From Amphirosellinia nigrospora (Eukaryota; Ascomycota; Sordariomycetes; Xylariales; Xylariaceae), in contig SCHM01000004.1 in NCBI GenBank assembly GCA_004123355.1, forward strand, positions 5,669,017-5,733,016: a DNA stretch of 64,000 nucleotides, given 5' to 3'. Shown here in pieces: positions 1 through 64,000 of this stretch (its first letter is position 1; each line of letters starts with the position of its first letter). Below the pieces are notes generated by a model, which had not been told where the DNA came from, ran no database searches, and saw nothing but the letters and a program-made list of their open reading frames with translations. A program made the translations under genes and the position numbers.

Positions 1-525
1 TATTTAAACAATTAAATAATAATAATAACTATAATTATAATTGTTTTATTTAAGCAATTTAATAATAATTATAATTATAGTTATAATTATTATATTTAAT
101 AATCCGATAAAAATAAAGATAATAATTAGGACTTTTATTTAAAATCTAATAAGAATAAAATAACAATTAAAACTTAAGCAATCCGATAAAGATAAAGATA
201 ATAATTAAGATTTAAATAATCCGATAATAATAAAAATAATAATTAGGACTGTTTATTTAAATAATCCGATAACAATAATAATAACAATTATATTATTTTA
301 TTTAAGCAATCCGATAAAAATAATAATTATAACTATTATATTTAAGCAATCTAATAAAGATAAGAATAACAATTAAAACTATTTTATTTAAATAATCTAA
401 TAAAAAATATAAATAATAATTATAACTATTTTATTTAAGTAATTTAATAATAACTACGATTATAACTATTATATTTTAACAATCTAATAAAAATAACGAT
501 TAAGATTATAACTATTTAATATTAA
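1..525 (+). repeat. Outer tandem repeat, about 43-bp unit, left arm
   Basis: About eleven to twelve degenerate units carry the core AATCCGATAA or its RIPed form AATCTAATAA, preceded by TTTAAGC or TTTAAAT. Core positions near 55, 101, 142, 180, 218, 263, 308, 348, 394, 441 and 481 give a period of 38-47 bp. The array runs off the left edge of the window. Its inverted partner is 50,560-51,035. Subterminal arrays of this kind are common at ends of large fungal transposons; that role is inference here. Confidence 0.85.
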
Positions 526-539
526 AAAAAAGAATATTC

Positions 540-1480
540 TTTAAAAACTTTATTTTATTAGTTAAAAAATTTATATTAATATACGCTTAAATATTATATA
601 AATTAGCTAGGAATAAAGGCAAGGTAAACTTTAACTTTTTATAAACGCAACTAGTACTAGCACCTATTACTACTACTATTATTATTAAGTAGATCTAAAT
701 TATAATAAAGCTAAAAATAATATAATAAAAGAATTATTAAACTATAAAAGTACTACCTAGCATTTTATTATATACCGGCTAAAAATATATATAGATTATA
801 TAAAAGCTATACGGCCTAAAGCTAATAAAAATTATTTTTTTTACGAGGCTTTAGTAGTTAAAAAACAAAAGACTAAAAATAGCTAATAATAAAACAGCTA
901 TAGCAATTAAGAATATACTGGCTAAAAGGTATATTTAGGTTAAAATTAAGCGATTTTTATTAGTGTGTATAATTAGTATATTATAATTAATATTATAGTA
1001 AGGCTAAATAATTATAAACGATTTCGGTAAAAGAGAATTTAAATATATTATGCTTTATATATTTACTAAATATTTAAGTATTTCTTTTAAAGTAATTATA
1101 AAAATAGCTTTTAAGTTTTTTTATATATTATTTATTATTTTATAATATTAATTTATTATTATTAGTTTAAACTTATTTTAGCTAAAAATTAATCGCTGAG
1201 CCTGGAAATAATATTATATATAATAGGTATAATAGGTTAAAATTAACCGTTAAACGCGGGTAAACTAAAATTTTAGTCGATTAAATTAGATTAGATTATG
1301 TTTTCGCTAAAGTTAGCTATAATAAGTAATTAAGGCAATATTGCGGTAAAAATAGCATAAATATAATTATTTTATTTAATAATTAATTATTTATTATATT
1401 TTAAAATATTTATTTAATATTATTTATATTTATTATATCGCTAAGCTATATTATCGATCTAAAATAAAGCTATATATTTA
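540..1480 (+). other. RIPed sequence upstream of the DDL-repeat relic; possible rest of the same gene
   Basis: One reading frame, the one that runs into the DDL relic downstream, can be followed from about 540. It is interrupted only by TAA, TAG and one TGA, all of which RIP can make from CAA, CAG or TGG. It has a stop-free run of about 50 codons around 990-1,143. However, I counted roughly 38 stops in 312 codons, no fewer than base composition predicts, so this is not evidence of coding by itself. No conserved domain was recognised. Confidence 0.25.
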
Positions 1481-1481
1481 G

Positions 1482-1700
1482 CAAGAGGATATTAATTTAA
1501 GCTTTAGCTTAAAGTATAAAAACCTTAAAATTAGTTCGGACGATTTAGACGATCTAGACGACCTAGATAATTTAGACGACCTAGACGACCTGGACGACCT
1601 AGATAACTTAAATAACTTAAGTAGTTTAAAAATAACTCAGATAATAATAATCGCCTAAAAAAAGCTTTAAGCTTAGTAATAAAAACTAGTAGTAAATAAA
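1482..1700 (+). pseudogene. C-terminal relic of an acidic (Asp-Asp-Leu)n repeat protein, left arm
   Basis: From the CAA at 1,482 the frame reads into a tail with FSL-x-YK-x-LKIS, then ten Asp/Asn-Asp/Asn-Leu units made by a 9-bp DNA repeat (1,539-1,628), then a Ser/Asn- and Lys-rich end and a TAA at about 1,700. The partner at 49,309-49,554 on the other strand reads the same tail, which supports real coding ancestry. Two kinds of damage are visible. Upstream, a TAG stands where an original CAG is likely, and the next codon, still CAA here, is destroyed in the right arm. A five-A run just after the repeat has one A fewer than the right arm, shifting the frame before the conserved end. Product unknown; acidic repeats of this kind suggest a low-complexity tail, not an enzyme domain. 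Confidence 0.5.
1539..1628 (+). repeat. 9-bp tandem repeat, 10 units
   Basis: Ten consecutive 9-bp units of the type GACGACCTA, with C>T and G>A variants such as GATAATTTA, encode Asp-Asp-Leu. The partner array at 49,381-49,524 has 16 units, so copy number changed after the arms duplicated. Confidence 0.92.
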
Positions 1701-4700
1701 AGTAAGGCTGTAAAATAAGCGAAATAAATATTAAATATAGCAGTTATTTGTTATTAATAAATATAGTAAACTTAGAAGTAGAAAAAATTTTATATAATAA
1801 TAACTTTTGTTTTTTTGAATATTATCGGCAAATAGTAGAATAATTAAATAAAAATAACTATATGAAAAAAATATATATTAATAGAATTAAAACTTAAATT
1901 TATTACGTAAAAAAGTAATAGTGTTAATAAATTATCTTTTTAAGTTTATATATTAAGCTAATAATATAAATATTATAAAAGATTTAGCAATAAGATTTTA
2001 TAAAAAAAATCTAAAATTTAACTTTATTAACGTTTATTATTTTATTAATTAGTATTTAAATTAAAAAACTAATAAGTATAAAAAAAAACGGGTAATTAAA
2101 TTAAAAATATTTATTATAACGTTTTAATATACGTTTTATTTTGTTTTTAAGCGGGCTTTAAATTATAAAATTAATAAATTTATCGATTATTATTTAGTTT
2201 ATAATATATAGCGTTTATAATTTTTATTATTATTATATAAGTTTTATTAATTTATAAAATTATAAACTTTAGCTAAACTATAAAAAATATATAATTTATT
2301 TATATAATTTGTATTAATAAGTTTATAACTTTTAATAACTTAAAACTATAAATTAAAACTATATTATATACGACCGAAAAAATATTTAAGCTTAAAAAGT
2401 TATATATTTTAGCTATTTTTTTTTATTTTTATTTTTTTAATAAAATTTTAGCTGTTATTTATTTTATAGCTTTAATTCGGTAATATTTATATTATATTTA
2501 TATAAACCTAAATAAAACTTTATTAATTATTAATTAAATTTATTTTTAAGTTTATTAAATAATATTTAAAAAAAAAACTAAATAAATATTTTTTTTCCGG
2601 CTATAAAAAAGATTTTTTTATTTTATATATTTTTTATAGCAAAAAAGCCTGTTATACTAAAATAGCAGCTTTTTATCGTAAAGTTTTAAAATAAAATAAA
2701 ATATAATTATATTAATAAGGATAAAAAATATTTTTAATTTTAAAAATTATTTATAATTTAAGCTTGCTATTTAGCTTTTATGTATTTTTTTAGGACTTTT
2801 TTTTGCTATTACGCTTTTTGTTTTAAAATGTTTAATAATAACTATATATAATCGTTTAGTTTAATATTTATAAAAGTAATTTTATATAATATTTTATTTA
2901 TAATCGAATATTAGCTAATTAATAAAAAAAAAATATAAGCTTAGTTTTTTTTTAAAGCTTAAACTAAACAATATTTTTATTTTTACTAAGTAGTTCGGAC
3001 TATATTAAAGATTTATATATTATTAAAAGCTTTTATTTTATTATTAATAATATTATTTTAGGTTAAACGTATCGGAAAACTTAATAAGTTTAAGCATATT
3101 ATAATTATTTATACTTTTTATTATATAGCTAGCAATAATATAAATAAAAATAATATATATAGTTAATAATTATTTTATTTTATTAAATATTATAGTTTTT
3201 ATTAACGAATAATTTATAATAAATATTAATAATTTGATATATAATTTAATTATAAACTATATATTAAGTTTAATTATTTTTTAAACTTATTATTTAAATT
3301 AATACGTTTATATAGATTTATAAGCTATATAAAAAATTAAACATTTTAATAAAAGCTAATTATATAAGCTATAAGCTATAACTATTTTAAAAATAGTTAA
3401 TAATTAATTATTTTAACCTTAAAATAATCTATTGTTTTAAATAAACATTTTATTTTATTATAAAAAATATAAACGATTAAAAAGCTATTTTTTCGGTTAA
3501 AAAACGTTATAAACTTTATTTTAAGATTTTATATTTTAAAGCTAATTTATATAATATAAAAAAAAAAAAACTTAGTTAAAATAAACAGATAAATAAGCTA
3601 TAAAAATATCGATTAGTAGATTTAAAAAATATAATTAATTAGCTTAATTAACTAGGCTTAAAAGCTGCGCTATTAGGCTTTATTTTTTAGTAAAATTAAT
3701 AAATATATTAACGGCGTTTTTAATAGTAAATTTTAATATATAATATAAAAAGCAGGCAAATATTATTAACTTAATTATAATAATTATTATATAAATAAAC
3801 TTTTATTTATTAAAATATTAAAAGCTTTTAAATTAATTATGCTTATCGAAATATAAAAAATAAAAAAAACGCGCATTTATTTACTTAAAAAATTAATAAA
3901 TTTTTTAAATATTTTATCTGCTAGTTTTAATAATTAATATAATAATAATAATTATTATTTTATTAGTAAAAATTTAATCGATATTTTTTATATATTAATA
4001 AAGCTTTATATATATTTCCGGATAATCCGAACTTTAATATATATTGCTGTATTTTTATAGTTTAACTGATGTTTCTAGGCATTTTTACTGCGTATATTTA
4101 TAATAAATAAAACTTAATAATAAATCTATATATTTAATATATATTCTAACGATTATAATAAATATATAGTATTTTTAGGTTTATATATAACTAGTTTATA
4201 GCGTTAAATTTTAGCAAATATTTTAAAATTTTAACTTTTAATCGGAGCTTTTAGTAATTTTATAATATACTAAATAAAACAAAAATTTATTCTATATTAT
4301 TATTTTTTATATTTATGCTTAGCTTACTTTATATCGTTTATATATTATTACGTTTAAAATAACTTTATTATATTATATATATAATTATCGATAAAATTAA
4401 ATATTTTTATTTATATTTAAGCTAGCCTACCGTTATTGCGGCTAGTTTAAATTAAATTAAAAAATTATATTAATAAATAAATAGCTAGCTTACGCTAAAA
4501 ATATAAACTATATATAATATCGGACCGAACTATTAAAATAAAAGTTGCTATATTAATTTATTATTAATTATTATATTTTTTACTTTTTATAATATTTATA
4601 TATAGCAAATAATCCGTATCGATAATATTTTACTATTATAATATTATATTTTTTAAAATTTGTTTTTTTAAATATATAAAAATATATATTTTTTAATAAC

Positions 4701-7500
4701 TTTATAGTTAAAAACTAATAATATAGCTTTAAAGTTTTCTATAAGCTAGCTGTTTATATAATAAAAGCTTTTTTTATTTAAACTTTTATTTTTAAAGTTT
4801 ATAAAAAAATATTATAAATATAACTAATTTTTTAGCTTTACCGAAGCTATAATAAAAAACTATAAAATATAATATAAAAAAAAATACTAGCTAAGTTATA
4901 TATTTTTATATATAAATTTTCCTATAAAGCTTTATTAGCAATTTTAAATATATTTATAAAATAATATTATATATTTTTTTTTTTACTATTTTAATATATA
5001 TTTAATATTTCGATATAAATAACTAAAAATACTAAAAAAATATAATAAAAACTAAAAAAATAAATAAAATAAAAAATAACTAAAAAAAAGCTTTAAAATA
5101 AGCTAAAACTATTTATAATTATAAAAAATAAAAAAAATAAAAAAAATAAAATAAAAAACGCCCGGATTTTATTTATTTATAAGGTTATTTGCTTTTTTAG
5201 TTATTATATATTTAAAATATAATAAATATAAAAAACGGATTAACGCGTTAAAAATCGAATAAATAATTAATAATTATAAAAAGCTTAATATATAATAAAA
5301 TAGTTATTAAAAAAGCTTCGATAATAAAAATATTAATAAATCTTTTAGCTTAAAAAGCTATAAAAAGCTTTAATTAACTATTTAATAAATTATAATCGGC
5401 TTTTTAGCGAAAATTTTATATAATATAAAATAAATATTAAGCTATTTTTATAAAGTTAATAATAAATACAAAACTAAACAATACGTTATATTATCCGTAA
5501 AATATTATTAAAAAATAAAATAATTTAAAATAATAAAAAAAAAAAACAATTATTTAAGTTTAAAGTTTTATAATTTAAATAATAATAATTAACTATTATA
5601 TAAACTTAAAAATTATATAATTATTTATATTTAAAAATTACTAGTTTAGCTATAACGTTTAAAAAATAAATCGCTAATAAAAATAATTATAAAAAAAATT
5701 TTTACTATTTAATATAAATTTTAGGCCAAAAAATATATAATTTAAAAAATTTTAATGTTTAAATAATAGTACGATCGCTTATAATAAAATATTAAAAAGT
5801 TTAATAGTTTTTTAAATATATTAGTTTAAACTATTAAAATTAATATTTATATATTAATTAATATTAAAAATAACTAGCTATTTAGTTTATATATATAAAA
5901 ATAAAATATATTAAACGAAAATTATAACTATAAGCTATAAAAAAATCTTTGCTATATTAAATATATTAAAACTAATATGCGGTTTACCGAGCTTATTAAA
6001 ATAGCATTAATAAAATAGCCGATAAAATCGCTCGTTATATTTATTTATAATATTTTAATTTTTTTTATAAAGTTTTTTTAATATTAGCTATTATACCGAT
6101 TTTAATATATATATTATAAATATTATAACGTTAATAAATTTTATATAATTATTTTAATTTATTATATTTATATAAACTAAGCTAATAAATTAATAATAAC
6201 TATTATAAACTTTTATTTAATAAAAAAATAGTAATAATTTTAAAATTAACGGACTAATAATTATAAGCGTTTTTAAATATTTATATTAAATATAAAAATA
6301 TTTTAATTAACTAATAGTTATATATTTATTAAAAAATTTAGTAGCTAATAAAATTAAATAATATATTTTAATTTTTATTTATTATTATTTTAAAAGTTAA
6401 TAAAAAGGCCGTTAATATAATTATTAATATAAAACATTATATTTTATTATATTTTTTATAAGTTTTTTTTATAAATTTATATTATTTTATATTAAGTTTA
6501 TACCCGTTAAAAATTATTAATATGCTTATAACCTAGGCTATACTCCTACTTTATTTAATACTAAAGCTAATTAAACTATTATAAATACTTTAAATAATAC
6601 TTTTTTTACTAAACATATATTTATAAATTCTTTTATTTTATATAAACGTAGTAATAAGCTTTAGAAATAAAATATTATATATTTAATTTAAAATAAAATT
6701 ATAATTTATATACCGGTAAAAATAAAGTCTAAATTTTTTTAATAGCTTAAAATTATAATTAAATAAGCAGCTTAAGCTATTAATTAAAAAAAATCTAACG
6801 GAAAAATTAGCGGCTTATAAAAACAAAAAAAATATAAAAACGAAATAAAATATTAAATACTAAAAAAAAAAGCAAAACTTTATAAACAAAAATAGAATCG
6901 CTAAATAAAAAGCTAAATATAATATAGGAAAATTTTACGTTATAAACGCCCGGCTAGCTAAAATTAAATAGGCGTAAATTAAAATAGTTATTAAAACGAA
7001 AATTTAAAAAATTGTCCGAAATAAAATTTTATTAGTTTAAAAAGCATAAAAAACTAACTATTATATATTAAAAAGCTAGCAAAAATATAAAACTTACTTT
7101 AAGCGTATATTAACTATTTAAAAAAGCTATATAATAAATTAAACAAATAAAAAATATTTATATTTAAACTATTGTTTTTTAGCAACAAAAGATATTTATT
7201 TTAATATTATTTAATATTAAAAAATAACTAAAAAAATATAAGTTTAAAAACTTAAATAGTTTTATTTTATATAAAATTTTACTAAAAGCTTAATAAAGTT
7301 AAACTATTTAACTAGGATTAACTAATTATATTTAAAGGCATAAATGTTAATAAAGACCAAAAAATTATAATAACTACGATTTAAAAGTTTTTAGATTTTT
7401 TTTTTTTATATTATTATTACTTTTAAGCATATATATATATAGGTTTATAACTGGCCTATAAATAAAATTTAGCCTTAAAAATATCAGCTAATATTTAAAG
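1701..7500. other. RIP-degraded transposon-like body, left arm
   Basis: This stretch has no intact frame; every frame is broken by frequent TAA and TAG. It matches 43,590-49,300 in inverted orientation along its whole length. A purine-rich A-run stretch lies at 5,000-5,160. Block 2,430-2,920, the mirror of 48,150-48,640, resembles 58,000-58,480, so this unit belongs to a dispersed family with another, diverged copy in the window. I could not identify reverse transcriptase, integrase or a DDE motif by eye with any security, so the element class is left open. Confidence 0.6.
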
Positions 7501-7539
7501 AATAAACCTATTTAAATAGACTAATATAAATTGTTTTGT

Positions 7540-8620
7540 TTTTTTACTTAAGAGTGTTTATTGCCGAATTTAGTGGTTTAACCAACGTGGTAAACCTTAT
7601 AACGCAGTGCTTAGTATTCCGGTAAAATAGCTCGATATAATACTTACTTTGCTAGCGAATACCCGAAATAAATCTATAGTTTTATCTTATTACTAAGACT
7701 ATTAAAAAACCCGAGCAAAAGCCTAAGCTTTTAGTTAGCTTTGTGTAAAAAAAAGCATCCTAGTAAATAAATAGTATAAAGAAATAAAAGGCTTTATTAA
7801 TATTGTATTAATAAACTGTACAAAAAAAAAAAAGGATACAACGGGCTATAATAAATAAATAGTATAAAAACGGCTTTATTTATACTATAGTAAATAAATA
7901 ATACGAAAAATAGCTTTTTTAGAATTTAAAACTATAGGATATAACTTATAAAAGCTTTTTTAAATAGCTAAAACAAGCAGTCCTTCGCCCGGGAAAGCTT
8001 CCGGTAACTAGGTTATAGTTTTATACTTATTTATATTCCGTTAATCTAAATAATAAGTATATAAATTAAAATATTGCGCCGCTATTTAAGGCACACTTAC
8101 TTTTATGCCTTTTATATAACTATTTGTTTTTCTTTAACCATTCGTTTTTGCCCTAGCTATTTATCTTTGCCCTAGCTATTCGTTTTTCTTCGATTATTTG
8201 TTTTTTTTTTAATTATTTGTTTATTATTTAACATATCAACTTTAACAATAATGCCTAAAAAGTATTAAAAACTTTTAATATTATATAGAAAAAGGTTAAT
8301 AATAATAAGGTTTTATTTTATAATAAGCGTATTATATTTTTAAAAAAGCTTATAAAATCTAGCTAATTTACAACGTTAAAATAAAGCTTTTAATTCGATA
8401 CTATAGCTAGGTTTTTAATTATCGGACAAGCAAAAAGTATAACTAGCTTTTTTATAAACTAGTATTATAAGTTATTTTAATTGTATTATTTATATTATAC
8501 TTTTTTTTAAACTAAAATATTAATAACTTTTTTTAGTTTTATCTAGGATAAGTTATATTTACCAGCTATTAAACTAACGCCAAAACCTATAAAGTTCTAA
8601 TTTATAAAATAACAACTAAA
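7540..8620. other. Moderately RIPed noncoding segment, left arm
   Basis: This segment is less AT-rich than its surroundings and keeps phrases such as CCCGGGAAAGC at 7,988 and a run of pyrimidine-rich near-repeats at 8,110-8,220 (TTCGTTTTTGCCCTAGCTAT, imperfect, about 20 bp period, four to five copies). The mirror is 42,550-43,560, where the same sequence is far more RIPed. No coding frame recognised. Confidence 0.55.
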
Positions 8621-8634
8621 ACTAGGAATAGGGC

Positions 8635-8895
8635 AACGTGGAGGGCAACCTTGACACACATAAGGGCAACGTAGAAGGCAACCACCTCAATACACACAAA
8701 GCAACGTGGAGGGCAATATGGAGGGCAACCACCTTAACATACACAAGGGCAACGTAGAAGTCAACATAAAAGGCAACGTGGAGGGCAATATAGAGGGCAA
8801 CCACCTCAATACACACAAAGGCAACGTGGAAGTCAACGTAGAAGGCAATATAGAGGGCAATATGGAAGGCAACCACTTTAACACACACAAGAACA
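8635..8895 (+). repeat. 12-bp GC-richer minisatellite, left arm
   Basis: Units GGCAACGTGGAG and variants (GGCAATATAGAG, GTCAACGTAGAA) alternate with a 24-bp unit of the type GGCAACCACCTCAA followed by CACACAAG. All unit lengths are multiples of three, so it reads on the plus strand as Gly-Asn-Val-Glu and Gly-Asn-His-Leu-Asn-Thr-His-Lys repeats. A missing G near 8,700 breaks that frame and no gene start or body is attached, so the open frames across it are best taken as by-products of the repeat. The RIPed mirror array is 42,330-42,535. Confidence 0.88.
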
Positions 8896-8899
8896 CACG

Positions 8900-11800
8900 C
8901 GAGGATACATGCAAGGAGGACATACAATCTTAATCCCTCGAACTTTATTGCCCGCATACTAAACAACTTTACTATCAATCTCTAAGTTATTATACTAACT
9001 CCTTTATATGGCTATATATAAGCACTATGCCTAAGCTTAAGTTAAATTAAAAATATATTACTTTTTTTTGTTTTGTTTTTATAGTATTTAGTATAAATAA
9101 ATGGTTAACTATTATTTTTATATATAACTTAATTTATAAATTATAAATAAAGGCAAAAAAATTAAACAAAGCTATATTTCTTTAGGACTTTTTATAGCAA
9201 GTGGTTAAAGGCTTAAAAAAGTTTATTTATTATTGCTAGAAAAAAAAGATTATTATATATTAACTTTTAAAGAATAATTAACTTTATTTTTTTTAAAGCT
9301 TATAAATTTTATATATAACTAAACCGATTTATTAAATATGTTTATATTAATAAGCTTTGCTAAATATAAAAAAATAATATTTAGCTAAAAGTAATTAATA
9401 TTATTTAGTTGTTTTTAAAAAATTTTAAAGTTTAGTTTTAAAAGTTTAATCCGGGGAAGTAGCGCTATTTTATTATATCCGTTTATAAGTATTTAAATAA
9501 GTAAAAAAAACGCCTTTATTTGTTTTTATATACTTTATAAAAAATAGTAAGTTTTAAAAATGTTCTTGTAAAACTACTAAATTAGTAGGACACGCATTAA
9601 AATAGCACTAGCAATAAAAACATTTTTAAGTAATAATCTAGCCCCGGAAAAAAAGTAAACCTATGCTAAAGTGGGGTATATAGCGTATACGTATAGTAAA
9701 CACTATATTTAATATAATTAGTTAACTATATATTTCTAGTTATAAAAATAAGTGTTTAATTCTAGCATTAAATAGCTTAAAAGTTTTTTATTATTTTTTC
9801 CCTTAATACCACTATATTTATAACCAAGGTTAATAATAAAGTCTAATACTTAATTAGTTTATCAAGTGTATTACGTAATCATTAATGCTTAGTATTAAAT
9901 TATAAAATAGCTTAATCACTATTATTTATATTTTATATTTATACTATTTTAATTATATTTATAATGGGCGTTTGTTTTTACAAGTTTATACTGCCTTTAA
10001 ATATAAAAAGTAACCTAAATATAAGTGCTACTTAATAACCGTACGATAAAGCGCTTAATAGTATCTCTTTTACCGATTAAGTAAAGTACTTATAAGTATT
10101 TGCTTACTTAAGTAATATATATTTTTAATATAATAAAAGCAAATTATTTTTAAATGCTTTTTACTTTATTTTTTATAATATATAAGATCGATATAATACT
10201 TTTTATAATATATAAAAGGCTTTTAAAATAATAATTATATAGTAAGCTTTAACGTTAAAATAGCTACTTTAATTACGCAAACAAAAAAATATAAAAATCG
10301 ACATATATTATATTAAATTAAAACAATATAATAATTAGTTCTTACGTTTTATTTAAGCTATAAAAAAAAATACGGCGTTTATATAGCTTTTTAAGTTAAA
10401 TAAGCAGCGCTAAGTTATATAAAGCTAACTTTTTGCTAGGATATATATTTTTTCCGTAATTATATTCTTTATAAATTAATTAGCAAATTTTTTTACGTTA
10501 ATAAAAATAACATAATAAAATATATATTATACGTTTATTAAAATATAACCCGTTTTATTATAAATTTTTAAAAAATACCGAAATAACGTTTAAAAAGATT
10601 AGCTTATAAAAAGCAAATATATAAGCTAAAAAAATATATTATAACTAAGTTTTAATAAACTACTACTATATATATTAGCAGGTATATTTATTATATTAAT
10701 TATAAATAGTTTAAATTTGAAGTTATTTTATAAAAACTAAATAATATAGCTTAATATTTAATAAATATTAACGATAAATCGGGAATTTTTCGATATTTAA
10801 AATAGCTTTTAAAAAAGGATAAATTATAAAAACTTAAATATTATTTTTAAAAAAAAAACCTATAATAGTACTATGTTTTTATTTATAAATTATATTTTTT
10901 TTTAGCGATAATTTTTATTAAATAAAAAAAAATATCTAACTTATATTTTAAACTAGGCGAAAAACATAAAGCTAAAAGACTTATTATTTAATAGTAAAAA
11001 GTACGTATTATTATTCGATAAAAAAAGTATATATTATTACATTTAAAGGCTATTTTACTTAAATTATTAATATAGCTATATTTATTTTAAACAAATTAAT
11101 ATTTATTAACGTTTTATATATTTAGTTAATCGATCGGCTAATAATAAAGGGCTAAATAAGGTTTTATTAGATTAATATTAAACTTAGTTAAAAAAAATCT
11201 CAAACATTATTAATAAATCGAATAAATTATATGTTTTATTTTTATAGTTGTTTTTTTATAGAGCTTTTACCGATTATAAGCATTTTATTATAAGAGGAAT
11301 ATCATTATCGCTAATATATATTTATTAAACTTTTAAAACTAGGATTTTTTTAGTGCTAAGTATAAGCGCGAATAAAGGAGTATTATCGGCTAATATATTA
11401 ATTTAATATTTTTTTAGGGTTAAAAGTACGTTTATTAAGCTATATAAAAAAATATAGCTATATTATTAATATTATAATAAAAAGTATTTAATAATAGTAA
11501 TAATATTAAATTAAAAATACTTTAATATATAAAAATATATAGATTATCGATTAAGTTTTAATCTTTAAAAAAGACCGAATCGAATTTTTATTTATTTTGC
11601 CGAGAGCTTAAGATTGAATAGTCCTAGGTATACCGATTTATTTGTTAATTAGAAAAATAAAGTGAATCTATGTTTAACGGCGTAGTAAATATAGCTATTA
11701 CTTTTTTAACAGCAGTTTAATAGTAATAAGTTTTTATAGATTGGCAAGATATTTACCTTAAGCTATAAAAAATAATAACGACAAGTTTTTTTTTAACATT

Positions 11801-12600
11801 ATCTTTATGTCCGTTGAAGTTATTCTTTAAAGTAGTTTGGTATATTTGCTAAAACAAAGATATAACAATCTTTATATATTGTTTTAAGACTTTAAGTAGC
11901 TGCATAGTTATACAAACCGCTTTTTTTTATAGTAATAAGCTATATTAAGCAATATTTTGCTATTTTTAAACGTTTAAAAGATTAAATGTTAAGTATATTG
12001 TTATTGTTTTCGCGGCTACGAATATTTATTATTTTGCTTACGTAAGTATAGTTTTTTATTTCGGCAATAAAATAAATTAGCAGAAAATAAGTGCTTTTTA
12101 ATACTAAGCTTAAAAAATATAAAAATCTTTTCGGTAAATTATTCGGAAAATATTTAGCTATTTTAAATATATTAAATATAAGCTATATTAAAAAATTTAA
12201 ACTTAAAATTAGCAATAAAAAAAATTCAAAGCTTATTAATAAAACTTTAGTATAAGCTAAATATAATTAATAAAGTATATAAATTAATAAAAAAAAGCTA
12301 AACTAGCTTAAGGCCGAACTTTAGGTTTTTAAAAGTTTGTAAATATTATAAATATAGCTTTAAGTAACTTTAAAAAAAGCTTTAAAAATTTTAAAAAAAA
12401 GTATTTACATAATATAGCATTTTTTATACCACGTTTTATTAAGCTATTTAAACGGTTTTTAATACGCTAATAGCTAAAATTTAGGAATTAAAGGCTAAAG
12501 TAATAACTAAGGTTTATAATATAAAGCTAAAGTTTTAAAACAGAAGTCTGTAAGATTACTAGATTATTAAAAAAACTTAAAGCAAAATTGCTAGATAAGT
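8900..12600. other. RIPed sequence of the left-arm element, no intact gene
   Basis: The stretch is collinear in inverted orientation with 38,000-42,320. GC-richer phrases survive at 8,930-9,000, 9,430-9,470, 9,580-9,720, 10,030-10,060 and 11,600-11,680. At 11,953-11,973 the plus strand reads Tyr-Phe-Ala-Ile-Phe-Lys-Arg. Undoing C>T and G>A could give the CF-x-x-LKR segment of fungal pogo/Fot1-like DDE transposases. Neighbouring expected motifs (QPLD before it, the DDE triad) were not found, so this is only a hint. Confidence 0.35.
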
Positions 12601-12678
12601 TATACTAAATATTAAATAAAACGGATATTTAACACGCGTATGTCCTTGCTAAATTAATAGCAGCTAACTAGAATATAA

Positions 12679-12861
12679 GTCGAAGCTGTTTTACGCTGCT
12701 TTTTTTACGCTACTAAGTTTAATACGTACGACGGCTTTAAACCTAACAAAGAAATAATGGATATTATACTCGAGCGTTATCCCGAACTAAACCCAGGACA
12801 TATAATCGAAGCACTAAAACATGTTCATATGCTAATATACAGGCGTCTTATGGCTATATAG
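12679..12861 (+). pseudogene. 60-codon open stretch ending in a hardly RIPed segment; unidentified protein tail
   Basis: From GTC at 12,679 to the TAG at 12,859-12,861 the frame has 60 sense codons with balanced composition, including Met-Asp-Ile-Ile-Leu-Glu-Arg-Tyr-Pro-Glu at 12,757. The codon just upstream (12,676) is TAA, which RIP can make from CAA, and the same frame continues upstream for hundreds of bases with only TAA and TAG stops. The ATG at 12,757 could start a 34-residue peptide, but the open frame begins before it, so a surviving C-terminus of a longer protein is more likely. The right-arm copy (37,800-37,990) is RIPed and not open. I do not recognise the family. The frame ends about 630 bp before the left-arm unit boundary at 13,490. 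Confidence 0.4.
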
Positions 12862-13490
12862 CTATTACAGTAAAATGGATACTGCCCCTTAGAGAAGCTA
12901 TTCCAAGGGCTATAGACCTAGACGGAGGATCTTTAGAGGTTAGGTCACGTGATCGCGTACACAGGTCTATATAGGGGGCACAGGGCAGTCAAACTGCCTT
13001 ACGCCCATACACACAATATATGGCTTTTAACCCCTGCAAATCTCCGTAACAATCCCTTACTAGTAAGTAGTGTATTCACTTCAAAAAAGGATAAAGGAGT
13101 AGGGCTACGCTAGGGCTGCCCCTGCAAGGAAGAATCTCTTTAACACAGGTACTTAAGATGTGGCTCCAGGGTGGCGACTGGCAGAGCCCTGGCGGGCACT
13201 GCAAGCCAGCCCCACCCCACAGCTATAAGTATTTAGCCCACCACAGAAACCTAGACTTAGCCCTTTACTTAATCAACCAACCTAGTATATTGAGACTTGA
13301 TCTACACAGCCCAAACCGCAATAGTGAAGGCCCCGTAGGTTACTCAATATAGGTTGACAAGCACGCACAAAGAAAGCTACCCGGGGACTTAGCGTGGCGT
13401 AAAAGGAAGCGCAAAGGTAAGGGTGGAAGAAAGGTGAAGTGGATACTATAAGGATCCACCGGGTTGCTAAATTTAGCCAGGGCAAAAATT
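12700..13490 (+). other. RIP-spared, GC-richer terminal segment of the left-arm unit
   Basis: Composition changes abruptly here to something near balanced, with many CA, TG and GG dinucleotides, and returns to almost pure A+T right after 13,490. It includes TCACGTGAT at 12,946, a TATATAGGGGGC at 12,968 that could be a promoter box, and a GC-rich stretch at 13,158-13,225. The end reads GGTTGCTAAATTTAGCCAGG at 13,463-13,482. The mirror 37,388-37,930 is homologous at both ends but RIPed, lacks about 200 bp of 13,120-13,330, and has foreign sequence in place of 12,885-13,075. Short open frames inside (13,158-13,352 plus; 13,282-13,485 minus) overlap on opposite strands and show no protein character. 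Confidence 0.75.
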
Positions 13491-13502
13491 TAATAATAAA
13501 AT

Positions 13503-16500
13503 AAATTTAAATTATAATAATAAAATATAGTTTTAAAATAAATATTTTAAATAATATTAAAAAAAACTATTTTAATTAATATAAAATTATAATATATAAT
13601 TTATATATAATTTATAATAATTTAAATCTTTATTATTATTTTTTATTTAATAATTTTTAGCTAATTAAACTAGTTTATATTTTTATAAAAATTTAGCTAA
13701 TTATATATAATTAAAAAAAATTTATAAAAAAATTTATTTATATTAAAATATTATTTAAAAGCTTAAAAGTTTTTAAAAAATATAAACTATTTAAACGTTT
13801 ATATATATTTAATAATAATAAATATTTTTAAAATATTAATATAAAATTTAAAAAATTTAATAAAAAATAATTAATAAAAAACTTTTTTAATATAATAATA
13901 TTTTTTAATTAAAATAAACTAAAAATAATATTTAAATATTATATATATTTTTTAAATATATTAAAAATAATAATAATATTAATAAAAATAATAAAAATAA
14001 AAATAAAAATAAAAAAATTTATTTATATATTTTTAAATATAATTAAAAAAATTATATATTTTATTAATATAATATTAAATTATTTATATTATAAAAACTA
14101 ATAATAATAAATTTATTTTTATAATTAAAATAAACTAAAAATTAATAAAAAAAACTAATTATATTAATATAAATAATATAAACTTTTTTATAAAAATTTC
14201 CGATTATTTTATTTTATAAAATAAAAATATAATTATTAAAAATATTAATTTTATTAAATTATTATAAATTAATAATTATTTAATTTTTATTTATATTATA
14301 AACTTTTTTTAAATAATAAATATAAAATATATAAAAAATAATTTTATTTATTTAAATTATATAATTTATTTTATTAAATTTATTATAAATTTTATTAAAA
14401 ACTTTTATATTTTTTAATTAAAAAAAAAACTTTTATATTTAGTTTTATTTTTTATTAATTATTAATAAAAAAATTTTAAGCTATTTTATTTTAAAAATAT
14501 TAATTTTATTTTTATTTATTTAAATATTATAAACTTTAATAATTTTAATAAATTTAACTATTTTAAAAACTTTTTAATATAAATACTATTATTATTAATT
14601 ATATTTTAAAAAAATTTATAAACTTTTTAATATTTAAAATAAAATATATTTTTAAAAATTTAAACTTAAAAAGTTTTTAATATTAATATATATAGTTTTT
14701 TTATTAATAATATAGTTTTAATATTTATAATAAAATTATATTTATATTAATAAAAAAAATATTTAAAAATTAAATATTAAAAATATTAATAATTAAAAAT
14801 AAAAATATTATTTTTTATATAAAACTAATAATATAATTATTAGTTTTATTAAATATTATTATAAAAATAATTAAAATTAATTAATTTATTTATAAATATT
14901 AATTTTATTAATATTATATTAATTATAATAATTATAATAATTATATTATTAAATTTAATATTTATAATAATAAACGAATTTAAAATAATTAAAAATTTTA
15001 AACTAATTATTTTAGCTAATAATATTATTAAAATAATTATTATAATAATTAAAGTTTTTATAGTTAATTTTATAAATTAATATATATATTATTATTATAA
15101 TTTTTATAAATTTATTTTAATTTAATGTTTTTATTTATTTTAATTAAAATATTTATAATAATAATTAAAATAATTTTAAAAAATTTATATTTATTATAAT
15201 ATTTATTATTTTTTATATATTATTAAAAATAAAAATTATAATTAATAATAATAGTTTATATTTAATTTATAAATATATTTTTATTAGTTATAATAATTAT
15301 AATATATATTAATAATTTTTATATATATTTATAATTATAAATTATAACTTTAAAATTAATAATAAAATTATTAAAATTATAAAAATAATAATATTTTTAA
15401 AATAATTAATAATAACTTTATAAAAAAAAAAAGTTATTATTAATTAATATATTTAATTATAGTTTTTTATTATAATTTAATTTTTTTTTATATTTTAATT
15501 TTAAACCGTTTATTATTATTAATTTTTAAATAAAAAACTTAAATTTAATTTAACGTATTATTTTTACGCGTTTATTTTTAATAATAATTATTTAATTTTT
15601 ATATTTTTTATTATATATTTTATATTTAAAATATTATTATTAATTATAGTTTTATTTATATTTAAATTAATATATATTTTTATATTTTAACCGGTTAATA
15701 AAATATATATATAAAAACAAAAATATATATAGCTTAAATATAAAGTTTTATTATATATATTTATATTTAACGTTTTAAATATAAATATTTTAATCTAAAA
15801 ATTTTATCCGATTTATTTTATAAATAACGAATTATTATTAAAAATATTTTATTTTATAATTATATTTTTTTAGTTAATTTATATTAGTTTAAATATTAAA
15901 AAGTTTATTTTATAAAAATAATATTTAAATATAATATTTATATATATATTATTTAAAAAAATAAATAAAAAAATATTAATATATATTATATTTTAATAAA
16001 ATATAGTTTATATTTTTATATATAAAATAAAATATTAAATAATTTATATTTTTATAATATTTATAATAAATAAAAACTAAACTAAATATATAATAAAAAA
16101 TTTATTATTATAATATTTTTTATTAATATTATATTTAGATTTTTTTTATTTAAACGTATATTATTAGTTTAATATATATTATAATAATTATTATATTTTT
16201 TATTATAATATATTTTCGATTATTATTATAATTATAGTTATAATTATAGCTATAATTATAGTTATAGCTATAGTTTTAATTATTATTATAATTATTATTA
16301 TATTTTTTATTTTTTATTATATTTTTTATTTTATAAGTATTTTTTTATTATTTTTTTATAATAGCTATAATTTTATTATAATTATTATTATATTATTTAT
16401 TATATTTATTATTAAAATAATAATAATATTTAAATAAATTAATATTTATTTTTTAATTAATAAATTAAAATATTTATAATTATTATATTTAAAATATAAA

Positions 16501-18774
16501 TTTTAAAAGTTTTTATTATTATTTTTTAAATAGTTATAAAAAGGTTTAACGTTTAAAAATTTATATTTTATTTTTTATTTTAATTTATAATATATTTATT
16601 AATTTTTTTATATATTTATTTAATATTTTTTTTTAATAAATAAATATAATTAATAATTATTTTAATTTATTAGTTATAAATATTTTTTATAATATTTTAT
16701 TAAAATTATTTTGCGTTAAAGTTTTATTTTTATAAATATATTATAGTTTATATTAAATAAATTAAATAAATATATTTTTATTTTATATTATATTAAATAA
16801 AAAAAAATTATTTTTAAAAAACTTTTTTATAATATATTTAAAGTATATTTTAAAACGTTTTTTAGCTTTTTAAATATTAATTTAAATTTATTTTTTATTA
16901 AATATAATAATTAATAAGCTTAATTTATTATTTTATTATAAAAAAATAAAACTTATAAAAAATAATTAAATAATTTTAAAATTTAATTATTATTTAATAA
17001 TTTATATTATTAAATTTATATATAGTTTAAATATATTAAAAAAATATATATATATATTATATAATAATATTTTTTATTTATAATAATTTTTTTATTTTTT
17101 AAATTATTTTAATTAAAATTTAAAATTTTAATATTTTATATTTAATTTTATAAATATTTTTTATTATAAATATAATTAAAAATAAAGTTTTATAATAATA
17201 ATATTTATATTATAGCTATAATTATTAAAGCTAGCTTTATTATTTAATAAATTTAAATTATATTAAAATTATTTGTTTTTTATTATTATTTTTATTATTA
17301 TTATTTTTATTATTATATTATTTATTTCGATTAAAAAATATATTCTAACGTTTTTATAATATTTTTAAAATAAAAAAAAAAATAAAAATAAAAATATTAT
17401 TATTATATTTATTATATTTAAAAATAAAAACAAAAATATTATTATTATTTTTTTTTTATATAGCTATATTATTAAAATTAATTATTATTTAAAAAGTTTA
17501 TTAGTTTAATATAGTTAAAAATAAAAAATAATAAAAAATAATATTAATTTTTTAAAACTTTATAAAAATGCTAAAATTTAATTTATTTATATAAATTAAA
17601 TTTATTATTAATTTATTTAATATTTTTTATAATTTTTTATATTTAGTTTAATTTAATTTTGTTTAAAATTATTATTATTATTATTTTAAAATATATTTAT
17701 AATTTTAAAGTTAAATTTTAAATATTAGTTTAATTTTTTAAATAAAAAGTTTATAAGTTTTTAATTTATTATTATTAATTAAACTTTATTAATATTAATA
17801 TTAGCTTTAATTATTTTTACGCTAATTTTATTTTTTTTATTTTTTTTAATTTTTTAAATTATATTATTAAATAACTTATAAACGTTATTAATAAAATTTA
17901 TATAATAATAATATTTTATTTTATTAACGTTTATTTTAATAATAATTATTTTTAAAATTAAAATAAAAATATTTTTAAATAAAAGTTTTTAATAATAAAT
18001 TTAACGTTTAATTTAATAAATAATTAAATATATAAAAAAATTAATATTATTTTAATTTTATAATTTATTATTTTTATATAATATTATAATAATAATTTAA
18101 AAATAAAATAAATTATAATAAATAAAATAAAATAATAATATAATTTATAACTATATTTTAATAATAAAACTAATATATTTATAAACTTTAATAATAAATT
18201 AAAACGTTTAAAAATTTTATAATAAAACTAAATATTTAAAACAATTAATTAATAAAAATTTATAATGTTTATAATTTTATAATAATTTTAGTTACGCTAT
18301 AAAAATTAATATATTTAAAATATAAAAATATTTTATTAAGCTTTTTTTAAAACTAAATAATTAGCTTATTTAAAAGCTTATAAAAATATAAAAATAAAAA
18401 TATAAAATAAATCGATAGTAAACGTAATATTTATTTTAATTAACGGACATATATAAATTACGCGCTAATTATTGCTAGAAAAATAAATATTTTTAACTTT
18501 AAAATTAAAATAAAATAATTTTTAATATAGTTTATATTTATAATAACTACGTAATAAAATATTATTTTAAAAAAATATTTAAGTTATAAAATAAAGCTTA
18601 ATTAAAAAAAAAGTTTATTATTAAATTTACGTAATAAATCTAATAATAAATTTTTTAATTAATAATATACTAGCTGTTTATTTAAATATAAATATTATTA
18701 AGTAGCTTTTTTTTACGCTTTACGTAAAAAAGCTACTAGTAATATAAACCTTTTAAAAGCTTTATTAATTTTTA
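13503..18774. other. Second arm block, almost pure A+T, no gene
   Basis: This is the most extreme composition in the window; I found no CA or TG between 13,501 and 14,580. It matches 29,215-36,335 in reverse complement once the right-arm insertions are removed. A palindromic AT array lies at 16,200-16,330. Frames are closed throughout. It probably derives from a transposon different from 1-13,490, because the composition shifts and the RIP-spared end of the first unit stops exactly where this begins. Confidence 0.6.
16200..16330. repeat. Palindromic AT repeat (TATAATTATAGC)n, left arm
   Basis: Alternating units of ATAATTATAGTT and ATAATTATAGCT run for about 130 bp. Each unit is itself nearly self-complementary. 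The partner array is 31,850-32,030, where AGCTATAATT is repeated with the same 12-bp rhythm. Confidence 0.8.
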
Positions 18775-19130
18775 TTAAAAAAATAAAAGTTTAATATATT
18801 ATAAAAATTATATTTTATATATAATATTATTATTTAAAATATAAAATTTATAGTTATATTTAAAATTAAAAATAATTTATAATTATATTTAAATTAAAAT
18901 TAGTTTAAAGATTTTAATATTATAATTAGTTTTTTTAACTTAAAATAAAATTAATTATTTATTATAAATTTAACTTTTAATTTTATTTTATAGCTTAAAA
19001 TTATAATTTAATTATAAAATAATATATAATTTTAATATATATTATTATTATTAATAAAATAAATATATAAAAAGTATTATATATTAACGTTTTATATTTA
19101 TAAATAAATTTATTATTATTATTAATTAAA
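18775..19130 (+). repeat. Truncated X repeat (3' part), inner end of left arm
   Basis: Matches the 3' half of the X family (compare 22,030-22,465) and stops abruptly at about 19,130, where the 0.2 kb direct repeat begins. The right-arm partner (28,771-29,240, minus strand) carries about 115 bp less inside but continues to the true X end, so the left copy was cut when the spacer formed. Confidence 0.75.
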
Positions 19131-19132
19131 TA

Positions 19133-19331
19133 ACGTACTATATAAATATCTTAGCTATATAAATATTTTAGCTATTTTTTAGTATTTTATATAAATAATT
19201 AAAATAATTTAACTATAATATAAAAAATTAATTAAATTTAATTAAAATTGTTTTTATTAAATATTTTATTTTGTTTAATATATATACGTATTATATTTAA
19301 GCTTGTTATAAATTTTATAGTATTATTTATT
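19133..19331 (+). repeat. Direct repeat R, left copy; candidate LTR
   Basis: Starts GTACTATATAAAT and includes the marker ATATATACGTATTATATTTA. It repeats in the same orientation at 28,578-28,770. The two copies bound the spacer between the inverted arms. A pair of 0.2 kb direct repeats 9.4 kb apart is what a retrotransposon with short LTRs would leave, but I saw no clear target duplication and no primer-binding site. Confidence 0.65.
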
Positions 19332-20995
19332 TATAATATTTTTTTTATACGATAATTATTTAATTATATTTTATTATTTATTTAGTTTTTAGCTTTTTTA
19401 ATTTTTTAATTTTATTTTTTTTATAATAAGTATTTTTTTAATTTAAATTTGTTTATTTTTTATATAATAATATTAATTTAGTTTATAATTTATTTTTAAA
19501 GTTTAATTATTTTAAATTAAAATAATATAATTTAATATTTAATATATTATTTTTTTTATAATTAAATTAATTATATTTAAAATAACTATAAAAAAGCTAT
19601 TTTAATATTATATAATTTATATTTAATATATTAAACTTATAATTTAGCATTTTTTACGTTATAAAGTATTTATAACTTTTAAATTTAAAATCCGTTAAAT
19701 AATTTTAAAAATATTTTAGTTAAATTTTTAAACAAAAATTATAAAATAATATATTTTAAATCGTATAAAATAAAAACTAGCTTTTTAAAACTTTTTTTAA
19801 TATTTTTAAATATTATTATAACGTTATATATAATATAAAATAATATAAAAAATTTTTTTTTTAATATAAATAATATAAATTTAAGCTAATTTATCGATTT
19901 ATTTATTATATAATTATTTTAAAAACTAAAATAATTAATATTTAAAAGCTAAAGTTTATATAATAATAAATAAATATATATAAAAAATAATAATTTATAT
20001 TTTTTAATATATAATTTAAATTTAATAAAATAATAACTTTTATAATTATTTAAAATTAAAAAGCAATAAATACTTTTTATATAATGTATTATATAATAAT
20101 TAAAATATTTAATTTAATTTAAACTTTTTTTTTTTAGTTTAGTTATTTTTATTATTTTAATTTTTTAATCGGTTAATAAATAGTTATTTTTATATTAAAA
20201 TAATAAATAAGTTAATTTAACTAAAATAATATATAACGGAATAAAATAGCTATATAATAGAATAGCGTAAATAATAATGCTTAAGCTTTATAAAAAAAGT
20301 ATAACTAAATAAAAAAAGGTTTTTTTGTTAAAAAAAAAATTTTAGCTTTATTTTTTAAAAAAAAAATTCGGTTATTTTAATTAAAACTTTTTATTTTTAG
20401 CTATTAATTTAACTTATTAATATATAATATTATAATAATTTATATTATATTTATATTATATTTTTAAATAATTTATATTTATTTTAGTTATTTATATTTT
20501 ATTTTTATTTATAAGCTAAAAGTTTTATTTATTTAATAATTAATATTTTTATATTTATATAATAAAAAAAAAATTCGGTTTATAATTTTATTTTAATATT
20601 AAAGCTATTTTTAAAAATAACTATATAAAATTTTTATTATTATTAAAAAAATATATTTTTAATTTATTAGTTTATTTTAGTTATAGTTTTAATAAATTTA
20701 TAGCTTTTTAAAACTTTTAAATAAATATTAGTTTTTTTAGCGTAAAATTTTTTTATTTAAATAAATACGTTTATTTAAATTTTATTATAGTTATAGTTTT
20801 TATTTAATATTTAATATTATTTATAGTTTATAAAAATTTAATATTATTTTATTTTATAAAATATTAAAATAATTAATTATTAATATTTAATTATATAATA
20901 ATAATTATTTATTTAGTTTAATATTATAAAATAAATTTTATAATAATAACTATTTTAAATTTTATTAAATATATATAAATAGCTATAGTTTTAAT
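19332..20995. other. RIPed AT-rich spacer sequence with an X-like start fragment
   Basis: No gene seen. At 20,275-20,345 the sequence GCTTTATAAAAAAAGTATAA followed by an A-rich run and TTTTTT resembles the X start. What follows to about 20,420 keeps the X rhythm (A-run, then TTCGG, then AACTTTTTATTTTTA), so this may be the start of a diverged X relative. Beyond that, nothing but A+T-rich sequence up to the full X copy. Confidence 0.45.
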
Positions 20996-22673
20996 ATTTA
21001 AGTTTTATAAAAAAATATAACTAAATAAAAAAAGTTTTTTTATTAATAAAAAATTTTTTTATTTTTTATATTTAAATAAAAAATTTTTTTACCCGAATTA
21101 AAAACTTTTTATTTTTATTTATTATTATATATATTTAATTTTTATATTTATTTTTTATTATATAAATAATTATAAATTTAATAAAATAATTTAAAATTAA
21201 ATATTTATATTAAATAATAAATAATAATATAATAAATTATAAAGTTTTATTTTTAATTTTTTTTATTATAAATTATATTAAATTTAATTTTATATTAAAT
21301 TTAATTATTTAATAATTATATATTTTATTAAACTTAATTATTTAATAATTATATATTATATTAAATATAATTATTTAATATTATTTATTTAATTATATTT
21401 ATAATTATTTTATTTTTTTATTTTTTAATTTAATATTAATTTAAATATTTATTATTTTAAATTTAAACTAATATTATTATTAAAATTTTATTTAAATATA
21501 ATTTTTATTAAATTATTTTTTAAAAAAACTATAATTATTATAAAATTAACTATTATATTAATATAATAAATATAATAATATTTTTTATAAAATATTTATT
21601 TATAATTTTTTTATTTATTTTTTTATTTTTTATTATAATATTTTAAACGTAGTTTTTTAATTTTTAAAAACTTTAAAGCTTTAAATTAATTATAATAAAT
21701 ATATTTTTTAAGTTTTTAAGTTTTTTTTTTTAAACGTTTTAGCTAGTTTATAAAATTTTTTTTAAACTTATTAATAAATTTAAGTTTTTTTTAAAAAGTT
21801 TTTTTTTTTAAATATTTTAATTAATTTATAAAGTTTTTTTTAAACTTATTAATAAATTTAAGCTTTTTTTAAAAAGTTTTTTTTTTTTAAACGTTTTAGC
21901 TAATTTATAAAATTTTTTTAGATTTATTAATAAGTTTAAGTTTTTTTTAAAAAGTTTTTTTTTTTTAAACGTTTTAGCTAATTTATAAAGTTTTTCTAAA
22001 TTTATTAATAAATTTAAGCTTTTTTTAAAAAAAATAAAAATTTAATATATTATAAAAATTAATATATTTTATAATAATATTATTATTTAAAATATAAAAT
22101 TTATAATTATATTTAAAATTAAAAATAGTTTATAATTATATTTAAAATTAAAAATAATTTATAATTATATTAAAATTTAAAATAATAATTTATATTTATT
22201 AAAAAACTTTTTTAATTTTATTTAAATTAAAAATCGTTTTAAAGATTTTAATATTATAATAAGTTTTTTTTTCTTAAAATAAAAATTAATTATTTATTAT
22301 AATATTTAATTTTTTAATTTTATTTTATAGCTTAAAATTATAGTTTAATTATAAATAATAATATAATTTTAACGTATATTATTATTATTAATAAAATAAA
22401 TAATAAAAAATATTATATATTAATATTTATATTTATAAGTAAATTTATTACTATTATTAATTAAATAGCTAAATATTTTTATAATATAATTATATAATTA
22501 TATAAAAAACAAAATATTATATTAATAAATTAAAATAAAATAACAAGTTTTATTATATATAATTTATTAAAAAAAGCGAACTAATATAACTAGTAATTAT
22601 AACTTATTTATTAACCTAAATATATAGTTTTTAAAAACTTAAGCATTTTTGCCTTTAAATTAAAAAGCTTTTA
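20996..22673 (+). repeat. X dispersed repeat, full copy 1
   Basis: About 1.68 kb, starting TTTAAGTTTTATAAAAAAAT and ending after AAGCATTTTTGCCTTTAAAT and AAAAAGCTTTTA. It aligns end to end with 33,559-35,147 and 61,599-63,253, all on the plus strand. Inside are four 78-bp tandem units (21,720-22,030) and several 29-bp units. No coding capacity is visible. Beginning TA and ending TA fits a RIPed TG...CA solo LTR, but a non-autonomous DNA element is possible. Confidence 0.82.
21720..22030 (+). repeat. 78-bp tandem repeat inside X copy 1, 4 units
   Basis: Units start with a T-run, then TAAACGTTTTAGCTAATTTA, then a second T-run, TTATTAATAAATTTAAG and a third T-run. Starts near 21,731, 21,809, 21,888 and 21,966. 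Two of the four units match almost exactly; the second has ATATTTTAATTA where the others keep ACGTTTTAGCTA, a RIP-type change. Confidence 0.88.
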
Positions 22674-23818
22674 ATATATATAAATATAAAATAAAAATAG
22701 TTTTTTATTAAATAAAATATAATTTATATTTATTATATTTTTAATTAATTTTTATATAAATTTAATTTAATATTTATAGTTTTTTATTAAAAATTATTAA
22801 ATAATAAATAATTTATATTTTTTTAAATATAAAATATTTAAAAAAAAAAAACTTAATTATAAAATATTAATTAATTAATATATTTAAAAACTTTTTAATA
22901 ATTAAATAATAATTTAAACATTTATTTATTAGTTTAAATTTATAAATATATAGCTTTAAAAATTTTTAATTATAAATATAATAATAATATTAGCTTTATT
23001 ATTTTTTTAATATATATATTTAAATAAATATATTTTATTAAATAAAATTAATATATATTATTAAAATAGTTAATTAAAGCCTGAAATTTTTTAATTAGGC
23101 AAAAAATATTTATTTTTTTTAAATTTATTTTTAAAAAGTTTTTATAAAAAAATTTATTAGTTATATAATTTATATTATAAATAAATTTTAATTAAAAACC
23201 GCTTTATTAAATATTATAAAAAACCTTTATAATATAAATTAATAGTTATATATTTATTTTAAAATTATTATAATATTATAATATTTTATTTAAGTTTATA
23301 TTATTTAAATTTATAATTAAATAAAATATTAGCCGGTTTTAAAAAAGCTTTTATAAATAATTTTACTTTAAAAACTATTTTTAAGCTTATTATTTAATTT
23401 TTGCTATATTTTAAAAGTTTAAATATTAAGGTTTTTTTTATATATAATAATAACTTATTTAAATTTTTAATATTTATTAATTATTTTTTAAAATAATTTT
23501 TTTTAGCAAACTAAGCTATTATATTAATATTATTAATTTATATAGCTCGGTTTATTAAATAATTAAAAATAAATATATAATAGTTTTAAATTAATTATAA
23601 TAAACGTAATTTTTAAATTTTTAAAGTTTTTTTTTTTTAAACGTTTAAGCTATTTTAAAGTTTTATTTAAATATATTAATAAATTAAACTTTCGTTAAAA
23701 AAAGCTTAAAATATTATAAAAATTAATATATTTTATAAAACTTATAAATTTTTTTATAAAAAATTTTCATTTTTTTTAAATAAAAATAAATAATTAGCAA
23801 AAGCGTAATAACATTACT
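22674..23818. other. RIPed AT-rich sequence with a single X-type 78-bp unit
   Basis: No gene seen. A lone copy of the X internal unit lies at about 23,625-23,710 (TTTTTAAACGTTTAAGCTAT), followed by TATTATAAAAATTAATATAT as in X, so a broken X relative spans this region and probably runs to the X-like end at 24,438. Confidence 0.5.
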
Positions 23819-24048
23819 AATTAATATTTAAAAAGGCGTACTTTTATTACTAATTAATACTTAAAAAAAATATACTTTTACTATTAACTAGCATTTAAAA
23901 AAAGCGTATTTTTATTATTAACTAGCATTTAAAAAGGCTTACTTTTATTATTAATTAATATTTAAAAAAGCATACTTTCTATTACTTAATACTTAAAAAA
24001 GGCGTACTTTTACTATTAATTAATATTTAAAAAAAGCGTACTTTTACG
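23819..24048 (+). repeat. 33-35 bp tandem repeat, 7 units
   Basis: Seven units of the type TTAACTAGCATTTAAAAAAA then GCGTACTTTTACTA. Variation between units is mainly G/A and C/T, for example GCGTAC, GCTTAC, GCATAC and ATATAC. No partner array was found elsewhere in the window. Confidence 0.9.
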
Positions 24049-24179
24049 TTTTATTTTATTATAACTAATAAAAAACTATAATTTTAACTTTTAGTTTAAA
24101 GTTATAGTTTACTATAAAATAATATTATAATTTTAGTTTATATAGCTACTATTAATATAGCGGGCAAATAATATAAATA

Positions 24180-24438
24180 TAAAATTAACTATAATAATTA
24201 AATTATAATTATAAATATATTTTATATTTTTAATTTAATTATATAATAAAAAAAGCTATTATAATTAATAATAAATTAAAATAAAATAATAAGTTTAATT
24301 ATATATAAATTATTTAGAAAAACTAAGCTAATATAATTAATAATTATAATTTATCTATTATTTATTAAAATAAATATGTAGATTTTAAAAACTTAAATAT
24401 TTTTACTTTTAAATTAAAAGCTTTTAATTATTTATTTC
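24180..24438 (+). repeat. Diverged X-family 3' end
   Basis: Ends with TTTTAAAAACTTAAATATTT and TTTAAATTAAAAGCTTTTAA, the X terminus with changes. The preceding block with GCTAATATAATTAATAATTA also follows the X order. It lies on the same strand as copy 1, 1.77 kb downstream of its end. Confidence 0.6.
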
Positions 24439-24439
24439 T

Positions 24440-25110
24440 AGTTATTTATTAAATAGCTTTTAATTATTTATAACGTTTATATAATATTATAACTATTTTA
24501 AATAATATTTAATTTATTATAAATTTTATTTTATTAAAGTTATAAATATTTATTTATAAATATTTTTAGCTATAATTACGTTTTATATAAGCTTAAACTA
24601 TTTTTAATATTTATTAAAATTTTTATATAAAATTTATTAATAATTAATTTAATAATTAAAATATATTTAAAAATTAAATAATTATTATATAAAGTTTAAA
24701 GCTTAGTTAATTTTAATAAATAATACGTTATATTATAATAATTAATTAGCTATATTTTTAATATTATTTAATTTAAGCGGAAATTTTCGCGAATTTAAAT
24801 TAAATATATATATACGATTAATTTTTTTTTAAATTTTAATAATTAATATATTATTAAACGTTTATTATATTTTAAAATAATTCCGGCTTAATAAATAATA
24901 AAAATTATACAAAAAATATTATAAATTTTTATAACGCGTTAAAAAAATAAATTTTCGTTACGTTTTATAGCCCGTAAAACAAACTATAAATCTTTTTTTA
25001 TATAATAATACTCTTAATATTTATTAAAATATAAAAAAAAAAATAATATTTATATAAAAGTTAATAAAAAATAGCTAAAATATTTATATAACTAAAATTT
25101 TATTAATACG
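24440..25110. other. RIPed AT-rich sequence, nothing recognised
   Basis: Low-GC sequence with scattered CG and GCGTTA remnants; no open frame, repeat array or copy elsewhere in the window was recognised. Confidence 0.5.
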
Positions 25111-25114
25111 TTAG

Positions 25115-25342
25115 TTAAATATTTTTATAATATAATTATATAATTATATAATTATATAATTATATAAAAAAACAAATATTATAGTTAATAAATTAAAATA
25201 AAATAGCAAGTTTTATTATATATAACTTATTAAAAAAAAAAACTAATATAATTAATAACTATAATTTATTTATTAACTTAAATATATAGTTTTTAAAAAC
25301 TTAAGCATTTTTATTTTTAAATTAAAAAGCTTTTAATATATT
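25115..25342 (+). repeat. X-family 3' terminal fragment
   Basis: From TTAAATATTTTTATAATATA to AAAAAGCTTTTAATATA this is the last 0.23 kb of X, closely similar to 22,460-22,673. It includes a (TATAATTA)n run at 25,130-25,165 that is longer than in the full copies. Confidence 0.75.
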
Positions 25343-25419
25343 AATTTTATAAATTATATAATAAATATTAATTAAAACTTATTTTTTATATTTAAAATAG
25401 TATTTTAATATTTTAAAGC

Positions 25420-25740
25420 AGTTATAGATTTATAGGCTTTAATAGTTATACTTTATTATAGCTATAATACTTGTAATTTCCACTTGTAATAATTGTTACT
25501 TGTAGTAAATATAGTTGTAATAAATAAAAGCAAGCATTAGTAGTGAATGTAGCTACTTTACGCAAGTATTTAAATAGCTGTTTATAATATAAACTTAAAC
25601 CTTTTTTTTTTTTACTTTATTTGTAGATTTATATATAATATATTATATATATTAAAGCCTTGTTTTTTTAAGTATATAAAGCATAACTTTTTAATAATTT
25701 TATAATTTAATTTTAATAATAACTTTAACTTAATAACGGT
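25420..25740 (+). repeat. Segment S, inverted partner of 58,890-59,160
   Basis: The marker TAAATAAAAGCAAGCATT at 25,522, the following AAGTATTTAAATAGCT and the AAACTTAAAC with T-run and TTTGTAGATTTATAT all recur in reverse complement at 58,990-59,110. The plus-strand copy keeps more CA and TG (for example CACTTGTAATAATTG), so it is less RIPed. It may be the terminal part of the element in the spacer whose relative ends near 59,330. Confidence 0.7.
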
Positions 25741-25805
25741 TTAATTTAAATAATAATTTAATTTAATTTAATAACGATTTAATTTAATAATAACCTAAGT
25801 TAAAA
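25740..25805 (+). repeat. Short TAACGATTTAATTT tandem repeat
   Basis: Imperfect repeats of TTTAATTTAATAACGGTTTA type, similar in motif to the longer array 59,160-59,330, whose reverse complement gives AATTTTAATAACGATTTAAT. Confidence 0.6.
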
Positions 25806-26149
25806 ATAATAAAAAGGATTGCTCGACACGCTTAAATAGCAAGTTTAAATTTAAGGACATTATGTTTTTAATACTTTCCACTATTTTACTTTTATTTAAA
25901 TTAAGTTAAAGTTAAAGCAGCTAAAAAGCAAAGGATCGGAAAATTTAAAATTAATAGTTTGCTTAACTTTTAATAAAAAGTACTTAGGTTAAAATTCGTA
26001 AGTTAGCCGATTTTACACGTTTAAAGGTCTTGTAACTAATAAATTACCACTTAAATCACATATATAATGGTCTAGGTTAAAAACTATCATTTTTGCAAGC
26101 CATTAAGCGAAGTATTTTATTTATTTTCACTCTTAGGCAAAATAAACCC

Positions 26150-26250
26150 AAGAAATACTACAAACGCCATTTCTAGGCCTATCACGCGGAGAATCTCCCT
26201 AGGTCGAATAGACCCCCAAAACACTAAAAACACCATTTCTAAGCCCATCA
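26150..26250 (+). repeat. 50-65 bp imperfect repeat, 2 units, GC-rich island
   Basis: Two units share ACACCATTTCTAAGCCCATC (first unit ACGCCATTTCTAGGCCTATC) and both end CGA(ATAGA)CCCCC. An open frame on the minus strand (26,117-26,383) runs through them, but the repeats themselves account for it. Confidence 0.75.
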
Positions 26251-26334
26251 CCCTAGAAATCGACCCCCATAAGCCGGCTAATACGCCCCTTGTGGCACCT
26301 GGCACCCCTAGGCACCCACCCCAACACTCTAGTA

Positions 26335-26560
26335 CCCTTATAAGGCTATCACCACTCCCGTATTTGGTGTTCCTGTCACCCACGTGAGTAGTAAGGGTGT
26401 CTATGACCGTAGATACCCTTAAAGCTATTGTAACCCCTATATTTGTTGTTTATGTCTGCCACGTCGGCGGTGAGGGTCCTTATAACCGCAAATACCCCTG
26501 TAAAGCCATTACTAACCCCGTATTTAGTAGAGGGGTTAGCCACGATTTTATCGGTATCGG
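26335..26560 (+). repeat. 80-bp minisatellite, about 2.5 units, hardly RIPed
   Basis: Unit 1 is 26,381-26,459 and unit 2 is 26,460-26,540, each starting CACGT and containing ACCGNAGATACCC or ACCGCAAATACCCC and then CCCCTATATTTGTTG or CCCCGTATTTAGTAG. A partial unit lies before and after. Open frames on both strands (26,376-26,594 minus; 26,397-26,621 plus) are by-products of the repeat. Confidence 0.85.
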
Positions 26561-28577
26561 TGTTAGTTATATAAGTTTTTGTTCTTTTAACCATATTAAA
26601 TTTATATTTAACTTGCTTTAAGTTTGTTTAGCTTTAAATTTATATTCGCTAAAATTTATAACTATTTTAGGGCGTAATATAACTATTTTTAAGCTAGCGA
26701 TAATTTATAGAAGTTTAAGCTTTTAATTATTTATATTTCCGGTGTTTTTGGTTTTTTATAGCATTTTATCTAGATTATTTTTTTTAAGTTATTTTTTTTA
26801 AATTATTTCTTTAATTATTTTTTCCCGAATTATATTTTTTTAAGCTATGTTTTTTAGTACTGTTTTAATATTATTAAAGTTAGTTAACCGTGGTTTTTTA
26901 ACCAAGTTATTAGTTTAACCTAAACTTAATGTATAAAAAAAGCTAAGCTTTAAGTTAAGTAGTAAAAACGTTTTAAGTATTGTTATACTTTTAGGAAAAA
27001 TATATTAATTTAGTTTTATAGCCGTTATATTTTTAATATAGTATATTTTATAATAATATTTAAAAGCTATAATATTAATAGCGTTATAAATGTTTGTTTT
27101 TTTGCTGTTAAATTGTTATAAAGTATTATACGGTATAAATATACGTATATAATGCGTTAAAAAATAAATCGAAAAAAGCTGCGCGTTAAAAAAGTTATAA
27201 AAATGCTTTATTAAAAAGATATTATTTATAGCACTAAAAGTTTTTCCTATATATTTTAAATTATAAGCGGACTATTATTTGTTAGCTTATTTTAATTACC
27301 TTTATTTTTTTTATTGCTTTTATTTTAGCTGCTATTATAAGAATAAACGGAAGCATATATTTAAAAAACAATATAGTAGGCCTAAACACTAGGGCTAATA
27401 TAACTGTTTAAGCTTTATTATTAAAATAATATTAGCAATTAATATAAAAAGGATAGGAAAATCTAGTATAAAAAACTAACCGGTTTGTTTTCTTTAAATA
27501 TAATATAATAATTTTTACTAGTAAAAGGTAATTCTTTTTAAATTATAGGTTTAACTTTTAGCTACGTTTAAGTTTATATTTTCTATATTATTATTATTAT
27601 TTTTACTATTTTTATATTAGTAAAATAAAGCTAAACTTAGATTGTTTTATTAAACGGGGTTTTAGCGTTTTTTAAAATAATGTTAAATTATTTTAAATCC
27701 GGAAATCTTGTATTTAAGGGCAAATATTAAAGGTTGTAGCGCTAAACGGGCTAGGGAAATTAATAAGTATATTTATTAAGCAGTATAAATTAGTTTATAA
27801 AGCTATAAAATAAAATAACGGACGAACAAATTTTCTAGATGTTTTTTTAGTAATAAATTAAGTAGTAAATTATAAGTTTATAGCTAATAATATAGTACGT
27901 TAGTATTTTTTGTTTATTAATACTTGGTTTAAAAATTAATATAAATTAGTTTAGTTGTTTTTTTATTATAAAGGAAAGGTTAAAGCTTAGTTTAACTAGG
28001 ATTAAAGCGAATATAATATTAGCTTATAAATTATTATTTTAGCAACCGGAATTATTATTATTTTAATAATTAGGATTATTGTTTTTATTTATATGATTTT
28101 TTTTTTGCTTAATTTTATTTACGAATTTAAAGCAAAGGTATAATTTGTTATATATATATTAAAAGTTATTAAGTGGCTTTTTAAAACTTGGTAAATTTTA
28201 GCGAACTAGTTAATAGGTTGGCGATTTTTAATAGTAAAACGAACGTTTTACTTTTTTGATTACGATTCGCTTATAACTGTTATAAATATATTATAAAAAA
28301 AAATAAAGAAAAAATAATATAAAGCAAAGTAAAGTAATATTTAAAGGATAAAATGTTTTAATGTTTAGTTTAGTTAAAAATAAATTATAAAAGTAAGCGG
28401 TTAGCTTAATAATAAGTAAATAAGTATTTTATCGGCTTAAAGCGGTAATATTAAGCGGTGTGTGTGTAAACTAGGCAATTTACGGAGGTTTAAGCTAAAA
28501 TCACCTATTATCCTTAATATTAAAATAACGTGTAAATTTAATAGCTAAAATATAGTTTAAGTATTAAACCTAACGTA

Positions 28578-28770
28578 TTATATAAATATTTATATATATA
28601 AGCATTTTATATATTTTTTTGTATTTTTATATAAATAATTAATATAACTTAATAATAATATAAAAAATTAATTAAAACTAATAAAAGTTATTTTATTAAA
28701 TATTTTTATTTTGTTTTAATATATATACGTATTATATTTAAGCTTGCTATAAATCTTATAATATTATTTA
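28578..28770 (+). repeat. Direct repeat R, right copy; candidate LTR
   Basis: Same orientation as 19,133-19,331: starts GTATTATATAAATATTTATA, contains ATATATACGTATTATATTTA and GCTTGCTATAAATCTTATAA. It abuts the end of the inverted X terminus at 28,771 with no bases between. Both copies are preceded by AAC, one base more than expected of a chance junction, but no convincing target duplication is seen. Confidence 0.65.
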
Positions 28771-29240
28771 TTAAAAGCTTTTTAATTTAAAAGTAAAAAT
28801 GCTTAAGTTTTTAAAAACTATATATTTAAGTTAATAAAAAATTATAGTTATTAGTTATATTAGTTCGTTTTTTTTAATAAGTTATATATAATAAAACTTA
28901 TTATTTTATTTTAATTAATTAATTATAATATTTTATTTTTTATATAATTATATAATTATATTATAAAATATTTAGCTATTTAATTAATAATAATAATAAA
29001 TTTATTTATAAATATAAACGTTAATATATAATATTTTTTATATACTTATTTTATTAATAATAATAATATATTAAAGTTATATATTATTATTATAATTAAA
29101 CTATAATTTTAAGCTATAAAATAAAATTAAAAAGTTAAATATTATAATAAATAATTAATTTTTATTTTAAGTTAAAAAAACTAACTATAATATTAAAATT
29201 TTTAAACTAATTTTTTAATAAAGCTTTTAAAAGGTTTATA
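28771..29240 (-). repeat. X-family 3' terminal fragment, inner end of right arm
   Basis: In reverse complement this runs from the middle of the X 3' half to the exact X end (AAGCATTTTTACTTTTAAAT, AAAAAGCTTTT). Compared with the left arm (18,775-19,130) it lacks about 115 bp but extends about 215 bp further to the terminus. Confidence 0.75.
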
Positions 29241-30766
29241 TTACTAGTGGTTTTTTTATACGGAGCGTAAAAAAAACTATTTAATAATATTTATATCTAG
29301 ATAAATACCTAGTATATTATTAGTTAAAGAATTTATTATTAGATTTATATAGTAAATTTAATAATAGATTTTTTTTTTTAATTAAGCTTTATTTTATAAC
29401 TTATAATATTTTTTTAAAGTAATGTTTTTACGTAGTTTTATTATAAATATTAAACTATATTAAAAATTATTTATTTTTAAATTTTTCGAAATTAAAAAAT
29501 ATTAATTTTTTTAGCAGCAATTAACGTACGATTTATATATATTTATTAATTATAGCAAACATTACGTTTTAGCGTTAATTTATTTTATATTTTTATTTTT
29601 ATATTTTTTGTAAAACTTTTAAATAAACTAGTTATTTAGCTTTAAAAAAAGCTTAATAAAATATTTTTTATTTTAAATATATTAGTTTTTATAACGTAGC
29701 TAAAATTATTATAAAGTTATAAATATTATAAATTTTTATTAATTAATTATTTTAAATATTTTAGTTTTATTATAAAATTTTTAAATATTTTAGTTTATTA
29801 TTTAAATTTATAAATATATTAATTTTATTATTAAAATAAATTATAAATTATATATATTTTATTTTATTTTTTTATTTATATATAGTTTATTTTATTTTTA
29901 AGTTATTATTTATAATATTATATAAAATATAAATTATAAAATTAAAATAACGATAGTTTTTTTATATATTTTATTATTTATTAAATTAAACGTTAAATTT
30001 ATTATTAAAAAACTTTTATTTAAAAATACTTTGTTTTAATTTTAAAAATAGCTATTATTAAAATAAATATTAATAAAATAAATATTATTATTATTAATAT
30101 AAGCTTTATTAAAAATATTTATAAATTGTTTAATAATATAATTTAAAAAATCGAAAAAAAATAAAAAAATAAAACTAACGTAAAAATAACTAAAGCTAAA
30201 ATTAATATTAATAAAGTTTAATTAGCAATAATAAATTAAAAATTTATAAGGTTTTATTTAAAAAACTAAACTAATATTTAAAATTTAACGTAAAAATTAT
30301 AAATATATTTTTAAAATAATAATAAAACAATAATTTTAAATAAAATCAAATTAAACTAAATATAAAAAAACTATAAAAAAATATTAAATAAATTAATAAT
30401 AAACTTAATTTAATTATATAAATAAATTAAAATTATAACGCTTTTATAAAGTTTTAAAAAATCGATATTATATTTTTATTAATATTTTATTTTTAACTAT
30501 ATTAAATTAATAAACTTTTTATAATATAATAATTAATCTTAATAATATAGTTATAAATAAAAAAAAAACAATAATAATATTCCCGCTTTTATTTTTAATA
30601 TAATAAGCGTAAAATAATATTTTTTTTTTGTTTTTTTTATCGCTTTAAAAATAATATAAAAAATATAAAAATATATTTTTTAATTAAAATAAACAATAAT
30701 AATAATAATAACAATAAAAACAATAATAATAAAACAAGCAACTTTAATAATAATTTAAATTTATTA
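29241..30766. other. RIPed right-arm sequence, mirror of about 17,250-18,770
   Basis: Inverted match to the left arm, for example GCTAATTATTGCTAG at 18,463 against TAGCAGCAATTAACG at 29,511. No gene. Several ATAATAATAACAATAA runs near 30,690-30,740 are simple sequence. Confidence 0.6.
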
Positions 30767-30772
30767 AGTAAT

Positions 30773-30985
30773 TAATAAATAAAATATAGGTAAAATTTAT
30801 ATATTGAAAAAAATATAAGACGAAGTCTTCAAATCTATATGAATTCTACAAGTTTAAATAATATTGTGTGTGTGTGTGGTGCGAAGCCACACGCATAGAC
30901 TAAGCGCCAGCCACGCGGTGGCTGGTGCGCGCCCGCTAGGGCGGAGTGTGTGCGCGTACGCGCACACCCCTTGCCCGCGCGTATC
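30773..30985 (+). mobile_element. 213-bp GC-rich multi-hairpin insertion with 6-bp target duplication
   Basis: AGTAAT flanks the insert on both sides (30,767-30,772 and 30,986-30,991). The left arm has the empty site, TTATTAAATAATAAAGC, at the reverse complement of about 17,225-17,245. The 5' half is AT-rich. The 3' half is a GC island with a (TG)7 run (30,865-30,878) and a chain of stem-loops: AAGAC-GAA-GTCTT (30,817-30,829), GTGTGG-TGCGAAG-CCACAC (30,874-30,892), CCAGCCAC-GCG-GTGGCTGG (30,907-30,925), CGCCC-GCTA-GGGCG (30,930-30,943) and a perfect 20-bp palindrome (30,948-30,967). No RIP is visible, as expected for a repeat too short to be recognised, or for a late arrival. The open frame 30,864-31,055 is not a gene. 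Confidence 0.75.
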
Positions 30986-30999
30986 AGTAATAAAGCTAG

Positions 31000-33558
31000 C
31001 TTTAGCGGCTATAATTATAGCAATAAATATTATTATTATAAAACCTTATTTTTAATTATATTTATAATAAAAAATATTTATAAAATTAAACGTAAAATAT
31101 TAAAGTTTTAAATTTTAATTAAAATAACTTAAAAATAAAAAATCGTTATAAATAAAAAAATATATTATATAAATATATATATATTTTTTAATATATTTAA
31201 ACTATATATAAATTTAATAATATAAAATTATTAAATAATAGCTAAATTTTAAAATTATTTAATTATTTTTTTATAAGTTTTATTTTTTATAATAAAATAA
31301 TAAAATTAAGCTTATTAATTATTATATTTAATAAAAATAAATTTAAACTTAATATTTAAAAAGCTAAAAAAACGTTTTAAAATATACTTTAATATATTAT
31401 AAAAAATTTTTTTAAAAAACTTTTTTTATTTAATATAATATAAAATAAAAATATATTTATTTAATTTATTTAACGTAAACTATAATATACCCGTAAAAAT
31501 AAAACTTTAATATAAAATAATTTTAATAAATAAAATATTATAAAAAATATTTATAATTAATAAGCCGAAATAATTTTAATTATATTTATTTATTAAAAGA
31601 AAAATATATTAAATAAATATATATAAAAAAATTAATAAAATATTATAAATTAAAATAAAAGCAAAATAAATTTTTAACGTTAAATTTTTTTATAACTATT
31701 TAAAAAATAATAATAAAAATTTTTAAAATTATATTTAAATATAATAATTATAAATATTTTAGTTATTATTAATTAAAAGTAAATATTAATTTTATTATAA
31801 ATATTAATATTATTTTAATAAAAATATAATAAATATATAATAATAATTATAATTATAATTATAGTTATTATATAAAAAATAATAAAAAATATATTATAAA
31901 ATAAAAAATAATATATATAATAAAAATAAAAAATATAATAATAATTATAATAGCAATTAAAATTATAGCTATAATTATAGCTATAATTATAGCTATAATT
32001 ATAATAACGATTATAAATATTATTATAATAAAAAACACGATAGCTATTATAATATATTTAAGCTAAATATATGATGTTTAAATAAAAAAATCTAAAATAT
32101 AATATTAATAGAAAATATTATAATAATATTATTTTTTATTATATATTTAGTTTAGCTTTTATTTATTCTAAATATTATAAAAATATAAATTATTTAAATA
32201 TTTTTATTTATATATATAAAAATTAAGCTATATTTTATTAAAATATATAATATATATTAATATTTTTTTATTTATTATTTTTAAATATATATATATAAAT
32301 ATTATATTTAAATATTATTTTTATAAAATAAACTTTTTTAATATTAAACTAATATAAATTAGCTAAAAAAAATATAATTAAAAAATAAAATATTTTTAAT
32401 AATAATTTATTATTTATATAAAATAAATTAAATAAAATCTTTAAATTAAAAATATTTATATTTAAAATATTAAATATAAATATATATAATAAAACTTTAT
32501 ACGTAAATTATAAATATTTTTATTTTTATATATATATTTTATTAATTAGTTAAAACGAAAAATATATAATAATTTAAATATAAATAAAACTATAATTAAT
32601 AATAATATTTTAATACGTTAAAATATATAATAAAAAAACATAAAAGCTAATAATTACTATTAAAAATAAACGGGTAAAAAAACGTATTAAATTAATTAAG
32701 TTTTTTATTTAAAAATTAATAATAATAAATAGTTAAAATTATAAAATATAAAAAAAAAATTAAATTATTAATAAAAAACTATAACTAAATATATTAATTA
32801 ATAACGATTTTTTTTTTTTTATAAAATTATTATTAATTATTATAAAAATATTATTATTTTTTTATTTTAATAATTTTAATATTAATTTTAAACTTTTAAT
32901 TTATAGTTATAAATATATATAAAAATTTATTAAATATATATTATAATTATTATAGCTAATAAAAATATTTATATAATAAATTAAATAAAACTATTATTTA
33001 TTAATTATAATTTTATTTTATAATAATATAAAAATATAATAAATATTATAATAATATAAAATTTTTAAAATTATTTTAATTATTAATATTATAAATATTT
33101 AATTAAAAAATAAAAATATTAAACTAAAATAAATTTATAAAAAATATATATAATAATAATATATTAGCTTATAAAAATTAGCTATAAAAATTTTAATTAT
33201 TATAATAATTATTTTAATAATATTATTAATTAAAATAATTAGTTTAAAATTTTTAATTATTTTTAATTTATTTATTATTATAAATATTAAATTTAATATA
33301 ATATTAATTATTATAATTATTTAATTAATATAATATTAATAAAACTAATATTTATAAATAAATTAATAAATTTTATAATTATTTTTATAATAATATTTAA
33401 TAAAACTAATAATATATATTATTAGTTTTATATAAAAAATAATATTTTATTTTTAGCTATTAATATTTTTAATATTTAATTTTAAATATTTTTTATTAAT
33501 ATAATATATAATTTTATTATAAATATTAAAACTATATTATTATTAAAAACTATATATA
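31000..33558. other. RIPed right-arm sequence, mirror of about 14,700-17,230
   Basis: Inverted match to the left arm with no gene; includes the palindromic AT array at 31,850-32,030. In one plus-strand frame that array reads Tyr-Asn-Tyr-Ser repeats, but the flanking frame is closed. Confidence 0.6.
31850..32030. repeat. Palindromic AT repeat, right arm
   Basis: AATTATAGCTATAATTATAG repeats at 31,960-32,010 after a less regular AT-rich lead. It is the partner of 16,200-16,330 and longer than it. Confidence 0.8.
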
Positions 33559-35147
33559 TTTAAGTTTTATAAAAAAAGTATAATTAAATAAAAAAAAGGT
33601 TTTTTTATTAATAAAAAATTTTTATTTTTTATTTTAAATAGAAATTTTTTTACCTAAATTAAAAACTTTTTTGTTTTTATTTATTATATATATATTTAGT
33701 TTTAATATTTATTTTTTATTATATAAATAATTATAAATTTAATAAAATATATTTAAAGTTAAATATTTATATTAAATAATAATATAATATAAATAAATTA
33801 TAAAGTTTTATTTTTTAATTTTTTTTTATTATAAGTTATATTAAATTTAATTTTATATAAATTTAATTATTTAATTAATATATATTTTATTAAATTTAAT
33901 TATTTAATAATTATATATTATATTAAATATAATTATTTAATATTATTTGTTTAATTATATTTATAATTATTTTATTTTTTTATTTTTTTAATTTAATATT
34001 AATTTAAATATTTATTATTTTTAAATTATAAACTAATATTATTATTATAAACTTTATTTAAATATAATTTTTATTAAATTATTTTTTAAAAAACTATATT
34101 ATTATAAAATTAGCTATTATATTAACGTAATAAATATAGTAATATTTTATAAAATATTCGTTTATAATTTTTATTTGTTTTTTTATTTTTATTATAATAT
34201 TTTAAATATAGTTTTTAGGTTTTTAAAAACTTTAAGCTTTAAATTAATTATAATAAATGTATTTTTTAAATTTTCGAGTTTTTTTTTTTTTAAACGTTTT
34301 AGCTAGCTTATAAAGTTTTTTTTAAATTTATTAATAAATTTAAGCTTTTTTTAAAAAATTTTTTTTTTTAAACGTTTTAGCTAACTTATAAAGTTTTTTT
34401 CGGATTATTAATAAGCTTAAGTTTTTTTTAAAAAGTTTTTTTTTTTAAACGTTTTAATTAATTTATAAAATTTTTTTTAAATTTATTAGTAAATTTAATA
34501 TTTTTCGAAAAAAATAAAAGTTTAATATATTATAAAATTAATATATTTTATAATAGCGTTATTATTTAAATTATAAAGTTTATAATTATATTTAAAATTA
34601 AAAATAACTTATAATTATATTTAAAATTAAAAATAGCTTATAATTATATTTAAAATTTAAAATAATAATTTATACTTATTAAAAACTTTTTTAATTTTAC
34701 TTGGGTTAAAAATTGTTTTAAAATTTTAATATTATAATAAGTTTTTTTTATTTAAAATAAAATTAATTATTTGCTATAATATTTAATTTTTTAATTTATT
34801 TTATAGCTTAAAATTATAGTTTAATTATAAAATAATAATATAATTTTAACATATATTATTATTATTAATAAAATAAATATATAAAATATTATATATTAAC
34901 GTTTATATTTATAAGCAAATCTATTATTATTATTAATTAAACGGCCGAATATTTTATATATAGTTATATAATTACGCAAAAAAACAAATAATATAGTTAA
35001 TAATTAAATAAAATAAAATAAGTTTTACTATATATAATTTAAAAAAAAAACAAAATAATATAACGGCAATTATAACTTACTTATTAATTTAAATACGTAG
35101 TTTTTAAAAACTTAAGCATTTTTGCTCTTAAATTAAAAAACCTTTAG
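33559..35147 (+). repeat. X dispersed repeat, full copy 2, inserted in the right arm
   Basis: Aligns from TTTAAGTTTTATAAAAAAAG to AAGCATTTTTGCTCTTAAAT and AAAAAACCTTTA. Left-arm positions 14,660-14,700 give the uninterrupted site, so this copy arrived after the arms separated. The flanks share TATT on both sides (ATATATATT before, GTATTAATATT after; empty site TATATATTAATATT), a possible 4-5 bp target duplication. It has three 78-bp units (34,270-34,510). Confidence 0.82.
34270..34510 (+). repeat. 78-bp tandem repeat inside X copy 2, 3 units
   Basis: Three units with TTTTAAACGTTTTAGCTAGC, TTTTAAACGTTTTAGCTAAC and the RIPed TTTTAAACGTTTTAATTAAT, separated by T-runs and ATTAATAAATTTAAGC. Confidence 0.85.
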
Positions 35148-36335
35148 TATTAATATTAAAAAATTTTTTTAAGCTTAAGTTTTTAAAAATATATTTTATT
35201 TTAAATATTAAAAAATTTATAAATTTTTTTAAAAATATAATTAATAATAATATTTATATTTATATTAAAAAAGCTTTTAAAATAGCTAAGTTTATTAAAA
35301 TTCTTAAAGCTTATAATATTTAAATAAATATAAATAAAATTAATATTTTTAAAATAAAATAATTTAAAATTTTTTTATTAATAATTAATAAAAAATAAAA
35401 TTAAATATAAAAATTTATTTTTTTAATTAAAAAAATATAAAAGTTTTTAATAAAACTTATAATAAATTTTATAAAATAAATTATATAATTTAAATAAATT
35501 AAGCTATATTTTTATATATTTTATATTTATTATTTAAAAAAAATTTATAATAAATAAAAACTAAATAATTATTATTTATATAATTTAATAAAATTATTAT
35601 TTTTATAATAATTTTTTTTTTTATAAAATAAAATAATTAAAAGCTTTTATAAAAAAGTTTATATTATTTATATTAATATAATTAGTTTTTTATTAATTTT
35701 TTTTTATTTTAATTATAAAAATAAATTTATTATTATTAATTTTATAATATAAAATAATTTAATATTATATTATTAAAATATATAAATTTTTTTAATTATA
35801 TTTAAAAATATATAAATTTTTTTTTATTTTTATTTTTATTATTATTTTATTAATAATATTATTATTTTTTTTAATTTATTTAAAAAATATATATAATATT
35901 TAAATATTATTTTTAGTTTATTTTAATTAAAAATATTATTATATTATTAAAAAAGTTTTTTATTAATTATTTTTTTATTAAAATTTATAAATTTTATATT
36001 AATATTTTAAAATATTATTATTAAACGTATATAAACGTTTAAATAATTTATATTTTTTAATAATTTTTAAACTTTTAAATAATATTTTAGCGTAAATAAA
36101 TTTTTTTATAATTTTTTTTTATTATATATAATTAGCTAAACTTTTATAAAAATATAAAATAGTTTTATTAGCTAAAAATCGTTAAAAAAAATAATAAATA
36201 ATAACCCGGGCTATTATAAATATTATATATAAATTATATATTATATTTTATATTATTAAAATAGCTTTTTTTAACGTTATATAAAACATTATTTATTTTA
36301 AAACTATATTTTATTATTATAATTTAAATTATATT
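35148..36335. other. RIPed right-arm sequence, mirror of about 13,503-14,660
   Basis: Inverted match to the left arm, for example AATTATATATAATTAGCTAA near 36,120 against the reverse order at 13,690. A short GC remnant AACCCGGGCT lies at 36,202. No gene. Confidence 0.6.
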
Positions 36336-36339
36336 TTAT

Positions 36340-37385
36340 ATTTATAAATTAATAAATATTCGAATAAAATTTTAACCTTATAATTTTTTATATTAAGTTA
36401 AATTTTAAATAAAAACTAAATAAACTTATATTTTTATATAAATATAATTAATTATATATTTAAATTAATATTTATTATATATTAAAACTAAATATAGTTT
36501 TTTAAATAAAAAATAATATTTTATATAAACTATATAAAAGCTTTATATTATAATTTATTTAAATAAATATTATATAATAGTTTTAATAAATTATTTAGTT
36601 ATAAAAAATATTATTAATTAAACTTTATTAAATATTTTTATTATTAATAAAGTAAATAATTAGTTTATTAATTTATTTATTTATTTATTATAATATAGTT
36701 TTTAAATATTTTATTTATTAAAACGTTTTAATTATATTTTAAATATATTAAATTAATTTATAATAATATAAATATTATAAATTTAAAAAATAAATTAAAA
36801 CGATTATAAAAATTTATAATATTAAATATTATATAAAATATAATAAAATATATTATAAAATAATAATAAATAATATATTTAAGTACTATTTTAAGCTAAA
36901 ATATAAAATAAATTTTTATTATAAAAAAATCTTAAATAAACTTTATTAAAATTAAGTTTATAAATTATATAATAATAAAAATATTATTATTTTTTTTAAA
37001 ACTAAATATTTATTTTTTATTATAAATAATTTAATTTATAATAAATATAAAAAGATTAAATAATTTTACGTTTTATATATAATATTAAATAAATATTATA
37101 TATTATATATAATAAAAAATATTTTTTTAAACTTAATTATATAAAAAGCTTTAAAACTATAATTAATTTATAAAAAATTATAATATATTAAAAAATACTA
37201 TAAATATTATTTAAAATATAATATTAATTATAATAATATAAAACTAATAAATAATTTATATTTAATTAAACTTAAAATATATTATTAATATAAATAATTA
37301 TAATTAATTTTATTTTATTATTATTTTTTATTAAATTATAAAATATTTTATAATAATTAAATAATTTTAATATATAATTATTATA
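36340..37385. other. About 1.05 kb present only in the right arm
   Basis: The left arm jumps from the end of the RIP-spared segment (13,490) to sequence matching 36,335 within about 13 bp, so this block is either an insertion here or a deletion on the left. It is almost pure A+T with no array, open frame or recognisable terminus. Confidence 0.65.
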
Positions 37386-37387
37386 AA

Positions 37388-37600
37388 ATCTTTGCTCTAG
37401 CTAAATTTAATAACCCGGTGGATCTTTATAGTATTTATTTTTTTTTTTTTTACTTTTATTTTTGCGCTTTTTTTTACGCTACGCTAAGTTTCCTGGTAGC
37501 TTTTTTAAATATTTATATTAAGGATTTTTTTTTACTTTTATATAAAGGGTAAAGGTAGCTTTAGCGTAGCTCTACTTTTTTATTTTTTAAAGCTTTAAAA
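37388..37600 (-). other. RIPed counterpart of the left-arm terminal segment
   Basis: GCTCTAGCTAAATTTAATAA followed by CCCGGTGGATC at 37,393-37,423 is the RIPed mirror of 13,440-13,490. GTAGCTTTAGCGTAGCTCTA at 37,554 mirrors 13,098-13,118. About 200 bp of the left copy is missing between them. Confidence 0.75.
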
Positions 37601-37800
37601 TAGGTAAATTTAACTTATAAAATATTTAAATTATATATTTTAGCTATATAACTTATAAATATTATTTAAAAATATTATTTTTTAATATATATATTATATT
37701 TAATAAATATAATAAAAAAGCGGTAGCGAAAATATAGGCGTATAAGCAAAAGCGTAAGTATATAAGCGTAAGTATTAAATTTAATAAAATATATATTATT
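37600..37800 (+). repeat. 0.2 kb segment shared with 41,235-41,460
   Basis: GGTAAATTTAACTTATAAAA to ATATAAGCGTAAGTATTAAA also occurs, same strand, inside the 40,924-41,465 insertion. The left arm has unrelated sequence (12,885-13,075) at this place, so this segment replaced it or was inserted with a deletion. Confidence 0.7.
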
Positions 37801-40800
37801 AATCGTAAATTTTATAAAAATAAACTATATAGTTATAAAACGTTTATATATTAGTATATAAATATGTTTTAATACTTTAATTATATATTTTAGGTTTAGT
37901 TCGAAATAACGTTCGAATATAATATTTATTGTTTTTTTATTAGGTTTAAAGCTATTATATATATTAAATTTAATAATATAAAAAAACAGTATAAAATAGC
38001 TTCGATTTATATTCTAGTTAGCTATAATTAATTTAGCAAAAATATACGCGTATTAAATATTTATTTTATTTAATATTTAGTATAACTTTATTTAATAATT
38101 TTGTTTTTAATAGTTAAAAAACTTTATATATTTTATTTTTTAATTTTATTTTAAGTTTTTTTAATAATCTAATAATTTTACGGATTTTAGCTTAAAATTT
38201 TAGTTTTGCGTTATAAATTTTAGCTATTATTTTAGCTTTTAATTCTTAAATTTTAACTACTAACGTATTATTAAATTATTAGCTAAACTTAAAAACTATT
38301 TAAATAGTTTAATAAAACATAGTATAAAAATATTATATTATATAAATATTTTTTTTTGAAATTTTTAAAGCTTTTTTTTAAAGTTGCTTAAAGCTACGTT
38401 TATAATATTTGCAAACTTTTAAAAAACTTAAAGTTCGGCCTAAAACTAGTTTAGTTTTTTTTTTATTAATTTATATATTTTATTAATTAAGCTTAGCTTA
38501 TATTAAAGTTTTTATTACTAAGCTTTGAATTTTTTTTATTATTAATTTTAAATTTAAGTTTTTTAATATGGTTTATATTTAATATATTTAAAATAGCCGG
38601 GTGTTTTCCGAATAGTTTATTAAAAAAATTCTTGTATTTTTTAAGCTTAATATTTTTTTATTTTTTAAGCTTAGTACTAAAAAGCACTTGTTTTTTACCG
38701 ATTTATTTTATTACTAAAATAAAAAATTATATTTATATAAATAAAATAATAAACGTTTATAGCTATAAAAATAATAATAATATATTTATTTAGTTTTTTA
38801 AACGTTTAAAAATAATAAAATATTGTTTAATATTATTTATTACTATTAAAAAAAAGCGGTTTATAAAACTATATAACTATTTAAAGTTTTAAAACAGCGT
38901 ATAAAAATCGTTACGTTTTTACTTTAATAAATATATTAAACTATTTTAAAAAATAATTTTAACGGATATAAAAATAATATTATTATTATTTTTTATTAGC
39001 TTAAAGTAAGTATTTTATTAATTTATAAGGATTTATTATTAATAAACCGCTATTAAAACAAAAATAATAGCTATATTTACTACGCTATTAAGTATAAATT
39101 TATTTTATTTTTTTAATTAATAAGTAAATTAATATGCCTAGTTGCGTTTATTTTAGAACTATTCGATCTTAAGCTTTTAATATAATAAATAAAAATTCGG
39201 TTCGGTTTTTTTTAAAAATTAAAACTTAGTTAATAATCTAAACATTTTTATATATTAAAGCATTTTTAATTTAATATTATTACTATTATTAAATATTTTT
39301 TATTATAGTATTATAATAATAGCTATATTTTTTTATAGCTTAATAAACGTACTTTTAACTTTAAAAAAATATTAAATATTAATATATTAGCTAATAATAT
39401 TATTTTATTTATATTTATATTTAGTACTAAAAAATCTTAGTTTTAAAAGTTTAATAATATATACGTATTAACAATAATTATACTTTTTTATAATAAAATG
39501 TTTATAAATCGGCGAAAGTTATAAAAAACAACTATAAAAATAAAATATACAATTTATTTAATTTATTAATAACGTTTAAAATTTTTTTTAATTAAATTTA
39601 ATATTAATTTAATAAAATTTCGTTTAGCTTTTTATTATTAACCTAATCGATTAATTAAATATATAAACGTTAATAATATTAATTCGTTTAAAAATAAATA
39701 TAGCTATATTAATAATTTAAATAAAACAAACAATAATACTTCGGATATTTTTAAACGTAATAATATATGCTTTTTATTATTAAATATAAGTTTTTTAATT
39801 CTATATTTTTTGTTTAGTTTAAAATATAAAGTTAAATATTTTTTTATATTAATAAAAATATATTACTAAAAAAAAGTATAATTTATAAATAAAAATATAG
39901 CGTTATTATAGGTTTTTTTTTAAAATAATATTTAATTTTTACGATTTATTTTTTTTAGAAGTTATTTTAAATATTTAAAGATTCCCGATTTATTATTAAT
40001 ATCTATTAAATATCGAGCTATATTATTTAGTTTTATAAAATAATTTTAAATTTAAACTATTTATAATTAATATAATAAATATACTTACCGGCGTATATAG
40101 TAATAATTTATTAAAACTTAATTATAGTATATTTTTTAGTTTATATTATTTTTTTATAAACTAATTTTTTTAAACGCTGTTTTAATATTTTTTAAGAATT
40201 TATAATAGGACGGGTTATATTTTAATAAAACATATAATATATGTTTTATTACGTTTTTATTAATATAAAAAAATTTGCCGATTAGTTTATAAAAATATAA
40301 TTATAAAAAAAAATATATATTTTAGTAAAAAATCGGCTTTATATAACTTAGCGCTATTTATTTAACTTAAAAGCTATATAAACGCTATATTTTTTTTATA
40401 GCTTAAATAAAACGTAAAAACTAATTATTATATTTTAATTTAATATAATATATATTAATTTTATATTTTTTTATTCGCATAGTTAAAATAGCTATTTTAG
40501 CATTAAAGCTTATTATATAGTTATTATTTTAAAGGCTTTTTTATATATTAAGAAAAATATTTTATAAAGTAAAAAGTACTTAAAAGCGATTTATTTTTAT
40601 TATATTAAATATATATATTTATAAATATTTTATTTAATCGGCAAAAATATAATAAATATAACAAAAACATTATTAAGCGTTTTATCGTATAGTTATTAAA
40701 TAATATTTAAGCGTTTATTTTATTATTTTTTATATTTAAAAGCAGTATAATAATTAAAATAATATAAATATAAAATAATCTAAATATATTATTTATAGTT

Positions 40801-40923
40801 TAATATTAATTAGTATTAATTTAAAAATAATTATAATATTTAATAAAAATTATTAAATAATATATTTATAATAATTAATTAAATATTAGATTTTATTGCT
40901 AACTTTAATTATTATAACTATAG
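37801..40923. other. RIPed right-arm sequence, mirror of about 9,810-12,880
   Basis: Collinear inverted match to the left arm, for example TAATATTTTAAACCTAG-type phrases at 37,880-37,950 and ATTAAGCGTTTTATCGTATA at 40,674 against 10,035. Frames are closed; the partner of the 12,679-12,861 relic is RIPed out. Confidence 0.65.
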
Positions 40924-41465
40924 CTAAGCTAGTATAGCTAAGCTAAATAGCTAAAATAACTAGCTTAATAGCTATACGGGCTATATAAACTATTTTAGTT
41001 ATTTTTAATAGTTTAAATTACGTACTAACTAATAATCTAGCTAGATAAATTATTAGGTTATTTATTTAATATATATAGTAATACGCGGGGGTTTAACTAA
41101 TAACTAGTGCTTTTTTTAAATATTTTATACTAAAAATACTTTAAATAAGTTTAGTAGCGATATATAAATAAATTAATATAAGTTTATATTAAACTAATAT
41201 TAGTTTACTTTTATTAATTTAATAATAACTATATTTTTTTAAGGTAAATATAACTTATAAAATATTTAGCTTATATATTTTAGCTATTTATAAGTATTTA
41301 AAAATATTATTTTTAACGCGTACGTTATATTTAACGAATATAATAACCTAGTAGCGAAAATAATAACAAAAGCTTAAATATATAAGTATAATTAAATGCG
41401 TAAGCATAAACGTAGGCGTAAGTATTAGCGCGGGTATATAGGTAAAATAATTAACGCGTATTACG
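40924..41465. mobile_element. 0.54 kb insertion in the right arm with TATAG flanks
   Basis: TATAG stands at both borders (40,919-40,923 and 41,466-41,470) and once at the left-arm empty site (AATATAGTGG, reverse complement of about 9,805-9,815). The insert begins CTAAGCTAGTATAGCTAAGC, holds a cluster of AGCT-containing words up to 40,980, and GCGCGGGTATATAGG near the other end. No matching terminal inverted repeats were found. RIPed, no gene. A duplication of TA or TATAG would suit a Tc1/mariner-like or other small DNA element. Part of it recurs at 37,600-37,800. Confidence 0.6.
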
Positions 41466-41470
41466 TATAG

Positions 41471-42329
41471 TAGTATTAAAAAAATAATAATAAAAAACCT
41501 TCGAATTATTTAATACTAGAATTAAATATTTATTTTTATAACTAAAAATATAATTAATTATTTATACTAAATATAATATTTATTATATATATAACTATAT
41601 ATTTTATTTTAATACGGACTTATTTTTTTTTAGGGCTAGATTTACTGCTTAAAAATGCTTTTATTACTAGTATTATTTTAGTGCGTATTTTATTAATTTA
41701 ATAGTTTTATAAGAATATTTTTAAAACTTAATATTTTTATAAAATATATAAAACTAAATAAAAACGTTTTATTTTATTTATTTAAGTGCTTATAAACGGA
41801 TATAATAAGATAGCGCTATTTTTTTTAAACCGGATTTTTAAGATTAAACTTTAGGATTTCTTAAAAACAGCTAAATAATACTAGTTATTTTTAGCTAAAT
41901 ATCGTCTTTTTATATTTAGCAAAGCTTACATATAATTATATTTAATAGATTAGTTCGGTTATATATAAAATTTATAAGCTTTAAAATAAATAAAGAACTA
42001 TTTTTTAAAAGTTAATATATTAATAATCTTTTTTTTTAGCGGTAATAAATAAGCTTTTTTAAGCTTTTAACTATTTATTATAAAAAGTTTTAAAAAAATT
42101 TAGTTTTGTTTAACTTTTTTGCTATTATTAATAATTTATAAATTAAATAATATATTAAAAAATAATAACTAATTATTTATTTATTTTAAATACTATTATA
42201 AAAATAATTAATTTTATTTAAGCTTAAATATAGTACTTATATATAGCTATAAAAAAGTTAGTATAATAACTTAAAAATTAATAGTAAAAGTTATTTAATA
42301 TATAGGCAATAAAGTTTAAAGGATTAAAA
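41471..42329. other. RIPed right-arm sequence, mirror of about 8,930-9,800
   Basis: Clear inverted match, for example AAACGGATATAATAAGATAG at 41,795 against 9,450-9,480. No gene. Confidence 0.6.
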
Positions 42330-42535
42330 TATATTTTTTTCGCGTATTTTTATATATATTAAAATAGTTACTTTTTACGTTGCTTTTTATATTGCTTTTA
42401 TATATATTAAAATAGTTATCTTTTATATTGCTTTTTTATATTTTTTTTTACGTTGCTTTATATATATTAAAGTAGTTATTTTTTATATTGCTTTTTATAT
42501 TATTTTTTACGTTATTTATATATATTAAGGTTGCT
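42330..42535 (-). repeat. RIPed 12-bp minisatellite, right arm
   Basis: Repeated TTTTTACGTTGCTTTT and TTTTATATTGCTTTT, the reverse complement of GGCAACGTGGAG-type units after C>T and G>A change. The partner 8,635-8,895 keeps the GC-richer form, giving a direct before/after view of RIP on the same array. Confidence 0.88.
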
Positions 42536-45500
42536 TTTTATATTGCTTTTATTTTAGTTTTAGTTATTATTTTATAAATTAAAACTTTATAAGTTTTAAT
42601 ATTAGTTTAATAGCTAATAAATACGATTTATTTTAAACAAAACTAAAAAAAGTTATTAATATTTAGTTAAAAAAAAGAATAATATAAATAATTTATTATA
42701 TTAGTTTGCAAAAAAGGTTAATTATGTTTTTTATTTGTTTAATAATTAAAAACTTAGCTATAATACTAAATTAAAAGTTTTATTTTAACGTTATAAATTA
42801 GCTAGATTTTATAAGCTTTTTTAAAAAATATAATATATTTGTTAAAATAAAGCTTTATTATTATTTTTTTTATTATAATATTAAAGGTTTTTAATATTTT
42901 TTAACATTATTATTAAAGTTAATATATTGGATAATAAATAAATAATTAAAAAAAAATAAATAGCTAAAGTAAAAATAAATAGTTATAAAAAAAGTATAAA
43001 AGCAAGTATGCCTTAAATAATAGCATAATATTTTAATTTATATATTTATTATTTAGATTAACGGAATATAAATAAGTATAAAACTATAATTTAATTATTA
43101 GAAGTTTTTTTAGGCGAAAAATTATTTTTTTAGTTACTTAAAAAAGTTTTTATAAGTTATATTTTATAGTTTTAAATTTTAAAAAAGCTATTTTTTATAT
43201 TGTTTATTTATTATAATATAAAAAGCTATTTTTTATATTATTTATTTATTATAGCTTGTTATATTTTTTTTTATTATTTATATAGTTTATTAGTATAATA
43301 TTAATAAAGCTTTTTTTTATATATTTATTTATTAAAATGTTTTTTTATATAAAGCTAACTAAAAGCTTAAGCTTTTATTTAGGTTTTTTTAATAGTTTTA
43401 GTAATAAAATAAAACTATAGATTTATTTTAAATATTTATTAGCGAAATAAATATTATATCGGGCTATTTTATTAAAATATTAAATATTATATTATAAAGT
43501 TTACTATATTATATACTATTTAATTCAGTAGTAAATATTTTAAATAAAAAAAATAAAATTTATATTAGTTTATTTAAATAAGTTTATTTTTTAAATATTA
43601 GCTATTTTTTTTAGGGCTAAATTTTATTTATAAGCTGGTTATAAACTTATATATATATATATTTAAAAGTAGCGATAATATATTAAAAAAAGAAATCTAG
43701 AAACTTTTAAATTATAATTATTATAGTTTTTTAGTTTTTATTAATATTTTCGCTTTTAAATATAATTAATTAATTTTAATTAAATAGTTTAACTTTATTA
43801 AGCTTTTAATAAAGTTTTATATAAAATAAAACTATTTAAATTAGTTTAAACTTATATTTTTTTAATTATTTTTTAATACTAAATATTATTAAAATAAATA
43901 TTTTTATTGCTAAAAACAATAGTTTAAATATAATATTTTTATTTGTTTAATTTATTATATAGCTTTTTTAAATAGCTAATATATGCTTAAAATAAGTTTT
44001 ATATTTTTACTAGCTTTTTGTTTAATATATAACGGTTAGTTTTTTATATTTTTAAACTAATAAAATTTTATTTCGGACGATTTTCCGAACTTTTGCTTTA
44101 ATAACTATTTTAATTTATATTTATTTAATTTTAGCTAGCTAGGCGTTTATAAATAAAACTTTTTTATATTATATTTAGTTTTTATTTAACGATTTTATTT
44201 TTTATTTACGAAATTTTGCTTTTTTTTTTAATATTTAATATTTTATTTTATTTTATATTTTTTTTATTTTTATAAACTATTAGTTTTTTTATTAGATTTT
44301 TTTTAGTTAATAGCTTAAGTTATTTATTTAATTATAATTTTAAGCTATTAAAAAATTTAGATTTTATTTTTACTATATAATTATATTTTATTTAAATTAA
44401 ACGTAAATAATATTTTATTTTAAACTTATTACTATATTTATATAAGTAAAAAACTATAATAATATATTTAATAAAAAAAGTATTATTTAAAATATTTATA
44501 ATAGTTTAATTAGTTTTAGCGTTAAATAAAATAAAAATATAGCCTAGGTTATAAGTATATAATTTTTAACGAGTATAAGCTTAGTATAAATAATATAAAT
44601 TTGTAAAAAAACCTATAAATAATATAGCAAAAATATAATTTTATATTAATAATATAAATAGCCTTTTTATTAGCTTTTAAAATAATAATAACAAAAGCTA
44701 AAATATATTATTTAATTTTATTAGCTACTAAATTTTTTAATAATATATAATTATTAGTTAGTTAAAACGCTTTTATATTTAATATAATATTTAAAAACGT
44801 TTATAATTATTAATTTATTAATTTTAAAATTATTACTATTTTTTTATTAAATAAAAGTTTATAATAATTATTATTAATTTGCTAGCTTAGCTTATATAAT
44901 ATAATAAATTAAAATAATTATATAAAATTTATTAGCGCTATAATATTATATATATATATTAAAATCAGCATATAGCTAATATTAAAAAAACTTTATAAAA
45001 AATTAAAATATTATAAATAAATATAATAAGCGATTTTATTAGCTATTTTATTATATTACTTTTAATAAGCTCGGTAAACTATATATTAGTTTTAATATAT
45101 TTAATATAGCAAAGATTTTTTATAGCTTAATTTAATTTTTATTTAATATATTTATTTTTATATATAACTAAATAGCTAGTTATTTTAATATTAACTAATA
45201 TATAAATATTAATTTTAATAGCTTAAATTAATATTTAAAAATTATTAAGCTTTAATATTATATTATAAATAATTGTACTATTATTTAAGCATTAAATTTT
45301 TAAATTATATATTTTTTCGGCTTAAAATTTATATTAAATAATAAAAATGTTTTTTTATAGCTATTTTTACTAGTAACCTATTTTTTAAACATTATAATAA
45401 ACTAGTAGTTTTTAAATATAAATAGTTATATAGTTCTCGGGCTTATATAATTTAATTATTATTGTTTAAATTATAAAACTTTAAACTTAAACAATCGTTT

Positions 45501-48500
45501 TTTTTTTTTACTATTTTAAATTATTTTATTTTTTAATAATTAATATTTTATAAATAATATATATATTTAGTTTTATATTTATTATTAACTTTATAAAATA
45601 GCTTAATATTTATTTATATTATATAAAATTTTCGCTAAAAAATTAATTATAATTTATTAAATAGTTAACTAAAGCTTTTTATAGCTTTTTAAGCTAAAAA
45701 CTTTATTATATTTTTTATTAAAGCTTTTTTAATAACTATTTTATTATACGTTAAGCTTTTTATAATTATTAATTATTTATTCGATTTTTAACGCGTTAAT
45801 TTATTTTTATATTTATTATATTTTAAATACGTAATAATTAAAAAAATAAATAGCTTTATAAGCAAATAAAGTCCGGGCGTTTTTTATTTTATTTTATTTT
45901 TTTTATTTTTTATAATTATAATAGTTTTAGTTTATTTTAAAGCTTTTTTTTAGTTACGCTTTTATTTATTTTTTTTTAACTTTTGCTATATTTTTTAGTA
46001 TTTTTAGTTATTTTATATTAAAATATTAAATATATATTAAAAATAAAAAAAAAATATATAATATTATTTTTATAAATATATTTAAAATTGCTAATAAAAC
46101 TTTATAAGAAAAATTTATATATAAAAATATATAATTTAGCTAGTATTTTTTTTTATATTATATTTTTATAGTTTTTATTATAGCTTTAATAAAATTAAAA
46201 AACTAGTTATATTTATAGTATTTTTTTATAAACTTTAAAAATAAAAGTTTAAATAAAAAAAGTTTTTATTATATAAATAACTAGCTTATAAAAACTTTAA
46301 AGTTATATTACTAGTTTTTAATTATAAAGTTATTAAAAATATATATTTATATATTTAAAAAAATAAATTTTAAAAAATATAATATTATTAATAATATAAT
46401 ATTATTAATATAGATTATTACTATATATATATTATTAAAAATAAAAAATATAATAATTATAATAAATTAATATAGCAACTTTTATTTTAATAGTTTAGTT
46501 TAATATTATATATAGCTTATATTTTTAGCGCAAGCTAGCTATTTATTTATTAATATAATTTTTTTAATTTAATTTAAATTAACTATAATAACAATAAGCT
46601 AGCTTAAATATAAATAATAAATATTTAATTTATCGATAATTATATATATAATATAATAAAGTTATTTTAAACGTAATAATATATAACAATATAAAACTAA
46701 ATATAAATATAAAAAAAATAATAAATAAAATAGATTTTATTTTATTTAATATATTATAAAGTTATTAAAAGCTTTAATTAAAAGTTAAAATTTTAAGAAT
46801 ATTTACTGAAATTTAACGCTATAAACTAATTATTATAAACTTAAAAATATTATATATAATTTATTATAATCGTTAAATATATATTAAGTATATAAATTTA
46901 TTATTAAGTTTTATTTATTATAATATATAATAAAAATGTTTAAAAACGTTAGTTAAACTATAAAAGTATAATAATATATATTAAAGTTTAAATTATTTAA
47001 AATATATATAAAACTTTACTAATATATAAAAATATCGATTAAATTTTTTACTAATAAAAATAATAATTATTTATTATATGTTAATTATTAAAGCTAGCAA
47101 ATAAAATATTTAAAAAATTTATTAATTTTTTAAATAAACAAATATATGTTTTTTTATTTTTTATATTTTAATAAATATAATTAGCTTAAAAGCTTTTAAT
47201 ATTTTAATAAATAAAAGCTTATTTATATATAATATATTACGATTAAATTATAATATTTGCCCGCTTTTTATATTATATGTTAAAATTTACTATTAAAAGC
47301 ATTATTAATACGTTTATTAATTTTGCTAGAAAATAAAGCTTAATAGCTAGCTTTTAAACCTAGTTAACTAAACTAATTAATTGTATTTTTTAGATTTATT
47401 AATTATTTTTATAGCTTGTTTGTTTATTTTTAACTAAGTTTTTTTTTTTTATATTATATAAATTAGCTTTAAAACGTAAGATTTTAAAATAAAGTTTATA
47501 GCGCTTTTTTAACTAAAAAGCAGCTTTTTAATCGTTTATATTTTTTATAATAAAATAAAATATTTATTTAAAGCAACAAATTGTTCTAAAGTTAAAATAA
47601 TTAATTATCGGCTATTTTTAAAATAGCTATAGCTTATAGTTTATATAATTAGTTTTTATTAAAGTGTTTAATTTTATATATAGCTTATAAATTTATATAA
47701 ATATATTAATTTAAATAATAAGTTTAAAAATAATTAAGCTTAGCGTATAGTTTATAATTAAATTATATATTAAATTATTAATATTTATTATAGATTATTT
47801 ATTAATAAAACTATAATATTTAATAAAATAAAACGTAATTATCGATTATATATATATTTTTATTTATATTATTACTAGCTATATAATAAAAAGTATAAAT
47901 AATTATAATATATTTAAACTTGTTAAGTTTTTTAATACGTTTAATTTAAAATAATATTATTAGTAGCAAAATAAAAGCTTTTAATAATATATAAGTCTTT
48001 AATATAATTCGAACTATTTAGCAAAAATAAAAATATTGTTTAGTTCGAACTTTAAAAAAAACTAAGCTTATATTTTTTTTTTTTATTAATTAACTAGTAT
48101 TTAATTATAAAGTAAGGTATTATATAAAATTATTTTTATAAATATTAAGCTAGGCGATTTATATAAGTTATTATTAAATATTTTAAAATAAAAAAAATAT
48201 AGTAAAAAAAGTTCTAAAAAAAATATATAAAGCTAAATAATAAGCTTAAGTTATAAATAATTTTTAAAATTAAAAATATTTTTATTTTTATTAATATAAT
48301 TAATTTTATTTTATTTTAAAACTTTACGATAAAAAGCTGCTATTTTTAATATAATAGGCTTTTTTGCCGTAAAAGATATAATATATAGGGTAAAAAGATT
48401 TTTTTTATAGCTAAAAAAAAAATATTTTTTAGTTTTTTTTTTAAATATTATTTAATAAACTTAAAAATAAATTTAATTAATAGTTAATAAAATCTATTAT

Positions 48501-49300
48501 TTAAGTTTTATATAAATATAATGTAAATATTATTAAATTAAAGCTATAAAATAAAAACGGCTAAAATTTTACTAAAAAAAATAAAAATAAAAAAAAATAG
48601 TTAAAATATATAACTTTTTAAGCTTAAATGCTTTTTTAATTTATATAATATAATTTCGATCTATAGTTTTAAATTATTAAAAGTTATAAACTTATTAATA
48701 TAGGTTATATAAATAAAGTTATATATTTTTATAGTTTAGCTAAAGCTTATAATTTATAAATTAATAAAACTTATATAATAATAATAAAAAGTTATAAATA
48801 TTATATATTATAAACTAAATAACGATCGATAAATTTATTAATTTTATAATTTAAAATTTATTTAAAAACAAAATAAAACGTATATTAAAACGTTATAATA
48901 AATTTTTAATTTAATTATTTATTTTTTTTTTCCGTACTTATTAGTTTTTTAATTTAAGTACTAGTTAATAAAATAATAAACGTTAATAAAAGTTAGATTT
49001 TAAATTTTTTTTATAAAATCTTATTATTAGATTTTTTATAATATTTTATTATTAGCTTAATATATAAACTTAAAAATAAATAATTTATTAGCGCTATTAC
49101 TTTTTTACGTAATAAATTTAGGTTTTAATTTTATCGGCATATATTTTTTTATATAGTTATTTTTATTTAATTATTTATTATTTACTAATAATATTTAAAA
49201 AGTAAAAATTATTATTATAGAATTTTTTCTATTTTTAGGTTTATTATATTTATTAATAATAAATAGCTATTATATTTAATATTTATTTATTTATTTATAG
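42536..49300. other. RIPed right-arm transposon-like body, mirror of 1,705-8,630
   Basis: Collinear with the left arm throughout; no intact frame. Around 45,000-45,110 the plus strand can be read with a loose resemblance to the start of a Gypsy integrase core (Asp-Phe-Ile-Gly then Arg-Ile-Leu-Val-Leu-Ile), but spacing and the key acidic residues are not convincing and the DDL relic nearby runs on the opposite strand. Block 48,150-48,640 resembles 58,000-58,480 in the same orientation. Confidence 0.55.
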
Positions 49301-49308
49301 CTTTATTT

Positions 49309-49554
49309 TTATTTATTACTAGTTTTTATTATTAAGCTTAAAGCTTTTTTTAAGCGATTATTATTATCCGAGTTATTTTTTAAGCTATTTAAGTTATTTA
49401 AATTATTTAAGTTGTTTAAGTTATTTAAATCGTCTAGGTTATTTAGGTCGTTTAAGTTATTTAAGTTGTTTAAATTATTTAAATTATTTAAGTTATTTAA
49501 ATTATTTAGATTATTTAAGTCGTCCAAACTAATTTTAAGGTCTTTATACTCCAA
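49309..49554 (-). pseudogene. C-terminal relic of the (Asp/Asn-Asp/Asn-Leu)n repeat protein, right arm
   Basis: On the minus strand an open stretch of 81 codons begins with Glu-Tyr-Lys-Asp-Leu-Lys-Ile-Ser, continues through 16 Asn-Asn-Leu or Asp-Asp-Leu units and ends Leu-Lys-Lys-Ala-Leu-Ser-Leu-Ile-Ile-Lys-Thr-Ser-Asn-Lys and TAA. There is no ATG; the first codon of the listed span is TTG, so this is a fragment of a longer frame. Residues outside the repeat agree with the left arm (1,482-1,700). Most Asp in the left repeat is Asn here, which G>A change (GAC to AAC or AAT) explains. Upstream of about 49,580 one base is missing from an A-run relative to the left arm, so neither arm has the full frame. 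The opposite-strand frame (49,412-49,603) is a shadow. Confidence 0.5.
49381..49524 (-). repeat. 9-bp tandem repeat, 16 units
   Basis: Sixteen consecutive 9-bp units (plus-strand form TAAGTTATT, with TAAATCGTC, TAGGTCGTT and TAAGTCGTC as the less mutated members) against ten in the left arm. Confidence 0.92.
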
Positions 49555-49604
49555 ACTAAAGCTCGAATTAATATTTTTTATTAAATATATAGTTTTATTT
49601 TAAG

Positions 49605-50555
49605 TTAATAATATAGCCTAGCAATATAATAAATATAAATAATATTAAATAAATATTTTAAATATAATAAATAATTAATTATTAAATAAAATAATTATAT
49701 TTATGCTATTTTTACTATAATTTACTTTAATTATTTATTATAGCTAACTTTAATAAAAATATAATTTAATTTAATTTAATTAACTAAAGTTTTAATTTAT
49801 TTACGTTTAATGGTTAATTTTTAATTTATTATACTATTATATATAATATTATTTTAAACTTAACGATTAATTTTTAGCTAAAATAAGCTTAAATTAATAA
49901 TAATAAATTAATATTATAAAAATATATAAATAATATATAAAAAAACTTAAAAGCTATTTTTATAATTATTTTAAAAAAGGTATTTAAATATTTAATAAGT
50001 ATATAAATATAATATATTTAGATTTTTTTTTATTAAAATTGTTTATAATTATTTAGCTTTATTATAATATTAATTATAATATATTAATATAATATATTAA
50101 TAAAAATTGCTTAATTTTAACCCGAGTATATTTCTTTAGCTAGTATATTTTTAATTATTTTAGCTATTTTATTATTAGTTATTTTTAATCTTTTGCTTTT
50201 TAGCTACTAAAGCCTTGCAGAAAAAATAACTTTTATTAGCTTTAAGCTATATAGTTTTTATATAATTTATATATAATTTATTAGCTAGCATATAATAAAA
50301 TGTTAAACAATACTTTTATAGCTTAATAATTTTTTTGCTATATTATTTTTAGTTTTATTATAATTTAAATCTACTTAATAATAATAATAATAATAATAAG
50401 TACTAGTATTAGTTACGTTTATAAAAGTTAAAGTTTACTTTGTTTTTATTTTTAGCTAATTTATATAAATATTTAAGCGTATATTAATATAAATTTTTAG
50501 CTAATAAAATAAAGTTTTTAAAAAATATTTTTTTTTTAATATTAAAATAGTTATA
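49605..50555. other. RIPed right-arm sequence, mirror of about 515-1,480
   Basis: Inverted match to the left arm, for example CTACTTAATAATAATAATAA at 50,369 against 660-700 on the left. No open frame. Confidence 0.6.
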
Positions 50556-50559
50556 ATTT

Positions 50560-51035
50560 TAATCGTTATTTTTATTAAATTATTAAAATATAATAGTTAT
50601 AATTATAGTTATTATTAGATTATTTAAATAAAATAATTATAATTATTATTTATATTTTTATTAAATTGTTTAAATAAAATAGTTTTAATTATTATTTTTA
50701 TTTTTATTAGATTGTTTAAATATAATAATTATAATTATTATTTTTATTAATTACTTAAATAAAATAATATAATCGTTATTATTATTATTATTAGATTATT
50801 TAAATAAAATAGTTTTAATTGTTATTTTTATCGTTATTAAATTATTTAAGTTTAATTATTATTTTTATTTTTATCGGATTATTTAAATAAAATAGTTTTA
50901 ATTATTATTTTTATTTTTATCGGATTATTTAAATATAATAGTTATAATATAATTATTATTATTAGATTATTTAAATAAAATAATTATAATTATACTTATT
51001 ATTATTATTTAATTATTTAAATATAATAATTATAT
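50560..51035 (-). repeat. Outer tandem repeat, about 43-bp unit, right arm
   Basis: Repeated TTATTAGATTATTTAAATAA and TTTATCGGATTATTTAAATA with AATTATAATTATT between, the reverse complement of the array at 1-525. The array ends near 51,035, which sets the outer limit of the inverted repeat on this side. Confidence 0.85.
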
Positions 51036-51070
51036 ATAAAACGATTATTTGCTTTAATACTAAGCTTTTA

Positions 51071-54000
51071 AATTAAAAGCAAGCAATAATTTGTTTATAA
51101 TTTTTTTAGCTAGTTATAGTTTTTTATACTTTTTTTTGCTTTTTAATAAATATATTTACGAGCTAATTAAATTTTTGTTTAGTTTTTTAATATTATTATT
51201 TTTTAAAAAAACTATTTTTTTTAAAAAGCTAAACTATATTCCGCTTATTTATATACGTAGTTTTAAATTATAATTGTTAAATTGTTTAAATAAAAATAAA
51301 TAAGCTATAAATATTAAAAATTATTTATTAGATTTATAAAAAAGCTTTAAACTATTTATTTTAAAATAATACTTTTAATAATAAACTATAAATTAATATA
51401 TTTATTTGCTAACTTTATTTTTATTTATTAACGAAATATTATTTTAATTATAATATTTAGTTTATTAGAATTTATAAAAATTTTAGCCTAAATATAATTA
51501 ACTAATAACTAATTAAAATTATTACTTTTAATATTTATATAATGTTAATAATATTAATAAAATTAAAAAGTAATATTATATATATTATAATAGTTTTTTA
51601 ATATTATTTTTTTTTATTCGGGAAAATAATAATATTAATATAGCTATATTATTAATTTTATTATTTAATGCGATTTTAATTAAATTAATATTATTAATTT
51701 TAATAAAAACTTTAAAGCTAAAAATAATAGTTTTTTAATTTTATTTTAGCGTTAAATAAAAAAATACTTTAAAATAAAATTTTTAATAATTATAAATTTA
51801 AAATATAAAAGTTAAATTTATTTACTAATATTTAAAAATAAATAATATTTATTTTAAATATATTTTTATTTTAACGTTTTTATTATTAAATATATTAAAT
51901 ATTTTAATGTTTTATTATTAAATATATTAAATATTTTAGCTTTTAATATAAAAACTTTATAAGCAGTTAAACTTAAGTTGTTAATTATTTATAAAGCTTT
52001 TTTTAATATATTTTTATAAAATATTCTATAATTATAATGTTTTTTTAAATATTTTAATAGAATTAAATAATTAAGTTTAAAAACTTATAAAAACTTTTTA
52101 TTATACGTACTAAAAAAAAAAAAACTTTTATTGTAAAATTTAATATATTTTTTATTATTATAGTTTTTATTTTAATTTATTTATTAATTTTATTTATAAT
52201 ATTTAAAAAAAAAAAATTAATAGCTTTTTTAATATTTTAAAAAAATACTTTAATTTATAAAATTATATTACTATATAATTTTTATATTTATTTGTTTAAT
52301 AATAAATAGTTTTTTTATTATTGTTTTTTTTATTGTTTTTAAAAGCGTTATTATTATTATTATTATTATTAAAAATATTTTAAGCAAAATTTTTATTAAA
52401 AGTTTTTATTTTAAACAATAAAAAGTTATTTTTAATAAAATTATCGTATATTTTTTATTTATTAAAGTTTAATAAAACGTTTTTTATAATATTAGTAGCT
52501 ATATTATTAGCTTCGAGTTTATTTATTTTATATAGTTTTATTAATATTTTAAATATATTTTTAAATAGTTTTATTTTTATTTTTATTTAAATAAATATTT
52601 TCGATAGTTTTTTTTTAACTAATAATAATATTTTATTTTTTATATTTGTTTATATATTTAATAGTTTATATATTATATTTTTTATATATTAGTTTTAATA
52701 TACGATTTATTTTTTATATTATATTTAAAAGTTTATATTAGTTTAATATATAATTATTTTAAAAATATGTTTTTATTATTAATATTAGCGTTAAAAATAA
52801 TAAATAGCTATTTTAATTATATTAGATTACTAGCTATTATAAATAATATTATTAAATTAAATAAAAATTAATAATGTTTAATTTTTTAATAGTTTTTATT
52901 ATAAAACGCTAAAAAAAGTTTTTATTTTAAAACTAAAAAAAATAAAAATCGAAAAAAACTATAATTTAAACTTTATATTATTTATAACTTTTATAATTAT
53001 TTATATTAATTTGTTAATTAACTATTTTATTTAATAGTTATATTAGTTATTTTTTAATATTTAAAAGTTTATATTAATTATATATAGTTTTAGTTTTTTA
53101 TTATAAAATTAATATTAAATATATTTTTACTTTATATTATTTATTATAAAATATTATATTTTAATAAGCTTAGTTTATTTTAAAATCTAGAAATTTTATT
53201 ATAACGGGAAAAAAATTATTTTATTATAATATTATATTTTTTTTAAATAATTTTATTAATATAGCTTAATTAAACTAGCTTTTTAATATTTATTATTTAA
53301 TATTTATTAGTATTATATATAAAGTTTATATTTGTAAAATATCGATAATAAATATATATATAAAAATAAAATAATATTATTATTTATTTAAATTTTAAAT
53401 ACTATAATAATAAATATTATAATTAATATAGCTATAAGTATTATATATTATATAAATTATTTTTTATTTATAATAAGTTAATTATTTTTTTTTATATTTA
53501 TTTATAAATAGTTTTTAGTTTTATATAAATTTTAATAAAGTTAATAAATTTTAATTATTAATTTAACCTAAAATAAAAAATAATAAAAATTTAATATAAG
53601 CTAATTTAAATATAACTATATATATATATAAAACTAAAAACAATAAATATTTATATTATAGCTATTAAAATAATATATTTAAATATAAACTTAAAATTTA
53701 ATATAATAATATATAAATAAGTTTAATATAGTATTTTTATAATATTAATTTAAATTAAATTAATTATACTTTAAATCGGTATAATTAATAGTAGCGTTAT
53801 TTACTAGTATATAAAAAATATAATAATTAGTTATATGTTTTTATTTTAAAATATATAAACTTCGGCTTTTTTTAAATTAATTAATTATTATTAATTAAAT
53901 TTAATAATAATATATTTTTTAAAATATACGGACTTTTATAATTTTATTTTTTAAATTAATTAACCGTTTTTATTTATATTATTTATGTTTATATATATTT

Positions 54001-57000
54001 ATACGTTTTAATTTTTTTTTGCTAAAAAAATATATTAAATTTTAATTTTAAAAAATAAAAATTATTTAGCAAATATAACTAAAAAAAATATTTAATACTT
54101 AAAAACTATAATATATAAATATATAGCTTTATAAGTTTTATAGTATAATTTTTATTATTATTATTATAAGTTTATATTACTAAAAGTAAAAAAAAAAATT
54201 AATATTAATAGCGTATAAAAAGTAGAAATAAAACTTTTAAAAGCTTATATATTCGATTAATATTTAAATTATTTAGTTTATATATATACTATTTAATATT
54301 GCTGCTTTAAGTTAATAAAATATAGTTTTATTCGATTAATTATAATAAAATTATTATTTTAAATAATTTATATAGCTTTATTATTATTTATAAATTGTTA
54401 ATATATTAATTATATTAAGATTTAAATATATATATATTTTTTTATTTTAATATTTATATTATTTTAATATTAATTTTTAATTTGAATTATTTATTAATAT
54501 TTTTATGCTTTTTATTATATTTAACGCTATATTTAACGCTATTAATTTTATTTAGATTTAAAGCTAGGTTAAATTTATAAAAGCTATTAATATAAATATA
54601 AACTAAATATAATATTTATTAAACCGGCTTATTAAACAAGCTTATTTAAACGACTTAATTTATAACGATTATTATATTTAATAATTTTAAATATATTTTT
54701 ATTAAATAAAAACGTTTTATAAAATATATTTTTTTTTTTTAATATATAAATATATAAATACTAACGAAAATTAAAATAAAAAAACGGTTTAAAATTATAT
54801 AAAACTTAATAAACTAATTTAAAAAAAATAGTAAATAGTAAAACAATTTAAAACTTAACGTTTTTTAAAAACGATTAATATAATATAATATAATAATAAT
54901 ATTTGCTTTTTTTATTAATTTTAAAAAAACGCTAAAGCTTCGAAAGATTTTTTTGCTATAATTTAAGATTTATTTATAATTATAAAGTTTTATAAAAATA
55001 AAAGCCAGCTTTTATTTTTTTAAAAAATTAATTATTTTTATTATTAACGTTATAATTTAAAAGTTTTTAAATAATATATAATTATTATATTTAAATATTT
55101 AAAACGTTATTAAATTTAAACAAAGTATTTTTTTTATTAAACTATTAAATTTAGCTAAAATAATAGGTCGATAATTATTAGCTAGTTATATTTATAAACT
55201 AATTTTAGTTAAAATATTTTTTTAAGGCTAAAAAAATATATTGCGCGTTTTATTATATTTAAAAAGCGGTAGTAAAATCGGCTTAGTTTTAGCGCTATAA
55301 ATATATTTAAAATAATTTTATATTTTATTACTTTTTAAACTAGTTTTATAATTAAAAAAATATAAAAATAAAATAAAATAATATAAAATAAAATAAAACC
55401 TTATTATTAGGCTCGAACTTATAATATTAGTAATAATTATAAATAATTCGATTTTTTTTTTTTTAAAATAAAATTAATATATTTATTTTAATAAACAATA
55501 TAGCAAAAAACTTAAATCGGACTAATATTATAATATTTAAAATTTTATCGATATAACCTAAATATATATTAATAATAATAATAAAAAAATTAATTATATT
55601 ATAGTATTTATTTACCGGAAAGCTGCTTTTTTTATAATATTATATATAATTTTGCTAATAATATTATTGTTCGAAATAATAAACTAGTATTATATATTAA
55701 CTAAACTATATATATTTTTATTATATATTTTTTATTATTATGTTTATAAAATTAAAATATAATTTGTTTTTAAAATTTTTTAATATAATTTAGCTTATAA
55801 ATAATAATATAATATAATAGATAAAATATTTCCGAAACTATTTAAATTAAGCTTTTAAAACTAATAAGCGATTATTTTAATATTATTATTTTTTATTTAA
55901 GTTATTAAATATTATTAAATATATATTTCGTATATAATAAAATAAAATTTATTATATATAAACTTATTAGTTTTAGCTTAATTAAAAGTTTAATATTTAT
56001 TTATATATTATTTATATTATTCGGAGCTATTAAATTTTAAATTAAAACTATTTTTTATAATATTTTAAAGTTTTAGTTTAAAATATAATAGTTATAAATT
56101 AATTTAATATTTTTAAAAAAAATATTTTTAAAAATAATAAATTTAAAAAAAAAATAAAACAAAATAAATAATTAATATTAATTATAATATTTATAATAAA
56201 TATAAATATAAAAAAGTTTTAGTTTATAATTTATATTATTAAATTATTATATATTTAAAAAATATTATTTAATATTTTTATTTAATAAAATAAAGCGGTA
56301 ATAATTTATATAATAATAATATATTTTTAATATTATGTTTTTTATGCTATATTATTTTTTATAAATTGTATATAGTAGAACTTTTTTAGAACTATTGCTT
56401 TTAAGGTATTTTTATTTAAAAGACTAAATGTTTGTATTTTTTTTTTAAAGCTATTTATAAGCTTTAAAACTGTTTTTATTAAATATTAAATATATTATTA
56501 AATTTTTGTTTTTTTTATATAATAGTTTTTTAATTTTTTTTTTTAAGCATAAATATAGTATATTTATTATTATTTTTTTTATATTTTACGTTTATAATAA
56601 ATTTTTAAATATTAACTAAATATAATATAAAATTAATAAATATTATATTTATTTTATTAATTACGTTTAAATTATATTTAATAAATAAAATTTTTTATAT
56701 TAGTCCGTTTATATAATAATAGTTTTTTTATTTTTAGCTTTAAATAAATATTTTTTTTATAAACTAAAAGCTATAAATATTATAAACGTAGTTATAAAAG
56801 TATTATTTATTGTTTAATATTATAATAAATATATAAATAAAATATTAAATTGTTTTATAATTAAATAGTTTAAAAAAATATATTTTTTTAAAATATTTCG
56901 TTTTTTTAAACTTAGCTAAACTAGCAATATAAGTTAAAAATATCTAAATTATTAAATAAAAGTTTTAAAGCTTTATTAATATAAATAAAATATCGTAAAA

Positions 57001-57990
57001 ATTATTTATTAAGTTTTATAAATATAGTCCGCTAAAGTTTTTTAATTAAATTTGCTAAAATAAGTTTTAATAATAATAAAAATATATAAGCTTTTAAAAT
57101 TTTAGTTATAATTAGTTTAATTATATTATAATAACAATAATTATATTAATTATTTAGTTTTATATTAAAATTATAAACTAAGTTTAATTATAAAAAACGT
57201 TTTAAATATTATTATTAAATTTGCTAAAAAAGATTTATAAAATAAAAAAGCTAACTTTTTAAAAATATTAGCCGCTAATTTATAATTACGCGTTTAATGT
57301 TTTTTATTATTTGTTTATTTGTTTATTCGCGCTAAATATAATTTTTTAGTGCTTTAAGCAAGGTTATTTAATAAATTTAATTTTAAAACAGGTTTTTTTT
57401 TTTTTTCTAAATAAAATAGTAGTTTTAATATTTTATATTTTATTTTTATAACGGTTAAATATTCGTTAATAAAAAAAATTGCTTAATTATAAAGTTAACC
57501 GGACGTTATTTATTTATAAAATATTTATAATTTATAAATTATTTTATAAGCTTTTATTAAAGTTTAATATTTCGTTATAAAGCTTAAAAATCCGTACGAA
57601 TATAATAGTTAAAATAGTTAGTTTAAAAAATAATTAAACTAAAACTATAGTTTTAATAAAATTATAAAATTAGCGCTAATATTAATTATTTATATTTTTA
57701 ATAAAACGTAATATTAATTTAACGTTAATAATAAAATAATAAATATAAAAAATTTCGATATATAAAAATATAAAAATAAAATTTATTATTTATTATTTAT
57801 AGATTTATTTTTAATTATTAATATAGTAAAATAAATAAAATATATAAAATAAAAAAAATTTAAATTTAGAGCTTTTTTATTTTTTTAATTATATAATAAT
57901 AATTTAATAAACTTTATTTTTATTATTTTAATATTTTAAAATTATATATATTTTTTTTATTTAGTAAAAATAAATATATTTATAAAGTTA
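51071..57990. other. RIPed AT-rich sequence outside the inverted repeat, no gene
   Basis: No copy of this stretch was recognised elsewhere in the window and no frame is credibly coding; the open frame 51,091-51,273 is a Leu/Phe-rich product of AT composition. Slightly GC-richer remnants lie at 54,600-54,680, 55,240-55,300 (GCGCG and GCGGTAGTAAAATCGGCTTA), 57,280-57,380 and 57,560-57,620. Simple ATT repeats occur at 52,350-52,375. Confidence 0.5.
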
Positions 57991-57999
57991 GCTTTTAAA

Positions 58000-58480
58000 A
58001 AAAAATTTAAAACGTATTTGCTTTTAGTAATAAAAAGTTTTCTAAGTTTATAAAGTTATTATTTAAAAAATTTATTTTAAAAGCTTTATTTTTAAAAAAA
58101 ATTGCTAAAAAAAAAATATATAAGCTTAAAAATAAACTAAAATTATAAATAATTTTTAAAATAATAAATATTTTTTATTAAATCTTTTATATTAGTTTAA
58201 TATTAACTAAGTATAAAATATAAAAAATAATACTAAACTTATATTTATTTTTATATTTATTTACGCTACTTTTTTTTAAAGTATTTTTTATAAACTTAAA
58301 AGTAAATTTAATAATTAGCTAATAAAAGCCGCTATCCGGGTTATAATAAAAAATATATAAATATTATTAAACTTTAGTTTTAAAATAAACGCCGGCTAAA
58401 AACTACTTAAAGCTAAAAACAAAAAAAAAAAATAGCTAAAACTTATATTTTATTTAATTTAAATAATTTTTTATTATTTT
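58000..58480. repeat. Diverged relative of arm block 48,150-48,640
   Basis: The order of phrases is shared: ATATATAAGCTTAAAAATAA, ATTATAAATAATTTTTAAAA, TAAACTTAAAAGTAAATTTA, then ATATTATTAAA and AAAATAGCTAAAACTTATA. It is on the same strand as the right arm. Divergence includes indels and not only C>T/G>A, so it is an older relative, not part of the arm duplication. GCCGCTATCCGGG at 58,327 and ACGCCGGCT at 58,389 are less RIPed than the arm copies. Confidence 0.55.
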
Positions 58481-58889
58481 AATATTATATCGATTAAATA
58501 TTTAAAATTAATAAATAATATAAACTAGTTTTTTTGCTTTTTATATATTAAGTTATATTTTTTATTATTTATATAAATATTATAACCGTTAAAAAAAAAA
58601 TAAAAATAAAGTAAGCAATATAATAAATATATATTATTAATTTTTAGCGATTTATAACTATATTAATTTTATACGTTATTTTTTTTTTAAATATAAAACA
58701 GAAAATATATTAAAATTATTAAAAAGCTTTATTTTGTTAGGCTTTTTTTATATTTTTTTAATATGTTTATTTTTTAGCTAAAATATTATTTTAAAAAAAT
58801 ATAAACTATATTAAAACTTAACGTTTTAAAAATAACCTTAGGCTTTTTTTTAAAATTTTTTAATAATAATTTATTTTTTTTAGCTAAAA

Positions 58890-59160
58890 TTATTATTAGG
58901 ATTAAATTATAAATTATTATTAAAAGTTATATTTTATATATTCGAAAAAATAAAGTTTTAATATATATATATTATATATAAAATCTATAAATAAAATAAA
59001 AAAGAATAAAAGTTTAAGTTTACGTTATAAGTAGCTATTTAAATATTTACGATTAATAAAGCAAATATATTTACTATAAATGCTTGCTTTTATTTATAGC
59101 AACTATATTTATAATAAGTAGTAAAACATAGCTATTAAAGCTTATAGATTTGTAATTTTA
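58890..59160 (-). repeat. Segment S, inverted partner of 25,420-25,740
   Basis: AATGCTTGCTTTTATTTATA at 59,079 and AGCTTATAGATTTGTAAT at 59,139 are the reverse complement of markers in 25,420-25,600. This copy is more RIPed. Confidence 0.7.
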
Positions 59161-59330
59161 GGATTAAAATCGTTATTAAAATTAAATTATTATTAGGTTA
59201 TTAAATCGTTATTAAAATTAAATTATTATTAAAATTAAATCGTTATTAAGTTTAAATTATTATTAAGCTTAAATTATTATTAAGTTTAAATTATTATTAG
59301 AATTAAATTATTATTAGATTTATATTTAGT
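59160..59330 (+). repeat. 16-20 bp tandem repeat (ATCGTTATTAAAATTAAATT)n
   Basis: About nine imperfect units in which CGTTATTA alternates with TATTATTA, a C>T-type difference. It follows segment S and a diverged arm-family block, the same order (body, then tandem array) as the outer end of the arms. Confidence 0.8.
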
Positions 59331-59860
59331 TTTTATTATATATATATAGCTACTATTAATATATAAGTTATTAAGATTATTATTATTACTATTATAAATA
59401 GTTATATTTATAAATATTTTTTTTTACTTTTTTATTATTTATAAGCTTTTTATTATTTTTTGTTTTTTTATTACTAGAATATTATATTAAAACTCCGATT
59501 TAATATTTATATTATTTGTTTATTTGTTTACTTACGATTTTTTAACGTATAAAAATATTGTTTAAATTTTAAGTTTTAAAGGCGTTTTTGGTTTTTTTTT
59601 AGTTATTAATAAAAAAAAATTAGAATTAAATAATTTTTCGTTATTATTTAAAATTATAAAACAATAATAACGATAAAATTATAGCTTTAGTTAGTTTTAT
59701 TTGTTGCTTATATATCATTATTTATTTAAAGAAATATTCGGTTATTAAATTTTAAAAAGTTTATTATTAGTTTTATAACTTTTCGTAATATATTATTATT
59801 ATTATAATAAACTATAATATTTTTTTTTAATAACTAGTTTTTATTAGTTTATGATTTTAT
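59331..59860. other. RIPed AT-rich sequence, nothing recognised
   Basis: No frame or copy elsewhere recognised. It contains scattered less mutated words such as AAAGGCGTTTTTGG at 59,578. Confidence 0.45.
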
Positions 59861-59975
59861 TTAGTAATTTTTAGTTTAATAGTTTTATTTTAATAATTTT
59901 TAGTTTAATAGTTTTTATTTTAATAATTTTTAGCTTAATAGTTTTTATTTTAGTAATTTTTAGCTTATATAATCC
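59861..59975 (+). repeat. 29-30 bp tandem repeat, 4 units
   Basis: Units of TTAATAATTTTTAGTTTAAT then AGTTTTTATT, with TTAGTAATTTTTAGCTTAAT as the less mutated form. Confidence 0.85.
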
Positions 59976-60206
59976 TTTTTTAGTGTTTTTTATTTAATAT
60001 TTTTTATTTAAGTATTTATTTAGTAGTTTTTTTAGTTTTTATTATTATTTTTAAAGTTTTAAACTAGTATAAATTTTAACGTATATTAAATAAAATAAAA
60101 TCTATAATAGGTTTTATAAAGATTTATAAATAATTTTAATACTTATATTATAATTTAATAAATTTTATTTATAAAAATAATAATAAAATCGTATAAATTA
60201 TAAACT

Positions 60207-60350
60207 CGATTTTATTAATTTAATTTTTATTAATTTAATGTTTACGAAAAATTTTATTAACTAGATTTTTATTAATTAGATTTTTATTAACTTAATTTTT
60301 ATTTAATTCGATTTTTATTAATTCGACGTCCGCGAAAAATTTTATTAAAG
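60207..60350 (+). repeat. 16-17 bp tandem repeat (TTCGATTTTTATTAA)n
   Basis: About eight units, including TCGATTTTATTAATT, AGATTTTTATTAATT and two longer units with GCGAAAAATTTTATTAA. ATTCGACGTCCGCGAAAA at 60,328 is the least mutated part. Confidence 0.8.
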
Positions 60351-60689
60351 TTTTATAATTTGCTTAAAATTATAGCTAAAATAAAATATAAAAATATTTT
60401 ATTTATAGTTTAAGCAAATAATAAAATAATATATTAATTAATATAATTAAAGTATTAATATTAAATATTGTTTATTAGTTTAAAATAAAAACTATATTTA
60501 GTATTTATATTAGTTTTAATAAATATATAAGCCTTAGTAGCCGTAATTAGTTTTTTTTTTTATTGCTTTTATTATTATTGCTTTTATTATTATATTATAT
60601 TATTTTTATTTTAATAGTTTAAATTAAGTAAACGAAATATATCTAGTTGTTAGCTTTTTATAAACTAAGCAATTATAATAACTTAAATA

Positions 60690-60845
60690 GTTAACTAAAT
60701 AATTAACTAAAAAGTAACTAATTAAAGAATAACTAACTAAAAAATAATTAACTAAAAAATAATTAACTAAAAAATAATTAATTAAAAATAACTAACTAAA
60801 AAATAACTAACTAAAAAATAACTAACGGAATAACTAATTAAATAA
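60690..60845 (+). repeat. 15-17 bp tandem repeat (TAACTAACTAAAAAA)n
   Basis: About ten units alternating between ATAACTAACTAAAAA and the RIP-type variant ATAATTAACTAAAAA. The array ends at TAACTAACGGAATAACTAAT. Confidence 0.88.
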
Positions 60846-60849
60846 ATAA

Positions 60850-61598
60850 GTAAAATTAAACGCGCCGGCGTATAAAAAATAATATGCTATATAAGTGTTA
60901 AATATGTTATTATTAATATAAATAAGCACCGCTACAAGTATAATAATAATATTATAAACTGTTTAAACTAGTAAAAATCTTTGCTTATATTAAGCTATAA
61001 TAAAAAATTTAAATGCTATAAATATAATTATTTTATATAATAATAATTTTATTATATATTTAAATAAACGTTTATAATTTTTAATAATATAAAATATATA
61101 TTAAAAACTAAATAATAGTTTTAATTAAATAATTATTCTTATATAATTAAAATATTTTTAAAAAAATTATTTTTAATTATAATTATAAATTTATTTTTAA
61201 TTTTTAAAAAAATATATAAAAAGCATTAAATATTAAATTATTAATAATTATTATATATTATTTATAAAAAAATAATTTATTTAAAAAAAAAACTAAATAA
61301 TAAAAATTATAATATATTTTATAATTAATATATTTTAAATTAAACTAGCTTAATATAATTTTTATTTTATAAAATTTTAATTTTATATTTTTAAAGCTAT
61401 ATAATTATTTTATATAAATAATTATTTAAGTTTAAATTTTTTAGTTTTTTTAATATATTTATAAACTAAATAAATATATATAATTTTAAAAATATAAAAT
61501 TTATATAATTATTTATAATAAAATATTAAATTAGCTATAAATTTTTATTATTATTATAATAAAAAAATATTTTAATAATAAATATTAAATATTAAAAT
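60850..61598. other. RIPed AT-rich sequence before X copy 3
   Basis: ACGCGCCGGCGTAT at 60,870 and CACCGCTACAAGTA at 60,928 are small un-RIPed remnants; the rest is almost pure A+T with no recognised feature. Confidence 0.45.
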
Positions 61599-62324
61599 AT
61601 TTAAGTTTTATAAAAAAAGTAAATTAATATAAAAAAGGTTTTTTTATCGATAAAAAATTTTTTTATTTTTTATATTTTAAATAAGAAATTTTTTTACCCG
61701 AATTAAAAATTTTTTTATTTTTATTTATTTATATATATATTATTAATTTTTAATATTTATTTTTTATTATATAAATAATTATAAATTTAATAAAATAATT
61801 TAAAATTAAATATTTATATTAAAAATAATAATATAATATAAATAAATTATAAAATTTTATTTTTAATTTTTTTTTTATTATAAATATTAAATTTAATTTT
61901 ATATTAAATTTAATTATTTAATAATTATATATTTTATTAAACTTAATTATTTAATAATTATATATTATATTAAATATAATTATTTAATTATTTATTTTAA
62001 TTATATTTATAATTATTTTATTTTTTTATTTTTTAATTTAATATTAATTTAAATATTTATTATTTTTAAATTATAAATTAAAATTATTATTATAAACTTT
62101 ATTTAAATATAATTTTTATTAAACTATTTTTTAAAAAATTATAAATTATTATAAATTAATTATTATATTAATATAATAATATAATAATATTTTTATAAAA
62201 TATTTATTTATAATTTTTTTTATTTATTTTTTTATTTTTATTATAATATTTTAAATATAATTTTAAATTTTTAAAAATTTTAAAGCTTTAAATTAATTAT
62301 AATAAATATATTTTTTAAATTTTT

Positions 62325-62555
62325 AAATTTTTTTTTTTAAACGTTTTAACTAATTTATAAAGTTTTTTTAAATTTATTAATAAGTTTAAACTTTTTTTAA
62401 AAAGTTTTTTTTTTTAAACGTTTTAACTAATTTATAAAATTTTTTTTAAATTTATTAATAAATTTAAGTTTTTTTCGAAAAGTTTTTTTTTTAAACGTTT
62501 TAATTAATTTATAAAGTTTTTTTAAACTTATTAATAAATTTAAACTTTTTTAAAA
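62325..62555 (+). repeat. 78-bp tandem repeat inside X copy 3, 3 units
   Basis: Three units with TTTAAACGTTTTAACTAATT or TTTAAACGTTTTAATTAATT between T-runs and TTATTAATAAATTTAA. Confidence 0.85.
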
Positions 62556-62625
62556 AAAATAAAATCTAAATATATTAAAAAATTAAATATTTTATAATAG
62601 CGCTATTATTTAAAATATAAAGTTC

Positions 62626-62765
62626 GTAATTATATTTAAAATTAAAAATAGCTTATTATATTTAAAATTAAAAATAACTTATAATTATATTTAAAATTAA
62701 AAATAGCTTATAATTATATTTAAAATTTAAAATAGCTTATAATTATATTTAAAATTTAAATAATA
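62626..62765 (+). repeat. 29-bp tandem repeat inside X copy 3, 5 units
   Basis: Units of CTTATAATTATATTTAAAAT then TAAAAATAG. X copy 1 has about three at 22,085-22,190 and copy 2 three at 34,575-34,670, so this internal array varies in number between copies. Confidence 0.85.
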
Positions 62766-63253
62766 ATTTATATTTATTAAAAAACTTTTTTAATTTTATT
62801 TAAATTAAAAATCGTTTTAAAAATCTTAATATTAAATAAATTTTTTTTACTTAAAATAAAAATTAATTATTTGCTATAATATTTAACTTTTTAATTTTAC
62901 TTTATAATTTAAAATTATAATTTAATTATAAAATAATAATATAATTTTAGCATATTATTATTATTAATAAAATAAATATATAAAAAATTATTATATTAAC
63001 GTTTATATTTATAAGTAAATTTATTATTATTATTAACTAAATAGCTAAATATTTTTATAATATAGTTATATAATTATATAAAAAAACAAAATATTATAGT
63101 TAATAAATTAAAATAAAATAATAAGTTTTAGTATAATAACTTATTAAAAAAAAAAAAAACTAATATAACTAGTAATTTAACTTATTTATTAACTTAAATA
63201 TATAGTTTTTTAAAAACTTAAGCATTTTTGCTTTTAAATTAAAAAGCTTTTAG

Positions 63254-64000
63254 TTTAAATTAAATAATAAAGTTTTTTTTTATTTATATAATAATTATTA
63301 TTTGCTTAGCAAGTTTTTTGAAAAATATTTATAACAATAAATTAAACTTTAAATATTAAATATAAAAGTAATAATTTAATTTATAAATTAAATTTTTTAA
63401 ATATTATATATATTTTTTATTATTTTATTATATAGTTATAATATATATAAAATAATAAAAACTTTTTTAAATAAATATTATTATTAAAGCTTATTAAAAC
63501 TAATTAATATTTTAATAATAATAAAAATAATATTTATAAAATTAAAGTTATATTTAAATATTATTTTAACTAAAAAAAAATAATTTCGATTATTTAATTA
63601 AATAAAAAAAATAAAGTTATAAATATAACCGTTAATATTTATATATTATTTTTAATATATAAAAACTTATTAACAAATATTAGTTTAAATATAGCTTTTA
63701 TTTTATATTATAAAAAAAAATTTTTTTTATAAAACTATTTATATTTAAACTTATATTAAAGCAATAAAAATAAAAAGCAAGCGTTTTTATAATAAACTAT
63801 ATAAATAATTAATACTTTAATTTTAATATTAATTTTAACTTTAATATTAACTTTTATTATTAACGCTATTATATTTAACGCACTTATAAATAAATCTTTT
63901 ATTTTTCGCCGAAGTTTTAAGTTATAATTACTTTTAAATAATAATAAAAAAAATAAAATAAATAAAAATATTATTTAATATATATAAAAAAATTATAATT
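63254..64000. other. RIPed AT-rich sequence to the window end, nothing recognised
   Basis: No array, copy elsewhere or credible frame was recognised. A run of TTTTAATATTAATTTTAACT-type phrases at 63,830-63,870 is simple repetition. Confidence 0.45.

Follow-up and report, generated by a model that had tools for sequence, protein, structure and literature searches.

The window under study, a 64,000-nucleotide stretch of Amphirosellinia nigrospora DNA (contig SCHM01000004.1, positions 5,669,017 to 5,733,016), is spanned from position 36 to 51034 by a large imperfect inverted repeat centred near 25 kb. The outermost matching pieces of this repeat are 36-1547 and 51034-49516; others pair 1558-8149 with 49451-42952 (87%) and 14685-17242 with 33560-30988 (90%). 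One arm carries a short GC-rich insert, which had been singled out in an earlier note made from the letters of the window. Consistent with that description, the insert is 45% GC and the 480-bp flanks around it are 7% GC. Its own composition is uneven, with 12% GC in the first 50 bases and 64-72% from base 101 onward. The features discussed below are as follows.

16638..17827, minus strand: opposite arm of the inverted repeat; the empty site is near 17239-17242 (alignment of joined flanks)
30768..30772, unstranded: left 5-bp target-site duplication, GTAAT (boundary table)
30773..30986, plus strand: the insert, very probably a solo LTR, 214 bp, ends TAATA...TATCA (40-copy alignment, boundary table)
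30817..30829, plus strand: small predicted stem-loop AAGAC-GAA-GTCTT, nested in a longer imperfect stem (RNA fold; position from sequence)
30866..30900, plus strand: predicted stem-loop in which a TG run pairs with its own complement (inverted repeat I6, RNA fold)
30904..30928, plus strand: predicted stem-loop with 11-bp arms, 91% complementary (inverted repeat I11, RNA fold)
30948..30967, unstranded: perfect 20-bp palindrome (core of inverted repeat I1, 30934-30981)
30987..30991, unstranded: right 5-bp target-site duplication, GTAAT (boundary table)

The left edge of the insert is where it had first been drawn, at 30773; the right edge moves by one base to 30986, giving a length of 214 rather than 213 bp. 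The duplication described as AGTAAT is present in a shorter form, as the 5 bp GTAAT. The sixth letter beside it is the last base of the element itself on the right and a coincident A on the left.

We searched the 48.1-Mb genome (11 contigs) from which the window comes for further copies. With the 213-base insert as query, 40 of 45 candidates were scored; each of these proved to be a match, with identities of 74-100%, and the window copy is among them. An 18-base pattern and searches with two other copies yielded additional copies, some of them fragments. The earlier note had made mobility hinge on the insert not being single-copy, and the family numbers more than 40 dispersed copies in this genome (a lower bound), spread over nine contigs. 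Within the window we found no second full copy; the many short A+T-rich matches there were judged not to be copies. We fetched the 40 copies with their flanks and aligned them to set the element ends. The aligned copies are ~205-229 bp long, with termini TGATA...TATCA in undamaged copies and TAATA...TATTA in damaged ones; the window copy has TAATA at its left end, where undamaged relatives have TGATA. The family thus does have terminal inverted repeats, contrary to the first description, albeit short ones.

We observed that nine elements bear the unit at both ends, on the same strand and in direct orientation. Family-specific internal sequence lies 3' of each first copy and 5' of each second copy. 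By coordinates, seven of these elements span ~7.75-8.2 kb, one is an internally deleted form of 2.2 kb, and in one the presence of other DNA extends the span to 22.6 kb. Aligned with one another, the fetched elements agree at ~78-87% in their main co-linear pieces (L066 was outside this comparison). Each pair is bordered on its outer sides by a 5-bp duplication, which is exact in eight of the nine elements and agrees at four of five bases in the ninth (L021/L013), where the mismatch is T/C, as expected from RIP. The aligner had misplaced an edge in two pairs (L023/L026 and L039/L043), which we corrected by eye. For a tenth 5' copy followed by internal sequence, L042, no 3' partner was found. 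LTR retrotransposons are recognised by direct terminal repeats that have TG...CA ends and a 5-bp duplication on their outer sides. Found in this arrangement at both ends of nine longer elements elsewhere in the genome, the unit is an LTR.

This arrangement bears directly on whether the insert is a MITE or another small DNA transposon, as its shortness, lack of coding capacity, stem-loops and target duplication might suggest. MITEs have terminal inverted repeats of ~10 bp or more and are not known to serve as direct terminal repeats. The inverted termini here are just 5 bp, and the unit bounds elements of 2.2-22.6 kb as direct repeats, with the duplication outside, leaving a DNA transposon with next to no probability.

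Several stem-loops, the TG run and the perfect 20-bp palindrome described earlier are present. Folded as RNA, the insert is more stable than expected by chance (z = -6.2, none of 200 shuffles equally stable), and the undamaged relative L009 is more stable still (z = -8.2). Stable hairpins would fit either of two sources that had been proposed, a GC cluster of organelle origin or a DNA copy of a structured RNA. However, no Rfam family reached its gathering score anywhere in the window, and a search of 401 bases around the insert gave four Rfam matches (E 0.00038 to 0.17), each far below its gathering score. Of the 62 predicted RNA pairs, four carry a change on both sides, and the covariation term is -0.05; we do not take covariation as proof of RNA structure, because RIP alters palindromes symmetrically and can mimic compensation. 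Copies on nine contigs that have 5-bp duplications and also serve as terminal repeats are also hard to reconcile with an organelle or RNA origin, to which we assign a negligible likelihood. The mobile-element reading of the earlier note therefore stands as to an insertion with target duplication, and falls as to a small hairpin element, an organelle cluster or a copied RNA. The hairpins are features of the LTR of this family and may act in transcription, in termination or in the dimerisation of RNA.

To define a set of lone copies, we removed from the 40 aligned copies nine sharing internal sequence on the right, nine sharing it on the left and three truncated ones, leaving 19. The earlier note had proposed a search for copies with 6-bp duplications; the lone copies have duplications of 5 bp, exact in 16 of the 19. 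Two others agree at four of five bases and one at two. When the flanks of the same lone copies were paired wrongly (n = 342), full 5-bp agreement occurred in 1.75%. Recombination between the two LTRs of an element leaves a lone LTR with its own target duplication. The same origin of solo LTRs is given in the consulted part of a study of the Podospora element crapaud (PMC10787394).

We therefore consider it very likely that the insert is the solo LTR of an ~8-kb retrotransposon whose internal region was lost by LTR-LTR recombination, and which was then damaged in part by RIP. The family with its ends, the duplication, the relatives bearing this LTR at both ends, the empty site and the RIP pattern are observed; the origin of the lone state by recombination and the order of events are what we infer. 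The inverted repeat around the insert would have formed first, with both its arms. An ~8-kb LTR retrotransposon would then have entered DNA that was already A+T-rich, duplicating the five bases GTAAT, and recombination between its LTRs would have removed the internal region, leaving the single 214-bp LTR. By C-to-T changes on either strand, RIP has damaged this LTR in part, mostly in its left half, whereas the right half and its stems, rich in CpG, were spared. Two copies count against the solo-LTR reading: in L015 only two of the five duplicated bases agree, though a one-base shift would restore the match, and the internally deleted copy L067 has no clean duplication.

Consistent with insertion after the inverted duplication, the other arm holds the empty site that had been noted there. 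Once joined, the insert flanks align with the other arm (17827-16638) over 1,224 positions at 88%, and the alignment crosses the junction with no insert and a single target copy, reading ATAAT. The nearest gap, of 6 bases, begins 13 bases to the right of the junction, and a gap of 5 bases follows farther on. Because the other arm has the empty site, the insertion would postdate the duplication; the alternative order, in which one arm regained an empty site, would be less likely.

The insert had been described as free of RIP, which comparison with L009 contradicts. The window copy differs from this relative by 17 G>A, 5 C>T, 1 A>G and 0 T>C changes and 5 transversions – that is, 22 C:G-to-T:A changes against one in the opposite direction. 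By context, the changed sites are 9 of 37 CpA, 10 of 21 CpT, 3 of 26 CpC and 0 of 34 CpG, and it is the abundance of CpG in the right half of the window copy that makes this half look spared. Nine damaged LTRs picked from elements show change rates of 0.70 at CpA, 0.49 at CpT, 0.25 at CpC and 0.20 at CpG.

Damage differs between lone and paired copies. A GC content of at least 0.49 was found in 16 of the 19 lone copies and in none of the 16 paired LTRs, whose maximum is 0.48; two additional 5' LTRs have 0.21 (L045) and 0.26 (L042). The left flanks of the lone copies are 5-20% GC in 18 of 19 cases (41% in L033), and the right flanks are 3-28%. RIP hit the full copies, and most solo copies escaped, although the DNA around the lone copies is very A+T-rich. 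Using a short diagnostic stretch, whose letters RIP could mask in damaged copies, we sorted the 19 lone copies and 16 paired LTRs into subgroups. One comprises six lone copies and no paired LTR; a second comprises two lone copies and both LTRs of one element, and the others form the main group. An inserted T in the alignment yields the same split, L025 excepted. When one copy of the lone-only subgroup served as query, no paired LTR belonging to it was found. Three lone copies on different contigs (L009, L010 and L014) are 0-1 substitutions apart.

The GC contrast, the lone-only subgroup and the near-identity of these three copies would fit the 214-bp unit being a self-contained, short non-autonomous LTR-only element that is reverse-transcribed or integrated in trans, rather than a remnant of recombination. 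Lone LTR-sized units might then multiply themselves with integrase supplied by full-length elements or by others while staying below the length that RIP recognises, which would explain both the undamaged lone copies and the subgroup without paired members; if true, this would be a RIP-proof parasite consisting of one LTR. Yet plain recombination between LTRs, with RIP later striking the full copies, accounts for the same facts, and the consulted part of the crapaud study describes the same contrast together with subfamilies lacking full copies (PMC10787394). An LTR-only element is accordingly very improbable in our estimate, and we see just as slim a chance that such units multiply themselves below the reach of RIP. 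We know of no mechanism for an LTR-only unit.

The remaining points against a solo LTR come from the internal regions of the paired elements, where no search found a gag-pol domain. These regions are strongly damaged. GC is 9-17% in the first six full-length elements retrieved, so that coding traces may be erased and the absence of domains cannot separate autonomous from non-autonomous elements; the copy on contig C11 (C11:235600-243500) is 4-11% GC in nearly all 300-bp steps, fully damaged. Pfam scans of three element copies, translated in their three forward frames with stops written as X, found no match. A tblastn search of the elements with the proteins of seven rve-selected loci of the same genome gave nothing at 45 bits or more, and a permissive search gave a best match of 28.3 bits (E 0.061, in L065). 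Among the best candidates listed, none of the rve, RVT_1 and RVT_2 matches of the genome lies within the nine elements.

We also used a home-made RIP-tolerant alignment, on three copies and later on eight, with the minus strand and the reversed sequence as controls. With three copies, real, minus and reversed scores were mostly all above those of block shuffles. With eight, the plus strand exceeded both controls in 14 of 32 query-by-element rows, by at most 6.6 bits and at inconsistent positions (best 40.3 against 29.3 and 33.7, in L051). We read these scores as no coding signal, a reading that stops short of proving absence. The method detects close relation, as in a minus-strand match at L065 (158 against 39.5 and 50.1), and is weak for distant relation, giving 42.1 against 29.7 and 29.0 for a known RIP-damaged RVT_2 locus with a Ty1-type query. 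The L065 minus-strand match apparently falls in a neighbouring Ty3-type element. A damaged RVT_1 match with eight stops (C10:749957-750379) starts ~526 bases after the lone LTR L031; its link to the family is doubtful, because the sequence directly after L031 is not family internal sequence. Contigs C9 (1.33 Mb) and C11 (0.25 Mb) hold many of the RVT_1 and RVT_2 matches of this genome, most of them interrupted by few stops or by none, as though RIP were weaker on these contigs, although the family copy on C11 is fully damaged.

Priming sites were similarly elusive. The internal regions start GGTGCCGGC or damaged forms thereof, with no TGG start after the 5' LTR in the six elements compared. 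The best RIP-tolerant tRNA match there, among 20 of the 58 tRNA genes listed, covers 12 bases with 9 exact and lies off the CCA end. The longest complementarity to an element's own LTR is 5-9 bases, at places that differ between elements. Neither tRNA-type nor self-priming thus has a convincing site after the 5' LTR, and by eye no clear purine tract precedes the 3' LTR, where the common sequence is A+T-rich; both results count against the solo-LTR reading. A short inverted-complementary stretch does follow the 5' LTR (CCTGCT...AGCAGG in L054).

Fungi are already known to have solo LTRs that partly escape RIP, and the consulted part of the crapaud study had already reported the contrast between solo and full copies in Podospora (PMC10787394). 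In the Podospora anserina complex, LTR remnants of crapaud are either as numerous as full copies or far more so; full-copy LTRs are RIP-damaged, most solo and fragment LTRs stay high in GC, and subfamilies without full copies are reported (PMC10787394, as far as consulted). Damaged full-copy LTRs, GC-high solo LTRs and a subgroup without full copies are likewise found here (compared with the excerpted PMC10787394). The likeness is one of description: crapaud LTRs are 339-443 bp, against ~205-229 bp in the present family, and crapaud has copies with open frames, whereas none were found here (PMC10787394, same portion).

Fungal GalEa elements of the Copia group, as described in the consulted part of PMC5445492, also resemble the family. 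Their LTRs average 235 bp, end in ...CA and are flanked by a 5-bp duplication, and they have no recognised primer site but inverted complementary sequences or a hairpin just after the 5' LTR. GalEa LTRs, however, start with TGT, against TGA or TAA here, and are followed directly by a conserved 9-bp CHSeq1 (mostly CTGATCAGT or CTAATTAGT) that is absent here. GalEa elements are 5.4-7.0 kb long, whereas the present ones are mostly 7.75-8.2 kb, and no Copia reverse transcriptase was found in the present family. On the absence of CHSeq1 after the 5' LTR and of the TGT start, we rejected GalEa membership (on the same part of PMC5445492). In Aspergillus flavus, Gypsy solo LTRs and an LTR-only class, LTR2, occur in A+T-rich elements, according to the portion of PMC9910759 consulted. 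LTR remnants in RIP-made A+T-rich DNA are common to both genomes, and LTR2, known by its LTR alone, is likened to the present family by description (PMC9910759, same portion).

Read as a solo LTR, a puzzling GC island becomes an ordered insertion event, of little significance in itself. Together with the empty site, it places two events in order, an inverted duplication and then an insertion, and the family offers a clean case in which RIP damages full copies, lone LTRs escape it and CpG is spared. It also cautions that hairpin-bearing GC islands in RIP-made DNA can be plain LTRs.

Other GC-rich stretches and repeats occur in the window. A second GC-rich island lies near the centre of the inverted repeat at 26100-27000 (33% GC for 26001-27000); its relatives elsewhere are weak or short, the best being 68% over ~450 bases (C9:53190-53636). 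Two further GC stretches in A+T-rich DNA, at 8611-8920 and 12861-13480, contain 150-bp windows of 48-57% GC. A repeat of ~1.7 kb is present in three places, 20993-22673, 33541-35164 and 61583-63268, at 87-91% identity.
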